From the NCBI RefSeq assembly GCF_008386495.1, contig NZ_VTHJ01000008.1:124001-188000 (forward strand): DNA of 64,000 nucleotides, given 5' to 3'. Of the stretch, positions 1 to 64,000 are shown piece after piece (position 1 is the stretch's first letter; the number at the start of each line of letters is the position of its first letter). A program made the translations under genes and the position numbers. The notes below the pieces were generated by a model. It was given only the letters and a program-made list of their open reading frames with translations, searched no databases and was not told where the DNA came from. The stretch comes from Streptomyces tailanensis. Its GTDB lineage: Bacteria; Actinomycetota; Actinomycetes; Streptomycetales; Streptomycetaceae.

Positions 1-836
1 TTGCGTACCGTTCGTGGTCCGTCGGCGGCGAACCCGGCGGTGAGCACATGCGGATACATCAGCAGCGCCAGCGCGGAGCCCAGGGCGAGGGTGGCGTACG
101 CGGGCTGCTGCTCGGGGGCCAGTAGCAGCGCGGACCCTTCGACGCCGGTACCGCTCAGCCGCGCCGCGGCCCCGTCGAAGACCGCGCCGGGGCCGCCGAA
201 CCGCCGCAGCACCAGCCAGCACACGGCGGTCAGCGACACGAAGACGGCCACCGCCTTCAGCGCCGAGATCACGGCGGGCGCCCGCAGCCCGTGCCGGTAC
301 GTCGCCACCGCGAGCCCCGCGAACAGCGCCACCATCACCAGATCACCGGCCGCCCCGCGCGGATAGAGGCCCCCGGCCGTGAGCACCGCCCGGATGCCGA
401 GCAGTTGCAGCGCCAGATACGGCATCGTCGCGAGGATCCCGGTCAGCGCGACCACCAGCGCCAGCGGCGCCGAACCGTACCGCCCGCGCACGAAGTCCCC
501 CGCCGTGACGTACCCGTGGCGCCGGGCCACCTCCCACAGCCGGGTCAGCAGCACGAAGGCGAGCGGGCAGACGATCACCGTGTACGGCACCGCGAAGAAC
601 GCGGGCGCCCCGTTGCCGTACGCCAGCCCGGGGATCGCGGTGAACGTGTACGCCGTGAAGATCGTGCCGCCGAGCAGCAGCCAGGTCCACACCGGCCCGA
701 GCGCGCGGTCGGCCAGCGCCCAGCCCTCCAGGGACGGCAGCCGGCCGCTGGGCCGCAGCCGGCGTGCGGTGACGGCGAGCAGCGACGCCCCGCCGATCAC
801 GGCGAGAAACGTCGCGGTCATGGCAGCGTCCGCCAT
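1..836 (-). CDS. sodium:solute symporter (SSS family, MctP-like), 3' end cut off by window
   Basis: This is the N-terminal part, about 278 residues, of an SSS-family transporter; the reading frame stays open to base 1, so the C-terminus lies outside the window. The translation begins MADAAMTATFLAVIGG and continues through the segments LLLGGTIFTAYTFTAIPGLA and AVPYTVIVCPLAFVL, which fit the first helices of monocarboxylate/proline-type symporters. It should be a multi-pass inner-membrane protein coupling sodium to uptake of a small organic acid; the substrate is inferred from family resemblance only. A second ATG at 821 is an alternative start. It diverges from the DUF3311 gene, with 168 bases of shared upstream DNA. 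Confidence 0.85.
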   Translation of the reverse strand, partial: MADAAMTATFLAVIGGASLLAVTARRLRPSGRLPSLEGWALADRALGPVWTWLLLGGTIFTAYTFTAIPGLAYGNGAPAFFAVPYTVIVCPLAFVLLTRLWEVARRHGYVTAGDFVRGRYGSAPLALVVALTGILATMPYLALQLLGIRAVLTAGGLYPRGAAGDLVMVALFAGLAVATYRHGLRAPAVISALKAVAVFVSLTAVCWLVLRRFGGPGAVFDGAAARLSGTGVEGSALLLAPEQQPAYATLALGSALALLMYPHVLTAGFAADGPRTVR

Positions 837-1004
837 GGGTCACCGTCCTTGGTGTGCCTGGGCCCTCGCCTGTTGGTTGCGCGGATGGCCGATTCGGAGG
901 ACAGGGAACCGGCGGGAAATCTTCTGGAAATTCGCTGTCAACCACATCCGGCGGGTGGGCAACTCTTGCACAGACCCACAGGAAGCGGGAGAGGAGCAGA
1001 GCTC

Positions 1005-1229
1005 ATGGCACGGACCGCTCACCGCCGGCTACGGCGCGCCGCGATCGCCGTACTGCTCCTCGCGCCCGCCGCGGGCCTGCTGTGGGTCCCCTGGTACGCC
1101 GGTGCCGAACCACGGCTCGCGGGTACGCCGTTCTTCTACTGGTACCAGCTCGCCTGGGTCCCGGGATGCGGCCTCTGCCTGCTCGCCGCGTACGCGCTGA
1201 CGGACCGCCATCGAGATCGACATCGCTGA
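1005..1229 (+). CDS. DUF3311 small membrane protein
   Basis: A 74-residue protein with two hydrophobic helices around the signature PFFYWYQLAWVPGCGLCLLA, which is typical of the DUF3311 family. Members are usually found next to an SSS-type symporter and are thought to be accessory subunits; the molecular role is not established. An AGGAG sequence lies 11-15 bases before the ATG. Here the symporter points the other way, and the next gene on this strand is cstA, 45 bases downstream, so DUF3311 may be co-transcribed with cstA. Confidence 0.8.
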   Translation: MARTAHRRLRRAAIAVLLLAPAAGLLWVPWYAGAEPRLAGTPFFYWYQLAWVPGCGLCLLAAYALTDRHRDRHR

Positions 1230-1274
1230 GCCGCACCCCCTTCTGCTGCACACCCGTTGAGGTCAGGAGCCGCC

Positions 1275-3428
1275 ATGCCCACATCAGCCATGCCCGAATC
1301 CGGTCGTGAGGTGCCGGAAAAATCCCGTATGTCACCAAAGTCCCTCGCGATCTGGATCGCCGTCGCCCTCGTCGGCGCGATCGGCTGGGCCGTGCTCGCC
1401 CTGTCCCGGGGCGAGGAGATCTCGGCCGTATGGCTGGTCGTGGCGGCCCTCGGCTCGTACGCGATCGCCTACCGCTTCTACTCCCGCTTCATCGCCCGCC
1501 GGGTCCTCCAGGTCGACGACACCCGGGCCACGCCGGCCGAACGCCTTGAGGACGGCGTCGACTTCCACCCCACCGACCGCCGGGTGCTGTTCGGCCACCA
1601 CTTCGCGGCCATCGCCGGCGCCGGCCCGCTGGTCGGCCCGGTGCTGGCCGCCCAGATGGGCTATCTGCCCGGCACTGTCTGGATCATCGTGGGCGTGATC
1701 TTCGCCGGCGCGGTGCAGGACATGATCGTCCTGTTCCTCTCCATGCGCCGGGACGGCAAGAGCCTCGGCCAGATGGCCCGGGACGAGATCGGCAGGGTGG
1801 GCGGTGCCGCCGCGCTGATCGGCGTCTTCGCCATCATGATCATCCTGCTCGCGGTCCTCGCGATGGTCGTCGTCAACGCCCTCGCCGAATCCGCGTGGGG
1901 CACCTTCTCGGTCACCATGACCATCCCCATCGCCCTCTTCATGGGCTTCTACCTGCGCTACCTGCGGCCCGGCCGCGTCGTCGAGACCAGCTTCATCGGG
2001 GTGGCGCTGTTGCTGCTCGCCATCCTCGGCGGCGGCTGGATCCAGGACTCCTCCCTGGCCGAGTACTTCGTCTGGAGCCCCGAGACCCTGGTGTTCTGCC
2101 TGGTCGGCTACGGCTTCGTCGCCTCTGTACTCCCCGTGTGGATGCTGCTGGCCCCCCGTGACTACCTCTCCACCTTCATGAAGGTCGGCACCATCGCCCT
2201 GATGGCCGTGGGCGTCGTGGTCGCGGCCCCGACCCTCAAGGCCGAGTCGGTCACCGAGTTCGCCTCCACGGGCACCGGACCGGTCTTCGCCGGCTCCCTC
2301 TTCCCCTTCCTCTTCATCACCATCGCCTGCGGCGCCCTGTCCGGCTTCCACGCCCTGGTCTCCTCCGGCACCACGCCGAAGCTGATCCAGAAGGAGTCCC
2401 AGGTCCGGCTGATCGGCTACGGCTCCATGCTCACGGAGTCCTTCGTCGCCGTGATGGCCCTGATCGCCGCCTGCGTCCTCGAACCCGGCCTGTACTACGC
2501 GATGAACTCCCCGGCCGCCCTGCTCGGCCCGACCGTCGAGAGCGCCTCGGAGGCGGTCCGGAACCTCGGCTTCACCATCACGCCCGACCAGCTCACCGCG
2601 GCGGCCAAGGCCGTCGAGGAGCAGACGCTGGTGGGCCGCTCCGGCGGCGCTCCCACCCTGGCCGTGGGCATGGCGGAGATCTTCGCCGGGGTGTTCGGCG
2701 GCGCCGGGATGAAGGCCTTCTGGTACCACTTCGCGATCATGTTCGAGGCCCTGTTCATCCTGACTACCGTGGACGCGGGCACCCGCGTGGGCCGCTTCAT
2801 GCTCCAGGACATGCTCGGCAACGTATGGAAGCCGATCGGCCGCGTCACCTGGAAGCCCGGCATCTGGATCACCAGCGCCCTGGTCGTCGGCGCCTGGGGC
2901 TACTTCCTCTACGCCGGTGTCACCGACCCCTTGGGCGGCATCAAGCAGTTGTTCCCGCTGTTCGGCATCGCCAACCAACTGCTCGCCGCGGTGGCCCTGG
3001 CCGTCACCACCACCCTGCTGATCAAGCACGGCAAGCTTCGCTGGGCCTGGGTCACCGGCATCCCGCTCGCCTGGGACGTGGCCGTCACCTTCACCGCCGG
3101 CTGGCAGAAGGTCTTCTCGGACAACCCGGCGATCGGCTTCTTCGCCCTGCGGGACAAGTACGCGGCGGCCATCGACAAGGGCGAACTCCTGCCCGGCGCC
3201 ACCAACATGGACGACATGCACACCATCGTCCTCAACAACACGGTCGACGGCGTGATCATGGCGATCTTCCTTCTCCTCGTCCTCACGGTCCTGATCAACT
3301 GCGCCGTGGTGTGCGTGCGGGCCGTACGGTCCCCGGTCCCGCTGCCGACGACCGAGGCGCCGTACGTCGAGTCCCGCATCGACGCGCCGGAGCAGTCCGA
3401 CGAGCCGCTGGTGGGAGCGAAGTCGTGA
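1275..3428 (+). CDS. cstA: carbon starvation protein CstA (peptide/pyruvate transporter)
   Basis: A 717-residue polytopic membrane protein. The N-terminal CstA domain has the segments AIAYRFYSRFIARRVLQVDD, FGHHFAAIAGAGPLVGPVLA and MGYLPGTVWIIVG, and a shorter C-terminal CstA domain ends in a cytoplasmic tail. Family members take up peptides or pyruvate when preferred carbon runs out; length matches the usual 690-760. ATG at 1275 was chosen because AGGAG sits five bases upstream; a TTG at 1257 in the same frame lacks such a site. Its stop overlaps the start of the YbdD-type gene by four bases, as in the enterobacterial cstA-ybdD pair. Confidence 0.95.
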   Translation: MPTSAMPESGREVPEKSRMSPKSLAIWIAVALVGAIGWAVLALSRGEEISAVWLVVAALGSYAIAYRFYSRFIARRVLQVDDTRATPAERLEDGVDFHPTDRRVLFGHHFAAIAGAGPLVGPVLAAQMGYLPGTVWIIVGVIFAGAVQDMIVLFLSMRRDGKSLGQMARDEIGRVGGAAALIGVFAIMIILLAVLAMVVVNALAESAWGTFSVTMTIPIALFMGFYLRYLRPGRVVETSFIGVALLLLAILGGGWIQDSSLAEYFVWSPETLVFCLVGYGFVASVLPVWMLLAPRDYLSTFMKVGTIALMAVGVVVAAPTLKAESVTEFASTGTGPVFAGSLFPFLFITIACGALSGFHALVSSGTTPKLIQKESQVRLIGYGSMLTESFVAVMALIAACVLEPGLYYAMNSPAALLGPTVESASEAVRNLGFTITPDQLTAAAKAVEEQTLVGRSGGAPTLAVGMAEIFAGVFGGAGMKAFWYHFAIMFEALFILTTVDAGTRVGRFMLQDMLGNVWKPIGRVTWKPGIWITSALVVGAWGYFLYAGVTDPLGGIKQLFPLFGIANQLLAAVALAVTTTLLIKHGKLRWAWVTGIPLAWDVAVTFTAGWQKVFSDNPAIGFFALRDKYAAAIDKGELLPGATNMDDMHTIVLNNTVDGVIMAIFLLLVLTVLINCAVVCVRAVRSPVPLPTTEAPYVESRIDAPEQSDEPLVGAKS

Positions 3429-3613
3429 GCCTGCGGCGCTGGGCGAGGGCCGTGCGCTGGTACCTGCGGGAGCTGACCGGGGAGGCGGAGTACGACCGCT
3501 ACTGCGAACGGCACCGACGCCACCACCCGCAGGCCCCGGTCCCGACCCGGCGGGAGTACGACACCCTGCGGACCCTGCACCGGGAGGAGCACCCGCAGGG
3601 CCGCTGCTGCTGA
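3425..3613 (+). CDS. YbdD/YjiX (DUF466) CstA-associated small protein
   Basis: A 62-residue basic cytoplasmic protein. The family pattern is visible in RWYLRELTGEAEYDRYCERH and the ending HREEHPQGRCC. YbdD/YjiX proteins are encoded directly after CstA or BtsT transporters and are needed for full transport activity in enterobacteria. The GTG start lies inside the cstA stop (GTGA overlap), so translation is very probably coupled. The gene is convergent with SURF1, 42 bases away, with no clear hairpin between them. Confidence 0.9.
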   Translation: MSLRRWARAVRWYLRELTGEAEYDRYCERHRRHHPQAPVPTRREYDTLRTLHREEHPQGRCC

Positions 3614-3655
3614 ACCCGGTGGAGCCGGAGCCCTTTTTGGTGAACCGCTGAACCG

Positions 3656-4447
3656 CTATACCGAAGCGGGCTCCGGCTGCTCCTCCTGCTCGGCCCCGGC
3701 GCTGTCCCCGCTGTCGCGGGCCTCGCGGCGGACCAGGATCACCCAGCCGAGGGGGACGCCCGCGGCGAAGAGCCACCACTGGAGGGCGTACGCGTAGTTC
3801 AGCGCGGCGTTCTCGTCGCCGGGGCGGCCGAGGAGCTCCGGAGTGTCACCCTTCGGCTCGGGCGCCGTCAGGGCGAGGTAGCCGCCCAGCACCTCGACGC
3901 CCAGGCGCTCCGCCTCCTGCCCGCTGTTGATCAGCATGATCTGGCGGTCCGGCAGATCCTTGAGGTCCTTGATACCGCTCGCCTCGGTCGTCTCGTCGGG
4001 CATCAGCCGCCCGGTGACGGTGACCTCACCGGCGGGCGGTGCGGGGATCTCGGGGAACTCGGTCTGTGTCGGGCCTGCCGGGATCCAGCCGCGGTTGACG
4101 AGCAGGACCTTGCCGTCGTCGAGGACGAACGGGGTCAGGACATGGACGCCGATTTCGTCGTTGGAGTTCGTACGGCGGCGGACGACGACCTCGTCGTCGG
4201 TGTCGAATCGGCCCTTCGCGGTCACGCTCCGATAGCGCTCGGCGCTGGTGACGGTGTGCCCGGGGGAGGTCAGCCGCTCCACGGGCACCGGCTCCGCGCC
4301 GAGCGCGTCGGCGACGAGCTGGTTCCGCGCGGTGCGCTCCTCGTAGCGGTCCATCTGCCAGAAGCCCAGCCTGATCATCGTGGGGATCAGGAGGAGGGCG
4401 ACCAGCGTGAGGATCACCCACTGCCGGGACAACAGGAAGCGGTACAC
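3656..4447 (-). CDS. SURF1 family cytochrome oxidase assembly protein
   Basis: About 263 residues with the SURF1 plan: an N-terminal transmembrane helix (VILTLVALLLIPTMIRLGFW), an extracytoplasmic beta domain containing VLLVNRGWIPAG, a second helix near the C-terminus (WWLFAAGVPLGWVILV) and an acidic tail. SURF1 helps insert haem a into subunit I of aa3 cytochrome c oxidase. The family usually begins MYRFLL, so the GTG at 4447 is preferred over the in-frame TTG at 4462. It stands alone between cstA-ybdD and the small zinc protein gene. Confidence 0.9.
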   Translation of the reverse strand: MYRFLLSRQWVILTLVALLLIPTMIRLGFWQMDRYEERTARNQLVADALGAEPVPVERLTSPGHTVTSAERYRSVTAKGRFDTDDEVVVRRRTNSNDEIGVHVLTPFVLDDGKVLLVNRGWIPAGPTQTEFPEIPAPPAGEVTVTGRLMPDETTEASGIKDLKDLPDRQIMLINSGQEAERLGVEVLGGYLALTAPEPKGDTPELLGRPGDENAALNYAYALQWWLFAAGVPLGWVILVRREARDSGDSAGAEQEEQPEPASV

Positions 4448-4496
4448 CCCACGACCGTACAACTCGGTCGTGGGGCGCGTTCGGGCGGGTCTGTGC

Positions 4497-4730
4497 TCAG
4501 ACCTTGTCGACGATCCCCACCTTCCCCTCCGCCCGAGCGCAGTGGGCGCCGCAGTACCAGTGGCCCTCTACCTCGACGCCCTGACCGATGATCTGGACTC
4601 GGCAGTGCTCGCAGATGGGTGCCATGCGGTGGATCGCACAGGAGAAGCAGTCGAAGACATGGATCGCGCCCTGGGCGTGCACCTCGAAGGTCATTCCGTA
4701 GTCATTGCCGCAAACTTCGCATCTCGCCAT
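4497..4730 (-). CDS. small cysteine-rich zinc-binding protein
   Basis: A 77-residue cytoplasmic protein starting MARCEVCGNDYGM, with four Cys/His clusters (CEVC, H-x5-HVFDCFSC, CEHC, H-x2-C-x3-C) spaced like LIM or treble-clef zinc fingers. I remember near-identical proteins as a conserved Streptomyces family of unknown function; no enzymatic motif is present. The gene is monocistronic in appearance, 49 bases from the SURF1 start and 80 bases from the exonuclease stop on the same strand. Confidence 0.8.
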   Translation of the reverse strand: MARCEVCGNDYGMTFEVHAQGAIHVFDCFSCAIHRMAPICEHCRVQIIGQGVEVEGHWYCGAHCARAEGKVGIVDKV

Positions 4731-4810
4731 GCGCCACAGGGTGAGCCGTCACCGCCGCGCGGGCGAGCGGGCGGCGGGCGAGTCGCACGGCAATCACCCG
4801 TCCGTACGGG

Positions 4811-5821
4811 TCACTCGTCGGCGGGCTCGACATCGCGGAGCAGTTGCCCGAACGCCGCCTCGTCCACGACCGGTGTCCCGTACTGCCGGGCCTTGACCAC
4901 CTTCGACGTGTGGGAGTCCGGGTCGTTGGTGACGAGCAGGCTGGTCAGCCGGGACAGGCTGGTCGCGACATGCAGTCCCGCCTCGACCGCCCGGTCCTCC
5001 AGCAGGTCGCGCTCGATCGATGTGTCCCCGGAGAAGGCGACACGCATGCCCTGCTTGAGCGGTTTGCCGTCTTCGTACCGCCCGGGGTTGGGGTACGGGC
5101 AGGCGGGCCGCTTCCGGGAGGGCCGCCAACTGGTGGAGCGGTAACCGCCGCCGTAGCCACCCCCATAACCCACCTGCTGCCCGATACGAGGCGTGGCGCC
5201 GCCGGCTGCCATGTCCGTCCACTCGGTCAGCGGCCGGCACTCGTGCAACGGCAGCCGTACGCCGCCCGCGGCCGCGGCCCGCAGGCTCGGCCGGAACGCC
5301 TCCGCCAGCACCCGCGCATCGTCCAGCGCATGGTGCGCCCGCTGCTGTACGACCCCGAAGTGCGCCGCCAGCGACTCCAGCTTGTGGTTCGGCAGCGGTA
5401 GCCCCAGCTCCTTCGACAGCGCGATCGTGCACAGCCGCTGCCGCACCGGGGCCTCGCTCTCCGCGCGCGCGTACTCCCGGGCGATCATCGACCAGTCGAA
5501 CACCGCGTTGTGCGCGACGAGGACGCGGTCCGCGAGCCGCGCGGAGAACTCCTCGGCGATGTCCCTGAACAGCGGCGCCCCTTCGAGCACATCACTCGTC
5601 AGCCCATGGATCCATACCGGCCCGGGATCCCGCTCCGGATTGACCACCGTGTACCAGTGGTCCTCGACCTCGCCCCGCGCGTCCAGTCGGTACACACCCG
5701 CCGAAATTATCCGATCGTCCCGCCCCAGCCCGGTCGTCTCCACGTCAACAACCGCGTACCCCTTCGGATACGCGGCCGGCCAAGGAACTGGGGACGCTGC
5801 GGTCGCACGGTCATCGAGCAT
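4811..5821 (-). CDS. DEDDh 3'-5' exonuclease with C-terminal BRCT domain
   Basis: 336 residues in two domains. Residues about 20-185 form a DnaQ-like exonuclease: ExoI motif VVDVETTG, ExoII around LVAHNAVFDWSMI and ExoIII around HHALDDARVLAEAF with the DEDDh histidine. A Gly/Tyr-rich linker (GYGGGYGGGY) follows, and residues about 255-330 form a BRCT domain (GMRVAFSGDTSIERDLLEDR). It is not the replicative polymerase III epsilon subunit; actinobacterial relatives are annotated as epsilon-like exonucleases, and a repair or nick-processing role is inferred. The ATG at 5821 is the second of two closely spaced ATGs. Confidence 0.9.
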   Translation of the reverse strand: MLDDRATAASPVPWPAAYPKGYAVVDVETTGLGRDDRIISAGVYRLDARGEVEDHWYTVVNPERDPGPVWIHGLTSDVLEGAPLFRDIAEEFSARLADRVLVAHNAVFDWSMIAREYARAESEAPVRQRLCTIALSKELGLPLPNHKLESLAAHFGVVQQRAHHALDDARVLAEAFRPSLRAAAAGGVRLPLHECRPLTEWTDMAAGGATPRIGQQVGYGGGYGGGYRSTSWRPSRKRPACPYPNPGRYEDGKPLKQGMRVAFSGDTSIERDLLEDRAVEAGLHVATSLSRLTSLLVTNDPDSHTSKVVKARQYGTPVVDEAAFGQLLRDVEPADE

Positions 5822-5856
5822 GGTCCATGAGGATACGGGGCGGGACTGACAGCGTG

Positions 5857-8800
5857 TTACTCGATGGTGAGGCGGTGTGGAGGGAAGAGGTCGGTGCCGA
5901 GGGCCTGGGGGCAGTCGTAGAGGTGGACGCTGACGTTGTCGAATGGTGCCAGTGGGGTCAGGTCGATTGGGCCACAGCGCGCGAGTTGGAGGTACTTCAG
6001 GTCGCGGAGCTCTGCGAACGTTGACAGGTTATGCACCTGATCGATCTTGCTGAGGTACACACTGGTCAGGTCTTGATGGGGCAGCACATGGGCGAGGTCG
6101 ATGTGAGGCACATCGATAATCAGGAGTGTGTGGAGCCGGGAGAACACCCCGGCCGCGAGGAAATCGAGCCACTGATGGGTTTCGTTGACGGCGAGCCACT
6201 TGAGTGACGTGAAAGCGTCAATGCCGGACAGCTTCATCGCTGCGGCTTGGTGGTAGAACCCGATGCCGGTGAGTTCCGGGCCGAAGGGAAGGTCACCCAG
6301 GGCCGTCTCGACAGGCGCGAAGTCGAAGATCAGGTGTCGCAGGGTGGCTGAGTCGCCTAGGGGAGCCAGCGAAAGCCGCTCGGCGGGCTGGCTTAGGTTG
6401 ACCTGTTTCAAGGGAAGTTCGGAGAGCATGCCGAGGTCGGTGATGGAGCGGCAACGGTTGAGCGCCAGAGTCTCGAGGTTGGGTAACTGCCGTAGGGGCG
6501 AGAGGTCGCTGAGTGAGTCGTTGTCGATGAAGTTCAGGAACTCGAGAGCGGTCTGCTCCAGGACGGCATCGGGTAGTCCATGGTCACCCTGCACCGCCAG
6601 CGCCGAGAGCTGCGGCAGACGTGGCAGCAGTGCCAACTGCTCGGGGCTGCTCATGGTGAGTGACTGCTTGGCGGCGACTGTGCCGTCAAGCACGGTTTCG
6701 AAGTACTCGTTGATGTCGAATGACGGCCATGCGAGGTCGAGCTGAGTGCGTACCCGAAGACGCTGGTCCGCACGGAACCGTGAGATCACCTCCAGCGCGG
6801 CGTCCCCACCGATCAGCCCAGCTGTACGCACCACAGCCGCTGCCTCCCGGTCCGTGAGCCCTTCGGGTCCTGGCAGTAGCTCCAGCACCAGCTCACCGGC
6901 CTTGGACAAAGCATCGGCCTGCTTCATGCTGCGGGGCGGCACCAGCTCCGCCGTACGCTCTTCCACCTCCCTACGCACATCCGGCCCCAACTCCGGCGCA
7001 TGCTCCAAACTGGCCGCCGCCAGCAACACCAACCGCTCCCGATACCTCCGTACCTTGTCGGCCCGCCGCAGCAACTGCCGAAGCAACCGCCCCCGCTCCT
7101 CCACCCGCGCATGCCCCACAGCCATACGCACCACGTCGTCCCACTGGTCGTCGTGGGCATTGCGCACCAGCACCCCGAAGTCGCGGGACTCGACCGCCGC
7201 CTTGGCGCCCAGATAGTCCTGGAAGGTGCGGTGGACGAAGTCCACGTACCCGGGGACGGGTTCGCGGAGCAGACCGCTGCGGATCAGCAGGTGGGAGAAG
7301 ACCTGCTCGGCGTCGCCCTGTTCGCGGACCTGGGGCATGGAGTCGAGCCACTCGTCCAGCATGGAGACGGCGTCCTCGCGGGACGCCTCCACCTGGCCGT
7401 TGCGGATGAGCCAGTACGCGAGGCGTTGCAGGAGTGCCGTCTGCTCGTCGCGGGACAGGACCACACCCTCGACCGACGTGATCTCTCGCTCGATGTCGCG
7501 GTGGACGAGGAGCATGTCCAGCGCGGCGTCGTACAACTCCTTGCGGGCCCGCGGCAGCCGCATCCGGCGGTCGCGGTTCAAGGCGCAGAGCAAGGCGCAC
7601 ATCAACGGGTTGGTGGCGAGGCGCGCCAGGTCGCGGCGGCTGGTGACCGCCTGGTTGAGACCCGCCTCGTACATGTCGAGTGACGACCGCTCCGCCTCGG
7701 ACAGGCACTCCAGGCGAGCCGAATCGTGCCAGTGGCCGATGAACGCCCGGATGTCCTCCCGCTCCATGGGGAGCAACGAGTGTGCGGTGAAACCCTGCCC
7801 CGCCAGCCAGTCCTCCGGCACCGCGGCCGACCGGGTCGTCACCACGTAACGCGCCTTCGGGTACGCGGCGATCAGCGACTTCAGCCAGCTCTCGGTGCGG
7901 CCGCGCAGCCGCGTCGGCACCTCGTCGACACCGTCGACCAGCACCAACGCCCGCCCGGTGGTGAGGAGTTCCGACGTCCAGCCAGAGGGCGCCTGAAGCG
8001 GGACACCGGAGGAAGACAGGAAGTCCTCCGGCATCGGCAGCCCGTCGGGGGTGTTGAACGAGCGCAGGCGCAGGACGAACGGCACGCACAGGTTCCACGC
8101 CGCCAGCTCCGGACCGAAGCTGCGCCGCGCCGCGTTCAGCGCGAGCCACTGGACGAGTGTCGACTTGCCCGATCCGGCCGGGCCCCGCAGCACCAGCCGG
8201 TCGCAGTCGGCGAGGGCCTGTTCCACCTTGAGGGCGGTCGGTGCCATGTCGGGAAGGCCGAGGACCTCGCGGCGTGGGTCGTCGCGCCGGTCCCCGCTCA
8301 CCGCGAGGCTGATGTACGCCGTGTCGAGCGGCCATTCGGCCCGGCGGCGGTCGCCGAGGGTGATGCCGAAGAGCTCCAGACGGGACTGGGTCTCGGCGAC
8401 GAAGTCCGCGTACCGCTGCTCGAAGTCGAGGGCCAGCGCCTCCGGGCGAGGGCCGGCGCTCAGCTCGCGCAGCAGTTCCTCCGTACGTCCCGACCGCCGA
8501 GTCTGCTCCACCGCTGCCCTGGCCGCGAACGACGGGTGGGCGGTGAGTTGCTCGACCAGGTGGGCGCAGCACAGGCCGAGGAGTTCGGCGTACAGGTCGA
8601 GGGCGCGGGTGGAGAGCCCCGCGTCGGGCGCGGGCAACTCGGCGCACAATCGCCGCGGGTCCAGATCGGCCCCGAACAGATGGTCCGCGGTGAGGTCGGC
8701 GGTCGCGAAGGTGTCCTGCACGGCGGCCACCGCGGCCAGCCGCTCGTGCTCGGGCAGCGCGGCGTACCCGGCCGCGATCCGGCCCGACAACACCAGGGCC

Positions 8801-8946
8801 AGCTTGTCCGGAGTCGGCGGCTTCGGCAGCGGTCGTACCGGATCGGTCACCAGCCCCGCGCCCGGCTTCGGCGCGAGAACCGACTTCGCGAGGGTCGACA
8901 CGACCGTCGACGCCAGCCGCGCCAGCACCACCTCGATCCCCTGCAT
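5857..8946 (-). CDS. NACHT-domain STAND NTPase with C-terminal leucine-rich repeats (likely anti-phage)
   Basis: 1029 residues. The first 240 are predicted helical and resemble the NACHT N-terminal helical (NNH) regions of bacterial NLR-like proteins. The NACHT ATPase follows, with Walker A GPAGSGKST at about 255-263 and Walker B LVLVDGVDEVP at about 334-344; the WSN-like helical half includes ATNPLMCALLCALN. From about residue 740 the chain is leucine-rich (LPNLETLALNRC, LSDLSPLRQL), a probable ligand sensor. No fused nuclease or protease motif was seen. Bacterial NACHT proteins (bNACHT) are known phage-defence sensors; defence here is inferred. The ATG at 8946 follows GGGGAGG; an ATG at 8973 has no such site. 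Confidence 0.85.
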   Translation of the reverse strand: MQGIEVVLARLASTVVSTLAKSVLAPKPGAGLVTDPVRPLPKPPTPDKLALVLSGRIAAGYAALPEHERLAAVAAVQDTFATADLTADHLFGADLDPRRLCAELPAPDAGLSTRALDLYAELLGLCCAHLVEQLTAHPSFAARAAVEQTRRSGRTEELLRELSAGPRPEALALDFEQRYADFVAETQSRLELFGITLGDRRRAEWPLDTAYISLAVSGDRRDDPRREVLGLPDMAPTALKVEQALADCDRLVLRGPAGSGKSTLVQWLALNAARRSFGPELAAWNLCVPFVLRLRSFNTPDGLPMPEDFLSSSGVPLQAPSGWTSELLTTGRALVLVDGVDEVPTRLRGRTESWLKSLIAAYPKARYVVTTRSAAVPEDWLAGQGFTAHSLLPMEREDIRAFIGHWHDSARLECLSEAERSSLDMYEAGLNQAVTSRRDLARLATNPLMCALLCALNRDRRMRLPRARKELYDAALDMLLVHRDIEREITSVEGVVLSRDEQTALLQRLAYWLIRNGQVEASREDAVSMLDEWLDSMPQVREQGDAEQVFSHLLIRSGLLREPVPGYVDFVHRTFQDYLGAKAAVESRDFGVLVRNAHDDQWDDVVRMAVGHARVEERGRLLRQLLRRADKVRRYRERLVLLAAASLEHAPELGPDVRREVEERTAELVPPRSMKQADALSKAGELVLELLPGPEGLTDREAAAVVRTAGLIGGDAALEVISRFRADQRLRVRTQLDLAWPSFDINEYFETVLDGTVAAKQSLTMSSPEQLALLPRLPQLSALAVQGDHGLPDAVLEQTALEFLNFIDNDSLSDLSPLRQLPNLETLALNRCRSITDLGMLSELPLKQVNLSQPAERLSLAPLGDSATLRHLIFDFAPVETALGDLPFGPELTGIGFYHQAAAMKLSGIDAFTSLKWLAVNETHQWLDFLAAGVFSRLHTLLIIDVPHIDLAHVLPHQDLTSVYLSKIDQVHNLSTFAELRDLKYLQLARCGPIDLTPLAPFDNVSVHLYDCPQALGTDLFPPHRLTIE

Positions 8947-9123
8947 CGCGCCCTCCCCGTAACAGCCGCGCATGGATGATCAATGGATTCGCATCGTAGG
9001 CCGACCCACTGACAATGCCCGCCGGATTGGCGAAGGACGCCAAGAAGCAAGCGCGTACCACCGGTAATACTTGTCAGTAACAACGTCTAGCCGCCATCTA
9101 CCAGCGGTTCTACCGTTCCTTCC

Positions 9124-9201
9124 ATGCCGAACCTGCCCGATGTCGTGCTCTGGTCGATACCCGCGGACCAGCCGGTCACGATCACGGAGACCGTCGCGTG
9201 A
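9124..9201 (+). pseudogene. relic of a sterol desaturase-family gene (25 codons left)
   Basis: An open frame of 25 codons begins MPNLPDVVLWSIPA and ends in TGA at 9199-9201. From memory, those 14 residues match the N-terminus of streptomycete sterol desaturase-family proteins, which continue with a hydrophobic helix; here the frame jumps to DQPVTITETVA and stops. The stop overlaps the GTG start of YhhN as GTGA, the arrangement expected if an intact upstream gene had been coupled to yhhN. The simplest reading is an in-frame internal deletion joining the first codons to the last ones. A chance short ORF is the alternative. Confidence 0.5.
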
Positions 9202-9854
9202 GACAGGGCAGAAGGTTTCTCTTCCTACTCGGCTTCGGTGTCGCTGTCGCCGTCGACCTCGGTTCTCTCGCCCTCGGGTTCACCCCCGGGCATGTCGTCG
9301 CCAAGCCCGTACTCATGCCGGTGCTCGCGGCGTACGCGTACGTGTGTGACGGCCCTCGGCTGCTGGTCGTGGGGCTGTTGTGCGGTTGGGGCGGTGACGT
9401 GCTGCTCCGAATCGACGCGGAGTCCGCGTTCCTCGCCGGGATGGGATGCTTCGCCGCCGGACACGGGTGCTATCTGCTGCTCTTCCGGCGGTACGGCACG
9501 GAACGCGCGCGTGAGGGGCTGTGGGCCGGGGCGTACGGTCTCGCGCTCGTCGCGGTTGTGTGCCTGCTGTGGCCGGACCTGCCCGCCGGGCTGCGGGTCC
9601 CGGTGGCCGGGTACAGCCTGCTGCTCACCGCCATGGCGGACCGGGCGGGACGGCTCGGGAGTCCCGCCGCCGTCGGCGGCGCCCTGTTCCTGCTGTCCGA
9701 CACGCTCATAGCGACCGGCGTCGCCAAGTGGCCGCAGCTCCCGCGGCCCGACCTGTGGATCATGCTCACGTACCTGGCGGCGCAGTATCTGCTGAGCCAC
9801 GCGACCCTGCGAGCCCACCACCTCACCAGCGGATCGGCACCGGCAGTGCCGTGA
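9198..9854 (+). CDS. YhhN family membrane protein (lysoplasmalogenase-like)
   Basis: 218 residues with about eight hydrophobic helices, beginning RQGRRFLFLLGFGVAVAVDL. The family hallmarks are KPVLMPVLAAYAYV early and GALFLLSDTLIATGVAKW late. YhhN/TMEM86 proteins include lysoplasmalogenases that cleave the vinyl ether of lysoplasmalogens; activity in Streptomyces is unproven. The GTG start overlaps the stop of a 25-codon relic upstream. Its last 32 bases overlap the 3' end of the convergent copD-like gene. Confidence 0.85.
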   Translation: MRQGRRFLFLLGFGVAVAVDLGSLALGFTPGHVVAKPVLMPVLAAYAYVCDGPRLLVVGLLCGWGGDVLLRIDAESAFLAGMGCFAAGHGCYLLLFRRYGTERAREGLWAGAYGLALVAVVCLLWPDLPAGLRVPVAGYSLLLTAMADRAGRLGSPAAVGGALFLLSDTLIATGVAKWPQLPRPDLWIMLTYLAAQYLLSHATLRAHHLTSGSAPAVP

Positions 9855-10851
9855 GCAGAGCCGATACCGCGACGACGACGCCCAGCACCACCACCTCCGC
9901 GCGTGCGGGAGTACAGGCGCCGAGTGGGTCGTCCGTGTGGCGCAGCCGTAGCCGGGCCCACAGGGCGAGGGCGGCGACGGCGGCCACGAGGAGGACCTTG
10001 GCGAGCAGGGTGCGGCCGTACGCCGTGTCCGTCAGCTGGTCGGGGACCGTCCCCGGCGGCATGCGGCGCAGCGTGCTCCACACCCCGGTGGCGGTGACGC
10101 CGGCCAGCAGAACGACGGCCACGCGCGCGTAGAGCCCCAACAGAGCGGCTCCCGCCCCCGTCGCCGTACGCCACGCGCGCGTGCGCAACGTCCGCAGGAC
10201 GTACAGCAGTCCGCCCGCCCACAGGACCGCGCACGCCAGATGCATCAAGGTCAGGGCGCTGCCGACCAACGGGCTGTAGTGCTCCGTGGGCGGATGCGCG
10301 CGCAGCGCCTCAGCGACGGCGATCGCGGCCAGTGGTGCCAGTTGGGTGGCCGGGCGGCGGGAAAGGGCGCAAAGGCCCGCCGCGGCGAACGCGTTGACCT
10401 CCAGGAGGGCGAGCTTGCCGTCCCGGGTCTCGTAGAGGCCGCCGACGTCCATGTCGGCGGGGGAGCCCGGCACCAGATTGCCGGTCGCCACGACCGAGGC
10501 CAGCCCGAGCGCGGCGACGAAACCGGCGCCCGCCGCCCACACCGCCCCACTGCGCGGCCTCTCCGGGGACGCCCCCGGCACCCGGCGCACCAGCCACGCC
10601 ACGAACAGCTCACCCACCGGCACACACAGCGCGGCCAGCAACACCGCCCGCAGCAGCGCGACCCCACCCGCGCCGGGTGCCGCCGCCTCACCCGTGCCGT
10701 CCAGCGCGACACGCGGACCGAACAGCGGTATCAACGCCCCCACGGCGACCAGGACGAGCAGCACCACAGCCCGGCCGGTACCTCCATCGGGCCGCCGCCG
10801 CTCGGGCTCGTCCGCCCCTGTCGCCTCCGCTGTCCGTCTCGTCAGGCTCAC
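9823..10851 (-). CDS. CopD domain copper-resistance/transport membrane protein
   Basis: About 342 residues, strongly hydrophobic with eight or nine predicted helices. The CopD region is in the second half: LVGSALTLMHLACAVLWAGG, a quinol-oxidase-like helix carrying histidine, and YARVAVVLLAGVTATGVWST. CopD proteins are linked to copper uptake into the cytoplasm. The N-terminus is uncertain: a TTG at 10887 opens the frame, and GTG at 10851 (VSLTRR) is preferred because of a GGTGGA sequence 11-16 bases before it. No CopC partner is present; the next gene upstream on the strand is the CoA transferase. Confidence 0.8.
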   Translation of the reverse strand: MSLTRRTAEATGADEPERRRPDGGTGRAVVLLVLVAVGALIPLFGPRVALDGTGEAAAPGAGGVALLRAVLLAALCVPVGELFVAWLVRRVPGASPERPRSGAVWAAGAGFVAALGLASVVATGNLVPGSPADMDVGGLYETRDGKLALLEVNAFAAAGLCALSRRPATQLAPLAAIAVAEALRAHPPTEHYSPLVGSALTLMHLACAVLWAGGLLYVLRTLRTRAWRTATGAGAALLGLYARVAVVLLAGVTATGVWSTLRRMPPGTVPDQLTDTAYGRTLLAKVLLVAAVAALALWARLRLRHTDDPLGACTPARAEVVVLGVVVAVSALLTALPVPIRW

Positions 10852-10961
10852 CCCGAAAAGTCCACCAGTCGCACCAGATCTGGGCAAGTACCGGAAAACA
10901 ACTGGCAGTTCGCCATTCCGCCCGTACGTACGGCTCCGGCGGCCCGACTACTCAGACCCAG

Positions 10962-12425
10962 TCAGCCCCAGCGGGCCTCGTCCGCTCCCCAGGGCCCCGG
11001 CGGTCGCGACCAGTCGCACGGTCCGCCCTCGAAGGAGACCGGCGGCAGGGCGTACCGCAGCCGCCCCAAGCGGCTGTCCCGCTCGGCGAGCCACGCCTCC
11101 GGCCCTTCGTAGAGCCCTTCGTAGAGCCCTTCGTAGAGCCCTTCGTAGAGCCCTTCGTAGAGCCCTTCATAGTGCCCTTCGTGGACGTCGAGCCCGTCCG
11201 GACCGCGCTCGATGCCGTCCGTCAACCAGGCAGCCGTACGCGCGAGCGACAGCCGGACGACTCGACCGCCGCCGTCGTCCAACCGCTCGGTGAGCGCCCG
11301 CAGGACGGCCGTCGCCAGCAGGTACCCCGTCCCGTGGTCCAGCGCCTGCGCGGGCAGCGCGCCCGGCTGTTCCTCCGTCCCCTCGATCGCCGCGATTCCC
11401 GTCGCCACCTGCACCAGACTGTCGAAGCCCCGCCGCCCGGCCCACGGACCGTACGCGCCCCATGCCGAGACCTGCGCCACGACCAGCCCCGGCCGTCGCG
11501 CCACCATCGCCTCGGGCGACAGCCCGAACCGGTCCAGCGCGCCGGGCCGATACCCGGTGACGACGACGTCCGCCTCGGCGAGCAGCGCTTCGAAGGATCC
11601 TGGGTCCATGGCCAGATCGAGAGTCGCCGACCGTTTCCCGAAGCCCGTGTCGACGTGCTGGTCGAGGATCTCGGGCATCCCCGGCGGATCGACCCGCAGG
11701 ACGTCCGCGCCCAGCAGCGCGAGCGTGCGGGTGGCCACCGGGCCCGCGATGACCCGGGTCAGATCCAGGACGCGCACACCGGCCGCGGGCAACTGGAGCG
11801 TCCAGCCGGTCCGGGCCAAGGCCGTGAGCACGCGCGCGTGTGCGGTGTCGGCCCGGTGGTGCTCGACCAGCGGACGGGCCGCCACCGCGGTGCCCTGCCC
11901 GTGCGCGGCCCACTCCTTCGCCGTACGCGACGCGACCGCGAGACCCCCGGCCGCGTACACGGCCTCCTCGACGTCCCGGGACGACCGCTCGGCGAGCGCG
12001 GACCCGACGGCGGCGACCGGATCGGGCACGCTGTCGGGCACGCCCAGCGCGGCCAGCAACCGCTCCCGGTGATGCGGATAGTTCGCATGGGTCCGCACCC
12101 ACCCGTCCGCCGTCCGCCAGAACCGCGACAGCGGCGCGAAGGTGACCGGCGCCCGCCCGTCGATCAGCAGATGACGCTCGCTCACGAAGGCCGTGGCCAC
12201 GGCCCCGTCGTCCACCCGCACCCGGGGCACCTCCGAGAGCCCCGCCCGCCGTGCCCCCAGTTCGGCCGCCGCCAACGCGCACACGCCCGCACAGGCCCGC
12301 GCCAACTCCCGTACCGGCAGCCGGGCGGGCAGCGCCCCGTCCCGTACGACGGTCGAGACCCGCGGCAGCAAGGCGGGATCGCCGCCCAGCGCCGTCCAGG
12401 CGAACTCCATCTCCTCAGCAGTCAT
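10962..12425 (-). CDS. CaiB/BaiF-type CoA transferase with extra N-terminal half and YEGL repeats
   Basis: 487 residues. The canonical class III start motif (VRVLDLTRVIAGPVATRTLA, then LGADVLRVDPPG) appears only at about residue 220 instead of near the N-terminus. It is followed by KRSATLDLAMDP, VVTGYRPGALDRFG and GFDSLVQVATGI. The first 215 residues contain RFWRTADGWVRTHANYP, which resembles the distal part of another CoA transferase, so the gene looks like a fusion of a partial and a near-complete module. Residues about 413-440 are tandem YEGL repeats that are not part of the family fold. Substrates are unknown. ATG at 12425 is chosen; an in-frame ATG 15 bases later is possible. Confidence 0.85.
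   Translation of the reverse strand: MTAEEMEFAWTALGGDPALLPRVSTVVRDGALPARLPVRELARACAGVCALAAAELGARRAGLSEVPRVRVDDGAVATAFVSERHLLIDGRAPVTFAPLSRFWRTADGWVRTHANYPHHRERLLAALGVPDSVPDPVAAVGSALAERSSRDVEEAVYAAGGLAVASRTAKEWAAHGQGTAVAARPLVEHHRADTAHARVLTALARTGWTLQLPAAGVRVLDLTRVIAGPVATRTLALLGADVLRVDPPGMPEILDQHVDTGFGKRSATLDLAMDPGSFEALLAEADVVVTGYRPGALDRFGLSPEAMVARRPGLVVAQVSAWGAYGPWAGRRGFDSLVQVATGIAAIEGTEEQPGALPAQALDHGTGYLLATAVLRALTERLDDGGGRVVRLSLARTAAWLTDGIERGPDGLDVHEGHYEGLYEGLYEGLYEGLYEGLYEGPEAWLAERDSRLGRLRYALPPVSFEGGPCDWSRPPGPWGADEARWG
11103..11186 (-). repeat. 12-bp tandem repeat encoding YEGL inside the CoA transferase
   Basis: Five exact copies of cccttcgtagag fill 11103-11162, followed by two diverged copies (cccttcatagtg and cccttcgtggac) to 11186. 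In the minus frame each unit encodes Tyr-Glu-Gly-Leu, and the diverged ends read HEGHYEGL. Period 12 keeps the frame whatever the copy number, so length variation between strains would be tolerated. Confidence 0.95.
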
Positions 12426-12483
12426 GACGGCACTATGCCGGGTTGATCGAATGACGGCACTAGTCAAGGTTGATCAGATCAAC
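12424..12483 (-). promoter_or_regulatory. 27-bp tandem repeat plus perfect palindrome before the CoA transferase
   Basis: Two adjacent 27-bp copies start at 12424 and 12451; both open with atgacggcacta and carry ggttgatc. The second copy runs into a perfect palindrome, GTTGATC-A-GATCAAC, at 12469-12483. The block ends on the start codon of the CoA transferase (12425) and includes its whole immediate upstream region. An operator for a dimeric repressor is the natural reading; no regulator gene is adjacent. Confidence 0.5.
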
Positions 12484-12491
12484 AGGAGGAA

Positions 12492-12524
12492 GGGCCGGGC
12501 AGCACCACCGCCGCTGCCCGGCCC
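12492..12524 (-). terminator. hairpin terminator after the distal subtilase gene
   Basis: A perfect 12-bp stem (gggccgggcagc at 12492-12503 with gctgcccggccc at 12513-12524) and 9-base loop lies 20 bases after the subtilase stop on the minus strand. There is no U tract, as is usual for streptomycete hairpin terminators. Confidence 0.65.
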
Positions 12525-12544
12525 CAACTCTGCCGCAGAGGCCC

Positions 12545-14080
12545 CTACTTCGTCACCGCGTCCAGCGCGTCCGCCGTGCCGAAGCCGTAGAAGCCGTTGT
12601 AGTTCCTCGGCCCCTCGCAGACCGCGTCGACCTTGCCGTCCCCGTCGATGTCGTACGGGTCGGTGCAGGGCGTGGCGTCGGCCTGGGCGTACAGCAGGGC
12701 CTTCACCAGGGCCGCCGGGGCGTGGGGGTGCGTCGACTTGATGAGGGCGGCCACGCCCGCGACGTGCGGGGACGCCATCGACGTACCGGCCATGTAGCCC
12801 CACTTGCCGCCGGGCAGCGGGCCCAGGATCAGGCCGCTGGTGGCGGGCGGGGCCGGGGTCTGGTAGCGGGTCGAGTCGCCGCCGGGCGCGGCGATGTCGA
12901 TTACGCCCAGACCGTGGTTGGAGAATGACGACTTGAGGCCCTTCGCGCCGGTCGAGGCGACCGTGACGACACCCGGCAGCTGGGTCGGGATGTCGAGGCA
13001 CTCGGACGGGTCGATGACCCGGTCCGACGGTGTCGAGTCGTTCGGGGAGACCGGGTCGGTGATCTCGTCGGCGGCGAGGTCGTAGTTCTCGTTGCCGGCC
13101 GCGGCCACGTTGACCGCGCCCTTCTTCTCCGCGTACTTCGACGCCCGGGTGAGGGCCTCGACGAGCGCCTTCTGGTCCGGGTCGTTCTTGCAGTTGAAGT
13201 ACCAGGGGTCGGTGTAATAGCTGTTGTTCGTGACGTCCACGCCGTGCTCGGCGGCCCACATGAAGCCGCAGACGACGGCCTCGGTGTAGAAGAAACCGGC
13301 CGTGGTGGACACCTTGATGCCGGAGACCTTCACGCCCGGCGCGACACCGGTGACGCCGACGCCGTTCTTCGCGGCCGCGATCTCACCGGCCACATGGGTG
13401 CCGTGCGCGCTCTCCTCGGCGCTGGGCCGCCAGGCGCCGTCGGTCGTGTCGGGCTTGCCCGTCACACAGTTGACCGACGCCGCGCGGTCGAAGTTCGGCG
13501 CGATGTCCGGGTGGGTGTCGTCGACGCCGGTGTCGATGACGGCGACCGTGACGTCACGGCTGCCCGTCGACACCTCGTGGGCCTTGTCCGCCTTGATGGC
13601 CGGCAGGTCCCACTGCAACGGCTCCAGGGGGTCCTGCCCCTCCGCGGCCTCGGCCTTCGCCACCTCCTCGGCGGTCAGCGCCTTCGGGGTGCCCACATCG
13701 GTGGTCGACTGCGCGGGCAGCGGTGCGGTGCGCGTGGCACCGGCCGACTGCACACCGTGCACGCCACGGATCGCCTTGGCGAAGTCGGCGTTCGCCGAGT
13801 GGACGACGATGACGCCGATCCGGTCGTACGACGTCACTATCGTGCCGCCGGCCTTCGCGATGGCCTTCTTCAGGTGGGCGGACGGACGGTGTCCGGGGCG
13901 GACGTTGACCACATAGCTGAGCGACGTCCCGTCGGCCGCGGCCTGGGCGATCGCCTCGGCCTGCGCGGTCGCCTCGGCCGCCGAGGCCGTGACGTTCGGT
14001 ACGACGACGAGTGCCGTCGCCATGGCCATCCCCAGCGGGATCGCGGCCAGCCGGCGGGAGCGCGTGCGAGGCGCTGTCAT
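12545..14080 (-). CDS. secreted subtilisin-like serine protease (S8 family), copy 1
   Basis: 511 residues. A basic n-region and hydrophobic core (LAAIPLGMAMATALVVVP) end near ASA, a probable Sec signal peptide. An I9-like propeptide (residues about 50-115, IGVIVVHSANADFAKAIRG) precedes the S8 domain. The triad is visible: Asp in VAVIDTGVDDTHPD (about 183), His in HGTHVAGEIAA (about 225) and Ser in GTSMASPHVAG (about 432). After the catalytic domain the chain has CTDPYDIDGDGKVD, a calcium-loop-like DxDGDG segment, then GFYGFGTADALDAV. ATG 14080 is preceded by GGAGAC. It is a close paralogue of the next gene, which is 141 bases upstream on the same strand. Confidence 0.93.
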   Translation of the reverse strand: MTAPRTRSRRLAAIPLGMAMATALVVVPNVTASAAEATAQAEAIAQAAADGTSLSYVVNVRPGHRPSAHLKKAIAKAGGTIVTSYDRIGVIVVHSANADFAKAIRGVHGVQSAGATRTAPLPAQSTTDVGTPKALTAEEVAKAEAAEGQDPLEPLQWDLPAIKADKAHEVSTGSRDVTVAVIDTGVDDTHPDIAPNFDRAASVNCVTGKPDTTDGAWRPSAEESAHGTHVAGEIAAAKNGVGVTGVAPGVKVSGIKVSTTAGFFYTEAVVCGFMWAAEHGVDVTNNSYYTDPWYFNCKNDPDQKALVEALTRASKYAEKKGAVNVAAAGNENYDLAADEITDPVSPNDSTPSDRVIDPSECLDIPTQLPGVVTVASTGAKGLKSSFSNHGLGVIDIAAPGGDSTRYQTPAPPATSGLILGPLPGGKWGYMAGTSMASPHVAGVAALIKSTHPHAPAALVKALLYAQADATPCTDPYDIDGDGKVDAVCEGPRNYNGFYGFGTADALDAVTK

Positions 14081-14221
14081 GCTGTCTCCAGTTCGTGTTC
14101 GTTCGTGAAACGAGCGGTACGAGCTGTGCGGGAATCCAGGGGAATACGGCCCCGGGAATACGGCCCCGCAGGCACCCGGCACACGCCGGGCGCCCTGGGA
14201 GCCTCACGGCTGGGACCGTGC

Positions 14222-15751
14222 CTACTTGACGGCCTTCAGCGCGTTGACGATGCCGAACCCGTAGAAGCCGTTGACACGCGGGCCGCCCTCGCAAACCGCG
14301 TCCTGCGTGCCGTCGCCGTCCTGGTCGTACGACTCGGGGCAGGCCGTCTTGTCCGCCTGCGCCTTCAGCAGCCACTGCAGCTGCTGCGGGCTCGCCCACG
14401 GGTGCGTCGACTTCAGCAGCGCGGCGACGGCGGAGGCGTGCGGTGCCGCCATCGAGGTGCCCTGCAGGTAGCCGTACTTGCCCTCCGGCATGGTGGACAG
14501 GATGCGGCCGTTCTTCGACGGCGTGTCCGGGATCTGGTAGCGGCTGTCGCCACCCGGGGCCGCGATGTCGACGACGCCGTTGCCGTACGTGGAGTAGAAC
14601 GACTTCTCGTTCTTCACGCCCGTCGCGCTGACCGTGACGATGCCCGGGAGCTGGGTCGGCACGTCGAAGCACTCGTGCGGGTCGATGGTGCGTTCGACCG
14701 GGGTCGTGTCGTTGGGGCTGGAGTCGTCCACGATCGCGTCGGAGTCGAGGTCGTGGTTGGAGTTGCCCGCCGACGCCAGGTGCAGGGTGCCCTTCTTCGT
14801 GGCGTACTTCTGGGCCCGGTTCACCGCGTCGACGATGGCCTTCTGGTCCGGGTCGTCCACGCAGTTGTAGAGCCACGGGTCGACGTAGTAGCTGTTGTTC
14901 GTGATCTCCACGCCGCGGTCGGCGGCGAACACGAACGCGCAGACGACGCTCTCCGCGTAGAACAGGCCGCTCTTGCGGTCCGTCACATTGATGCTGGAGA
15001 CCTTCACGCCGGGAGCCACACCGGCGACGCCGACGTCGTTGCGGGCCGCGGCTATCTCACCGGCGACGTGCGTGCCGTGGTAGTCGTCCACGGTGTAGGG
15101 CCGCCAGGCGCCCTCGCTGGTGTCCGCGACGCCGCCGTTGCAGTTCGCCGACTGGGACTTGGAGAAGTTCGGGGCGAGGTCCGGGTGGGTGTCGTCGACG
15201 CCGGTGTCGATGACGGCGACGGTGACCTTCTTGCTGCCCGGGTTGATCTTCGCGGCCTTGTCGGCGCCGATCGAACGCAGGTCCCACTGGTCGGCCTCGA
15301 GCGGCTCGGCGTCGGGGACGTCCGCCGAGGCGGCCTTGACCTTCGCCGCCTCCGCGTCGGTCAGGTAGTCGACGGCGCCCACATCCGTCGTAGCGGCCGG
15401 GGTCAGCGGCGAGGTCCGGGTGGCACCGGCGGACTGCACACCGCGAGCGCCACGGATGGTGGCGCCGAACTCCGGGTTGGTCGAGTGGACGACGATCACG
15501 CCGATCTTGTCGTACGTGATCACGACGGTGCCGCCGGCCTTGGCGATCGCCTTCTTCACCGAGGCGATCGTGCGCTTGTCGGTCTTGGTGTTCACGACGT
15601 ACGAGAGGTTCGGGCCCTCCGCGGTCGCGGCGGTCGGCGCGGTGAGCGGCGCCGCCGAGGCGACACCCGGCAGGAAGCCGAGCGAGGCGGTCAGCGACAG
15701 AACGACCGGAACCGCGAGAGCGAGCCGTCGTCTGGAGCGCAGATGAGCCAT
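14222..15751 (-). CDS. secreted subtilisin-like serine protease (S8 family), copy 2
   Basis: 509 residues with the same plan as its neighbour: signal peptide (LALAVPVVLSLTASLGFLPG, cleavage near ASA), I9-like propeptide, S8 domain with Asp in VIDTGVDDTHPDL (about 180), His in YHGTHVAGEIAA (about 225) and Ser in GTSMAAPHASA (about 432). The C-terminal SYDQDGDGTQD segment again resembles a calcium-binding loop. The two copies share long stretches of sequence and their domain boundaries, so they are a tandem duplication. ATG 15751 follows GGAGAT. Extracellular protein degradation is the likely role; the substrate is unknown. Confidence 0.93.
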   Translation of the reverse strand: MAHLRSRRRLALAVPVVLSLTASLGFLPGVASAAPLTAPTAATAEGPNLSYVVNTKTDKRTIASVKKAIAKAGGTVVITYDKIGVIVVHSTNPEFGATIRGARGVQSAGATRTSPLTPAATTDVGAVDYLTDAEAAKVKAASADVPDAEPLEADQWDLRSIGADKAAKINPGSKKVTVAVIDTGVDDTHPDLAPNFSKSQSANCNGGVADTSEGAWRPYTVDDYHGTHVAGEIAAARNDVGVAGVAPGVKVSSINVTDRKSGLFYAESVVCAFVFAADRGVEITNNSYYVDPWLYNCVDDPDQKAIVDAVNRAQKYATKKGTLHLASAGNSNHDLDSDAIVDDSSPNDTTPVERTIDPHECFDVPTQLPGIVTVSATGVKNEKSFYSTYGNGVVDIAAPGGDSRYQIPDTPSKNGRILSTMPEGKYGYLQGTSMAAPHASAVAALLKSTHPWASPQQLQWLLKAQADKTACPESYDQDGDGTQDAVCEGGPRVNGFYGFGIVNALKAVK

Positions 15752-16128
15752 GGGATCTCCACATCATCCTCAAAGAAACCGGCCCGAGACACACGGGTGC
15801 CCGGGCAGGTACATGACTTGGTGGTGCGCCCCGAAGCTATCCCTCGCCGTCGTCGGCCAGCAATGATTTGAGGGGAGGAGAGGCCGAAGTAGAGGGGTAA
15901 CCCTCGCTGCCGGCCCGCCCGTTCGCCCCTCGGCCGACTGCCGATCGGCCCGCTGACGACTGCCGATGGCCTCTCCGCCGACTTCCGGCCGACTGCCGAG
16001 CGACTTCCGAATCGGTTTTCGAAAGAGGCGTGCACGGTTGAACCGGTCCTCGTGCGCCGCCGTGACGTTGAGCAGGGAGCCCGAGCACGATCGTGCGCCC
16101 CGTCACCGTGAGGAACAGAGCCGACCAT
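15752..16128. other. 377-bp intergenic region: divergent promoters and phased repeats
   Basis: No gene is supported here. The stretch separates the subtilase pair (minus) from the DUF485-actP operon (plus) and must hold both promoters. Its middle carries the 11-bp-phased GACTGCCGA elements listed separately. The part next to DUF485 contains cgagcacgatcgtgc, a short palindrome, and a GAGGAA sequence about 14 bases before the ATG. Confidence 0.8.
15936..16010 (+). promoter_or_regulatory. five GACTKCCGA elements spaced in multiples of 11 bp
   Basis: GACTGCCGA occurs at 15936, 15958 and 15991, GACTTCCGG at 15980 and GACTTCCGA at 16002. The start-to-start distances are 22, 22, 11 and 11 bases. 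The two intervening 11-bp slots (15947 and 15969) hold weaker versions. All copies would face the same side of the helix. The array is 119 bases before the DUF485-actP operon, so it may be an activator or repressor array for acetate uptake; which protein binds is unknown. Confidence 0.55.
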
Positions 16129-16572
16129 ATGTCCGTAAACGACCCGTCATCCGACCCGACTGCGAAGACGTCCCCAACCACCGTCGCCACCGCGGCGGAA
16201 ACGCGAGGAGACCCCGTGGCAACCGACGCACCGCCCCCCTCGAAGGCAGAGCACCACCTCCCCTCCACCGAGGAGTTCGCCGCGGTCCAGGAGAGCGCTG
16301 AGTTCGGTGAACTGCGCCGCTCCTACCGCTCGTTCGCCTTCCCGCTGACCGTGGCCTTCATCGCCTGGTACCTGCTGTACGTCCTGCTCTCCAACTACGC
16401 GGGCGACTTCATGGGCACCAAGCTCTTCGGCAACATCAATGTCGCCTTCGTCCTCGGCATCGCCCAGTTCGTCACCACGTTCCTCATCGCCTGGTGGTAC
16501 TCGCGGCACGCCGCCGCGAAGCTCGACCCCAAGGCCGAGGCCATCAAGTCCCGGATGGAGGGCGGCGCATGA
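16129..16572 (+). CDS. DUF485 membrane protein, ActP partner
   Basis: 147 residues. A disordered Thr/Ala/Pro-rich N-terminus of about 50 residues leads into the DUF485 domain: FAAVQESAEFGELRRSYRSF, a helix LTVAFIAWYLLYVLLSNYAG and a second helix FVLGIAQFVTTFLIAWWYS. DUF485 proteins (YjcH type) are encoded immediately before acetate/cation symporters. The ATG at 16129 is chosen because the frame upstream has no ribosome site; spacing to GAGGAA is long. The last four bases overlap the actP start (ATGA). Confidence 0.9.
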   Translation: MSVNDPSSDPTAKTSPTTVATAAETRGDPVATDAPPPSKAEHHLPSTEEFAAVQESAEFGELRRSYRSFAFPLTVAFIAWYLLYVLLSNYAGDFMGTKLFGNINVAFVLGIAQFVTTFLIAWWYSRHAAAKLDPKAEAIKSRMEGGA

Positions 16573-18194
16573 GCCCCGTACAGCAGACTTTCCTTGCCGC
16601 GAACGAGGCCAGCGAGCACCGCCCGCTGATCATCACCCTGTTCGGGCTGTTCGTCCTGGCGACCCTCGCCATCACCATCTGGGCCGGCCGCCAGACCAAG
16701 GACGCCGCCGACTTCTACGCGGGCGGACGCCAGTTCAGCGCCTTCCAGAACGGCCTCGCGGTCTCCGGCGACTACATGTCGGCCGCGTCCTTCCTCGGCA
16801 TCGCGGGCGCGATCGCCCTCTTCGGATACGACGGTTTCCTCTACTCCATCGGCTTCCTGGTCGCCTGGCTGGTCGCCCTGCTCCTGGTCGCCGAGCCGCT
16901 GCGCAACTCCGGCCGCTACACCATGGGCGACGTGCTCGCCTACCGCATGCGCCAGCGCCCGGTCCGCACCGCGGCCGGTACGTCCACGATCGTCGTGTCG
17001 ATCTTCTATCTGCTGGCCCAGATGGCGGGCGCGGGCGTCCTCGTCTCCCTGCTGCTCGGTATCACCTCGGACTTCGGCAAGATCCTGATCGTCGCCCTCG
17101 TCGGCGTCCTGATGATCGTCTACGTCTCCATCGGCGGTATGAAGGGCACCACCTGGGTCCAGATGGTGAAGGCCGTGCTGCTGATCGGCGGCACGATCCT
17201 CATTACGTTCCTGGTGCTGCTGAAGTTCAACTTCAACATCTCCGATCTGCTCGGCACCGCCGCCGAGAACAGCGGCAAGGGCGCCGCCTTCCTGGAGCCC
17301 GGCCTCCAGTACGGCGCGACCGGCACCTCCAAGCTGGACTTCATCTCCCTCGGCATCGCCCTGGTCCTCGGCACCGCGGGCCTGCCGCACATCCTGATCC
17401 GCTTCTACACGGTGCCCAACGCCAAGGCCGCCCGTAAGTCCGTGAACTGGGCGATCGGCATCATCGGCGGCTTCTACCTGATGACCATCGCGCTCGGCTT
17501 CGGCGCGGCCGCGCTGATCTCGCAGGAAGAGATCATCGCCTCGAACCCGTCCGGCAACACGGCGGCCCCGCTGCTCGCCCTGCACCTGGGCGGCGTGGAC
17601 TCGGCCTGGGGCGCGATCCTGCTCGCCACGATCTCGGCGGTGGCCTTCGCGACCATCCTCGCCGTGGTCGCCGGCCTCACCCTCGCCTCGTCGTCCTCCT
17701 TCGCGCACGACATCTACGCCAACGTCATCCGCAAGGGGCAGGCCTCCGGCGCCGAAGAGGTCCGCGCGGCCCGCTGGGCTACCGTCTTCATCGGCGTCAT
17801 CTCCATCGGCCTGGGCGCCCTCGCCCGCGATCTGAACGTGGCCGGCCTGGTCGCGCTCGCCTTCGCGGTCGCTGCCTCCGCCAACCTGCCGACGATCCTC
17901 TACAGCCTCTTCTGGAAGCGGTTCACCACCCAGGGCGCGCTGTGGTCGATCTACGGCGGTCTGATCGTCGCCGTCGGCCTGGTGCTGTTCTCGCCCGTCG
18001 TCTCCGGCGACCCGAAGGCGATGTTCCCGGACGTCGACTTCGCCTGGTTCCCGCTGAAGAACCCGGGCATCATCTCCATCCCGTTCGGCTTCCTGATGGG
18101 CTGGCTCGGCACGATCCTCTCCAAGGAGGAGCCCGACACCGGCAAGTACGCCGAACTGGAGGTCCGCTCCCTCACGGGCACCGGAGCCCACTGA
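16569..18194 (+). CDS. actP: cation/acetate symporter ActP (solute:sodium symporter family)
   Basis: 541 residues, about 13 transmembrane helices. Recognisable SSS segments are DAADFYAGGRQFSAFQNGLA, SGDYMSAASFLGIAGAIALF, GLPHILIRFYTVPNAKAARK and FATILAVVAGLTLASSSSFA. ActP takes up acetate, and often glyoxylate or pyruvate, with Na+ or H+. Start and stop overlap the DUF485 gene as ATGA, so the two are translated together. A strong hairpin follows the stop. Confidence 0.93.
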   Translation: MSPVQQTFLAANEASEHRPLIITLFGLFVLATLAITIWAGRQTKDAADFYAGGRQFSAFQNGLAVSGDYMSAASFLGIAGAIALFGYDGFLYSIGFLVAWLVALLLVAEPLRNSGRYTMGDVLAYRMRQRPVRTAAGTSTIVVSIFYLLAQMAGAGVLVSLLLGITSDFGKILIVALVGVLMIVYVSIGGMKGTTWVQMVKAVLLIGGTILITFLVLLKFNFNISDLLGTAAENSGKGAAFLEPGLQYGATGTSKLDFISLGIALVLGTAGLPHILIRFYTVPNAKAARKSVNWAIGIIGGFYLMTIALGFGAAALISQEEIIASNPSGNTAAPLLALHLGGVDSAWGAILLATISAVAFATILAVVAGLTLASSSSFAHDIYANVIRKGQASGAEEVRAARWATVFIGVISIGLGALARDLNVAGLVALAFAVAASANLPTILYSLFWKRFTTQGALWSIYGGLIVAVGLVLFSPVVSGDPKAMFPDVDFAWFPLKNPGIISIPFGFLMGWLGTILSKEEPDTGKYAELEVRSLTGTGAH

Positions 18195-18210
18195 TCCGGT
18201 TCCCTCCGCC

Positions 18211-18242
18211 CGGGGCCGCCGTAGATCTCTACGGCGGCCCCG
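18211..18242 (+). terminator. terminator after actP
   Basis: A perfect 14-bp stem (cggggccgccgtag at 18211-18224 with ctacggcggccccg at 18229-18242) and ATCT loop begins 16 bases after the actP stop and separates it from moaA. Confidence 0.85.
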
Positions 18243-18339
18243 CGCCTGTTTCGTGGCATCCGGCCCCGGCGTTGTCGGTGGTGTCACGTAGGCTCGCAAG
18301 TGTTCGGGAATTATTGATCCGGAGCGGGAGGGGGCCCAC

Positions 18340-19329
18340 GTGCTCATCGACACCTACGGCCGAGTGGCCACAGACCTGAGGGTCTCGCTGACCGACCGGT
18401 GCAATCTGCGCTGTACGTACTGCATGCCCGAGGAGGGCTTGCAGTGGCTGGCCAAGCCCGACCTGCTCACGGACGACGAGATCGTCCGCCTCATCGACAT
18501 AGCCGTCCGCACGCTGGGCATCACCGAGGTCCGCTTCACCGGCGGCGAGCCCCTGCTCCGCCCCGGCCTGCTCGGCATAGTGGAGCGCGTGGCGGCTCTC
18601 GCCCCCCGCCCTCAGATGTCCCTCACCACCAACGGCATCGGCCTCAAGCGCACGGCGACGGCCCTGAAGGCGGCGGGCCTGGACCGGGTCAATGTCTCGC
18701 TGGACACCCTGCGCCCCGACGTCTTCAAGACCCTCACCCGCCGCGACCGCCACAAGGACGTCCTGGAGGGCCTCGAAGCGGCCCGCGAGGCAGACCTGAA
18801 CCCCGTCAAGGTCAACTCGGTCCTGATGCCGGGCCTGAACGAGAACGAGGCTCCGGACCTCCTCGCCTGGGCCGTCGAGCACGATTACGAGCTGCGCTTC
18901 ATCGAGCAGATGCCCCTGGACGCCCAGCACGGCTGGAAGCGCGACGGCATGGTCACCGCGGGCGACATCCTGACCTCCCTGCGTACCCGCTTCGACCTCA
19001 CCCCCGAGGGCTCCGACGAACGCGGCTCGGCCCCGGCGGAACGCTGGCTGGTCGACGGCGGCCCCCACCGAGTGGGCGTCATCGCCTCCGTCACCCGCCC
19101 CTTCTGCTCCGCCTGCGACCGCACCCGCCTCACGGCCGACGGCCAGGTCCGCACCTGCCTGTTCGCCCGCGAGGAGACCGACCTCAGGGCGGCGTTGCGC
19201 TCGGGTGCCCCGGACGAGGAGATAGCCCGCATCTGGCGTTTGGCGATGTGGGGCAAGAAGGCGGGAGCGGGCTTGGACGACCCGTCGTTCGTCCAGCCGG
19301 ACCGCCCGATGTCCGCAATCGGGGGCTGA
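18340..19329 (+). CDS. moaA: GTP 3',8-cyclase MoaA (molybdenum cofactor biosynthesis)
   Basis: 329 residues. This radical SAM enzyme makes 3',8-cyclo-GTP in the first step of molybdopterin synthesis. The N-terminal 4Fe-4S motif CNLRCTYC has cysteines at about 21, 25 and 28; RFTGGEPLLRPGL is the SAM-binding GGEP motif. The C-terminal cluster is CSACDRTRLTADGQVRTCLF, and the chain ends in the conserved Gly-Gly (SAIGG). The GTG start follows a GGGAGGGGG run. It converges with the small gene at 19335, five bases from its stop. Confidence 0.96.
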   Translation: MLIDTYGRVATDLRVSLTDRCNLRCTYCMPEEGLQWLAKPDLLTDDEIVRLIDIAVRTLGITEVRFTGGEPLLRPGLLGIVERVAALAPRPQMSLTTNGIGLKRTATALKAAGLDRVNVSLDTLRPDVFKTLTRRDRHKDVLEGLEAAREADLNPVKVNSVLMPGLNENEAPDLLAWAVEHDYELRFIEQMPLDAQHGWKRDGMVTAGDILTSLRTRFDLTPEGSDERGSAPAERWLVDGGPHRVGVIASVTRPFCSACDRTRLTADGQVRTCLFAREETDLRAALRSGAPDEEIARIWRLAMWGKKAGAGLDDPSFVQPDRPMSAIGG

Positions 19330-19334
19330 GCGCT

Positions 19335-19574
19335 CTACGGCGCGGGCTCCTCCCAGTCCTCCAGCTTCACGACGTCCTTCAGGAACCCCCGCACACCCAA
19401 GAACTGAGACAGGTGCTCCCGGTGCTCCTCGCACGCGAGCCACGTCTTGCGCCGCTCCGGCGTGTGAAGCTTGGGGTTGTTCCAGGCGAGCACCCACACC
19501 GCATCCGCACGACAGCCCTTGGCGGAACAGATGGGGGAGGACGGCTCGGATCCGGGGACGTTGAGGATGTTCAC
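19335..19574 (-). CDS. small conserved actinobacterial protein with Cys/His motif
   Basis: 79 residues starting MNILNVPGSEPSSPICSAKGC. CSAKGC and WLACEEHREHLSQFLG form a likely zinc site (C-x4-C, C-x2-H). I recall near-identical proteins across Streptomyces, sometimes labelled acetone carboxylase without support. No function can be assigned from the sequence. The gene is convergent with moaA. Confidence 0.8.
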   Translation of the reverse strand: MNILNVPGSEPSSPICSAKGCRADAVWVLAWNNPKLHTPERRKTWLACEEHREHLSQFLGVRGFLKDVVKLEDWEEPAP

Positions 19575-19600
19575 CCGTCGACCCTAACCGCAGAAAAGGC

Positions 19601-19636
19601 GACGCCGAGCAGCCACGGGGGGAGCTGCCCGGCGTC
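19601..19636 (-). terminator. imperfect hairpin between two minus-strand genes
   Basis: gacgccgagcag (19601-19612) pairs with ctgcccggcgtc (19625-19636) with a single mismatch. It lies downstream of the DUF3099 gene and just upstream of the 79-residue gene on the same strand, so it may end the DUF3099 transcript. Confidence 0.4.
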
Positions 19637-19781
19637 GGTCTGTCGCTCCGACGGGGGATGCGGAGCGCGTACGAAGTATGTCACGGGTAACCCTCTGCCC
19701 GGCACAGGAACTCCATGATTGATCTGAGCTTTATTTGAGCCTGGTGGCCGGAAGGATTCCGTTTCGCCCGGATTCCGGTGC

Positions 19782-20168
19782 TCAGGCCCGCTCGCGCGGC
19801 TCGCTCCGCCGGCTCTCCGCGGAGCCCTCCGCACCGCCTTCCGGGAAGGGTTCCGTGAACCGGTCGTCCCGGGGCGGCGCGATCATCGGACGCGTGGGGG
19901 TGGTGACGAACGTGGACGGCAGTGAGGGCGCGTTCTCCCGGCCCGCGTTGGCGATCACCACGGCGATGTACGGCAGCACCAGCCCGAGCACCAGTGCGAC
20001 GACCGCGACGTGCCGTTCGACGTTCCAGAGAGTCGCGGCGGCGATCACCGAGAGGGTGCGGACGGACATCGAGATGACGTAGCGCCGTTGCCTGCCGCGG
20101 ACGTCGTCGGCGAGTCCCTGCCGGGCTCCCGTGATCCGGAAGACCTCGACGTTGCCATGCTTCCGCAT
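19782..20168 (-). CDS. DUF3099 membrane protein
   Basis: 128 residues. The DUF3099 pattern is visible in EVFRITGARQGLADDVRGRQ and RRYVISMSVRTLSVIAAATL, with two adjacent transmembrane helices (about residues 38-80) and a polar, charged C-terminal tail rich in Pro and Arg. The family is actinobacterial with no assigned function. ATG 20168 is chosen; an upstream in-frame extension to 20213 lacks a start with a ribosome site. Confidence 0.8.
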   Translation of the reverse strand: MRKHGNVEVFRITGARQGLADDVRGRQRRYVISMSVRTLSVIAAATLWNVERHVAVVALVLGLVLPYIAVVIANAGRENAPSLPSTFVTTPTRPMIAPPRDDRFTEPFPEGGAEGSAESRRSEPRERA

Positions 20169-20371
20169 CGCGTTCCACCACCCGCCTGTATCGGACGCTC
20201 CCCGGCAATCCACGTTACGCCGCGTCTGCGCCGCCTAGTAGAGCGGGTCACCTTCCACGGGGACCGGGCGAAATGCGTCGTCCCGCGTACGGCACCACCC
20301 GACGTGCGGCGTAGCGGAGGCGGGCCGACACTGGGCGTAATGCTCACGTCGAGCCGTACGAGGAGGCAGCC

Positions 20372-20650
20372 ATGGGCTGGTTGTGGGCGATCATCGTGGG
20401 ATTCGTACTCGGTCTGCTGGCCAAGGCGATCATTCCGGGCAAGCAGCACAGCCCGCTCTGGCTGACGACCGTCTTCGGCATCATCGGCGCCATCGTCGGC
20501 AACGCCCTGGCCCGGGTATGGGGCATCGACGAAACCGCAGGCATCGACTGGGGCCGCCACGCCCTACAACTGGCCGCCGCGGTGGTGATCGTATTCCTGG
20601 GCGACATGGCGTACACGGCGACACTGGGCCGCAGAAAACAACGAATCTAA
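20372..20650 (+). CDS. GlsB/YeaQ/YmgE family stress-response membrane protein
   Basis: 92 residues with three hydrophobic helices. The Gly-zipper family signature is MGWLWAIIVGFVLGLLAKAI, then TTVFGIIGAIVGNALARVWG. These small proteins are stress-induced in many bacteria, but their biochemical role is unknown. A clear GAGGAGG lies 7 bases before the ATG. The stop codon is followed at once by a repeat hairpin. Confidence 0.85.
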   Translation: MGWLWAIIVGFVLGLLAKAIIPGKQHSPLWLTTVFGIIGAIVGNALARVWGIDETAGIDWGRHALQLAAAVVIVFLGDMAYTATLGRRKQRI

Positions 20651-20682
20651 GCGCCCCGGAAGGGGCGCGGGGAACTGCGCGA
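20651..20682. repeat. Streptomyces intergenic repeat hairpin, copy A (GGAA loop)
   Basis: The 32-bp element starts right after the GlsB stop with a 7-bp stem, gcgcccc-GGAA-ggggcgc, followed by ggggaactgcgcga. It matches copy B at 50855-50886 in 31 of 32 positions. From memory this is a high-copy intergenic element of Streptomyces chromosomes. Here it sits between convergent glsB-like and tyrS and could end both transcripts. Confidence 0.85.
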
Positions 20683-20732
20683 CCAGCCACAACGAACCGG
20701 CACGCGCGAGATCACCCACGCCCCAACGGCGC

Positions 20733-22001
20733 TTACGCTCCAGTCACCTCAACCGCAGCCAGATTCTTCTTCCCCCGCCGCAACACAAGCCACCGCCCGT
20801 GAATCAGATCCTCCACAGCCGGCACGGCATCCTCGGCCGTGACCTTCACGTTGTTCACGTAGGCCCCGCCCTCCTTAACGGTCCGCCGCCCCGCAGACTT
20901 GCTGGGCACCAGCCCGACCTCGGCGAACAGATCGACGACGGGCCCCAGCCCGGCAACCACCGCATGCGGCACCTCGGAGAGAGCCGCGCTGAGCGTCTTC
21001 TCGTCCAGCTCCGCCAGCTCACCCTGCCCAAAGAGCGCCCGGGACGCGGCGATCACCGCAGCCGTCTGGTCGGCGCCATGGACGAGCGTCGTCAGCTCCT
21101 CCGCCAGCGCCCGCTGCGCGGCCCGCGCCTGCGGCCGCTCCTCCGTCTGCTTCTCCAACTCCTCAAGCTCCGCACGGGACTTGAAGGACAGGATCCGCAT
21201 GTACCGCGAGATGTCCCGGTCGTCCACGTTCAGCCAGAACTGGTAGAACGCGTACGGCGTCGTCATCTCCGGGTCGAGCCAGACGGCGCCGCCCTCGGTC
21301 TTGCCGAACTTCGTGCCGTCCGCCTTGGTCATCAGCGGCGTCGCCAGCGCGTGCACGTCGGCGGTCGGCTCCAGCTTGTGGATCAGGTCCAGGCCGGCCG
21401 TGAGGTTGCCCCACTGGTCGCTGCCGCCCTGCTGGAGCGTGCAGCCGTACCTCCGGTAGAGCTGGAGGAAGTCCATGCCCTGGAGGATCTGGTAGCTGAA
21501 CTCGGTGTAGCTGATGCCCTGGTCGGACTCCAGACGGCGGGCCACGGAGTCCTTCGTCAGCATCTTGTTGACGCGGAAGTGCTTGCCGATGTCCCGGAGG
21601 AACTCGATCGCGGAGAGGCCCTCGGTCCAGTCGAGGTTGTTGACCATGATGGCCGCGTTCTGGCCCTCGAAGGACAGGAACGGCTCGATCTGGGCGCGCA
21701 GCTTGCCGACCCAGCCGACGACCGTCGCCGGGTCGTTCAGCGTGCGCTCCGCCGTCGGGCGCGGGTCACCGATCAGACCCGTAGCGCCGCCCACCAGCGC
21801 CAGCGGCCGGTGCCCGGCCTGCTGGAGCCGGCGCACGGTGAGCACCTGCACCAGGTGCCCGACGTGCAGGGACGGAGCGGTCGGGTCGAAACCGCAATAG
21901 AACGTGACGGGACCGTCCGCGAGCGCCTTGCGCAAAGCGTCCTCGTCAGTGGACAGGGCGAACAGCCCCCGCCACTTCAGCTCGTCGACGATGTCCGTCA
22001 C
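20733..22001 (-). CDS. tyrS: tyrosine-tRNA ligase
   Basis: 422 residues, the usual TyrRS length. Class I motifs are present: the HIGH equivalent HVGH in [13 protein letters not shown], and the KMSKS equivalent KFGKT in [14 protein letters not shown]. The tyrosine-binding region includes [10 protein letters not shown] and [13 protein letters not shown], and the C-terminal S4 RNA-binding domain starts near [15 protein letters not shown]. The GTG at 22001 is preferred because AAGGAG precedes it by about 11 bases; a GTG at 22076 opens the same frame but reads through the upstream hairpin. Confidence 0.96.
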
Positions 22002-22046
22002 GGTTCTCGTGTCTCCTTGGATGATCTTCGGTATGTTTTTTGGGTG

Positions 22047-22076
22047 GTGGTCGGCAGTCGGGTGACAGCCGACCAC
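22047..22076 (-). terminator. hairpin between pmbA-like gene and tyrS
   Basis: gtggtcggc (22047-22055) pairs perfectly with gccgaccac (22068-22076) across a 12-base loop, 15 bases after the metallopeptidase stop and upstream of tyrS. It can end the tldD-pmbA transcript or form part of the tyrS leader; no specifier-loop/T-box pattern was recognised. Confidence 0.55.
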
Positions 22077-22090
22077 GAACGCCTACGAGG

Positions 22091-23485
22091 TTATACGCCT
22101 TGACTGACAGAGCTCATATTGAAATCCGGCACCCGCAGCGCGGGGGTCGCGGCCCTGGTGAAGTAGTCGCTCCACTCCCTCGGCAGCGTCTTCTCCGTAC
22201 GCCCCGCCTCGGTGGCCCGGCCCAGCAGATCGAGCGGCGACTCGTTGAACCGGAAGTTGTTGACCTCGCCCGTGACCTCGCCGTTCTCCACGAGGTAGAC
22301 GCCGTCCCGGGTCAGCCCGGTCAGCAGCAGCGTCGCCGGGTCGACCTCGCGGATGTACCACAGGCAGGTCAGCAGCAGCCCGCGCTCGGTGTTCGCGACC
22401 ATCTCCGCGAGGGAGCGGTCCGTGCCCCCGTCGAGGATCAGATTGCCGATCGACGGCGCCACCGACAGCCCGGTCAGACCCGCGCTGTGCCGGGTGGTAG
22501 TCAGGTTCGCGATCTCGCCCCCGCGGATCCACTCGGTCGCCTTCAGCGGCAGCCCGTTGTCGAACACGGAGGTGTCGCCGCCGGAGGAGTGGGCCAGGAC
22601 GAAGGGCGCGGACTCCAGGCCGGGCTCGTTCGGGTCGCTGCGCAGGGTCAGCGGCAGGTCGGTGAGCTTCTCCCCGATCCGCGTACCGCCGCCGGGCTTG
22701 CTGAACACCGTCCGGCCCTCGGCCGCGTCCCGCGCCGACGCCGACCACATCTGGTAGATCAGCAGGTCCGCCACGGCCGTCGGCGGCAGCAGCGTCTCGT
22801 ACCGCCCGGCGGGCAGCTCGATCCGCCGCTCCGCCCAGCCCAGCCGTACGGCCAGCTCCGCGTCCAGGGCCGCCGGGTCGACGTCCTTGAAGTCCCGCGT
22901 CGACCGGCCCGACCAGGCCGAGCGCGTACGGTCCGGGGACTTGGCGTTCAGCTCCAGCGTCCCGTTCGGCTGGTCGTGCCGCAGGCGCAGCCCCGTCGAC
23001 GTACCCACATAGCTGGAGACCAGCTCGTGGTTGGCGAAGCCGTACAGCTCGCGGCCGCCCGCACGCGCGCGTGCGAACGATTCGCCGAGCGCCGGAGCGA
23101 AGTCGGCGAACACGGCGGAGGAGGTCTCGGCGGGCGCGTCCGTGAAGTCGGGGGACTGCTGTACACCCGTGACCAGCGGCTGGGCGTCCTCGGCGGGCCC
23201 GGCCACGCGCGCGGCGGCCTCGGCGGCCCGCACCAGCGGCTCCAGCTCGTCGGCGGTGACGGCGGACCGCGACACGACCCCGGAAGCGGTGCCCTCCTTG
23301 CCGTCGACCGTGGCGACGACGGTCACCGAGCGCCCGCGCGTGACCCCGTTCGTCGTCAGCGCGTTGCCCGCCCAGCGCAGGTTGGCCGTCGAGTACTCGT
23401 CGGCGATGACGACACACCCGTCGGCCCGGGACAGCTCGATGGCCCGCTCGACGATCTCGTGCGGCTTGTGGGTACGGGCGCTCAT
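22091..23485 (-). CDS. TldD/PmbA family protein, PmbA-like subunit
   Basis: 464 residues, starting [20 protein letters not shown]. The fold typical of PmbA/TldE is suggested by [37 protein letters not shown] and [20 protein letters not shown]. This subunit lacks the HExxxH zinc motif and forms a heterodimer with TldD that degrades unfolded or modified peptides. The start overlaps the tldD stop by four bases (ATGA), and AGGAGG lies upstream. Confidence 0.9.
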
Positions 23486-25005
23486 CGACCGGCCTCCTGC
23501 GTGGTGTTCAGAATGTTGACGCCCTTGAAGAGGGCCGACGGGCAGCCGTGCGAGACCGACGCGACCTGGCCCGGCTGGGCCTTGCCGCAGTTGAAGGCAC
23601 CGCCCAGGACATACGTCTGCGGCCCGCCCACGGCCGCCATGGACCCCCAGAAGTCGGTCGTCGTCGCCTGGTACGCGACGTCCCGCAGCTGCCCGGTGAT
23701 CCGCCCGTTCTCGATCTTGAAGAACCGTTGCCCCGTGAACTGGAAGTTGTACCTCTGCATGTCGATGGACCACGACCGGTCCCCGACGACATAGATCCCC
23801 CGGTCGACGCCACCGATCAGATCCTCGGTGGACAGCCCCGCCGGATCCGGCTGCAGCGACACATTGGCCATGCGCTGCACCGGCACATGGTCGGGGGAGT
23901 CGGCGTAGGCACACCCGTTGGAGCGCCCGAGCCCGGTGAGCCGGGCGATCCTGCGATCCAGCTGGTAGCCGACGAGCGTCCCGTCCTTCACGAGATCCCA
24001 GCTCTGCCCCTCCACCCCCTCGTCGTCGTACCCGATGGTCGCCAGGCCGTGCTCGGCGGTGCGGTCACCCGTGACGTTCATCAGCTCGGAGCCGTACCTC
24101 AGCTTGTTGAGCTTGTCGAAGGTGGCGAAGGAGGTACCGGCGTACGCGGCCTCGTACCCGAGGGCGCGGTCCAGCTCTGTCGCATGCCCGATGGACTCGT
24201 GGATGGTCAGCCACAGGTTGGACGGGTCGACGACCAGGTCGTACACACCCGCCTCGACGCTCGGCGCCCGCATCTTCTCGGCGAGCAGCTCCGGGATCCG
24301 CGCCAGCTCGTCGTCCCAGTCCCAGCCGGTGCCCGTCAGATACTCCCAGCCGCGCCCCACCGGCGGCGCCAGCGTCCGCATCGAGTCGAACTCCCCGCTC
24401 GACTCGTCCACGGACACGGCCGTCAGCGACGGATGCAGCCGCACGCGCTGCTGCGTGGTCACGGTCCCGGCGGTGTCGGCATAGAACTTGTTCTCGTGCA
24501 CGGTCAGCAGCGAGGAGTCCACGTGGTTGACCCCGTCGGCCGCGAGCAGCCGCGCACTCCAGTCGGCCAGGAGCGCCGACTTCTCCTCATCGGGCACGGC
24601 GAACGGATCGATCTCGTACGACGAGATCCACGTCTTCTCCGCGTGCACCGGCTCGTCCGCCAGCTCGACCCGCTCGTCCGATCCGGCGGCCTTGATCACC
24701 TGTGCGGACAGCTTGGCCATCGCCACGGCCTGCGAGGCGACCTTCGCGGCGGCGTCCATGGTCAGGTCCACCCCGGACGCGAACCCCCAGGTCCCCCCGT
24801 GCACCACCCGCACCGCGTACCCCAGGTCGGTCGTGTCCGACGACCCCGCGGGCTTGGCGTCCCTGAGCCGCCAGGACGCACTGCGCACCCGCTCCAACCG
24901 GAAGTCCGCGTGCTCGGCCCCGAGCGCACGCGCGCGTGCGAGCGCGGCGTCGGCCAGGGCCCGTAGGGGGAGAGCCAGGAATGACTGATCGACTTCGTGG
25001 GCCAC
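23482..25005 (-). CDS. tldD: TldD family zinc metallopeptidase
   Basis: 507 residues. The zinc motif HESIGHATELDR (HExxxH) is at about residue 268, and the C-terminal half has IYVVGDRSWSIDMQRYNFQF and GGPQTYVLGGAFNCGKAQPG, the last with the conserved cysteine. TldD is the catalytic partner of PmbA/TldE. GTG 25005 is chosen because GGGGAGG lies six bases before it; the frame extends to 25041 without a ribosome site. It forms a two-gene operon with the PmbA-like gene and marks the left core edge of the defence island. Confidence 0.92.
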   Translation of the reverse strand: MAHEVDQSFLALPLRALADAALARARALGAEHADFRLERVRSASWRLRDAKPAGSSDTTDLGYAVRVVHGGTWGFASGVDLTMDAAAKVASQAVAMAKLSAQVIKAAGSDERVELADEPVHAEKTWISSYEIDPFAVPDEEKSALLADWSARLLAADGVNHVDSSLLTVHENKFYADTAGTVTTQQRVRLHPSLTAVSVDESSGEFDSMRTLAPPVGRGWEYLTGTGWDWDDELARIPELLAEKMRAPSVEAGVYDLVVDPSNLWLTIHESIGHATELDRALGYEAAYAGTSFATFDKLNKLRYGSELMNVTGDRTAEHGLATIGYDDEGVEGQSWDLVKDGTLVGYQLDRRIARLTGLGRSNGCAYADSPDHVPVQRMANVSLQPDPAGLSTEDLIGGVDRGIYVVGDRSWSIDMQRYNFQFTGQRFFKIENGRITGQLRDVAYQATTTDFWGSMAAVGGPQTYVLGGAFNCGKAQPGQVASVSHGCPSALFKGVNILNTTQEAGR

Positions 25006-25252
25006 GAGCGGCCTCCCCTTGTCACCGTTAGCAAGACGCATTTGTCTCGCAGTGAATCATGCAGCGCCGGCACTCCGGCTTCCAACGGATTCACGCCAGG
25101 CGGTACACCGCATGAGGCGGCGGTGTCGGCAGTGGCCAGTAAGGTGACAACCGGAGCCCACGGGGGGAATGGGCCCTCCCGTGTCGCTTCCGCTGCCCGC
25201 CGGACTGGGCAGTCGCAGCCGCGAGTCGAGCGCATGGGAGATCGGCAAGAGC

Positions 25253-28200
25253 ATGGACGTGTTCGGAACGCACCGGCAGCTCATCCAGGACTACGACGAC
25301 TTCACGACCTCCTTGGTGTGGGTGCGGGATCCGGCGATCAGGAACCATCTCGACGAGGAGCGCAGCGACAAGACCCGCTGGCCCGACCCCTGGATCTCCC
25401 TCAATCCCAACTTCCGAAGTGGCGGAACGGTCGACGCGCTCGTCGACGACAATGTGCTGCACCGGGACTGCAGGGACTACTACTTCCGTGAGAAGCGGGA
25501 CCCGGAGGACGCGGGCAGCCGTACGCTCACCCTCCACCACCATCAGCTCAAGGCGATCGAGGCGGCCAACTCCCGTGAGTCGTACGTCCTGACGACCGGT
25601 ACGGGATCGGGCAAGAGCCTCTCCTACCTCATCCCCATCGTCGACTCGGTACTGCGCGAGCCCAATCCCGACGGTATCTCCGCGATCGTCGTCTATCCGA
25701 TGAACGCGCTCGCCAACAGCCAGAGGAACGAGCTGAACCGCTATCTGCGCTGGGGTGTTCCCCCGGAGCAGCACGGCGCGGTCACCTTCGACCGGTACAC
25801 CGGGCAGGAGCGCAAAGATCAGAAGAAGTCTGTGCTCAGCCGCAAGCCGGACATCCTGCTCACCAATTACATGATGCTGGAGTACCTGCTCACCCGCCCC
25901 GAGGAGCGGCAGCAGCTGATCGCCGCGGCGAAGGGACTGCGCTTCCTCGTCCTGGACGAACTCCACACCTACCGCGGACGCCAGGGCGCCGATGTCGCAT
26001 TGCTGGTTCGAAGACTGCGCGACGCCTGCGAGGCGCCCCGCCTTCAGTGCGTCGGCACCTCGGCGACCATGGCCACCGCGGAGACCTTCGCACAGACGCG
26101 GAAGATGGTGGCCGATGTCGCCAGCCGCCTCTTCGGTACGACGGTGCGGCCGGAGCGGGTGATCGGGGAGAGTCTGCAGCGCGCGACCGTTCCTCCACGG
26201 CGGCCGCTGTCTGACAGCGAACGGCGGACGGCGCTCGCCGAAGCCGTACGACGTGCTGCTGCCGATCCCGCCGACCTGCCCGAAACGTACGGCGCCCTGA
26301 GCGAGGATCCTCTCGCCGTCTGGATCGAGGACACCTTCGGCCTGGACAGGGAGCCGGGCACCGGACGTGTCAAGCGCCGCCGTCCCACCACGATCCCCGC
26401 AGCGGCGGCCGACCTTCACAAGGAGTGCGGCGAGGACGAGACTGTCTGTGCCCGCGCGATCGAGGCCATGCTGGAGGCGGGGGCACAGACCAAGGACCGG
26501 GTGACCGACCGTCCGCTGTTCGCCTTCCGGCTGCACCAGTTCCTCTCCAAGGGCGACACGGTCTACGCCAGTCTCGAACCGTCGGGCGCCCGCCACCTGA
26601 CCAGCCAGTACCAGGTCAGGGTGCCCGGTAACCCGGAGTGGCCGCTGGTGCCGCTCGCGTTCTGCCGCGAGTGCGGCCACGACTTCCCGGTCGTCACGGT
26701 CGAGGGAGGCCACCGGACCGGGCAGTACGTCGCTCGCCAGGATCCCGACGCCCCCGCCGAGCCGGGCGACGGCTACCTGTATGTGGACCAGGAGCGGCCC
26801 TGGCCCGACACTCTGGAAGAGGTTTTGGAGCGGCTCCCGGCCAGCTGGGTCGAGACCGACGACAACGGACAGCGCGTCGTCGTCCAGCGCCGCTCGGGCG
26901 ATCTGCCCCAGGAGGTGTGGATCGGGCCCGACGGCGTGACCACCGAGCCAGGGACGGGCCTGCGTGCCTGGTGGATCGCCGCCCCGTTCCGGTTCTGCCC
27001 GCGCTGTCGCGTCAGTTACGAACAGTTGCGCGTACGGGACTTCGCTAAGCTGGCCACATTCTCGGCCGAAGGCCGCAGCTCCGCCGTGTCCCTGGTGAGC
27101 GCCAGTGTCGTACGTTCCCTGCGCGGCCAGCCCGAACTCAAGCCGCGCGCCCGCAAGTTGCTGACCTTCGTGGACAACCGCCAGGACGCCAGTCTCCAGG
27201 CCGGACACTTCAACGACTTCGCGCAGGTCACTCAGGTCAGGGGTGCGCTGTACCGGGCGCTGCACAAGGCGGGCCCGACGGGCCTGCGGCATGACACGCT
27301 CCCCGAGGCCGTCACGGAGGCACTGGCCCTGCCGCTGACGGCATTCGCGCGGAAGCCCGAAGTGAAGTACCGGCAGCTTGAGGACACCCTGTCCGCGATG
27401 CGGTCGGCGCTGGCGTACCGGCTCTACGCCGATCTGGAGCGGGGCTGGCGGCTGACCATGCCCAACCTCTCCCAGACCGGCCTGCTCCGCTTCGACTACA
27501 CCTCCCTCGCACAGATCGCCGCCGATGAAGAGGAATGGCGGAGAACGCACTGGGCCCTGGAGGGCGATACCCCGGCCCATCGTGAGGAGATCGCCCGCAC
27601 GCTCCTCGACGAACTGCGCCGCGCCCTGGCCGTCGACGAGAAACGTCTCACCAAGCTGGGCCACGACCAGCTCGTGGCCGTCAGCGAGAAGCACCTGGCA
27701 GGCATCTGGGCGATCCCGGAAAACGATCCACGCACCCCCTCCCGTGTAGCGTTCCCGGGCCCGGGGCCCAAGGGCGCCCCATCCGCGGACGCCGTCTACT
27801 TCGGCGCCCGCGGCGGCTACGGGCGCTATCTCCGCAGGGCCGGAGCCTTCGGGGCGCTGCCCCAGCTTGCAGGCAAGGAGATGCCCGTCGCCGACGCGGA
27901 CGCTGTCATCCACCACCTCCTCGACGTGTTGACGAGAACCGGCCTGCTCACCGTCGTGGACGAGGGCCCGGACGGACGTCTCGCCCGCCAGCTGTGCGCC
28001 TCCTCCCTGATCTGGCTGCCGGGCGACGGAGAGAGCGCGGAGCCCGACCCCGTCCGCAAGACCCTGGACCCGGAGGCCACCGCACGCGTCAATCCGTTCT
28101 TCCGCGACCTCTACCGTGAGACAGCCGCGGACCTCGGGGGTCTGGAAGCCCGGGAGCACACCGCTCAGGTCGAGTCCACGACGCGGCAGATACGCGAGGA

Positions 28201-30532
28201 CGCCTTCAGGGACGGCGATCTGCCGCTGCTCTACTGCTCCCCCACTATGGAACTGGGCGTCGACATCGCCGAACTCAACGCCGTCGCGATGCGCAACGTC
28301 CCGCCCACGCCCGCCAATTACGCCCAGCGTTCCGGCCGCGCGGGCCGTTCCGGCCAGCCCGCCCTGGTCACCACGTACTGCTCTACCGGCAGCGCCCACG
28401 ACCAGTACTACTTCCGCCGCTCCGGACTCATGGTCTCCGGCAGTGTCGCCCCACCGCGGATCGACCTCACCAACGAGGACCTGCTCCGTTCGCACGTCCA
28501 GGCCGTCTGGCTGGCCGAGACACAGGTGCCCCTGGGCTCCTCGATGACCGACATCATCGACATCAGGGCCACCGGGAAGTCAGGGGAGCCGCTGCCTCTG
28601 CCCCTGCACACGAAGCTGTCCACCGCCCTGGACAGTGAGACCGCCCGGCAGCGCGCCATCGCCCGCTGCACCGAGCTCCTCGCTCCCCTCGCGGACGATC
28701 TGGCCACCACCTCCTGGTGGTACGACGGCTGGATCACCGACCGGGTCAGGGACACCCGGCGCCGCCTCGACAACGCCTGTGACCGGTGGCGCCGGCTGTA
28801 CCGCCGAGCCTTCGAGGAGCGCGCCGAACAGCACCGCCTCGCCGACGACACGTCCGGCACCTCGCGCGACCGTCGCCGTGCCCAGGCTCGTCGTGCTCAG
28901 GCGGAGAACCAGCTCAAGCTGCTGCGCAACGAGAGCTCCGACAACGACGACTCGTTCTCGGACTTCTACACCTACCGCTACTTCGCCTCTGAGGGCTTCC
29001 TGCCTGGCTATTCGTTCCCGCGGCTGCCTCTGGCCGCGTACGTCCCCGGAGAGCGCGGTGAGAGCCGGTACGGACAGAAGCGGGGGGCCTACATCCAGCG
29101 CCCCCGGTTCATCGCCATCGGCGAGTTCGGACCCGGCGCCCTGATCTATCACGAGGGCCGCCGCTACACGGTGTCGAACGTCCAGGTGCCGATCAGCGAC
29201 ACCCCCGGGCAGATCGCGACGATCGACGCCAAGGTCTGCCGGGCCTGCGGCTACTGGCACGAGCGCAGCGAGGGGCGCGACACCTGTGTGCACTGCGGTG
29301 CCCGGCTCGTCGAGATCCTCAACCGTCTGATGCAACTCACCACGGTGTACGCCGAACCCCGTCGCCGTATCTCCTCCGACGAGGAGGAGCGCCTCAAGGA
29401 AGGGTTCGAGCTGCGCACCGCCTACCGTTTTCACCACGGCAGCCTGACGGCCGACATCAAAAAGCCTGTCCCCGACGGGACGGAGCGGGCGATCGCGGAG
29501 CTGACGTACGGAGACGCCGGCGTTCACGTCATCAACCTGGGCCGCCGCAAACGCAAGATCCGCAGCGATGTCGGATTCTGGCTGGACCCCGTCTCCGGCC
29601 GCTGGCTGAGCGAGGGAAAGGCCGCGGCCGAGCGTCCGGAGACCACGGCGGAGCAGGAGGCACTCGCCGCCTTCGATAGCGCCCGCAGCACGTTCAAGGT
29701 CGTGCCCTACGTCCAGGACAGCAAGAACATCGCCGTACTGAGACTGGCTGCCCCGGTCGACCGGCAGACCGCCGTCACCCTGCGCTACGCCCTGGAGCGC
29801 GGCATCGAGGCGTACTACCAGCTGGAGGACGCCGAACTCAACAGCGAGGACCTCCCTGACCCGGACGGACGGGCCCGCATGCTGTTCGTCGAGGGCGCGG
29901 AGGGCGGCGCGGGTGTCCTGCGGCTGCTGCACGACGACGAGGACGCGCTGGCTGCCGTGGCCGAGCAGGCCCTGGAGATCATCCACGTCAAGCCCGACGG
30001 CACGGACCTCGGCCAGGCCAAGGGCGCTCGGGAGCGCTGTGAGTTCGGCTGCTACGACTGCCTGCTCACCTACCACAACCAGCGCTTCCACCCCGACATC
30101 CGGCGGTTGTCCGCGGTCGACCTGCTTCTCGACCTCGCCGTCGGCCGGGCCGTCCAGCAGCAGCCGCAGGCCGCCAACCCGGTGCTGCACGCCGCCGACC
30201 TGGCCGCCCGGAGCCCGCAGTCGGGCGGTGGAGACTTCGTGCGGTGGCTGCGCGACAACGGCTACCGGCTGCCCGACGCCACCAGCGAGGAGGTGGCCTC
30301 GGCGCGTGCGGTACCGGACTTCGTCTACCGTCTGTCGGATGCGGACGTCGCGGTCTTCCTGGACCTTCCCGGTCACACCGCACCGGACGACACCCGCGAC
30401 ACACGAGCCAGGACCCGGCTGGAGAACCGCAGCTGGCTGGTGATCGAAATCGGCAGTGACAGCGACAAGGAGTGGCACAACACGGTGCGCGCACATCCGA
30501 ATGTCTTCGGCTCGGGAAGGAACACCCGATGA
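25253..30532 (+). CDS. DEAH-type helicase with DUF1998/MZB domain (DrmA-DrmB-like single chain)
   Basis: 1759 residues. Walker A TTGTGSGKS is at about 114-122 and the DEAH-box variant DELH in LVLDELHTYRGRQGADV at about 235; this DELHTYRG is typical of the YprA/MrfA group. Helicase motif VI, QRSGRAGRSG, is near 1025. A four-cysteine zinc knuckle (CRACGYW, CVHCGA) is near 1330, and the MZB/DUF1998 signature CEFGCYDCLLTYHNQ near 1596. The last 100 residues contain PDFVYRLSDADVAVFLDLPG and may be a nuclease-like fold. In DISARM the helicase DrmA and the DUF1998 protein DrmB are separate. The stop overlaps the next start (ATGA). DruE of Druantia is an alternative relative. Confidence 0.85.
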   Translation: MDVFGTHRQLIQDYDDFTTSLVWVRDPAIRNHLDEERSDKTRWPDPWISLNPNFRSGGTVDALVDDNVLHRDCRDYYFREKRDPEDAGSRTLTLHHHQLKAIEAANSRESYVLTTGTGSGKSLSYLIPIVDSVLREPNPDGISAIVVYPMNALANSQRNELNRYLRWGVPPEQHGAVTFDRYTGQERKDQKKSVLSRKPDILLTNYMMLEYLLTRPEERQQLIAAAKGLRFLVLDELHTYRGRQGADVALLVRRLRDACEAPRLQCVGTSATMATAETFAQTRKMVADVASRLFGTTVRPERVIGESLQRATVPPRRPLSDSERRTALAEAVRRAAADPADLPETYGALSEDPLAVWIEDTFGLDREPGTGRVKRRRPTTIPAAAADLHKECGEDETVCARAIEAMLEAGAQTKDRVTDRPLFAFRLHQFLSKGDTVYASLEPSGARHLTSQYQVRVPGNPEWPLVPLAFCRECGHDFPVVTVEGGHRTGQYVARQDPDAPAEPGDGYLYVDQERPWPDTLEEVLERLPASWVETDDNGQRVVVQRRSGDLPQEVWIGPDGVTTEPGTGLRAWWIAAPFRFCPRCRVSYEQLRVRDFAKLATFSAEGRSSAVSLVSASVVRSLRGQPELKPRARKLLTFVDNRQDASLQAGHFNDFAQVTQVRGALYRALHKAGPTGLRHDTLPEAVTEALALPLTAFARKPEVKYRQLEDTLSAMRSALAYRLYADLERGWRLTMPNLSQTGLLRFDYTSLAQIAADEEEWRRTHWALEGDTPAHREEIARTLLDELRRALAVDEKRLTKLGHDQLVAVSEKHLAGIWAIPENDPRTPSRVAFPGPGPKGAPSADAVYFGARGGYGRYLRRAGAFGALPQLAGKEMPVADADAVIHHLLDVLTRTGLLTVVDEGPDGRLARQLCASSLIWLPGDGESAEPDPVRKTLDPEATARVNPFFRDLYRETAADLGGLEAREHTAQVESTTRQIREDAFRDGDLPLLYCSPTMELGVDIAELNAVAMRNVPPTPANYAQRSGRAGRSGQPALVTTYCSTGSAHDQYYFRRSGLMVSGSVAPPRIDLTNEDLLRSHVQAVWLAETQVPLGSSMTDIIDIRATGKSGEPLPLPLHTKLSTALDSETARQRAIARCTELLAPLADDLATTSWWYDGWITDRVRDTRRRLDNACDRWRRLYRRAFEERAEQHRLADDTSGTSRDRRRAQARRAQAENQLKLLRNESSDNDDSFSDFYTYRYFASEGFLPGYSFPRLPLAAYVPGERGESRYGQKRGAYIQRPRFIAIGEFGPGALIYHEGRRYTVSNVQVPISDTPGQIATIDAKVCRACGYWHERSEGRDTCVHCGARLVEILNRLMQLTTVYAEPRRRISSDEEERLKEGFELRTAYRFHHGSLTADIKKPVPDGTERAIAELTYGDAGVHVINLGRRKRKIRSDVGFWLDPVSGRWLSEGKAAAERPETTAEQEALAAFDSARSTFKVVPYVQDSKNIAVLRLAAPVDRQTAVTLRYALERGIEAYYQLEDAELNSEDLPDPDGRARMLFVEGAEGGAGVLRLLHDDEDALAAVAEQALEIIHVKPDGTDLGQAKGARERCEFGCYDCLLTYHNQRFHPDIRRLSAVDLLLDLAVGRAVQQQPQAANPVLHAADLAARSPQSGGGDFVRWLRDNGYRLPDATSEEVASARAVPDFVYRLSDADVAVFLDLPGHTAPDDTRDTRARTRLENRSWLVIEIGSDSDKEWHNTVRAHPNVFGSGRNTR

Positions 30533-33500
30533 GCCCCCGGCACGCCCCCGGTTCCCTGGTGTCGGCCAGGGGCCGCGACTGGGTGGTGCTCCCGGGAACC
30601 ACGGACGACTTCGTGATCGCCCGGCCGCTCGACGGGGACAGCGAGTTCGACACCCTGCTTTTCCCCGGAGAGACAGCGGATCCCGGATTTGCCGCGCCCG
30701 CCCTGCCGCCACTTCCGGACCCCGACGAGGCCGCTTCCGGGGACCTGTTCCCCGGCGGGGAGGACATCGGGGACTTCGCCTCCGCGTCTCTGCTGCGCAC
30801 CGCGCTGCGGATCACCGCCACCTCCAGCGCGGGCCCCTTCCGCTGCCTGTCCGGGATCGCCGTACAGCCCCGCCAGTACCAGCTGGTGCCGCTCATGGTG
30901 GCCCTGCGCATGGACACCGTACGACTGCTGATCGGCGACGACGTCGGCATCGGCAAGACCGTCGAAGCCGCCCTGATCGCCAGGGAACTCCTGGAGCAGG
31001 GCTCGGCCGTCAAACTGTCCGTTCTGTGTTCCCCTGCGCTGGCCGAGCAGTGGCAGCGCGAACTCCACGACAAGTTCGGCCTGGACGCGGAACTCGTCCT
31101 GCCCTCGACCGCTGCCAGGCTGGAACGGGGCATCATCGACCCCGACCAGACGATCTTCGACCGTTACCCGTACACGATCGTCTCCACCGACTTCATCAAG
31201 CAGCGCGAACGCCGGGACGCCTTCCTGCGCACCTGCCCCGACCTGCTCATCGTCGACGAGGCCCACACCTGCATCGGCGCGGGCGCCGGCCGCCAGCAGC
31301 GCTACGAACTCCTCAAGGGACTCGCGGAAGATCCCAGCCGCCACCTGCTGCTGGTCACCGCCACCCCGCACAGCGGCGACAGCGACGCCTTCGCCAAACT
31401 CACCGGACTGCTCGATCCGAAGCTCGCCGCCCTCGACCCGACGATCCCCGCCCATCGTGACCGCCTCGCCCGCCATCTGGTGCAGCGCAGACGCCGCGAC
31501 ATCAGGTCCTTCCTCGGCGAGGACACCCCCTTCCCCGGCGACCGGCTGCTCCGCGAGGTCCCCTACCGTCTGGACGAGTCGTACGCGGAATTCGTGGCCG
31601 ACGTCATCGGCTACGCCCGGGAGCAGGTCCGCCACACCGACGGCGAGCTGCGCAACCGTATGAGCTGGTGGTCGGTGCTCGCCCTGCTGCGCTGTGTGCT
31701 GTCCTCCCCGGACGCCGCCGAGGCCACCCTCACCACCCGGGCGGCGGTCAGCGCGGCCCGCACCCCGCAGGAGGCCGACCGGCTCGGCCGCGAGTCCGTG
31801 CTGGAAACCACCGACGAGGAGGCCGTGGAGGGCCTGGACGCGGTGCCCGGCGCGGTTCTCGCACCGGAGGACGGCCTCGCCACGGCGAAACGGGACGCGG
31901 CGGGCATCTCGGAAACACCGGCCGGGGACAGCGAGACCGAGACGCCCGCCCCCGACGGCCCGGCGGACGAGCCGACCACGTCGGGCAAGGCCGGCCACCG
32001 TCCTCAGGACCCTCGCCTCAAGGTATTCGCGAAGCGGGCCACTGCCCTCGCGGGCCCTGAGCACGACGCCAAGCTGCGCCTCCTGGTCGACGAGGTCACC
32101 GCTCTCATCGACGAGGGGCACGATCCCATCGTGTTCTGCCGGTACATCCCGACCGCCCGCTACGTCCGCAGGTATCTCGCTGAGGCTTTCGAACGCCGTG
32201 TCCACGTCGAGGCGGTCACCGGTGATCTCCCTCCGGAGGCCCGCGAGAAGCGCATCGCCGAGCTCGCCGCCCGCACCGGCCGCCAGGTACTGGTCGCCAC
32301 CGACTGCCTCTCCGAGGGCGTCAACCTCCAGGAGCGGTTCAGCGCCGTCCTCCACTACGACCTGTCCTGGAACCCCACACGCCACGAACAGCGCGAGGGC
32401 CGGGTCGACCGGTTCGGTCAGCGCAGCGAGAACGTGAAGGCCGTCACCCTGTACGAGACGGACACCGGCATCGACGGAATCGTCCTGGAAGTACTGATCC
32501 GCAAACACCAGGACATCGCCCGCCAGACCGGCGTCGCCCTCCCTGTCCCCGACGCAGGCGAAGGCGTCCTGCACGCGCTCACCCGCAGCCTCCTGCTGCG
32601 CGGCCGCCCCGAAGCGGTGGCCCCCGACCAGCTCACCCTGGACTTCGGCACCGACGAGGAACTGGGCCGCGCCCGCGACGAACTGCACCGCGAGTGGGAG
32701 AGCGCCGCCGACCGCGAATCCAAGGTGCCCACCAAGTTCGCCCACTCCGCCCTGCGCCCCCAGGACGTCGAGAACGAACTCCGCGCTTTGCGCCAGGTCC
32801 TCGGCGAGCCCCGCGACATCGCCGTCTTCACCCGGGAGTCCCTGGCCGCCCTGCGCGCCCCCGTCCGCACGGACGCCCGCGGCACCGGATTCACCGTCCA
32901 GGCGAACCCGTTGCCCCCTGGGCTCCGTCACTCTCTCGGGATCTACGACACCGACGACCAGGCCGCCGCTGCCGCGGGCACCGGACGCGCCGCCGCCCGC
33001 ACGGCCGGCCGGGGCCGGGCCCGCACCACGGGCAGCCCCCGTGAGCTCGTCTTCCGTGAGGACCTGCCCGTACCCAAGGGGGAACAGGCTCTGGTCCGCA
33101 CCGACCCGGCGGTCCGCGCCGTCGCCCGGTACGTGCTGGACTCCGCGCTCGACCCGGCCATCCGGGACGAGGACCGCCCTGCCCGCCGCCTCGGGGTCGT
33201 ACGCACCAAGGCCGTCGACATCTACACCGTGCTGCTGCTCGCCCGCTACCGGTTCAAGCTCAGCCTGCCTCTGAAGAACTCCCCGCGCCCCAAGGAACTC
33301 GTCGCCGAGGACGCCCGTGTCCTTGCCTGGCGCCCGGACGACGAGGGGGGCCTCGAATGGCTGGACGAAGCGGAGACGGCTGCCCTGCTGGCGGCCACCC
33401 CTGACGGCAACGTCATGCCCGAGCTGCGGCACCGCACCATAAGGCGCGCCCTCGGTGAGCTCGAACTCCCCGAAGTACGAGACCACTTGCTGCACCACGG

Positions 33501-33672
33501 CCAGGAGCTGGCGGATCAACTGGCCACCGCCCATCTGCGCGTCCGCGAGGCAGCGGGCGAGCGCGGCCGTGCCCTGGGCGCCGCCGCGGCCCGCCGTATC
33601 ACCGTGACACCCGCAGGCCCCGCCGACCGCCTCGGTGTGTATGTCTTCGTACCTGCCGGAGGAGCCCGGTGA
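30529..33672 (+). CDS. drmD: SNF2-family helicase, DrmD-like
   Basis: 1047 residues. The N-terminal 100 residues (GSLVSARGRDWVVLPGTTDD) match the DISARM DrmD opening. The SNF2 core has Walker A GDDVGIGKT at about 136-144, DEAH in LLIVDEAHTC near 242 and motif VI QREGRVDRFGQ near 625. An acidic insertion (about 425-490) separates the two RecA lobes, as in HepA-like proteins. In class 1 DISARM, DrmD is a SNF2-like helicase acting with the DrmAB complex and DrmMI to block incoming phage DNA. It overlaps both neighbours by four bases, so all three genes form one translational unit. Confidence 0.85.
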   Translation: MSPRHAPGSLVSARGRDWVVLPGTTDDFVIARPLDGDSEFDTLLFPGETADPGFAAPALPPLPDPDEAASGDLFPGGEDIGDFASASLLRTALRITATSSAGPFRCLSGIAVQPRQYQLVPLMVALRMDTVRLLIGDDVGIGKTVEAALIARELLEQGSAVKLSVLCSPALAEQWQRELHDKFGLDAELVLPSTAARLERGIIDPDQTIFDRYPYTIVSTDFIKQRERRDAFLRTCPDLLIVDEAHTCIGAGAGRQQRYELLKGLAEDPSRHLLLVTATPHSGDSDAFAKLTGLLDPKLAALDPTIPAHRDRLARHLVQRRRRDIRSFLGEDTPFPGDRLLREVPYRLDESYAEFVADVIGYAREQVRHTDGELRNRMSWWSVLALLRCVLSSPDAAEATLTTRAAVSAARTPQEADRLGRESVLETTDEEAVEGLDAVPGAVLAPEDGLATAKRDAAGISETPAGDSETETPAPDGPADEPTTSGKAGHRPQDPRLKVFAKRATALAGPEHDAKLRLLVDEVTALIDEGHDPIVFCRYIPTARYVRRYLAEAFERRVHVEAVTGDLPPEAREKRIAELAARTGRQVLVATDCLSEGVNLQERFSAVLHYDLSWNPTRHEQREGRVDRFGQRSENVKAVTLYETDTGIDGIVLEVLIRKHQDIARQTGVALPVPDAGEGVLHALTRSLLLRGRPEAVAPDQLTLDFGTDEELGRARDELHREWESAADRESKVPTKFAHSALRPQDVENELRALRQVLGEPRDIAVFTRESLAALRAPVRTDARGTGFTVQANPLPPGLRHSLGIYDTDDQAAAAAGTGRAAARTAGRGRARTTGSPRELVFREDLPVPKGEQALVRTDPAVRAVARYVLDSALDPAIRDEDRPARRLGVVRTKAVDIYTVLLLARYRFKLSLPLKNSPRPKELVAEDARVLAWRPDDEGGLEWLDEAETAALLAATPDGNVMPELRHRTIRRALGELELPEVRDHLLHHGQELADQLATAHLRVREAAGERGRALGAAAARRITVTPAGPADRLGVYVFVPAGGAR

Positions 33673-36600
33673 CCGCCTTCACCCCCGAACCGCCGACGGC
33701 GGTCTCCACCTCCTCCGCCGTACGTGTCGAGGGCCGGCTCCTCACCGCCGACCTGCTGGGCAGACTCGCCGCCGGAGACCGCGAACTGCCCGGCTGCGCC
33801 CCCGCCGACTACGGCCTCTACCGCGGCGAACGCATCGGCGACGCCGCCGGCCGGGCCTGGGCCGCCCTCACCGGCGCCTACCGCGTCTTCCGCGACGACC
33901 TCGCCAAGCTCCCCGAGAGCAGCACCGCTACGACCCTGACCCGCAAGGCCTGGCTGCTCCGCCTGTTCACCGAGCTCGGTTACGGTCGGCTCAGCGGCGC
34001 GGGCGTGACGGTGAAGATCCCTGGCCGGGACGAGAACTGCCGGGCCAGCCACCGCTGGCAGGACCACCTGCCGGTCCACCTGCTGGCCTGGGGCACCCCC
34101 CTGGACGGCAGGGTCGGCAACCGGCGCGCCCCCCAGTCCGTGCTCCAGGAGCTGCTCAACATCTCCGGCAAGCACGTGTGGGGCCTGCTCTCCAACGGCC
34201 AGGTGCTGCGTGTCCTGCGCGACTCCACCGCCCTGGTCGGCTCGGCTTACGTCGAGTTCGACCTCGAAGCGATCTTCGACGGCCAGCAGTACGCCGATTT
34301 CGTACTGCTCTACTCCCTCCTGCATGCCTCCCGCTTCGAACTGGTAGCCAAGCCGGAGAAGAAGCGTCGCCGTCGCGCGCGGAGTCCGCAGGAGTCGGAG
34401 TCCGAGTACGGCGGCGAAGGGGAGCAGCCGGAAGGAGACGACCAGTCCGCCCCGGCGGAACTCGGGGAACTCGGAGGACCCGGGGACGAGGACACAGCCG
34501 CCGACGCCCCCGCCCTCACGGCCGCCGACTGCCGCATCGAATGGCTGCGCACCTACGCCATCGAGACCGGCCTGCGCGCCCGGGACAACCTCCGCGACCA
34601 GGTCGCCGAAGCCATCGGCGTCCTCGGCACGGGCTTCCTCGCGGCCAACCCGGATCTGCACAGTGCGGTTTCGGGCCGCGGTCGAAGGGGCCTTGAGGCC
34701 CTGGAAGAGTTTCATCACGAACTGCTCCGTCTCGCCTACCAGTTGGTGTTCCTCTTCGTCGCCGAGGACCGGGGCATTCTGCTCGACCGCACGGACTCGC
34801 CCGAGGCCCAGGACGCCCGCGACCGGTACGCCCGCTTCTTCTCCACCCGCAGACTGCGCCGTATCGCCTTCCGGCGTCCCGGCGACCGCAACATCGACCT
34901 TTGGCGCGCCCTCGCCATGGTCCTCGACGCCCTCGGCACCGACGGCGGGCAGCCCCAACTCGCCCTCCCCGAACTCGGCGGACTGTACTTCCGCGCGAAG
35001 GAGGACTCGGCCGCCGCCACTCTGCTGGGCCGGGCCGAACCCCTGCGCGCTGCCGAACTCCCCAACGAGCACCTGCTGGAGGCCGTACGGCTGCTTGCCC
35101 GGGTACGCGACGAGGGCGGGCGCTGGCAACGTGTCGACTACCGCCACCTGGGAGCCGACGAACTCGGCAGCGTCTACGAGTCTCTCCTCGAACTCCGCCC
35201 GCGCCGCGACCCCGCCACCGGCCGCTTCCGCCTCCAGACCCTCGCGGGCAACAAGCGCAAGACGACCGGCGCCTACTACACCCCGACCGTCCTCATCGAG
35301 AAACTCCTCGACCAGGCCCTCGACCCGGTCATAGAGCGGCACGCGGCGAACGGCAACCCCCGCGAGCTGCTGGAGATCAACCTGGTGGACCCAGCCTGTG
35401 GCTCGGGTCATGTGCTGGTGGCTGCCGCCCGCCGTATCGCTCTGCGGTATGCGGAGTTGGATACGGGCGAGCCGGAGCCGGCCCCGGAGAGGGTACGGGC
35501 CGCGATGGCCGACGTCGTACGCAACTGCGTCCACGGCGTCGACATCAACCCCATGGCCGTGGAACTCGCCAAGGTGTCCCTCTGGCTGGAGTCCCTGGAA
35601 CCCGGCCAGCCCCTCGCCTACCTGGACGACCGCATCAAGGTCGGCAACGGGCTCCTCGGTACGACCCCGAAGCTGATCGCGGAGGGGGTGCCGGACGGCG
35701 CCTTCAAGAAACTCGCGGGTGACAACTCCAGGATCCTCACCGCGCTGAAGGCGGCCAACAAGAAGGAACGCTCGGGCGGGAAGGGCACCCAGACGGCCAT
35801 GGGTGCCGCTCTGGCGCGAACGGGAACGGCGGAACTCCGGCTGGAAGCCGAGAAGCTTGCGAAACTCCCGGACCGCACGCTTGCGGATGTACGGGATCAT
35901 GCGCGCGCCTACGAGGAGTACCTCGCCAAGTCACCGCACCTGCGTCGCCTCAAGCGCGTCGCGGACGCCTGGTGTGCGGCGTTCCTGTGGCCCAAGAGCG
36001 ACGCAGCCCCGCCGGCTGTCACCAGCTCGGTTCTTGAGCAGCTGGTGGATGGCGGGGAGCTGGCGGAGGCAGTGGCGGTGACAACGAAGGAGGAGGACGA
36101 GGAGCGCAGGCTCTCCGGCGAGCAGCAACTCGACGAGATCGTCAGCCGCAACCGTTTCTTCCACTGGCACCTGGAGTTCCCCCGCGTCTTCCGTGTCGAG
36201 GACGACGAGGACGACGACCACAACCCCGACACGGGCTGGCAGGGCGGCTTCGACTGCGTGCTCGGGAACCCGCCGTGGGAACGGGTCAAGATCCAGGAGA
36301 AGGAGTGGTTCGCGGCGCGGGGCGAGGACGAGGTCGCGGACGCGGCGACCAATGAGCGGAAGAAGCGCATCGCTGGGCTGAAGGAAAGTAAGGAGCGTGC
36401 GGAGCGGGAGCTGTTCGACGGCTTCCAGGTGGCGTTGCGGGAGGCGGCCGGTACGACGCTGATGCTGCGGAACTCGGGCATCTTTCCGTTCACCGGGCAG
36501 GGTGACGTCAACACGTACGCCGTGTTCGCGGAGAAGGCTCGGATGTTGCTGGCTCCGGAGGGGATGTCGGGGCTGGTGGTGCCTACCGGAATCGCTACGG

Positions 36601-38126
36601 ACAAGACGACCTCGGGGTTCTTTGCGGATCTGGTGGATCGGCAGCAGTTGGTGACGGTGCTGGATATGGAGAATGAGGAGAAGCTGTTTCCGGACGTGCA
36701 CCATTCCTACCGCTTCTGCCTGTTCACTGTCTCCGGCCCTGCCTTGAGTTCCGGGCGGACACGCCTCGCCTTCAAGGCGCGGCGACCAGATCAGCTAGAT
36801 AAGCGCGAATTCACGCTCGACACTTCCGGGTTTCGCGCCATCAACCCAAACAGTCGAACGTCACCGGTGTGCGAGAGCCCAGAGCATCTCAGGGTGCTGC
36901 TGGGTATTCATAAGCGGGTGCCGGTGTTGTGGCGTCGGGTAGGGGGCGAGGAAAATCCTTGGGAGCTGCGGTTCAAGACCATGTTCCACATGTCTGGGGA
37001 CTCGGATCTCTTCCTCACGGCGGAAGACCTCGACGCGGACGGTTGGACCCTGCAAGGGACAGTGTTCGTTCGCGACGATGAACGTGCTCTGCCGCTGTAC
37101 GAGGCCAAGATGGTGCACCAGTACAACGCGCGCTTCTCGACATACGAGAGTGCGACCGAAGCACAACTCAAGCAGGGGACCCTGCCCCGCTTGGAACTTG
37201 AATGTCGCGCTGACCCGGAAAAGTTGCCGCTTCCACGCTACTGGGTGCGAGAGCAACACGTCGATAAAAGCTTGGCGGCGGAACCGGCCAGGCCGGAGAC
37301 GGAGTGGCCGCACGACTGGCTGATGGGCTGGCGTGATGTATGCCGATCCGTGGACGAACGGACGGTGATCGCTTCTGTACTGCCGCGCACGGCTGTAGGC
37401 CACACCGCGCCGCTACTGCTGCCGCTCCGCCAGGATCTCCCTCTGGACGGACTCCTGGCCAACCTCTCCACATTCGTACTGGACTTCGCGGCACGACAGA
37501 AGATCTCCGGCGCGCACCTCACCTACACCTACCTTGAACAGCTCCCGATCCTGCCCCCCGACACTTACGCCCGCCCCGTCCCCTGGCTCGGCGACAGCAC
37601 CCTCGCCCCCTGGATCCGCGACCGAGTCCTCGAACTCACCTACACCTCCTACGAGATGGCCCCCTTCGCCCGCCACCTCGGCGACGAGAACCCGCCGTTC
37701 GTCTGGAACGAGGACCGCCGCTTCGAGATCCGGGCCGAGCTGGACGCCGCGTACTTCCACCTCTACGGGATCCCGGAAGCCGACATTGAACTCGTCCTGG
37801 ACAGTTTCCGCGCGTTCCGGAACAAGTCGCCGGAACTCTTCGAGCGGACCAAGGACAGGATCCTCACCATCTACAGGGAGATGGAGAAGGCGGCCGAGTA
37901 CGCCGGCTCGTACACCAACCTCGCCATGACGCCGCCCCCGGGCAGGGGCCCCCGCCATGCGCCGGGCCGCAGCCCGCTCACCCGGCCGGAACGGACCACC
38001 CCCGAGCCCCCGCAGCCTCCCGAGCCGATGGGAGCGAGACCGCCGAGCGACGAACCGGACGCCGGGGGTGGCCTGTTCAGCGTCACCGAGCTGGGGGTCG
38101 ACGAACAACTCGGCTTCTGGTCCTGA
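33669..38126 (+). CDS. large N6-adenine DNA methyltransferase (Eco57I/PglX-like; DrmMI candidate)
   Basis: 1485 residues. SAM motif I is LVDPACGSGHVLVAAARRI near residue 572 and catalytic motif IV NPPW in CVLGNPPWERVKI near 866, the N6-adenine signature. The first 500 residues are a large N-terminal region with an acidic, low-complexity stretch around 235-275, and residues beyond about 1050 probably form the target-recognition region. No restriction nuclease motif was seen. In DISARM the methylase marks host DNA as self. BREX PglX and type IIG enzymes share this architecture, but no pglZ or brxC is nearby. Bases about 36,400-37,300, in the putative recognition region, look less GC-rich than their surroundings. 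Confidence 0.85.
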   Translation: MTAFTPEPPTAVSTSSAVRVEGRLLTADLLGRLAAGDRELPGCAPADYGLYRGERIGDAAGRAWAALTGAYRVFRDDLAKLPESSTATTLTRKAWLLRLFTELGYGRLSGAGVTVKIPGRDENCRASHRWQDHLPVHLLAWGTPLDGRVGNRRAPQSVLQELLNISGKHVWGLLSNGQVLRVLRDSTALVGSAYVEFDLEAIFDGQQYADFVLLYSLLHASRFELVAKPEKKRRRRARSPQESESEYGGEGEQPEGDDQSAPAELGELGGPGDEDTAADAPALTAADCRIEWLRTYAIETGLRARDNLRDQVAEAIGVLGTGFLAANPDLHSAVSGRGRRGLEALEEFHHELLRLAYQLVFLFVAEDRGILLDRTDSPEAQDARDRYARFFSTRRLRRIAFRRPGDRNIDLWRALAMVLDALGTDGGQPQLALPELGGLYFRAKEDSAAATLLGRAEPLRAAELPNEHLLEAVRLLARVRDEGGRWQRVDYRHLGADELGSVYESLLELRPRRDPATGRFRLQTLAGNKRKTTGAYYTPTVLIEKLLDQALDPVIERHAANGNPRELLEINLVDPACGSGHVLVAAARRIALRYAELDTGEPEPAPERVRAAMADVVRNCVHGVDINPMAVELAKVSLWLESLEPGQPLAYLDDRIKVGNGLLGTTPKLIAEGVPDGAFKKLAGDNSRILTALKAANKKERSGGKGTQTAMGAALARTGTAELRLEAEKLAKLPDRTLADVRDHARAYEEYLAKSPHLRRLKRVADAWCAAFLWPKSDAAPPAVTSSVLEQLVDGGELAEAVAVTTKEEDEERRLSGEQQLDEIVSRNRFFHWHLEFPRVFRVEDDEDDDHNPDTGWQGGFDCVLGNPPWERVKIQEKEWFAARGEDEVADAATNERKKRIAGLKESKERAERELFDGFQVALREAAGTTLMLRNSGIFPFTGQGDVNTYAVFAEKARMLLAPEGMSGLVVPTGIATDKTTSGFFADLVDRQQLVTVLDMENEEKLFPDVHHSYRFCLFTVSGPALSSGRTRLAFKARRPDQLDKREFTLDTSGFRAINPNSRTSPVCESPEHLRVLLGIHKRVPVLWRRVGGEENPWELRFKTMFHMSGDSDLFLTAEDLDADGWTLQGTVFVRDDERALPLYEAKMVHQYNARFSTYESATEAQLKQGTLPRLELECRADPEKLPLPRYWVREQHVDKSLAAEPARPETEWPHDWLMGWRDVCRSVDERTVIASVLPRTAVGHTAPLLLPLRQDLPLDGLLANLSTFVLDFAARQKISGAHLTYTYLEQLPILPPDTYARPVPWLGDSTLAPWIRDRVLELTYTSYEMAPFARHLGDENPPFVWNEDRRFEIRAELDAAYFHLYGIPEADIELVLDSFRAFRNKSPELFERTKDRILTIYREMEKAAEYAGSYTNLAMTPPPGRGPRHAPGRSPLTRPERTTPEPPQPPEPMGARPPSDEPDAGGGLFSVTELGVDEQLGFWS

Positions 38127-38131
38127 GACAA

Positions 38132-38173
38132 GCCGATGGCCGCCTCCCGTACTTCCCGGAGGCGGCCATCGGC
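38132..38173. terminator. bidirectional terminator between the methyltransferase and DUF397 genes
   Basis: A perfect 16-bp stem (gccgatggccgcctcc at 38132-38147 with its complement at 38158-38173) and 10-base loop starts six bases after the methyltransferase stop. It lies between convergent genes. Confidence 0.9.
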
Positions 38174-38186
38174 GTGCGCGTCGGGT

Positions 38187-38408
38187 TCAGAGCTCCCCGG
38201 AGATCACACCCTCGCGGAACGCGGCCCACTCGGACGCGGTGTACCGCAAGGGCTCGGCCTTGGGCCGCTTCGAGTCACGTACAGCTTTGCCGCCGCCGGG
38301 GAGGTTCGTCACCTCGACGCAGTCGTGCTCCGCTCCGCTGGCGGAGGACTTTCGCCATATCGCGGTAGAGAGGTCGTAGGCATACAGCTCAGCCTTCGCG
38401 TCGTTCAC
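38187..38408 (-). CDS. DUF397 domain protein
   Basis: 73 residues with the DUF397 pattern WRKSSASGAEHDCVEVTNLP, then KAVRDSKRP and a final SEWAAFREGV. DUF397 proteins are small partners of the adjacent XRE/DUF5753 regulators in streptomycetes and are thought to counteract them. The GTG start overlaps the XRE stop (GTGA), so the two are coupled. Confidence 0.9.
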   Translation of the reverse strand: MNDAKAELYAYDLSTAIWRKSSASGAEHDCVEVTNLPGGGKAVRDSKRPKAEPLRYTASEWAAFREGVISGEL

Positions 38409-39271
38409 TTCCTGTGGCCTTCTTCCATGTGGGCGATCCGTGCGAGCGAGTCCTCCACCGAGAGGGCCGTGGCGCGGATGCGTTCGAAGGCTTTGGCGAA
38501 GGGTGCCGCGTCGTCGCCCTCAACGTAAGCTGCGCCGCTGAGGTTTTCCAAGAGCACGACAACAGGTATGGGCTGGGGGAAGTCGGCGAGGCTGAAACCA
38601 CCCAACATGCCGGGGTGCGTTGTGCAGTCCAGTGGCATCAGCTGAACAGTGACATTCGGCATGTCGGCTGTGTCCAACAGGCGTCGCAACTGGTCCCGCA
38701 TGGTGGCCGGGCGGACGGCGAAGCGCTGAAGAAGCGCGGCTTCGTGAATGATCGCCCAGAGTTCGAGGGGCGAGCCGGGGCGGGTGAGTACTGACTGGCG
38801 GGCGAGCCGGACTTCCGCCAACGCAGCAACTTCCTCTGGCGTTCGGAACGTCGTCACGCCAGCGATGGTCTCGCGTGCATACGCGGCGGTCTGGAGGAGC
38901 CCCGGGATGACCAGCGGGGACCATGTGCAGATCGTCTCCGCGTCGGACTCCAGGGAGATGTAGTCCGCATAGGACGGCGAGACGATCCCGCTGTACGTCT
39001 GCCACCAGCCCTTTTTGCCCGCATCCCTTGCCAGGTTCTCCAGCGCGGTGCATACATCCGGATCGCTGATGCCGTACGCCTCCAGCAGCGCTGTCACGTC
39101 GCCGGGGCGGATGGCCTGGTTGGCGCTCTCGATCTTCGACAGCTTCGGGCCCTTCCACCCCATGGTGGCCGCGGCATCGTCGAGCGTCATCCCGACGCCG
39201 TTGCGGAGGCGCCGCAGCGTTGCCCCGAGACGCCTGCGGCGGACGGTCGGAACCAGCGGAGAGTTGGGCAT
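38405..39271 (-). CDS. XRE-family helix-turn-helix regulator with DUF5753 domain
   Basis: 288 residues. Residues about 10-70 are an HTH_XRE domain (LRRLRNGVGMTLDDAAATMG, WKGPKLSKIESANQ); the rest is the DUF5753 ligand/partner-binding region (TWSPLVIPGLLQTAAYARET). Paralogues such as BldB/AbaA-cluster regulators are abundant in Streptomyces and modulate development and antibiotic production. It diverges from the ATP-binding gene and is followed by DUF397, the usual three-gene layout. It may or may not regulate the flanking defence genes. Confidence 0.92.
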   Translation of the reverse strand: MPNSPLVPTVRRRRLGATLRRLRNGVGMTLDDAAATMGWKGPKLSKIESANQAIRPGDVTALLEAYGISDPDVCTALENLARDAGKKGWWQTYSGIVSPSYADYISLESDAETICTWSPLVIPGLLQTAAYARETIAGVTTFRTPEEVAALAEVRLARQSVLTRPGSPLELWAIIHEAALLQRFAVRPATMRDQLRRLLDTADMPNVTVQLMPLDCTTHPGMLGGFSLADFPQPIPVVVLLENLSGAAYVEGDDAAPFAKAFERIRATALSVEDSLARIAHMEEGHRK

Positions 39272-39462
39272 GTCGGCAGTCTCGCACGGCCAATTCGGGT
39301 GCTGAGCCAGCTCACAGAGGGTGATTCACCTGATTGGGTAGAAAACTTGCTACCTCGGGGAGAAGTGGTCACTATCGGGAGGGTGCTGCGAAGCCGAACA
39401 CGTAAGTGCGCAGCGCGACTTGGCCCAACGCGTACCCGCGCACATCCCAGGCCGGAGGTCCC

Positions 39463-39990
39463 ATGCCCGACCCCACCCAAACCCACCTTCCCGCCCCCGC
39501 CCACTACCGCGACCCGGACCAAGACGCCGACCCCCGACTCCTCCACCCCCTCCCCCCACCCGCCTTGGGCCTCTATCTCCGCCACCGCAACCAGGGCTTC
39601 GCCGCACACCTCAGTGCGTCCGCCGGCGCCTTCCGTCTCCTGCGTGGGCTGACCGTCAAGGTGCTGGCGGACTACGGCGCCGACCCGGAGGCGGCCGAGG
39701 CGGCGCAGCTGGTCGTGTCGGAGCTGGTCGGCAACTCGGTGCGGGCATGCGGGGATCACGTACCGCTGGTGGTGGAGGTTTACGTGGCCGCGTTCGGGGT
39801 CGCGGTCAACGTCCACGACCCAGACCCGTGCGTGCTTCCTAGATCGCGCGGGATCGCGCTGCACGACCCCGAGGCCGAGTCGGGGCGCGGGCTGGGGCTG
39901 CTGGATCTGCTCGCACCGGGTTGGCGGGTGTGTCGGTCGCCGATCGGGAAGCAGATCCGGTGCCGGGTTCTGATGGGTTGCCCTGGGTGA
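39463..39990 (+). CDS. ATP-binding protein, anti-sigma-factor-kinase-like (HATPase_c_2)
   Basis: 175 residues. After a Pro-rich N-terminus of about 45 residues, the GHKL fold is visible: N-box SELVGNSVRACG, then VHDPDPCVLPR in place of the G1 box and ESGRGLGLLDLLAPGWRV as the G2 region. Such proteins are common beside XRE/DUF397 pairs and resemble SpoIIAB/RsbW kinases, although a partner sigma factor is not evident. GGAGG lies directly upstream of the ATG. Confidence 0.88.
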   Translation: MPDPTQTHLPAPAHYRDPDQDADPRLLHPLPPPALGLYLRHRNQGFAAHLSASAGAFRLLRGLTVKVLADYGADPEAAEAAQLVVSELVGNSVRACGDHVPLVVEVYVAAFGVAVNVHDPDPCVLPRSRGIALHDPEAESGRGLGLLDLLAPGWRVCRSPIGKQIRCRVLMGCPG

Positions 39991-40131
39991 GGTGTCGGCG
40001 TGTCGGTCCAGGTCGGTTTGCCCTGTCGACGTGCGGTTTCGTCGATTGTCATACCTCGGGGGTAATGTCGTGCGTCACGAGCTGTTGATGGCCAACTGCT
40101 CGGGCCGATGCGGCTGTTGGGGAGGGCGTGC

Positions 40132-40386
40132 ATGGTCGGGCGTGAGCTGTCTGCGGCGGATCATCCGAAGAAGGAGGTCCGCGCGGTCCTCGACCGACTG
40201 GTGGCCCAGGGGTGGAAGCTGTGCAAGGAGGGGCACTGGGGGCGGCTGTACTGCCCGTGCGAGGGGCGGTGTCTGACGATCCCCGTGCCCGGCACTCCGC
40301 AGAACGCCGATCGTGCGGCCCGGAAGATCGCGGCGAGGGCGGTGCTCTGTCCGCTGCCCGAGGGGGACCCGCGCCGTGCCCCGTAA
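40132..40386 (+). CDS. HicA-like small toxin candidate
   Basis: 84 residues: KKEVRAVLDRLVAQGWKLCK, then EGHWGRLYCPCEGRCLTIPV and GTPQNADRAARKIAARAV. The order short helix, Gly-Trp turn, His-containing strand, strand ending in a proline turn, and long C-terminal helix follows the double-stranded-RNA-binding-like fold of HicA mRNA interferases. His in EGHWG sits where HicA has its catalytic GSHH. Two CxC pairs are extra to classical HicA. A GGGGAGG lies upstream of ATG 40132. The HicB-like gene follows after 109 bases. Toxicity is inferred. Confidence 0.6.
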   Translation: MVGRELSAADHPKKEVRAVLDRLVAQGWKLCKEGHWGRLYCPCEGRCLTIPVPGTPQNADRAARKIAARAVLCPLPEGDPRRAP

Positions 40387-40392
40387 GGGTCT

Positions 40393-40429
40393 GTTGTCGT
40401 TTGACAACGGGCCGTCGCTGGGTAACGCT
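40393..40429 (+). promoter_or_regulatory. candidate promoter with overlapping palindrome before the HicB-like gene
   Basis: An inverted repeat GTTGTC-GTTT-GACAAC (40393-40408) overlaps a canonical -35 TTGACA (40401-40406). A TAACGCT sequence starts at 40423, giving a spacing of 16 bases to a possible -10. The start codon of the HicB-like gene is at 40496. Autorepression by the HTH-containing product would fit. Confidence 0.45.
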
Positions 40430-40495
40430 GCCAAGAGGAGGTGGCGAACTCTGGGCCAGAGGTTCGTACGGCACGATCAAGGGGGAGTGAGGGCC

Positions 40496-41383
40496 ATGGA
40501 GTACGAGTTCCTGTTCGTGGTGGAGGGAATCGATGTCGACGACCACAAAGCCGTGGGAGTCGTCTTCGACCAGTTCGACGGGCTGTTGACCCGGCACCGC
40601 GACCGCCACCTGCTGGATGTCGCCGAGACCGGTGCGAACGCCATCGAGGCAGCTCATCGTCTCGTCGCGCGTCTTCGCCGGGCCCTGCCGGACCTGCGGA
40701 TCCTCAGGCTGGACCCCGAGCTGGTGGGTGTGAGCGACATTGCCGAGCGGACAGGGCGCAGCCGGCAGAACGTACTGCAATGGTCGGGTGGCGAGCGGCG
40801 TACGGACCGGCCGTTCCCCGAGCCGGAGGGAGCGGTCGGCCGTTCCCTGGTCTGGCGCTGGGCCGAGGTCAACCAATGGCTTCGCCTGATCGGAGCGGGC
40901 GACGAATCGGTCGCGCCGCTCCGAGAGGAGGCGCTGTTGATCGACCTGATGCTGCCGCAGTGGCAGCAGGACCTGGCGGACGGGCTGCCGCTCGTGAGGC
41001 TGCTGTGTACCCAGGACGAGTGGCAGGACGAGCGTACGGCTGTGATGCAGATGCTTCAGGACGCGTTGCGCCAACCCTTGGTCATGAGGACGGTCGCGGC
41101 TCTGCCACGCAGTGAGCCGGACCGGTTGTCCGTGGTGTGCGCGGTGGTCCAGGACCGGCTGAGCGCGGTGCTCGAACAGATCGCGCCCGACGACGCGTCC
41201 GCACTCCTTGCCGTCCGGGGCGACGAGACAGGCCTGCACCTGCTGGGCGTGGCCTCGCGGGCCATGCCGGGCACCGTGCCCGTCTCGGAGCTGGGCCTGA
41301 GCGGCAACGCCACCGTAGGTGATCTGCTGCTGGAGCTGTCGAGCCGGTCCGTCGAGCCGACCACCCCCCTGGCCCTGGCTTGA
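40496..41383 (+). CDS. HicB-like/HTH DNA-binding protein with long C-terminal extension
   Basis: 295 residues. The first 65 (MEYEFLFVVEGIDVDDHKAV, then DVAETGANAIEAAHRLVARL) resemble the partial RNase-H fold of HicB antitoxins. A helix-turn-helix follows: VGVSDIAERTGRSRQNVLQW, ending in WRWAEVNQWLRLIG. The remaining 170 residues are not recognised; they are helical and acidic with ALLAVRGDETGLHLLGVASR. HicB antitoxins normally bind both HicA and their own operator, which agrees with the upstream palindrome. ATG 40496 follows a purine-rich GGGGGAGTGAGGG. Confidence 0.6.
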   Translation: MEYEFLFVVEGIDVDDHKAVGVVFDQFDGLLTRHRDRHLLDVAETGANAIEAAHRLVARLRRALPDLRILRLDPELVGVSDIAERTGRSRQNVLQWSGGERRTDRPFPEPEGAVGRSLVWRWAEVNQWLRLIGAGDESVAPLREEALLIDLMLPQWQQDLADGLPLVRLLCTQDEWQDERTAVMQMLQDALRQPLVMRTVAALPRSEPDRLSVVCAVVQDRLSAVLEQIAPDDASALLAVRGDETGLHLLGVASRAMPGTVPVSELGLSGNATVGDLLLELSSRSVEPTTPLALA

Positions 41384-41525
41384 GCCCGCTCTCGTACGTG
41401 ATCCGAACCGTTCCCGGCCTGCGGCAACAGCGCCAAATGGGGGGAGTGTCAGTGGCGGTCGATATCTTGTACGGCACTGGAAGCTGATCCCCACGGGTCG
41501 GTGCGAGGGCGACGAGGGGGAGTCC

Positions 41526-43799
41526 ATGACCACCGCATTTGAGCTGACCGCACGCGTGGTGCAGGTGGCCGCGAGGATTCTGGCGCGGCAGCCGGAGGGG
41601 CACGGCCTCGCGTTCCGGCGGGTCTGGGAGCTTGTCCAGGCGGAGGACCCGGAGCTGGAGGCCGACTGGCACGCTGCCTTTCCCGAGGTGGAGACCGCCG
41701 TCGAGAAGCGCCTCCGGTACGAGAGCATCAATCTCGGCAAGGCCGGCTGGCTGCGCAAGACGGGACGACAGTGGCGGCTCACAGGTCCAGGCCGTAAGGC
41801 GCTCGATGAGCTCAACGCTATGGATTTCCTAGCGCACGCCCGGAACTCCTACGGGTACTGGGACAGTGAGCGCGCGACCTTCGAAGCCGTCACCGAGACA
41901 CTCGCGGCGCTTCCCGACACCGGCAAATGGATTCGGGTCGCCGATCTGGCGGAACACCACGGGGCCGACGAGCATTTCCTGCTCCCCTGGCTGCAAGGGC
42001 CCCGTCCCGAGGGCTGGCACCTCGCCCTCGGGACGGACGGGGAGGTCCCCGAGGAGCTGGGGCTCTCGTCCGTGGAACTCGACGAGTGGCGCAACCTGCT
42101 CGTCCGCGACGGTGTGTACGACGAACCCGCCTCCAGCGCGAGCGCAGTGCGTGCACTGCTCGACCGGGTCCTCGAACCTTCGGAGCTCAAGGACCTGGTT
42201 CCCCTGCGGGGCGATGCCGCCGTCGAGGCGGAGCCACCGCGCCGTGCCTGGCTGGTCCGCGGCGACGACAAGCGGGGCCACAGTCTGATCAACGGGCTCT
42301 GGCGGGAGAAGGGCATCTGCTCCGTGCCCGCCGACCGGCTGCCGACTCTCGACGGGGCCGCCACACCCGAGCAGGTACGGGAAGTCGTCGAGGAGGCGTA
42401 CTCAAGTCTGGGCCAGAGCCTGCGCGCACAGACCGCCGCGGAGTTCCACACCTTCCTGTCCCGCATGCGGGAGGGCGACATCGTGGTCACCACCGACGGC
42501 ACCGACACCTACCTCGGCACGGTCACCGGACCCGCCCGACAGGTCTCCGGAGGCGGCGGCGCCACCCTCCAGCGCCCGGTGAGCTGGAGCAACCTGGACG
42601 CCCCCTTCGACCTGTACCGGCATCTGCCGAGGGAGATGGAGGGCCCGCTCGGCAACCCCGACCTGCGATTGGTCGAACTGACCGAGTTCACGGGGGACTT
42701 GGAGGTCCTGCTCGACGAGGAACCGGACCAGGCGCCCACGGAGGGCTCGGAGGCGGCGGTGCTGCCCGACGCGCCCCAGTCCCTCGCCGACGAGCTGACC
42801 ATGGAGGACCCGTCCTGGCTCCAGGAGTGCGTGGAACTGCTCCGGGACCGGCCCCAGCTGATCTTCCACGGACCGCCCGGCACCGGAAAGACCTACACGG
42901 CTCTCGCTCTGGCCCGCCATCTCACCGGAGGGCGCGAGGCCAACTTCCGCCTGGTCCAGTTCCACCCGGCCTACTCCTACGAAGACTTCTTCGAGGGCTT
43001 CAGGCCGAGGGCCGTCCGCGCCGCGCCCGCCGACGGCAAGGGCGCCCATGATGGCCGAGGACAGACCGACACAGGCTCCGGTATCGCCTTCGACCTTGTC
43101 GAAGGTCCCCTGAAGCGGCTGGCGAACGCCGCCCGCCGACGCCCCGCCGAGGTCTTCGTCCTGGTCATCGACGAGATCAACCGCGGCAATCTCGCGAAGG
43201 TCTTCGGCGAGCTCTACTTCCTCCTCGAATACCGCAAGGAGTTCGTCCACCTCCTCTACGGCTCCGACGAGGGGCGTCGCTTCAGGCTCCCGCCCAACCT
43301 GGTGATTCTCGGCACCATGAACACCTCCGATCGCTCCATCGCCCTGATGGACGCGGCCATGCGACGCCGCTTCTCCTTCATGGAACTCCACCCGGGCACC
43401 GACCCGACCGCCTCCATGCTGTCCCGCTGGCTGGAGAAGAAGGACCTGTCCCAGGAGACCGCGCTGCTGCTCGACGCCCTGAACGAACGCATCGGCGAAA
43501 CCCACTCCGCCGACCGGGACTTCCGCATCGGCCCCTCGTACTTCATGCGGCCCGCCGTGCACACCGGCCCGGCCGCGCTCGAACGGCTCTGGCGGACCCA
43601 GATCCTGCCCCTGCTCACCGACTATCACTGGGGCGACGACATCGACATCAACGCCCAGTACGGCCTGGCCTCGCTGCGCGAAGAGCTTCCCCCGATCCCG
43701 GAACGAGAACCGGCCCGGATCCCGCGCCCGGCACCGGCCGACGCCGCGACAGCCTCCCCGGCCGCGGGCAATGACGAACCGACCGCGGCCGACGCATGA
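41526..43799 (+). CDS. mcrB: McrB-type AAA+ GTPase with winged-helix and EVE-like reader domains
   Basis: 757 residues. Residues about 1-110 look like an Mrr-type winged helix (AARILARQPEGHGLAFRRVW). Residues about 240-395 resemble an EVE/PUA-like modified-base reader (AWLVRGDDKRGHSLINGLWR, MREGDIVVTTDGTDTYLGTV). The AAA+ motor has Walker A GPPGTGKTYTA at about 447, Walker B VLVIDEINRGNLAKVFGE near 545 and the McrB signature MNTSDRS near 597. McrB hydrolyses GTP, binds DNA carrying modified cytosine and drives cleavage by McrC. The ATG follows GAGGGGGAG. The stop overlaps mcrC as ATGA. Confidence 0.92.
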   Translation: MTTAFELTARVVQVAARILARQPEGHGLAFRRVWELVQAEDPELEADWHAAFPEVETAVEKRLRYESINLGKAGWLRKTGRQWRLTGPGRKALDELNAMDFLAHARNSYGYWDSERATFEAVTETLAALPDTGKWIRVADLAEHHGADEHFLLPWLQGPRPEGWHLALGTDGEVPEELGLSSVELDEWRNLLVRDGVYDEPASSASAVRALLDRVLEPSELKDLVPLRGDAAVEAEPPRRAWLVRGDDKRGHSLINGLWREKGICSVPADRLPTLDGAATPEQVREVVEEAYSSLGQSLRAQTAAEFHTFLSRMREGDIVVTTDGTDTYLGTVTGPARQVSGGGGATLQRPVSWSNLDAPFDLYRHLPREMEGPLGNPDLRLVELTEFTGDLEVLLDEEPDQAPTEGSEAAVLPDAPQSLADELTMEDPSWLQECVELLRDRPQLIFHGPPGTGKTYTALALARHLTGGREANFRLVQFHPAYSYEDFFEGFRPRAVRAAPADGKGAHDGRGQTDTGSGIAFDLVEGPLKRLANAARRRPAEVFVLVIDEINRGNLAKVFGELYFLLEYRKEFVHLLYGSDEGRRFRLPPNLVILGTMNTSDRSIALMDAAMRRRFSFMELHPGTDPTASMLSRWLEKKDLSQETALLLDALNERIGETHSADRDFRIGPSYFMRPAVHTGPAALERLWRTQILPLLTDYHWGDDIDINAQYGLASLREELPPIPEREPARIPRPAPADAATASPAAGNDEPTAADA

Positions 43800-45073
43800 C
43801 CACCCCACCCACTCTCGCCCGAATCGACCTTGACGAGGGTGCGGGCTGGAGCACCTGGACACTCACCCCAGGGCAGGCGCACGTCCTGACGGGCGAGCGC
43901 GCCTCGAAACTCGTCGACATCAAACCCGCAGGACGTCAGAAGAACGGCACCAGGGACCGCTACGAACTGCGCGCCAAAGCCATGGTCGGGGGAGTCAGGC
44001 TCGGCGGGGACGACTCCGCCGTGCAGTTGCGCATCGCCCCCAAGATTCCCGTGGACCGGCTCCTCTACCTCCTGGCCTACGCCTCGGGACACGCCAAATG
44101 GTCGGACGAGCCCGTGGAAGCCGGGGCCCGCCACGAGTTGCTGCCCGCCGTCGGCTATGCCTTCACGGAGGCTGCCGACCGCGCGCTCCGACCCGGCGTG
44201 CTCCTCGGTTACCGCGAGGTCGAAGATACTCTCCCGATGCTACGCGGCCGACTGCGCGCCCCGGCCCAGCTGCGGCGCCGCCCCGGCCTCGCCCTGCCCC
44301 TGGAAGTCACCTACGACAACCACACACCTGACATCAACGAGAACCGGATTCTGCTCGGCGCCGCGCGCCGTCTGATCAGACTCCCCGGCCTCGACCCCAC
44401 CCTCAGGGCCAGGCTGCGCAGAATCGTTGCCCAGCTGGACGGAGTCACCGCACCACGGCCAGGAGCGTCGTTGCCCGTATGGGCGGCGACCCGGCTCAAC
44501 ACCCGTTACCAACCGGCCCTCGGCCTCGCCGAGCTGATCCTGCGCGGCGCGTCGTACGAACTCGACGACGGTCGCCGTGTCCTGGTCGACGGCCTGCTGC
44601 TGGAGATGTGGCGGGTTTTCGAGACCTTCCTCGCCACCGCGCTGGGCGAGGAACTCCAGCGCCGTGCAAGAGGTCGTGCCGAGCCCCGGGACCGGGACCA
44701 CCACCTCGACCTGGGCAAGAAGGAGCTGCTGAAGCCCGACCTGATCCACTATCTGCCACCCGCTGGCGGGGGCCGCCGACTCGTCCCGGCGATCATCGTC
44801 GACGCCAAGTACAAGGACGGCACGAAGCGGCCCGACCTGTACCAGATGTTCGCCTACTGCGTGCGCCTCGGGATCACCGAAGGACACCTCGTGTCCGCCG
44901 CCGGGAGCGAGAGCCTTATGGAGGTACCCGTGGCCGGCAATGCGATCCGGCTCTACCGCCACGTGGTCGACCTCTCTCTGCCGTACCAGGAGTTGCACGC
45001 CCGAATAGGGGAGCTGGCCGACGCACTGCTTCGCATCCGGGCGGAGTCGGTGACTCCGCACCATCACTCCTGA
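43796..45073 (+). CDS. mcrC: McrC endonuclease subunit
   Basis: 425 residues. The N-terminal beta-rich region contacts McrB (LRIAPKIPVDRLLYLLAYAS is the McrC hallmark), and the C-terminal PD-(D/E)xK nuclease has Asp in LKPDLIHY near 314, the DxK motif IIVDAKYK near 336 and YQMFAYC after it. Together with McrB it forms a type IV restriction complex cutting DNA with modified cytosines. Its stop lies against the scar holding a DUF397 remnant. Confidence 0.93.
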   Translation: MTTPPTLARIDLDEGAGWSTWTLTPGQAHVLTGERASKLVDIKPAGRQKNGTRDRYELRAKAMVGGVRLGGDDSAVQLRIAPKIPVDRLLYLLAYASGHAKWSDEPVEAGARHELLPAVGYAFTEAADRALRPGVLLGYREVEDTLPMLRGRLRAPAQLRRRPGLALPLEVTYDNHTPDINENRILLGAARRLIRLPGLDPTLRARLRRIVAQLDGVTAPRPGASLPVWAATRLNTRYQPALGLAELILRGASYELDDGRRVLVDGLLLEMWRVFETFLATALGEELQRRARGRAEPRDRDHHLDLGKKELLKPDLIHYLPPAGGGRRLVPAIIVDAKYKDGTKRPDLYQMFAYCVRLGITEGHLVSAAGSESLMEVPVAGNAIRLYRHVVDLSLPYQELHARIGELADALLRIRAESVTPHHHS

Positions 45074-45165
45074 CCCACTCCCAAGTATGTGATGAGCTTG
45101 TCCTTGGAGTCGCGCATGTGGATCGCTTCGGGGCGCACGGCGACCTCGACGCAGTTGTCGTTCGA
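45064..45165 (-). pseudogene. 3' remnant of a second DUF397 gene
   Basis: On the minus strand a frame reads SNDNCVEVAVRPEAIHMRDS followed by KDKLITYLGVGQE and a TGA at 45066-45064. CVEVAV and MRDSKD are DUF397 hallmarks, but the usual N-terminal WRKSSYS segment and start are absent; upstream of Ser the frame is unrelated. Its 3' end overlaps the last ten bases of mcrC. Confidence 0.75.
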
Positions 45166-45170
45166 CGGAC

Positions 45171-45227
45171 GGACAGGGGCCCGGCAAGACCGTATGGGCG
45201 GAGTGCGCGCTGCCGGGAGGCGAGTGA
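45171..45227 (+). pseudogene. 3' remnant of an ATP-binding (HATPase) gene
   Basis: On the plus strand the frame reads GPGKTVWAECALPGGE and stops at 45225-45227. GKTVWAE followed by a short tail is the common C-terminus of the small streptomycete ATP-binding proteins found beside XRE/DUF397 genes; nothing of the GHKL core remains upstream. The junction with the DUF397 remnant is at about 45166-45182. Confidence 0.6.
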
Positions 45228-45298
45228 CCGCCACCCGCGCCAGTGATCTCGTCCGGCTTTCCGGGCGCTGCGGACTTCACCCGCCCTACCGTGGATTC

Positions 45299-46480
45299 AT
45301 GGCCAGCAAGCGCCGTACCGGCGGCAAGAACAACAAGCACAGCAAGAACAAGAGGACGCGGGGCGGCGGGCGTGCACCCGTCCAGAGGGTGATCGAGCCG
45401 CTCCCCTCTCCCGCCGACCACGCCAATGCCGCGCAGAAGTGCGAGGAACTGGCGGAGCGGCACCCCGAGGAGCGTGAGGAGCTGCTCCTGGAGGCCGCCG
45501 ACGCGTGGAGCGACGCGGGCGAGTACGACCGGGCTGTCGCTGTGTACGAACGGATGCTGGACGCGGACACAGCGGGGAGCTGCTCGGAACCGGACCTCGT
45601 GGACGCCTACCGCATCGGCGTGCTGTGGGACGCCGGACGGCACGAGGACGCCGGCGCGGCCGCCGCCGCGTTCCGCAGGCGGCATCCCCGGCACGCCGGT
45701 GCCTGGAACTTCGTCGCGGAGACGTTCGAGGCGGGGGACGAGACGAGCACTGCGGCCGAGTGGTTCACGGCGGGCATCACCCACGCCCTCGGCGCGAGTG
45801 CGGCGGTGACCGTGGAGACGGTGGAGGCCGACCCGCACCACTACGACGTCGAGATGCTGGTCATCGGCCGCCACCGGGTGCGGCGGCTGCTCGGCGAGCC
45901 GCACGACGACTGGGACGACGTGGCCGACGTGCTGCACGAGCATCGTGCCGCGCCCTTCTTCGGCCGCGTGACGCCGCTCGACGAGATGCATGATCCGCTC
46001 CGGCTCATGCAGATGGTGAACGGCGTTCCCGAGGCGCTGGAGACCGCGATCGAGGCGCTGCCGGACGAACTCGGGGACGGGAGCCGGCCCCCACGTACGG
46101 CGACCTTGAGGAGTACATGTGTCCTGTACTGGCCGCCGGAGGAGTTCACCGAGCTCCTGGCACGCTGGCCGAAAGCGGCGGACTCCTACGGCACCGATCA
46201 CGCCGGCCACCGGCGGCAGGTCGAACGCACGCTGAGGGAGCTGTCCGAGGAGGGCGCCACGCGCCTCGCCGTCGGCCGTGCGACGGTGAGCGGCCTGGAG
46301 TCTCATGCGGCGGCGGAGGGCGGCGGATCCCCCGACGCCCCGGACACCCGGTCCGCTTACGCCGCCGAGCTCGCCCGCAGGGGGCTGGTGACCGACTGGC
46401 CGCCGCCCCGGAACGGCCCCTGCTGGTGCGGCTCCGAGCGCAAGTACAAGAAGTGCTGCGGAAACCCCGCGACCGCATGA
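45299..46480 (+). CDS. SEC-C motif protein with TPR-like helical domain
   Basis: 393 residues. A very basic N-terminal tail (SKRRTGGKNNKHSKNKRTRG) leads into TPR-like helices (AADAWSDAGEYDRAVAVYER). A middle region of unknown fold follows, and the C-terminus is a SEC-C zinc motif, CWCGSERKYKKCC. SEC-C motifs occur in SecA and many proteins of unknown role, where they bind zinc and often mediate protein contacts. No ribosome site stands out; the ATG at 45299 was picked because the basic tail starts there. It is the first core-like gene right of the scar. Confidence 0.8.
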   Translation: MASKRRTGGKNNKHSKNKRTRGGGRAPVQRVIEPLPSPADHANAAQKCEELAERHPEEREELLLEAADAWSDAGEYDRAVAVYERMLDADTAGSCSEPDLVDAYRIGVLWDAGRHEDAGAAAAAFRRRHPRHAGAWNFVAETFEAGDETSTAAEWFTAGITHALGASAAVTVETVEADPHHYDVEMLVIGRHRVRRLLGEPHDDWDDVADVLHEHRAAPFFGRVTPLDEMHDPLRLMQMVNGVPEALETAIEALPDELGDGSRPPRTATLRSTCVLYWPPEEFTELLARWPKAADSYGTDHAGHRRQVERTLRELSEEGATRLAVGRATVSGLESHAAAEGGGSPDAPDTRSAYAAELARRGLVTDWPPPRNGPCWCGSERKYKKCCGNPATA

Positions 46481-46667
46481 GCGCTGATGAGAACTGTAGG
46501 GATCCGACAGAGGGCAGCGCGAGCCACTGTCACTGCCCGAATGCCCACACGACGGACCTGACCGATAGGTTTTCGAGGGAAGCCGCCTGCCGTCCAGGCA
46601 TCAGGGCACATCAGGGCAGGTATGCAGACCGCTTCAGACCGCTGACCGCTAAGGAAAGGGTGATCCG

Positions 46668-47387
46668 TTGAGCCGCTCGGTTCTCGTCACCGGAGGCAAC
46701 CGGGGCATCGGCCTCGCCATCGCCCGCGCGTTCGCCGACAACGGCGACAAGGTCGCGTACACGTACCGCTCGGGTGAGCCGCCGGCCGCCCTCCAGGAGC
46801 TGGGCTGCCTCGCGGTCAGGTGCGACATCACCGATCCCGAGCAGGTGGAGCAGGCCTACAAGGAGATCGAGGCCGAGCACGGCCCGGTCGAGATCCTGAT
46901 CGCCAACGCCGGCGTCACCAAGGACCAGCTCCTGATGCGCATGACCGAGGAGGACTTCACGTCCGTCCTCGACACCAACCTCACGGGCACCTTCCGGGTC
47001 GTGAAGCGCGCCAACCGCGGCATGCTGCGCGCCAGGAAGGGACGCGTGGTCCTGATCTCGTCGGTCGTCGGGCTGTACGGCGGCCCGGGCCAGGCCAACT
47101 ACGCCGCCTCCAAGGCGGGCCTCGTCGGCTTCGCCCGCTCCCTCGCCCGCGAGCTGGGCTCCCGCAACATCACCTTCAACGTCGTCGCCCCCGGCTTCGT
47201 CGACACCGACATGACCAAGGTGCTCACCGACGAGCAGCGCGAGGGCATCGTCAAGCAGGTGCCGCTCGGTCGGTACGCGCAACCCGAGGAGATCGCCGCG
47301 ACGGTGCGGTTCCTCGCCTCGGACGACGCCTCGTACATCACTGGAGCCGTCATCCCCGTAGACGGCGGACTGGGAATGGGTCACTGA
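46668..47387 (+). CDS. fabG: 3-oxoacyl-ACP reductase FabG
   Basis: 239 residues. Rossmann motif TGGNRGIGLAIA, the NNAG-equivalent IANAGVTKDQLLM, catalytic Ser in VLISSVVG and YxxxK in NYAASKAGLVGFARS are all present; the end PVDGGLGMGH is typical. It reduces 3-oxoacyl-ACP with NADPH in the fatty acid elongation cycle. The start is TTG at 46668, justified by the strong AAGGAAAGGG upstream. It forms an operon with fabI five bases downstream, the same pair as mabA-inhA in mycobacteria. Confidence 0.95.
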   Translation: MSRSVLVTGGNRGIGLAIARAFADNGDKVAYTYRSGEPPAALQELGCLAVRCDITDPEQVEQAYKEIEAEHGPVEILIANAGVTKDQLLMRMTEEDFTSVLDTNLTGTFRVVKRANRGMLRARKGRVVLISSVVGLYGGPGQANYAASKAGLVGFARSLARELGSRNITFNVVAPGFVDTDMTKVLTDEQREGIVKQVPLGRYAQPEEIAATVRFLASDDASYITGAVIPVDGGLGMGH

Positions 47388-47392
47388 TCACC

Positions 47393-48160
47393 ATGAGCGG
47401 AATCCTCGACGGCAAGCGCGTCCTGATCACCGGTGTGCTGATGGAGTCCTCCATCGCCTTCCACACCGCCAAGCTGGCCCAGGAGCAGGGCGCCGAGATC
47501 ATCCTGACCGCGTTCCCGCGGCCCACGCTGACCGAGCGCATCGCCAAGAAGCTCCCCAAGCCGACCAAGGTCATCGAGCTCGACGTCACCAACGACGAGC
47601 ACCTGGGCCGTCTGGCCGACATCGTCGGTGAGGAGCTCGGCGGCCTCGACGGTGTCGTCCACTCCATCGGCTTCGCCCCGCAGGACGCCCTCGGCGGCAA
47701 CTTCCTCAACACGCCGTTCGAGTCCGTCGCCACCGCCATGCACGTCTCGGCGTACTCCCTGAAGTCGCTGACCATGGCCTGCCTGCCGCTGATGCAGAAC
47801 GGCGGCTCGGTCGTCGGCCTCACCTTCGACGCGCAGTACGCGTGGCCGCAGTACGACTGGATGGGCCCGGCCAAGGCCGCCCTGGAGGCCACCAGCCGCT
47901 ACATGGCCCGTGACCTGGGCAAGCAGAACATCCGCTGCAACCTCGTCTCCGCCGGCCCCCTCGCCTCCATGGCCGCCAAGTCCATCCCGGGCTTCAGCGA
48001 CCTGGCCGCCGTGTGGGACACCCGCTCCCCGCTGGAGTGGGACCTCAAGGACCCCGAGCCGGCCGGCCGCGGTGTCGTCGCGCTGCTCAGCGACTGGTTC
48101 CCGAAGACCACCGGCGAGATCATCCACGTCGACGGCGGGCTGCACGCGATCGGCGCGTGA
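47393..48160 (+). CDS. fabI: enoyl-ACP reductase FabI/InhA
   Basis: 255 residues. The FabI-type cofactor motif is ITGVLMESSIAFHTAKLAQE (G-x5-SIA), and the catalytic Y-x6-K is in QYDWMGPAKAALE. It catalyses the NADH-dependent last step of each elongation round; triclosan and isoniazid adducts target this family. It ends with HVDGGLHAIGA, followed by a terminator hairpin. Confidence 0.95.
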   Translation: MSGILDGKRVLITGVLMESSIAFHTAKLAQEQGAEIILTAFPRPTLTERIAKKLPKPTKVIELDVTNDEHLGRLADIVGEELGGLDGVVHSIGFAPQDALGGNFLNTPFESVATAMHVSAYSLKSLTMACLPLMQNGGSVVGLTFDAQYAWPQYDWMGPAKAALEATSRYMARDLGKQNIRCNLVSAGPLASMAAKSIPGFSDLAAVWDTRSPLEWDLKDPEPAGRGVVALLSDWFPKTTGEIIHVDGGLHAIGA

Positions 48161-48178
48161 GCGCTGCCACTTAGGCCC

Positions 48179-48217
48179 GTTGGGGGCGCGCACCCGAGAG
48201 GGATGCGCGCCCCCAAC
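48179..48217 (+). terminator. terminator after fabG-fabI
   Basis: gttgggggcgcgca (48179-48192) pairs perfectly over 14 bases with 48204-48217 across an 11-base loop, 18 bases after the fabI stop. Confidence 0.8.
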
Positions 48218-48322
48218 TGCCGTTGCTGTCACTCGTTCGGCTCATACGACGGGCCGCCCGGGCCGGGTGCCGCGCACGCTGGACGTACACCGCCCAGCCG
48301 CTCGGCCGAGGAGGTCTCCCTT

Positions 48323-48694
48323 GTGCGCCTGTCCCGCAGCTTGGCACCAGTGGTCGTGGCCCTGGCTCTCGTACTGTCCCTTCCGTCTCAGGCGATACCG
48401 CACGCACGCGTGGAGACAGGAAAAGGCCACGCACGCGTGAAGGCCGACCGGCCGGATCCCTTCGGGGCGTCCTGCCGCAGCAGGGTCCTCGGCTCTCAGG
48501 TGGTCGGATACTGCTTCAACCCCTACGCGGACCCCGACCACGTACGCCTGCACATCGAGTGCGAGCGGTGGTGGGACATCGACAGCGACGGCGCCCCGGT
48601 CGCGACGGGACCCGCGCAGACGGTACGGCTGACCGGGCGCTGCTGGAAGGAAGTCCGCTCGGTGTGGTTCAGCCACCAGAAGGCGGCGGACTGA
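48323..48694 (+). CDS. small secreted protein of unknown function
   Basis: 123 residues. A signal peptide is clear: RLSRSLAPVVVALALVLSL, cleavage near SQA-IPHA. The mature part has four cysteines (ASCRSRV, GYCFNPYAD, HIECERWW, GRCWKEV) that could form two disulfides, with two tryptophans in between. GTG 48323 follows GAGGAGG at a spacing of eight; the longer upstream frame would spoil the signal peptide. Its last 26 bases overlap the convergent GntR gene. No family was recognised. Confidence 0.7.
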   Translation: MRLSRSLAPVVVALALVLSLPSQAIPHARVETGKGHARVKADRPDPFGASCRSRVLGSQVVGYCFNPYADPDHVRLHIECERWWDIDSDGAPVATGPAQTVRLTGRCWKEVRSVWFSHQKAAD

Positions 48695-49364
48695 CCCGTT
48701 CCGGGTGGCAGTGGAATGGATACTCGGCCGCCTCCGCCGCGGCGGTCTCCGCGTCTCCCGCGCGGATCGCGTCCACGAGCCGGGCATGGTCCACGTACGT
48801 CTCCGGGGTCAGCTCATCGCCGACGTCGCCGCGCAGCCAGTCCCGCATCACCTCGCCGAGGTCCGCGTAGACGGCCGTCACGACGTCGTTGTGGGACGCG
48901 GCCACCACTGCCATGTGGAAGGTCGCGTCGGCGGCCACGAAGTCCTCCGTGTCACCCGACGCCCACGCCTCCTCACGTCGTACGAGAAGCGCGTTCAGCT
49001 GCTTCAGGTCCTTCTCGGTGCGCCGCCGGGCGGCCAGCTTGGCGGCGCTGGACTCCAGGGCGGAGCGCAGCTCGGCGATGTGGTTCGGGTCGGCGTCCGC
49101 GAAGCGGCGCTGCATCACACCCGCCAGCTCGCTCGTCGCGACGACATACGTGCCGGAGCCCTGGCGGATGTCCAGCAGGCCGTTGTGCGCCAGCGCGCGG
49201 ACGGCCTCGCGGACCGTGTTCCGGGCGACGCCCAGCTGCTCGACCAGCTCGGGCTCGGTCGGGATGCGGGAGCCGACCGGCCACTCGCCCGAGGTGATCT
49301 GGTTCCGCAGCGCGGCGATGACCTGCTCGGACAGCGCCGATCGACGGGGATGGCTCAGAGGCAT
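48669..49364 (-). CDS. GntR-family regulator, FadR/FCD subgroup
   Basis: 231 residues. The winged HTH at about residues 10-75 reads ALSEQVIAALRNQITSGEWP and LGVARNTVREAVRALAHNGL; the C-terminal FCD all-helical domain carries the metal-binding positions D-x3-H in DATFHMAV and later histidines. FCD regulators bind small organic acids. It diverges from an MFS transporter gene, with the intergenic space occupied by an ATCAT/ATGAT palindrome, so it probably controls itself and the transporter. Confidence 0.9.
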   Translation of the reverse strand: MPLSHPRRSALSEQVIAALRNQITSGEWPVGSRIPTEPELVEQLGVARNTVREAVRALAHNGLLDIRQGSGTYVVATSELAGVMQRRFADADPNHIAELRSALESSAAKLAARRRTEKDLKQLNALLVRREEAWASGDTEDFVAADATFHMAVVAASHNDVVTAVYADLGEVMRDWLRGDVGDELTPETYVDHARLVDAIRAGDAETAAAEAAEYPFHCHPERVSPPPSGG

Positions 49365-49370
49365 GACGTA

Positions 49371-49391
49371 ATCATCCCATGATTCTATGAT
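49371..49391. promoter_or_regulatory. candidate GntR operator between regulator and MFS genes
   Basis: ATCAT-CCC-ATGAT is a perfect palindrome at 49371-49383, and a third half-site ATGAT follows at 49387. It begins seven bases upstream of the regulator start and runs into the first ATG of the transporter, which argues that the transporter mRNA is leaderless or starts at the later ATG 49399. Confidence 0.5.
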
Positions 49392-50682
49392 GGGCGTCAT
49401 GGTGAGCGAGAAGACCCGCCCGACGACGTCCCCGTCCATGAGCACCTCGGAGGTGGGCCGACCCAAAGCAGGGTCCACGCGCGCGTGGGCGCCGCGATGG
49501 ACGACGCGGCTGGTGATCGTGGGCATCGTCCTGACGGCCCTCAACCTCCGCCCGGCCATCACCAGCCTCGGATCCCTCCTCGAAGAGGTGCGCGTCGGGC
49601 TCGGCATGAGCGGCAGCGTCGCCGGACTTCTCACTTCCGTGCCGCCGCTCTGCTTCGCCGTCTTCGGTGTCATGGCGCCCCGGCTGGCCCGGCGCTTCGG
49701 CGCGGCCGCCGTGGTCTGCGCCGGCATGGCCGCGATCGCACTCGGCCTGCTGATCCGCCCGTACGCCGGAGGCACGGCGGGCTTCCTGGCCGTGAGCGCC
49801 CTCGCCCTGATGGGCATCGCCGTCAGCAACGTCCTGATGCCGGTCATCGTCAAGCGCTGGTTCCCCGACCGGGTGGGCTCCATGACGGGCCTGTATTCCA
49901 TGGCCCTCGCCCTCGGCACCTCGTCCGCGGCCGCCGTCACGGTGCCCATGACCGAGGCCCTGGGCGGGAGTTGGCAGACCGGCCTCGCGGTGTGGTCGGC
50001 GCTCGCGGCGGCGGCCGTGATGCCGTGGCTTCCGTTCGTACGGGACCGGGGGGCGAGCCCCGCAGCACAGGCGCCCGCGCGGGAGGAGGGTTCCGGGCCG
50101 CGTATCACCCGGAGCCGTACGGCCTGGGCGCTCGCCGTGTTTTTCGGGCTCCAGGCGACCGCCGCGTACATCACGATGGGGTGGATGCCGCAAATCTTCC
50201 GGGACGCCGGGGTACCCGCGGGCACGGCGGGTCTGCTGCTGGCAGTCACGATGGCGGTGGGCGTGCCGCTGTACTTCCTGATCCCTCGATTCGCCACGCG
50301 CCTGCCGCACCAGGGCCCCATCGTCGTGGTCCTGGGCGTGTGCGGGCTCATCGGGTACGCGGGCTTGTACGTCGCTCCCGCGGGCGGAGCCTGGGTGTGG
50401 GCGCTGGTGCTCGGCATCGCCAACTGCGCCTTCCCGCTGGCGCTGGCCATGGTCGGCATGCGGGCAAGGACCGGCGCGGGCGTCGTCAAACTGTCCGCCT
50501 TCGCACAGAGCATCGGCTACCTGATCTCGATCCCGGGCCCGCTCCTCGTCGGCGTCCTCTACCAGCACAGCGGCGGCTGGGGCCAGCCCCTCGCCCTCAT
50601 GGCCGCCCTGATGATCCCCCAGATCGCCGTGGGCATCCTGGCAGGCCGCAACCGCCTGGTGGAGGACGAGGCAGCCCACTGA
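49387..50682 (+). CDS. MFS transporter, CynX/NimT-like
   Basis: About 431 residues, 12 helices. Characteristic segments are LVIVGIVLTALNLRPAITSL at the first helix (the RPA.TS signature of the CynX/NimT group), FPDRVGSMTGLYSMALALGT in the middle and SAFAQSIGYLISIPGPLLVG near the end. Members export or import small anions such as cyanate or 2-nitroimidazole; the substrate here is unknown. Starts at 49387, 49390 and 49399 are all possible. A 38-codon gene follows 48 bases later. Confidence 0.85.
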   Translation: MMGVMVSEKTRPTTSPSMSTSEVGRPKAGSTRAWAPRWTTRLVIVGIVLTALNLRPAITSLGSLLEEVRVGLGMSGSVAGLLTSVPPLCFAVFGVMAPRLARRFGAAAVVCAGMAAIALGLLIRPYAGGTAGFLAVSALALMGIAVSNVLMPVIVKRWFPDRVGSMTGLYSMALALGTSSAAAVTVPMTEALGGSWQTGLAVWSALAAAAVMPWLPFVRDRGASPAAQAPAREEGSGPRITRSRTAWALAVFFGLQATAAYITMGWMPQIFRDAGVPAGTAGLLLAVTMAVGVPLYFLIPRFATRLPHQGPIVVVLGVCGLIGYAGLYVAPAGGAWVWALVLGIANCAFPLALAMVGMRARTGAGVVKLSAFAQSIGYLISIPGPLLVGVLYQHSGGWGQPLALMAALMIPQIAVGILAGRNRLVEDEAAH

Positions 50683-50730
50683 GGCCCACCCCAGCGGCCC
50701 CGCCCCGGGCGAGGGTGGAAGACTGGCCCC

Positions 50731-50847
50731 ATGCCAGTGCTAGACCCGAACCCCCAGAACGGCCAAAAGAAGATGCTCCTGGTCTTCGGCTCGTTCCTAG
50801 CCATCTTCATAGTCATCGCCATAATCGCGGCAATCGCGGCCCCGTGA
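50731..50847 (+). CDS. SGM_5486-family transporter-associated micropeptide
   Basis: 38 residues: MPVLDPNPQNGQKKMLLVFG followed by one hydrophobic helix, SFLAIFIVIAIIAAIAAP. I recognise this as the small protein that follows CynX-type MFS genes throughout Streptomyces (SGM_5486 family). It is a single-pass membrane peptide and could be a subunit or stabiliser of the transporter; this has not been shown. It is too short for most gene callers. Confidence 0.8.
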   Translation: MPVLDPNPQNGQKKMLLVFGSFLAIFIVIAIIAAIAAP

Positions 50848-51232
50848 CGGGGCCGCGCCCCGTAAGGGGCGCGGGGAACTGCGCGAGCAACCACGAATCA
50901 CCCGCACCCGCCAACAAACCGACTGGACCGAGCTCGAAGGCGTGGCGGGGTCGAAGGGGCAGCAGCCCCTGGATGGGGGTCCCCCCACTCGAGCGAAGCC
51001 GAGAGTGGGGGAGGGACGGGTAGGGGCGGCGGGGCGAAAAACCACGCACCCCAACGGGCGATGGTGGGGTTACCCGCACCATCCCCTAGGGGGCGAGTCT
51101 CAGGGGTAAGTAGGTGGATCACCGGATGGGCCGCGACGGTCGCATTCCGTAGCGTCGAAGTGTGGCCACAGGGGACCCGCGAGGGCCCACGGAGGACGCG
51201 GCCATCGACCACCCGAAGACCACGGAGGCGGC
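50848..51232. other. 385-bp intergenic region built of Streptomyces repeats
   Basis: No gene is supported. It opens with the 32-bp hairpin element (copy B). Further on are a ggggcagcagcccc hairpin near 50957 and a 9-bp stem cccccactc/gagtggggg (50982-50990 with 51003-51011), part of a motif I recall from many Streptomyces genomes. Bases 51062-51110 hold gatggt/accatc pairs, then the promoter region of the 79-residue gene. Confidence 0.75.
50855..50886. repeat. Streptomyces intergenic repeat hairpin, copy B (GTAA loop)
   Basis: The stem gcgcccc-GTAA-ggggcgc is followed by ggggaactgcgcga. It is identical to copy A (20651-20682) except for the second loop base. It begins eight bases after the micropeptide stop and may terminate the MFS-micropeptide transcript. 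Confidence 0.85.
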
Positions 51233-51472
51233 ATGTCGGCCCCTACGCACACCCGACCCCACCCGGCACCCCGGGCGACCCCGGCGACCACGGGCGGCGG
51301 CGTCGACCCCCGGCTCCCCTGGTGGGCCCTCGCTCTGCCCACCCTCGCCTTCGTCACCCTCCTGCTGCTGATCCTCAACCCCGCCGACGCCCGCGCGGCG
51401 GCAAGCGCCGACCCCGCGATCACCCACGTCCTGGAGCGTATACAGCAGGCACTACCGACCCTCGCACCGTGA
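51233..51472 (+). CDS. small single-helix membrane protein, unknown
   Basis: 79 residues: a Pro/Thr-rich N-terminus, one transmembrane helix WWALALPTLAFVTLLLLILN and a short Ala-rich exterior tail ending HVLERIQQALPTLAP. No domain is recognised. The ATG at 51233 follows GGAGG at good spacing, and codon use is typical, so expression is plausible. Confidence 0.6.
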   Translation: MSAPTHTRPHPAPRATPATTGGGVDPRLPWWALALPTLAFVTLLLLILNPADARAAASADPAITHVLERIQQALPTLAP

Positions 51473-51605
51473 CACGCGGCCGAGCCATGATCCGAGCCAT
51501 GATCCGAGCGACACACCCAGCCCCCGCTAGCACGTGTACCGGTCTCGGGTATCCCCACTTCAACTACCTGCGCCCCATGGCCTGTTTCGTGCGAAGCTGG
51601 GACGC

Positions 51606-52124
51606 ATGAGCGTCGCAGAACCCCGCAGGATTGTCCTCTTCCGGCATGCGAAGGCCGACTGGCCACAGGTGTCCGACCACGAGCGCCCGCTCGCCGACCG
51701 GGGCCGTATGGACGCCGCCGTCGCCGGGCGCAAGCTCGCCGACTCCGGCATCCCCTTCGACCTTGCCCTCTGCTCCACCGCCGTCAGGACCCGCGAGACC
51801 TGGAAGCTGGCCGTTCACGAGCTCGCCGAACGGCCGAAAACGGTCTACGAGGAGCGGATCTACGAGGCCGCGCCCGGCGAGCTGATCGCCCTGCTCAACG
51901 AAACCCCGGACGACGCGCAGAACGTCGTCCTGATCGGCCACAACCCCGGTGTGCAGGCCCTCGCCGACATCCTCGCCGGCCACGCCGAGGGCGACACCCG
52001 CGAGCGGATGAGCCGGCGCGACTTCCCGGCCGCCGCCTTCGCGGTGCTCTCCTTCGAGGGCTCCTGGAAGAGCCTGGAGCCGGGCGTGGGCACGCTGCTC
52101 GACTACTGGGCGCCCACGGAGTGA
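51606..52124 (+). CDS. sixA: SixA-type phosphohistidine phosphatase
   Basis: 172 residues. The histidine phosphatase fold is shown by the RHA-variant motif IVLFRHAKADWPQ at the N-terminus, RTRETWKLAV and VVLIGHNPGVQALADIL with the second catalytic histidine. SixA removes phosphate from histidine in phosphorelay proteins; the target here is unknown. ATG 51606 follows a weak GGGA. A bidirectional terminator separates it from serB. Confidence 0.9.
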   Translation: MSVAEPRRIVLFRHAKADWPQVSDHERPLADRGRMDAAVAGRKLADSGIPFDLALCSTAVRTRETWKLAVHELAERPKTVYEERIYEAAPGELIALLNETPDDAQNVVLIGHNPGVQALADILAGHAEGDTRERMSRRDFPAAAFAVLSFEGSWKSLEPGVGTLLDYWAPTE

Positions 52125-52205
52125 CCCCGGCCAGGTAATCCGGGCAACCCCGGCCACGTAACCCGGCCGCTCGGCCACCTGGCCCACCGCCGCCCACGGC
52201 ACGAC

Positions 52206-52238
52206 GAAGGCCCGGCACCCACACGGTGCCGGGCCTTC
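52206..52238. terminator. bidirectional terminator between sixA and serB
   Basis: A perfect 14-bp stem (gaaggcccggcacc at 52206-52219 with 52225-52238) and loop CACAC, flanked by short A and T runs, lies between convergent genes. Confidence 0.9.
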
Positions 52239-52260
52239 ACCCGTATGCGTATGCGCGCGG

Positions 52261-53472
52261 TCACTGCTCGTCGTGCGTGTCCGCCGCCTCCACCTCTTCC
52301 CGCGTGACCCCGAGCAGATAGAGCACGGTGTCGAGGAAGGGGAAGTTCACCGCGGTGTGCGCGGCCTCCCGGACGACGGGCTTGGCGTTGAAGGCGACGC
52401 CCAGACCGGCCCCGTTCAGCATGTCGAGGTCGTTGGCGCCGTCGCCGATCGCCACGGTCTGGGCCAGCGGCACACCCGCCTCGGCGGCGAAGCGGCGCAG
52501 CAGCCGCGCCTTGCCCGCACGATCCACGATCTCGCCGACGACCTTGCCGGTGAGCTTGCCGTCGACGATCTCCAGCGTGTTGGCCTGCGCGAAGTCCAGC
52601 CCCAGCCGCTCCTTGAGGTCGTCCGTGACCTGGGTGAAACCGCCCGAGACGACACCGACTTGGAAGCCGAGCCGCTTCAGCGTACGGATCAGCGTGCGCG
52701 CCCCCGGAGTGAGCCGCACCTCACTGCGCACCTTGTCCACCACCGAGGCGTCGAGGCCCTCCAGCAGCGCCACGCGCGCGTGCAAGGACTGCTCGAAGTC
52801 CAGTTCCCCGCGCATCGCGGCGGCCGTCACCTCGGCGACCTCCTTCTCACACCCTGCGTGCGCGGCGAAGAGCTCGATCACCTCGTCCTGGATGAGCGTC
52901 GAGTCGACGTCCATGACCACCAGCCGCTGCGCCCGCCGGTGCAGCCCGGCCGCGACCACGGCCACGTCCACGCCCAGCGCCACCGACTCGGTCACCAGCG
53001 CGGTCCGCAGCGTCTCCGGCTCCGTACCGGACACGGCGAACTCCACGGCCGTCACCGGGTACTTCGCGAGCCGGAAGATACGGTCGATGTTGCCGCCGGT
53101 CGCGGTGATCCGCGCGGCGATCCGGGCCGTGGACTCGGCGGTCAGCGGGTGGCCCAGCACGGTGACGTGCGAGCGGCCGAGGCCACGCGGCCGGTTGTCG
53201 CCCTTGCCGGAGATGATCTCCGCCTGCATCTTCATCGACTCCGCCCAGCTGTGGACGGTCGCCCGCAGGTCGCCCTCCTGCCCGGCGGGCGGCGGGGTCA
53301 CGAGCGCGCACAGCACGATCCGGCCACGGGTGACGACCTGCTCGATGTCGACCACGTCGACGGAGTACGCGGCCAAGGTGTCGAACAGTCCTGCGGTGAT
53401 GCCCGGCCGGTCCTTACCGAAGATCTTGACGAGGAGAGTGGGCGTGTCAGAGGAGGTCTGCGAAGCGCTCAT
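52261..53472 (-). CDS. serB: phosphoserine phosphatase SerB with ACT domains
   Basis: 403 residues. The N-terminal 180 residues hold ACT-type regulatory domains (LLVKIFGKDRPGITAGLFDT). The HAD phosphatase follows, with the nucleophile motif DVDSTLIQDEVIE near 188, motif II VVSGGFTQV and motif IV IGDGANDLDML. It catalyses the last step of serine synthesis; serine feedback through ACT is known in actinobacterial SerB. GGTAGGAAC precedes the ATG. Confidence 0.95.
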   Translation of the reverse strand: MSASQTSSDTPTLLVKIFGKDRPGITAGLFDTLAAYSVDVVDIEQVVTRGRIVLCALVTPPPAGQEGDLRATVHSWAESMKMQAEIISGKGDNRPRGLGRSHVTVLGHPLTAESTARIAARITATGGNIDRIFRLAKYPVTAVEFAVSGTEPETLRTALVTESVALGVDVAVVAAGLHRRAQRLVVMDVDSTLIQDEVIELFAAHAGCEKEVAEVTAAAMRGELDFEQSLHARVALLEGLDASVVDKVRSEVRLTPGARTLIRTLKRLGFQVGVVSGGFTQVTDDLKERLGLDFAQANTLEIVDGKLTGKVVGEIVDRAGKARLLRRFAAEAGVPLAQTVAIGDGANDLDMLNGAGLGVAFNAKPVVREAAHTAVNFPFLDTVLYLLGVTREEVEAADTHDEQ

Positions 53473-53621
53473 GATGTTCCTACCGTATCCGGCGCCCCGT
53501 GCCTTTTGCCCCTGAGGTCCGCCCAGCGGACGGAGAACACTGGGTTACCAGCGTCTGAAGCGCACCCGGACCACGCGCGACGCCCCGGAGCGCCTTTGCC
53601 GAACACGCCTCCCTGTGTGCC

Positions 53622-55685
53622 TCAACCCCTCCGGGGCGGGGGCGGCGGAGAAGACGGCGGAGGCGTATCACCCGGCGGTGGCGGTGGCGGTGGCGGTGGC
53701 GGTGGCGGTGGCGGTGGCGGTGGCGGAGGCGTATCACCCGGCGGTGGCGGTGGCGCCGGCCAGGTACCCGACCCCGAGCCCGACCCTGCCTCGGAGCCCG
53801 ACCCCGACCCCGACCCTGCTCCCGGCCGCCGAGGCGCCGGCGTGAACGGCCTGTCCGCCGTCGGCGGGCCGTACACGTCCGGAGGCCGCCGCATCCCGGA
53901 AGGCCCCGCGTCCTCCGAACCACCGACACCGCCGCCCGTACGCCATCCGCCGCCGGCCCCGGAACTCCCCGAACCCCACTCATTCCCGGCCCGCCCGGCC
54001 GACCCCCGTCCGTTCTCCCGCGAGTCCCAGGGCCCGCGAGACTCCCCGGTCCCCTGGGACCCCCCAGGCATCCCCGGCTCCCCAGGCCCCCGCAACCCCT
54101 CCGGCAGCCGCAGATACGGATTCGTGTCCGGATTCGGCGGCCGATAAGGCGTCCCCGGTGTATACGGCCCCGAGGCAGCCTTCGCCGCATACGACTCCGC
54201 AGCCCCCGCGCCCCCCACAGCACACGCGCCCCCGGCGTCCCCCCGCGCCAACGGCGCCACCCTCCGCCCCGCCGCCCCCGTCGCGCAGGCCAGCAACGCC
54301 CCGGCGCCCCCCGCACCCGCACCCCACAACGCACCCAGCGCCAACGCCATCGCCGCCTGCCCGCGCAACTCGATGCCCGCGTCGAACGCGTCGATGCCGA
54401 ACACGGCAAGCGAGGCGTCCACCGACACCTCCGTCACCAGGACAAGCACCGGCAGTGCCACCCCCGTGGCGACCCCGAGCCGAAGAGCGCAGCGCCCCGC
54501 GAACCCGAGCGCACCCCCGCCCCGTACATCCGCACCGCCCGCACCCCCCACAGCGGCGGCAGCGGAGTCCCGTACGAAAGGCGTACGCACGGCGGTCAGC
54601 ACCCCCGCGTACAACATCATCAGCGCGGCCGCGACGCCCAACAGCCAGACGCGGCCGTCGAGTTCGGCGAGACGGCCGAGGGCGACGGGCTCATCGGCGT
54701 TGACGCGCAGCAGTTCGTCGAGGGGGTCGGGCAGCAGGTCGGCGAGGGCGCCGATGGCCTTGCCGTCCCAGGGGACGAACAGGCCGATGGGGACGCCCAC
54801 CCAGACACCGTTGGGCGCTCCCAACAGGGCCGCGCCCGCGATCCGCTTGGGGTTGGGGTCGCCGATCGCCGCGTACACCGCCGCCGCGAGCCCGGCCAGA
54901 ACCGCCACGAGCAACACGGTGACCAGCGCGGACACGGCCGGCCGTACCACCCGGTGCACGGCTTCGAAACCGCGCGGCAGGGGAGTGCGGCGCGAGGCCA
55001 GCAGGGCGATGAGCAGCACCCCGACGCACCAGAGCAGGCCGCCGAGCAGGGTGGGCGCGGTCTCGACGGTGAAGCCCACCTCGGCGTTCGCGTCGACGAG
55101 GTCGCCGAGCCGGTCCGGCAGCAGACCGCCCCCGATGTCCCCGACATCGCCGAGCCCGGGGATCTCGATACCGCCCAGGTCCTCGCCCCCCGGCAGCTCA
55201 TCGAGCCCCAGCTCGCTCCCGTCGAGGGTGATGACCGCGTGCCCGGCCCACGCCAGCCCGCCCATCAGCGCCACGAAGAGCCCGGCCACCGCGCCCGCGC
55301 GCACGAGGAGTTCGGCCGGCGAGACGACAACTCCCGCTCCCCGCAAGGACCGCAGGAAGAACCACGACAACAGGAGCGCCCCCACCAGACTCACACCCAG
55401 TGGCGTGATCTCGATGGCGGTCGTCGCCTGCGCCCCTTCCAGGCCAAAGACGGACACATCCCCGGACGGTGTCACCGACCCACCCGCCCCGAGGGCCACA
55501 ACCGCCGCCGTCATGGGCCCCAGTTCGCCCGCCGAGTCGGCTTCCAGCAGATGCAGACCGAGCGCCGCCGTACCCGCCATCCCGATCAACGCCCAGCTCA
55601 CAGCGGCGATCGCGGAGAGCAGGACATCCCCCCACGGCACGCTCCTGCCATGACCGATGCCATGGCCAACGTTCTGTTTGCTCAT
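53622..55685 (-). CDS. streptophobe family membrane protein with polyproline tail
   Basis: 687 residues. About ten hydrophobic helices fill residues 15-480 (VLLSAIAAVSWALIGMAGTA, PTLLGGLLWCVGVLLIALLA, GVWVGVPIGLFVPWDGKAIG), which I recognise as the streptophobe family limited to streptomycetes and relatives. The C-terminal 190 residues are disordered: Gly/Pro/Ser-rich, an acidic-free GSGSGSGSEAGSGSGS stretch, then two PGDTPPP blocks separated by a long proline run. Function is unknown. ATG 55685 follows a G-rich site; the longer frame is not supported. Confidence 0.8.
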   Translation of the reverse strand: MSKQNVGHGIGHGRSVPWGDVLLSAIAAVSWALIGMAGTAALGLHLLEADSAGELGPMTAAVVALGAGGSVTPSGDVSVFGLEGAQATTAIEITPLGVSLVGALLLSWFFLRSLRGAGVVVSPAELLVRAGAVAGLFVALMGGLAWAGHAVITLDGSELGLDELPGGEDLGGIEIPGLGDVGDIGGGLLPDRLGDLVDANAEVGFTVETAPTLLGGLLWCVGVLLIALLASRRTPLPRGFEAVHRVVRPAVSALVTVLLVAVLAGLAAAVYAAIGDPNPKRIAGAALLGAPNGVWVGVPIGLFVPWDGKAIGALADLLPDPLDELLRVNADEPVALGRLAELDGRVWLLGVAAALMMLYAGVLTAVRTPFVRDSAAAAVGGAGGADVRGGGALGFAGRCALRLGVATGVALPVLVLVTEVSVDASLAVFGIDAFDAGIELRGQAAMALALGALWGAGAGGAGALLACATGAAGRRVAPLARGDAGGACAVGGAGAAESYAAKAASGPYTPGTPYRPPNPDTNPYLRLPEGLRGPGEPGMPGGSQGTGESRGPWDSRENGRGSAGRAGNEWGSGSSGAGGGWRTGGGVGGSEDAGPSGMRRPPDVYGPPTADRPFTPAPRRPGAGSGSGSGSEAGSGSGSGTWPAPPPPPGDTPPPPPPPPPPPPPPPPPPPGDTPPPSSPPPPPRRG
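53656..53753 (-). repeat. GGTGGC hexamer array with 66-bp duplicated flank, encoding polyproline
   Basis: Between 53674 and 53726 the plus strand is almost uninterrupted ggtggc units. The segment opening ggcggaggcgtatcacccgg occurs at 53656 and again at 53722, so a 66-bp unit is repeated. Read on the minus strand this gives Pro-rich blocks separated by GDTPPP. Confidence 0.9.
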
Positions 55686-55915
55686 GGTCGGACCCCCCGA
55701 TCCGCATCGCGGCGTTGCACCGCTGATGTCCCCCTCGCGGGGGATTACCACTCTCCGGCCCGGTTTCGCCCCCGTCAACGGGATCGGGCAAAGCCCTCGT
55801 ACGTACTCTTCACAAGGCCCGACTTTCGGTCAGGGGGCCGAGCCTGAAATAGTTCCCCCCCGATGTTCGACATCCCTAGACTCCCTGTGATGGGGGTATT
55901 TCGGGGGACAACTCA

Positions 55916-58444
55916 GTGGGGCATGGAGTGCCGGAACTCGTACTGGAATTGAACGGACAAACCTGGACGCTCGATCCGTCCAGGACCTACACCCTCGGAC
56001 GAGATCCGCAGGGGGACATCGTGTTCGACGACGCCAGGGTGTCCTGGCGTCACGCCACGATCAGCTTCAGCGGCCGTAGTTGGGTGATCGAGGACCACGG
56101 CAGCACCAACGGCACCTTCGTACAGGGCCAGCGGATCCACCAGTTGGAGGTCGGCCCCGGCTCGGCCGTGCACCTGGGCAACGCGACCGACGGGCCGAGA
56201 CTCAGCCTGTCCGGCGCCGCCGCGCAGCAGCAGCCGTACGCCGCCCAGGGCGCGAGCGCCGGATACGCCGCTCAACAGGCCCCGCAGCAGCAGGCGCCAC
56301 AGGCCGGCTGGCAACAACCGCAGCAGGCCCAGGTCCCGCATCAGCAGGGCCCGAACGAGGGATACGCACAGAAGGTTCCCGGTGGTGGCGCGGGGGCGCC
56401 GCCGGTCTACGGCGACCGCAGCCCGACCACGTTCCACCAGCTGGCCCTCGGCCGCGTCATGCGCATCGGTCGTGCGCTGGAGAACGAACTGGTCGTCTCC
56501 GACCTCCAGGTGTCGCGCCACCACGCCGAGTTCCACGCGACGCCCGACGGGCGCTTCGAGATCCGCGACCTCGGCTCGCACAACGGCACGTTCGTCAACG
56601 GTATGCCGATCGCCAAGGGCGGCACGGCACTTCTCGGCCCGAACGACATCGTCGGCGTCGGTCACTCGACGTTCCGCATCGTCGGCGACCGCCTGGAAGA
56701 GTTCGTCGACACCGGTGATGTCTCCTTCTCCGCACGCCACTTGACGGTCACCGTCGACGGCGGCAAGCAGATCCTGAAGGACGTCTCCTTCGGAGTCCCG
56801 GAGAAGTCGCTCATCGCGGTCATCGGCCCCTCCGGCTCCGGCAAGTCGACCCTGCTGAAGGCGCTCACGGGCTACCGCCCGGCCAACCAGGGCGACGTCC
56901 TCTACGACAACCGGAACCTGTACAAGCAGTTCGCCGAGCTGCGTCAGCGCATCGGTCTGGTCCCGCAGGACGACATCCTCCACAAGGAGCTGTCGGTCAA
57001 GAAGGCCCTCACCTACGCGGCCAAGCTGCGCTTCCCCGCCGACACCACGGCCGCCGAGCGCGAGGCCCGGATCGACGAGGTGCTGCGCGAGCTCAAGCTC
57101 GACATCCACAAGGACAAGAAGGTCACCTCCCTCTCCGGCGGCCAGCGCAAGCGCGTCTCGGTCGCCCTGGAGCTGCTGACGAAGCCGTCGCTGATCTTCC
57201 TGGACGAGCCGACCTCCGGTCTCGACCCGGGCATGGACCGCGACGTCATGCAGCTGCTGCGCGGCCTCGCCGACGACGGCCGTACGGTCCTGGTGGTCAC
57301 CCACTCCGTGGCCGAGCTGGCCATCTGCGACAAGCTGCTGGTGATGGCGCCGGGCGGTTCGGTGGCGTACTTCGGTCCGCCCGAGGAGGCCCTGAACTTC
57401 TTCGGCTACGAGACCTGGGCCGACGTCTTCTCCGCCTTCGAGAACTACCGCGACTACGACTGGGCGGGCCGCTGGAAGGGCTCGCAGCACTACCAGATGT
57501 ACGCCGCGGACATCGACGCCGTCGCCCCGCAGTCGGTGCACATGCCGCCGCCGCAGTCGATGCGCCCGCCGAAGCCGCAGAGCTGGGGCTCGCAGCTGGT
57601 GACGCTGATCCGCCGCTATGTCTCGGTGATCGTCTCCGACAAGGGCTTCCTGGCGCTGACGGTGATCCTGCCGGCCGTGCTCGGCGCGGTCAGCCTGCTC
57701 ATCGACCCGGACAAGGACCTGCTGGTCAGGAAGTTGAATCCGGCGACGGGCATGCCCATCCCGAACGGCACGGCCACCACGGTGCTGCTGATCCTCGCGG
57801 TCGGCGCCTGCTTCGCCGGTGCCGCCAACTCCGTCCGTGAGCTGATCAAGGAACGGGTGATCTACGAGCGGGAGCGGGCGACCGGCCTGTCGCGCTCGGC
57901 GTACCTGATGTCCAAGGTCATCGTCCTCGGCGCGGTCACCGTGTTCCAGGGCGCCATGGTCGGCGCGATCGGCTTCTCCAGCCGGACGATCCCGGACGAG
58001 GCCCTCATCTTCGGCGACGGCAAGTTCGCCGTCATGCTCGAACTCTCCATCCCGATCATGGGCCTCGGCTTCACCTCGATGATGTTCGGCCTGGTCATCT
58101 CCTCGCTGGTGAAGACCGCCGAGAAGACCATGCCGCTGCTGGTGATGTTCGCGATCATCCAGGTGGTCTTCACCGGCTGCCTGTTCGCCCTGCACGGCAG
58201 CCCCGGCGTCAACGAGTTCTCGTACCTGATGCCGTCGCGCTGGGCGGTCGCCGCCGCGGGCGCCACGCTGGACTTCAACAACATCAGCCCGCCCAAGGAG
58301 AAGGGCGACACCGACCCGCTGTGGGACCACACGGTCGGCGCCTACAGCCTTGACATGATCGCCCTCATCGTGCTCGGCGTGATCTGCGGTGTCCTCGTGG
58401 CCCGCTTCCTGCGCCGCCACGAGCCGGAGGTCATGCGGAAGTAG
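55916..58444 (+). CDS. FHA-FHA-ABC transporter with fused membrane domain (Rv1747-like)
   Basis: 842 residues. Two FHA phosphothreonine-binding domains (about 5-100, with SWRHATISFSG and DHGSTNGTFV; and about 165-260, with SRHHAEFHA and GSHNGTFVNG) are separated by a Gln/Pro-rich linker. The ABC domain has Walker A GPSGSGKST near 304, signature LSGGQRKRVS near 406 and Walker B LIFLDEPTSGLDPG near 427. Residues about 560-842 form an ABC-2 membrane domain. In mycobacteria the homologue is regulated by a Ser/Thr kinase and exports phosphatidylinositol mannosides. GTG 55916 follows GGGGGAC; a GTG four codons on is possible. Confidence 0.93.
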   Translation: MGHGVPELVLELNGQTWTLDPSRTYTLGRDPQGDIVFDDARVSWRHATISFSGRSWVIEDHGSTNGTFVQGQRIHQLEVGPGSAVHLGNATDGPRLSLSGAAAQQQPYAAQGASAGYAAQQAPQQQAPQAGWQQPQQAQVPHQQGPNEGYAQKVPGGGAGAPPVYGDRSPTTFHQLALGRVMRIGRALENELVVSDLQVSRHHAEFHATPDGRFEIRDLGSHNGTFVNGMPIAKGGTALLGPNDIVGVGHSTFRIVGDRLEEFVDTGDVSFSARHLTVTVDGGKQILKDVSFGVPEKSLIAVIGPSGSGKSTLLKALTGYRPANQGDVLYDNRNLYKQFAELRQRIGLVPQDDILHKELSVKKALTYAAKLRFPADTTAAEREARIDEVLRELKLDIHKDKKVTSLSGGQRKRVSVALELLTKPSLIFLDEPTSGLDPGMDRDVMQLLRGLADDGRTVLVVTHSVAELAICDKLLVMAPGGSVAYFGPPEEALNFFGYETWADVFSAFENYRDYDWAGRWKGSQHYQMYAADIDAVAPQSVHMPPPQSMRPPKPQSWGSQLVTLIRRYVSVIVSDKGFLALTVILPAVLGAVSLLIDPDKDLLVRKLNPATGMPIPNGTATTVLLILAVGACFAGAANSVRELIKERVIYERERATGLSRSAYLMSKVIVLGAVTVFQGAMVGAIGFSSRTIPDEALIFGDGKFAVMLELSIPIMGLGFTSMMFGLVISSLVKTAEKTMPLLVMFAIIQVVFTGCLFALHGSPGVNEFSYLMPSRWAVAAAGATLDFNNISPPKEKGDTDPLWDHTVGAYSLDMIALIVLGVICGVLVARFLRRHEPEVMRK

Positions 58445-58465
58445 CTCGCGGGCACTGACGTGACG

Positions 58466-58496
58466 AAGGGCGGCACCCGGTGCGGGTGCCGCCCTT
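58466..58496. terminator. terminator between the FHA-ABC gene and the SLT gene
   Basis: A 13-bp perfect stem (aagggcggcaccc at 58466-58478 with 58484-58496) and loop GGTGC, with A and T at the base, lies between convergent genes. Confidence 0.85.
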
Positions 58497-58522
58497 TCAC
58501 GTCTCAGAGGTCCGCGCAGGCC

Positions 58523-59218
58523 TCAGTACGCGCTGTTGACGTTGTCGATCGAGCCGTAGCGGTCGGCGGCGTAGTTCGCGGCGGCCGTGAGGTTGGCGAC
58601 CGGGTCGTACTGGCTCCAGGCCGTGCCCGGGACGTGGTACGCGTCGAAGGTCGGCTTGATGACCTGGAGCAGACCGATCGACGGGACGCCGTTCTTGGCG
58701 TTGATGTCCCAGTTGTTGATCGCGTTCGGGTTGCCCGAGGACTCCCGCATGATGTTCTTGTACAGGCCGTTGTAGGTGCCCGGGATCTTGTGCTTCTTCA
58801 TGATGTCGAGCGCCTCGCGGATCCAGCCGTCGAGGTTGTTCGAGTACTTCTTCGCGGCGGCGGCCTTGGCCGCCTTGGCCTTCTTGGCGAGCTTGGCGCG
58901 CTCCGCGGCCCGGCTCGCGGCCTCCTTCTTCGCGCGCTCCTGCGCGGCCTTCTTCTTCGCTGCGGCCTCGGCGGCCTTCTTCTTGGCGTCGGCCGCCTGG
59001 TCGGCGACGCTCGCCTGCACGACCTGCGCGGAGCCCTGGCTGAGCGCCACCGGCGCCGCGGACACCGTCTCCGTGGTCTTCGTGGCGGTCTGGGCCTCGG
59101 CCGGCACCAGCGAGAACGAGAGGGCGGCGGCGCCGATGGCGGCCACTCCGGCGAACGAGAACTTGTGGGCCTTGGTCAGGGCGAGAGCGCGACCGGGGAT
59201 GTTGGCGTTCTTGGGCAT
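58523..59218 (-). CDS. secreted SLT/lysozyme-fold protein (transglycosylase-like)
   Basis: 231 residues. A signal sequence (FSFAGVAAIGAAALSFSLVP, cleavage near AEA) precedes a Lys/Ala-rich coiled coil (about 75-125). The C-terminal SLT domain has the catalytic-type glutamate in NIMRESSGNPNAINNWD near 159, then SIGLLQVIKPTFDAY and ANYAADRYGSIDNVNSAY. It probably cleaves peptidoglycan during growth or germination. The long leader upstream contains a UUCG hairpin; a c-di-AMP riboswitch could not be confirmed. Confidence 0.88.
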   Translation of the reverse strand: MPKNANIPGRALALTKAHKFSFAGVAAIGAAALSFSLVPAEAQTATKTTETVSAAPVALSQGSAQVVQASVADQAADAKKKAAEAAAKKKAAQERAKKEAASRAAERAKLAKKAKAAKAAAAKKYSNNLDGWIREALDIMKKHKIPGTYNGLYKNIMRESSGNPNAINNWDINAKNGVPSIGLLQVIKPTFDAYHVPGTAWSQYDPVANLTAAANYAADRYGSIDNVNSAY

Positions 59219-59290
59219 GACTGGTGGACCTCTTCGAATAGCGCGGAGGTCGCTCTGGTGCCGGGTGGGGACACTGCTCTTCCAGCACGA

Positions 59291-59314
59291 ACGCCGCGGG
59301 CGAACCCACGGCGT
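59291..59314 (-). promoter_or_regulatory. UUCG-capped hairpin in the leader of the SLT gene
   Basis: On the minus strand ACGCCGTGGG-TTCG-CCCGCGGCGT folds as a ten-pair stem with one G-U pair and a UUCG tetraloop. It begins 96 bases upstream of the start codon, and the same strand has no ORF here. Confidence 0.4.
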
Positions 59315-59515
59315 CGAGCGACGGCTGCCATTCTTAGCGGCCGCAAAATTCTGTGGCAAAGGCGTGACGTACGATCCCGGGTAGTTGAGACGGAAACGGC
59401 AAAATAGGACAGATCAACCCGTCCTTCCCGCTCAAACCACCCTTATCCATCTCCTAGGGAGCTTCGTACGTGATGTGCGCCCTATGGGAGGGGTCACAGC
59501 GGCCGTACGGCGACC

Positions 59516-60604
59516 TCACCGGCAGTTGCTGTCGCAATGCTCTGTGTGAGGCGCCTCCGCCGGGAGAATGAGGTGCACATCCCCGAACTCGTGCCACAGG
59601 TAGAGCCCCCCGATCGCCTCTTCGTACGCGCGGTCGATCGCCGCCCGCCCCGCGATCGCCTCCAGCATCAGCAGATGCGAGGCCTCCGGCTCGTGCAGCC
59701 CGGTCACCAACCCGTCCACGACCCGCACCCCGCGCTCCGGGGTGACCACCAGATCGGTCCACCCCGCACGGGCCCGTACGACGCCGTCGGGCCCACCGGC
59801 GGACTCCACGGCCCGCACCGCCGTCGTACCCACCGCTATGACCCGCCCCTCGCCCGCCCTCGTCGCGTTGATCAGCCGCGCCGAAGCCTCCGGCACCACG
59901 AACCGCTCCGGATACGGCGGCTCGTGCGCCTCTGCCGACGCGACCCCGGTGTGCAGCGTGACCGGCGCGAACCGCACACCCCGGCTCACCAGCTCCGCCA
60001 CCAGCCGCGCCGTGAACGGTCGCGCGGCACTCGGCATCTCCGCACTCCCCGCGCCGTCGTCCGACGGCAGCGCGAACACCGTCTGGTACACGGACAGGGG
60101 CTGGTCCCGCGCCGTATAGGAGTAACGAATGGGCCGCCCGTGCTCCCGGAGCATCCAGGCGACAACCGAGGAGGACACGCGCGCCCACCACAGCCGCTCG
60201 CCCCGCTCGCTCAGCGGCTCCTCCAGAACCAGCCGTACGCCACCTGGCAGCCGCACCTCCGTCCCCGCGGGCCCTCCCGCACGCGCGCGTGTGGTGCCCC
60301 TACCGTCCGGATCCCGCAGCTCGACCGCCCACCGCCCGTCATCGCCCCGCGTGGAGAAATGCACCACCACGCGCGCGTGCCCGATCGTCCCGTCCACGGC
60401 CGCCGCCAGCGTCGGCGAGGTGTTGACGACGAGCAGGTCACCCGCCCGCAACAGCCTCGGCAACTCCGCGAACGCGTGATGCGACACCTCCGTACCGCGC
60501 GAAACCAGCAGCCGTACGGAATCCCGGTCCCACCCGGGCCCGCGCTGCTCCGCGGGCACGCGCGCGTGCAACTCCTCCGGAACACGCACCGTCGCCGTCG
60601 TCAT
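59516..60604 (-). CDS. queA: S-adenosylmethionine:tRNA ribosyltransferase-isomerase, QueA-like
   Basis: 362 residues. QueA features are DLLVVNTSPTLAAAVDG near 55-70, VTLHTGVASAEAHEPPYPER in the centre and IAVGTTAVRAVESAG and TGLHEPEASHLLMLEAIAG in the last third. The enzyme transfers ribose from SAM to preQ1 in tRNA, the penultimate step of queuosine synthesis. The sequence is divergent from proteobacterial QueA, but the motifs are in order. It overlaps the upstream SDR gene by four bases (ATGA), so the two share an operon. Confidence 0.85.
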   Translation of the reverse strand: MTTATVRVPEELHARVPAEQRGPGWDRDSVRLLVSRGTEVSHHAFAELPRLLRAGDLLVVNTSPTLAAAVDGTIGHARVVVHFSTRGDDGRWAVELRDPDGRGTTRARAGGPAGTEVRLPGGVRLVLEEPLSERGERLWWARVSSSVVAWMLREHGRPIRYSYTARDQPLSVYQTVFALPSDDGAGSAEMPSAARPFTARLVAELVSRGVRFAPVTLHTGVASAEAHEPPYPERFVVPEASARLINATRAGEGRVIAVGTTAVRAVESAGGPDGVVRARAGWTDLVVTPERGVRVVDGLVTGLHEPEASHLLMLEAIAGRAAIDRAYEEAIGGLYLWHEFGDVHLILPAEAPHTEHCDSNCR

Positions 60605-61296
60605 CGCGCCTCCAGCAGCGACGGCGCCCCGTAACGGCCACTGGCCGGCCGCTCCTCGATCAGCCGCAGAAAAGCCGGAACCACACTCTCCGGGCTCGGC
60701 CGCGGATCGTCGTCCTCCGGTACGGCCGCCGCGTACAGGTCCGTGCCCATGTCCCCGGGGTCGACCGCCCACACCCTGAGCCCCGGCTCCTCCTCGGCCA
60801 GCACCGCCGACAGCTGGTCGAGCGCCGCCTTCGAGGCCCCGTAACCACCCCAGGTCCCGTACGCCTCGGCCGCCGCGTCCGAACTGACGTCGATCACCGC
60901 GCCCGCCCCCGAGGCCCGCAACAGCGGCAGCGCCTCCTGGATCAGCCCCAGCGCCGCGACCACGTTGACCTCCAGGGCCCGCCGCAGCCCCTCCAGCCCC
61001 AGCCCCTCCAGCCGTACGAGCGGCTCGGCGCCCAGCGCACTCGCGTTGTTCACCAGGAGGTCCACCCCGCCCAGCGCCCGCGCGGCCGCCACCAGCCCGG
61101 CCCGGTGCCCGGCGTCCGTGACATCCCCCGGCACCGCCTCGACCCGCGTCCCGTACGCCGAGAGCTCCTTCGCCGCCGCCTTCAGCACCTCCGCGGTCCG
61201 GGCGTCGAGCACCAGGTCCCACCCCCGCTCGGCGAGAGCCGCGCCCAGCGCCCGCCCCAGCCCCTTCGACGCCCCCGTGATGATCGCTACCGGCAT
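60601..61296 (-). CDS. short-chain dehydrogenase/reductase
   Basis: 231 residues. Cofactor motif TGASKGLGRALG, LVNNASALGAEPL, catalytic Ser in IDVSSDAAAEAYG and YGASKAALDQLS (YxxxK) are all present, so it is a classical SDR. The substrate cannot be told. ATG 61296 follows GAGGGGACGGATG; a longer frame to 61350 is less likely. It is the first gene of a two-gene operon with queA. Confidence 0.9.
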   Translation of the reverse strand: MPVAIITGASKGLGRALGAALAERGWDLVLDARTAEVLKAAAKELSAYGTRVEAVPGDVTDAGHRAGLVAAARALGGVDLLVNNASALGAEPLVRLEGLGLEGLRRALEVNVVAALGLIQEALPLLRASGAGAVIDVSSDAAAEAYGTWGGYGASKAALDQLSAVLAEEEPGLRVWAVDPGDMGTDLYAAAVPEDDDPRPSPESVVPAFLRLIEERPASGRYGAPSLLEAR

Positions 61297-61412
61297 GACA
61301 TCCGTCCCCTCGCACTCGGCCGCCTCCGACTCGGTCGGCGGTGACCTCAACGTAGGAACGCCACCGCCCCGGCCGCCTCGTACGCGGGCCGCAAAGCGCC
61401 GGGGCCCTTTGC

Positions 61413-61483
61413 CCTAGGCCACCGGACCGGGCCGCCGGTCCTAGGTCGGTCCCAGGCCTGTCCTAGGTCCCGGACCTAGGTCC
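61413..61483 (+). promoter_or_regulatory. cluster of four CCTAGG sites including a 12-bp palindrome
   Basis: CCTAGG occurs at 61413, 61440, 61462 and 61475. The last lies in the perfect palindrome GGACCTAGGTCC (61472-61483), and the previous one in GTCCTAGGTCC. CTAG is rare in high-GC actinobacterial DNA. The cluster is 68-138 bases upstream of the kinase start and may be the operator or promoter of the kinase-regulator operon; the divergent SDR-queA operon shares this 254-bp intergenic region. Confidence 0.5.
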
Positions 61484-61550
61484 CAGGACCCTGACAAGGC
61501 CATCAACGGCCCGATCCGCGCTGTCGGACCCCGCCGGTACGGTGAGGGTC

Positions 61551-62696
61551 ATGAGTCAAGGTCCCCGGTCAGGCCTCGCGGCGGTGAGCTCCGCGCTGCT
61601 GGCCATGAGCAGACACCTGGAAGTGCGCGACGTCCTCAAGACGATCGTCGCCTCCGCCCGTGAGCTGCTCGACGCGGAGTACGCCGCGCTGGGCGTCCCC
61701 GACGATCACGGCGGCTTCGCCCAGTTCGTCGTCGACGGTGTCAGCGACGCCCAGTGGAAGGCCATCGGCCCCCTCCCGCGCCAGCATGGCATCCTCGCCG
61801 CGATGCTCCACGAGGCGACCCCGGAGCGCCTGGCCGACGTCCGCGAGGACCCCCGCTTCGAGGGCTGGCCGAGCGCCCACCCCGACCTGGCCGACTTCCT
61901 GGGCCTGCCCATCCGCGACGGCGACGAGGTCATCGGCGCCCTCTTCCTCGCCAACAAGCGCTGCCCCAAGCCCGACGGCGGCTGCGGCTTCACCGAGGAG
62001 GACGAGGAACTGCTGTCGATCCTCGCCCAGCACGCCGCGATCGCCCTGACCAACGCCCGCCTCTACGAGCGCAGCCGCGAACTCACCATCGCCGAGGAGC
62101 GCTCCCGGCTCGCCCACGAACTCCACGACGCCGTCAGCCAGAAGCTCTTCTCCCTGCGCCTGACCGCCCAGGCCGCCGCCGCGCTCGTCGACCGCGACCC
62201 CTCGCGCGCCAAGGGCGAACTCCAGCAGGTGGCCGCGCTCGCCGCCGAGGCCGCCGACGAACTGCGCGCCGCCGTCGTCGAGTTGCGCCCCGCCGGCCTC
62301 GACGAGGACGGCCTGGTCGCCACCCTGCGCACCCAGGTCCACGTCCTGGACCGCGCCCACAGCGCCCACGTCACCTTCGTCGGACGCGGCGTCCGCGCAC
62401 TGCCCGCCGCCCAGGAGGAGGCCATGCTGCGCGTCGCCCAGGAGGCCCTGCACAACGCCCTGCGGCACTCGGGAGCCGAGCACGTCGACGTCACCCTCGA
62501 CCGGCACGGCAAGGGGGCGGTCCTGCGGGTCACGGACGACGGCAGCGGCTTCGACCCGCAGGCGATACGCCGCGCGGGCCGCCACCTCGGACTGGTCTCC
62601 ATGCGCGACCGGGCCGGCGGGGTGGGTGGCCTGCTCACGGTGGAATCGGCGCCCGGAAAGGGCACCACGATCGAGATGGAGGTCCCCGGTGGCTGA
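61551..62696 (+). CDS. GAF-domain sensor histidine kinase (HisKA_3 type)
   Basis: 381 residues, no transmembrane helix. A GAF domain covers about 15-165 (LLDAEYAALGVPDDHGGFAQ, LGLPIRDGDEVIGALFLANK). The HisKA_3 phosphoacceptor is in RLAHELHDAVSQKLFSL near 188, and the ATPase has VAQEALHNALRHSG (N box), VTDDGSGFD (G1) and GLVSMRDRAGGVGG (G2). The cytoplasmic GAF suggests a soluble ligand. ATG 61551 was chosen over GTG 61542. It overlaps the response regulator by eight bases. Confidence 0.92.
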   Translation: MSQGPRSGLAAVSSALLAMSRHLEVRDVLKTIVASARELLDAEYAALGVPDDHGGFAQFVVDGVSDAQWKAIGPLPRQHGILAAMLHEATPERLADVREDPRFEGWPSAHPDLADFLGLPIRDGDEVIGALFLANKRCPKPDGGCGFTEEDEELLSILAQHAAIALTNARLYERSRELTIAEERSRLAHELHDAVSQKLFSLRLTAQAAAALVDRDPSRAKGELQQVAALAAEAADELRAAVVELRPAGLDEDGLVATLRTQVHVLDRAHSAHVTFVGRGVRALPAAQEEAMLRVAQEALHNALRHSGAEHVDVTLDRHGKGAVLRVTDDGSGFDPQAIRRAGRHLGLVSMRDRAGGVGGLLTVESAPGKGTTIEMEVPGG

Positions 62697-63330
62697 CGCA
62701 ATCAAGGTGCTGCTCGTCGACGACCACCAAGTGGTCCGCCGCGGCCTGCGCACCTTCCTGGAGGTGCAGGACGACATCGAGGTCGTGGGAGAGGCCGCCG
62801 ACGGCGCCGAAGGAGTCGCCCGCGGCGAGGAGCTGAGGCCCGACGTCGTCCTCATGGACATCAAGATGCCCGGCATGGACGGCGTCGAGGCCCTCCGCAA
62901 GCTCCGCGAACTCGACAACCCCGCGCGTGTCCTCATCGTCACCAGCTTCACCGAACAGCGCACGGTCGTCCCGGCCCTCCGCGCCGGCGCCGCCGGATAC
63001 GTCTACAAGGACGTCGACCCCGACGCCCTCGCCAGCGCCATCCGCTCGGTGCACGCCGGACACATCCTGCTCCAACCGGAGGTCGCCGACGCGCTCCTTT
63101 CCCAGGAGGAGGCCAACTCCGGCCAGGGGAGAGGCGGTTCGCTCACCGAGCGGGAGCGCGAGGTGCTCGGCCTCATCGCCGACGGCCGCTCCAACCGCGA
63201 GATAGCCCGCGCACTGGTCCTCTCCGAGAAGACGGTAAAGACCCACGTCTCGAACATCCTCATGAAGCTCGACCTGGCGGACCGGACCCAGGCCGCTCTG
63301 TGGGCGGTACGTCATGGTGTGACCGGATGA
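62689..63330 (+). CDS. NarL/LuxR-family response regulator
   Basis: 213 residues. The receiver domain has acidic pair DD at 11-12, phosphoacceptor Asp57 in VVLMDIKMPGMDG and the conserved Lys in YVYKDVDPD. The C-terminal LuxR HTH is LTEREREVLGLIADGRSNRE followed by KTVKTHVSNILMKL. It is the cognate partner of the GAF kinase, translated from a GTG inside the kinase stop region. Its target is not evident; chpE, 159 bases downstream, is one candidate. Confidence 0.94.
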   Translation: MADAIKVLLVDDHQVVRRGLRTFLEVQDDIEVVGEAADGAEGVARGEELRPDVVLMDIKMPGMDGVEALRKLRELDNPARVLIVTSFTEQRTVVPALRAGAAGYVYKDVDPDALASAIRSVHAGHILLQPEVADALLSQEEANSGQGRGGSLTEREREVLGLIADGRSNREIARALVLSEKTVKTHVSNILMKLDLADRTQAALWAVRHGVTG

Positions 63331-63489
63331 TGGGCCGATTGTCCGTCAATTCGAAAGGTCCCGCTCCGGTCTGAGATTCATACCGTCGTGTGTATGTCCC
63401 CCGGATGGCGCATCCCTGGTGGATCCCGGCCGTTCTTCAGTGCGTGCTGCGTGCGACCGCCGCAGTGATCGCAAGGAAGGGCTCGGAAA

Positions 63490-63738
63490 GTGAAGAACCT
63501 GAAGAAGGCCGCTGCTGTCACGATGGTGGCCGGTGGTCTGGTCGCCGCCGGTGCCGGCATGGCCTCCGCCACCGACGGCGGGGCGCACGCGGGCGGCAAG
63601 GCGGTGGGCTCGCCGGGCGTCATCTCGGGCAACGTCATCCAGGCCCCGGTCGACATCCCCACGAACGTGGTCGGCAACAGCGTGAACGTCGTCGGCCTCC
63701 TGAACCCGGCCTTCGGCAACCTGGGCGTCAACCACTGA
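63490..63738 (+). CDS. chpE: short chaplin, cysteine-free (ChpE-like)
   Basis: 82 residues. A signal peptide (KKAAAVTMVAGGLVAAGAGM, cleavage near ASA) precedes a single chaplin domain: GKAVGSPGVISGNVIQAPVD, then NVVGNSVNVVGLLNPAFGN. Chaplins assemble into amyloid fibrils that coat aerial hyphae. The two conserved cysteines of most short chaplins are absent, as in S. coelicolor ChpE. AAGGAAGGG lies upstream of an ORF start that the MKNL opening confirms; a strong terminator follows. Confidence 0.93.
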   Translation: MKNLKKAAAVTMVAGGLVAAGAGMASATDGGAHAGGKAVGSPGVISGNVIQAPVDIPTNVVGNSVNVVGLLNPAFGNLGVNH

Positions 63739-63764
63739 CGCCCTGCCCCACGCAGCCAGCGACC

Positions 63765-63796
63765 ACCGGCCCTCCAGGTACTCCTGGAGGGCCGGT
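63765..63796 (+). terminator. terminator after chpE
   Basis: A perfect 14-bp stem, accggccctccagg (63765-63778) with 63783-63796, and loop TACT lies 26 bases after the stop. Confidence 0.9.
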
Positions 63797-63801
63797 CAGC
63801 G

Positions 63802-64000
63802 TAGCTGCGGGCAATCTGCCGCTGGGGCAGCTGCCCACCCCAGTCGTCCTAGCTGCGGGCGGTCGTGCGGTGGGGTGGCTCCCCACCCCGCTGTCCTAGC
63901 TGCGGGCAGCCGTGCCGCTGGGCCGGCTGCCCACCCCCGTCGCCATAGCTGCGGGCGGTCGTGCCGCTGGGGCGATGGGGGAGGGTGGGCGCAGCGGCAC
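63802..64000. repeat. tandem repeat of about 48 bp, continuing past the window
   Basis: Units begin with tagctgcgggc at 63802, 63850, 63897 and 63946 (steps of 48, 47 and 49 bases). Each then has a variable GTCGTGCCGCTGGGG-like core, and the first three end in a ccaccc-rich segment. Copies are imperfect and self-complementary (cagctgcccacccc against ggggcagctg). No ORF fits the array. Confidence 0.85.

What the first reader, a model, noticed from the sequence alone, without database searches (positions are those of the whole stretch)
25253..38126. DISARM-like operon with DrmA and DrmB apparently in one chain and no DrmC
Three genes overlap by four bases each: a DELH-box helicase that also carries the DUF1998/MZB zinc signature, a SNF2 helicase with DrmD-like N-terminus, and a 1485-aa NPPW methyltransferase. 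Class 1 DISARM normally has separate drmA, drmB and a phospholipase-D-type drmC. Here the helicase and DUF1998 parts share 1759 residues and no PLD gene is found between 25 and 46 kb. The layout may be a compact DISARM variant or a separate helicase-helicase-methylase system.
Basis: partly seen in the sequence, partly recalled or inferred. Interest (0 to 1): 0.75.

Follow-up and report, generated by a model that had tools for sequence, protein, structure and literature searches.

The report
ARMADA type I phage-defence operon
A three-gene anti-phage operon that looks like a trimmed DISARM system fits the recently described ARMADA type I family; its built-in DNA-cutting domain looks worn out, and a second DNA-cutting system, McrBC, lies just downstream.

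Summary
In detail: three + strand genes (25253-30532, 30529-33672, 33669-38126) overlap by 4 bp and encode a DEAD/DELH helicase with a DUF1998/MZB domain in one chain, a SNF2/RapA-like helicase and an NPPW adenine methylase; no PLD motif was found. It is not DISARM: the helicase scores 336 bits for DruE models against 56 for DrmA. It fits ARMADA type I as defined in a September 2025 preprint (PMC12458937): same gene order, one-chain YprA helicase, BrxHII/RapA-like helicase, PglX-like methylase. The triad recurs in several phyla. The same genome holds a second type I operon and a type II-like one. The helicase's C-terminal Vsr-fold nuclease lacks a conserved glutamate and glycine. McrBC lies about 3.2 kb downstream. 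Of 71 type I loci, 41 have McrC 9-36 kb downstream on the same strand and 0 have it upstream or on the other strand within 60 kb. Degenerate Vsr copies mostly sit with McrBC (34 of 36, against 14 of 38 intact), but tree-aware pairs are too few for significance. Verdict: new member of a known kind, with an untested hint that cleavage was handed to McrBC.

The parts
25253..30532 (+). YprA-family DEAD/DELH helicase with DUF1998/MZB domain in one chain (ArmC-like), 1759 aa
30206..30517 (+). C-terminal Vsr-like fold (helicase residues about 1680-1783 counted from ATG 25169); conserved E and G of the active-site motifs missing
30529..33672 (+). SNF2/RapA/BrxHII-like helicase (ArmA-like), ATG overlapping the helicase stop
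33669..38126 (+). PglX/DrmMI-like NPPW adenine methylase (ArmB-like), 1485 aa
38187..38408 (-). DUF397 gene between the triad and McrBC
38405..39271 (-). HTH_31-DUF5753 regulator-like gene
39406..39990 (+). histidine-kinase-like ATPase gene
40313..41383 (+). ORF with a partial match to PADLOC PDC-M06B (46 bits); overlaps the long McrB ORF
41319..43799 (+). McrB-like AAA protein, Walker A and MNTSD present; the real start is probably the ATG at 41526
43796..45073 (+). McrC, PD...DAK nuclease motif present

Best explanation
The three genes are an ARMADA type I anti-phage operon: a YprA-family helicase, a RapA/BrxHII-like SNF2 motor and a PglX-like adenine methylase. Inferred mechanism: the methylase marks host DNA; the two motors engage unmarked or structurally abnormal phage DNA (ends, nicks, single-stranded stretches) and block or expose it; a nuclease finishes it. 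In most relatives sampled that would be the Vsr-type domain at the helicase's C-terminus. In this copy the active site looks decayed, so cleavage is either not needed or done by a partner, most plausibly the McrBC pair about 3.2 kb downstream. Shown here: gene identity, order, conservation, Vsr-like fold, loss of motif residues, McrBC linkage. Inferred: anti-phage activity of this copy, marking of self, use of McrBC. The confidence given is for the whole compound statement; the family identity alone I would put near 0.9.
For: Helicase best PADLOC models DruE, 335.9 bits, the same pattern as the tested type II ArmC of E. coli ATCC 8739, 347.8 bits. SNF2 protein: closest solved structure RapA. 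Methylase NPPW and CGSG. Order as stated for type I. Core identity 64-80% to 17 helicases of loci with the same gene order, 35-38% to type II ArmC, a type II-like ArmC and DruE, 22-25% to DrmA. Vsr fold: I-Bth0305I Z 9.6, Vsr Z 7.5. Motif loss. McrBC downstream with intact motifs, and in 41 of 71 type I loci on the same strand downstream.
Against: The type I rows form one side of a branch with only 79/75 support, and the published type I reference was not in the tree. The BrxA-like insert named in the preprint was not recognised. Two opposite-strand genes separate triad and McrBC here, so they are not one transcript as drawn. 14 loci have McrBC and an intact Vsr motif. No activity of any type I system was seen tested in the text I read; the assays are on type II.
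Confidence: 0.55

Rival explanations
1. Same operon identity, but ARMADA and McrBC are independent neighbours in a defence island; Vsr decay and McrBC linkage coincide only because both are old traits of a few actinobacterial clades.
For: Vsr state changes only 6 times on the tree; independent pairs give p 0.0625 at best and 0.25 as the median of the direct pairing. 14 loci have McrBC with an intact Vsr motif. Opposite-strand genes lie between the two systems here. Vsr decay without McrBC near occurs in L108 and L151 and, outside Actinobacteria, in L197 and L199.
Against: McrC lies downstream on the same strand in 41 of 71 loci and upstream or on the other strand in 0 of 71 within 60 kb. No independent pair goes the other way. 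The two are directly adjacent in Nocardioides, Cellulomonas and Chlorohelix.
Confidence: 0.35
2. A true class 1 DISARM whose DrmA and DrmB have fused and whose DrmC is lost or lies elsewhere.
For: SNF2 protein and methylase do resemble DrmD (251.6 bits) and DrmMI (196.3 bits); NCBIfam DISARM_DrmD 278.2 bits, under its cut-off of 610.
Against: DrmA only 56.5 bits and DruE 335.9; no DrmB family in the 18 NCBIfam hits; core identity to two DrmA proteins 22-25%; no PLD motif in the window. Real DISARM drmA/drmB pairs lie beside such triads as separate genes in NC_008697.
Confidence: 0.02
3. A Druantia variant.
For: Best PADLOC models are DruE.
Against: DruE models match in pieces; type II ArmC gives the same pattern. 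Core identity to E. coli DruE 35%. No Druantia partner among the ten flanking ORFs.
Confidence: 0.03
4. A housekeeping MrfA-type repair helicase with chance neighbours.
For: MZB domain.
Against: Conserved three-gene order in 59 of 60 loci; patchy presence, 14 of 100 related genomes; the genome has another MZB ORF of 828 aa that is the better housekeeping candidate.
Confidence: 0.01

Closest known systems
ARMADA type I (Bell et al. 2025, preprint PMC12458937)
   Same: gene order YprA, BrxHII/RapA-like helicase, PglX-like methylase; one-chain helicase with DUF1998; C-terminal Vsr-like domain; no DrmB/DrmC
   Different: the preprint calls the type I Vsr domain predicted active; in this copy the motif is incomplete
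ARMADA type II (E. coli ATCC 8739, NC_010468, locus L060)
   Same: the same three protein kinds
   Different: order SNF2-methylase-helicase-ArmD; helicase core 37% identical; no ArmD-like ORF in the window
DISARM class 1
   Same: DrmD-like and DrmMI-like proteins
   Different: separate DrmA and DrmB, PLD protein DrmC; none of these here
Druantia (DruE)
   Same: best HMM match of the helicase
   Different: different partner genes; core 35% identical to E. coli DruE
Canonical McrBC linked to a DISARM-like cassette (Bell et al. 2024, PMC11090510, passages)
   Same: McrB with an N-x-x-D motif (MNTSD) beside such a cassette
   Different: that paper reports the association and defers the details; strand polarity, spacing and Vsr state are measured here

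Membership tests
ARMADA type I | gene order YprA, BrxHII-like helicase, PglX-like methylase | tested here: met
ARMADA type I | helicase and OB-CON-DUF1998 parts in one chain | tested here: met
   DEAD, Helicase_C and MZB in one 1759-aa ORF
ARMADA type I | YprA homologue inside the type I clade | tested here: inconclusive
   grouped with helicases of the same gene order, branch support 79/75; published type I reference not available to the tree
ARMADA type I | inserted region with at least two CxxC pairs between RecA1 and RecA2 | tested here: met
   C499-C502 and C610-C613, invariant in 49 aligned sequences
ARMADA type I | BrxA-like helical insert after RecA1 | tested here: inconclusive
   model pLDDT 87, no solved fold matched at E <= 0.001; not searched with pdb_via
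ARMADA type I | C-terminal Vsr-type fold | tested here: met
   I-Bth0305I Z 9.6, Vsr Z 7.5 by VIA-align 2; Foldseek alone had nothing at E <= 0.001
ARMADA type I | Vsr domain predicted active (preprint's statement for the type) | tested here: not met
   conserved E and DG missing; also in 36 other of 101 typed copies, so not a sharp criterion
ARMADA type I | anti-phage activity | not testable with these tools
   needs plaque assays
ARMADA type II | SNF2 gene first and ArmD (RelE-GajB-like) last | tested here: not met
   order differs; no ArmD-like ORF in the window at E <= 1e-5
DISARM class 1 | separate drmA and drmB | tested here: not met
   one chain; DrmA 56.5 bits
DISARM class 1 | PLD protein DrmC | tested here: not met
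   no HKD motif in window ORFs, no DrmC hit in ten flanking ORFs
Druantia | DruE with a Druantia partner (such as DruH) | tested here: not met
   no such hit in the ten flanking ORFs
Dpd | DpdA transglycosylase | tested here: not met
   0 matches in the genome at E <= 0.001, despite an 824.6-bit DpdE model match of the SNF2 protein

The most novel reading that the evidence does not exclude
In part of ARMADA type I the helicase has given up its own nuclease and passes the DNA it captures to a separate nuclease encoded downstream: usually McrBC, and in two non-actinobacterial cases perhaps an HNH enzyme. The working unit would then be triad plus McrBC (in many of the related Streptomyces-like genomes also an ArmD-like protein), with exchangeable defence cargo inserted between the two ends.
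Probability: 0.22. Interest if true: 0.65.

Novelty: new member of a known kind. Interest (0 to 1): 0.4.

Why it matters
It corrects a likely misannotation: by HMM the parts look like Druantia, Dpd/DISARM and DISARM at once. It points to named hosts of type I (for example Streptomyces scopuliridis RB72, L071), whose activity assays I did not see in the text I read. If the nuclease role has moved to McrBC, two systems counted as separate would work as one. There is a partial precedent: against phage T3, DruE appears to supply DNA intermediates on which Zorya acts (PMC13192584, passages).

Tried and rejected
Considered and rejected: fused DISARM, Druantia, Dpd and housekeeping MrfA (see rivals and membership rows).

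Led nowhere: Foldseek alone gave no match at E <= 0.001 for either model. A first family tree used a wrong ORF for the housekeeping YprA and was redone. The tree-aware test of Vsr decay against McrBC is not significant: 5 starred pairs, about 3 agreeing, 0 opposing, 2 without difference, median p 0.25 (range 0.125-1); the reverse pairing, 11 pairs, about 4 agreeing, 0 opposing, median p 0.125 (range 0.0625-0.125). That tree is a quick one with warnings of long branches that meet, among them L098 and L145, two of the degenerate rows. The plain Fisher p of 1e-7 ignores kinship and should not be quoted alone. Wider genome sampling failed twice, and a smaller one added only three new hits.

Rows dropped before the 74-row table: L114 and L115 (C-terminus missing or in an unrelated frame), L153, L154 and L156 (duplicates), and 27 of the 101 typed rows because too little downstream DNA or no genome search was available. 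McrBC states in that table were set by hand; in L075, L086, L103 and L104 only McrB was seen, at a contig end. Some 'absent' states rest on a whole genome without any McrC hit. L191, L192, L194-L200 came later and are not in the table. In the count of 71, loci on short contigs count as without McrC. McrBC was sought in the later loci with an HMM built from actinobacterial McrB and McrC plus one Deinococcus pair, which missed the annotated Chlorohelix pair, so it may miss other divergent ones.

Full report
The observation. Pfam finds DEAD, Helicase_C and MZB in the first protein, helicase and SNF2-related domains in the second, and Eco57I/N6_Mtase in the third. The start at 25253 is supported because most of the nine aligned relatives begin with or align at the same MDVF. 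A strict PLD motif pattern matches no window ORF of 100 aa or more.

What it is. PADLOC gives DruE3 335.9 bits against DrmA 56.5 for the helicase, a DpdE model 824.6 and DrmD 251.6 for the SNF2 protein, and DrmMI 196.3 for the methylase. All NCBIfam hits lie below their curated cut-offs. This mixed signature is what a September 2025 preprint (PMC12458937; I saw the abstract, parts 1 and 2 of 3 of Results, Conclusions, the bioinformatics methods, figure legends and find passages) describes as ARMADA: a YprA helicase closest to Druantia with two further proteins shared with DISARM. As a control, the ArmC helicase of ARMADA II in E. coli ATCC 8739 gives the same DruE-first pattern (347.8 bits; locus). 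A Dpd label would be wrong: no DpdA was found in the genome.

Conservation. 14 of 100 related genomes, the window's own included, hold the helicase at E <= 1e-40. In all 16 of their loci fetched with flanks and in three plasmid records (Nocardioides, Deinococcus radiodurans, Roseomonas) SNF2 and methylase homologues follow; the methylase is truncated or broken in L032 and L057. Among 80 named loci (the best 80 of 587; titles name Actinomycetes, Chloroflexi, Meiothermus, Clostridiales, Acidobacteria, Planctomycetota and others), the SNF2 gene follows in 67 of 70 and the methylase in 59 of 60 that hold enough DNA; the misses are L076, L114 and L148. Helicase-core identity is 64-80% to 17 such helicases, 35-38% to two type II ArmC-type helicases and DruE, 31% to the genome's other YprA-like ORF and 22-25% to two DrmA proteins.

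The host genome, probably a Streptomyces (inferred from the nearest named loci), holds a second type I operon on C102 at 51% identity. It also holds an SNF2-methylase-YprA cluster followed by a GajB-like gene on C131, which fits type II; its helicase pairs with the E. coli ArmC at 99/97 support.

The nuclease domain. Helicase residues 1680-1783 were modelled (mean pLDDT 86.5) as a Vsr-like fold: I-Bth0305I Z 9.6 (rmsd 2.5, 91 aligned) and Vsr Z 7.5 (rmsd 2.7, 92 aligned) lead the list. Foldseek alone had no match at E <= 0.001, and Z near 7.5 is by itself a middling value. 64 of 101 typed copies keep the DG[PST]xH motif and 37 lack it. The window copy reads GGGDF, PDF and LDLPGH where relatives have LE..F, PDF and (V/I)DGPxH: the glutamate and the glycine are gone, while PD, D and H remain. 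Loss of motif residues suggests, but does not prove, loss of activity.

McrBC. An McrB/McrC pair lies at 41319-45073 with Walker A, MNTSD and PD...DAK motifs. Over 71 type I loci, a PF10117 McrC gene lies 9-36 kb beyond the helicase on the same strand in 41, and within 60 kb upstream or on the other strand in none; 46 of the 73 McrC hits in the 149 genomes searched are such neighbours. In Nocardioides the five genes follow without gaps, and in Chlorohelix an EVE-AAA gene and a DUF2357/PDDEXK_7 gene follow the triad. 30 of 71 loci show none, and two Rhodococcus plasmids have none annotated within 20 kb. That McrBC is often next to a DISARM-like cassette was already reported (PMC11090510, passages; mentioned again in PMC12458937).

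A possible link. Among 74 loci with both states set, Vsr is degenerate in 34 of 48 with McrBC and in 2 of 26 without. The trait changes about six times on the tree; independent pairs never go against the link but are too few for significance. Of later loci outside the table, L194 (degenerate, McrBC by HMM) and L200 (degenerate, McrC-like gene by annotation) fit. L197 and L199 are degenerate and no McrBC was seen; each has an HNH endonuclease gene downstream on the same strand, adjacent to the methylase in L199 and several genes away in the Hydrogenimonas plasmid. L191, L192, L195 and L196 are intact, with no McrBC in the DNA held. L198 has a helicase ending before the Vsr region and no SNF2 or methylase match. 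In L108 and L151 the domain is degenerate, no McrBC is near, and no nuclease family was recognised among the ten neighbouring proteins scanned. I rank outsourcing as possible, not established. I found no text on it in four searches of the open-access library; the preprint's supplement and part 3 of its Results were not read.

Island anatomy. In 22 same-genus genomes with both flanking genes on one contig, the TldD/PmbA-type and SDR genes are 167-302 bp apart in 19 and 7.0-8.5 kb apart in three; here they are 21.6 kb apart. The close relatives L071/L155 and L070/L156 carry triad and McrBC at the same site. So the operon sits in an insertion hotspot. In the related genomes an ArmD-like gene (41% identical over its length to the C131 protein and 35% to the E. 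coli ArmD) directly follows McrC in 7 of 12 McrBC-linked type I loci; the window has none.

Mechanism and verdict. The most likely mechanism is host marking by the methylase and engagement of foreign DNA by two motors, with cleavage by the Vsr domain in most relatives and possibly by McrBC here. For type II in E. coli, protection is reported without abortive infection, and deleting any of its four genes abolishes it (preprint); DruE prefers 3'-tailed DNA and assembles on single strands (PMC13192584, passages). These are analogies, not tests of this operon. It is a new member of a known kind.

Noticed in passing
L057 (D. radiodurans R1 plasmid MP1, 14007-32633): A type I triad whose methylase gene is in pieces around an IS630-like element, with McrB and McrC starting about 1.8 kb after the last piece.
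   Followed up: no
window 38187-39990 and related loci: A DUF397 / HTH-DUF5753 / HATPase set lies between triad and McrBC; the DUF5753 family member recurs in 10 of 18 compared loci, while the genome has 54 DUF5753 matches, fragments included, in 10 Mb. A regulatory or defence role is possible.
   Followed up: partly
window 25041-46668: The TldD/PmbA-type and SDR genes that flank the island are near neighbours in 19 of 22 same-genus genomes; three others carry different 7.0-8.5 kb inserts there, one with a type I restriction-enzyme-like gene.
   Followed up: partly
L061, L062, L063, L064, L065, L066, L067: ArmD-like UvrD helicase genes, described in the preprint for type II, directly follow McrC in seven type I islands.
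   Followed up: partly
G013, G049, G057 (stitched loci): Separate drmA/drmB-like pairs lie between the triad and McrBC, so DISARM itself can be cargo of the ARMADA-McrBC island.
   Followed up: no
L039 (G000:C131:70000-89999): Type II-like ARMADA cluster in the same genome: 986-aa SNF2, 1644-aa methylase, 2202-aa YprA, 719-aa ArmD-like ORFs.
   Followed up: partly
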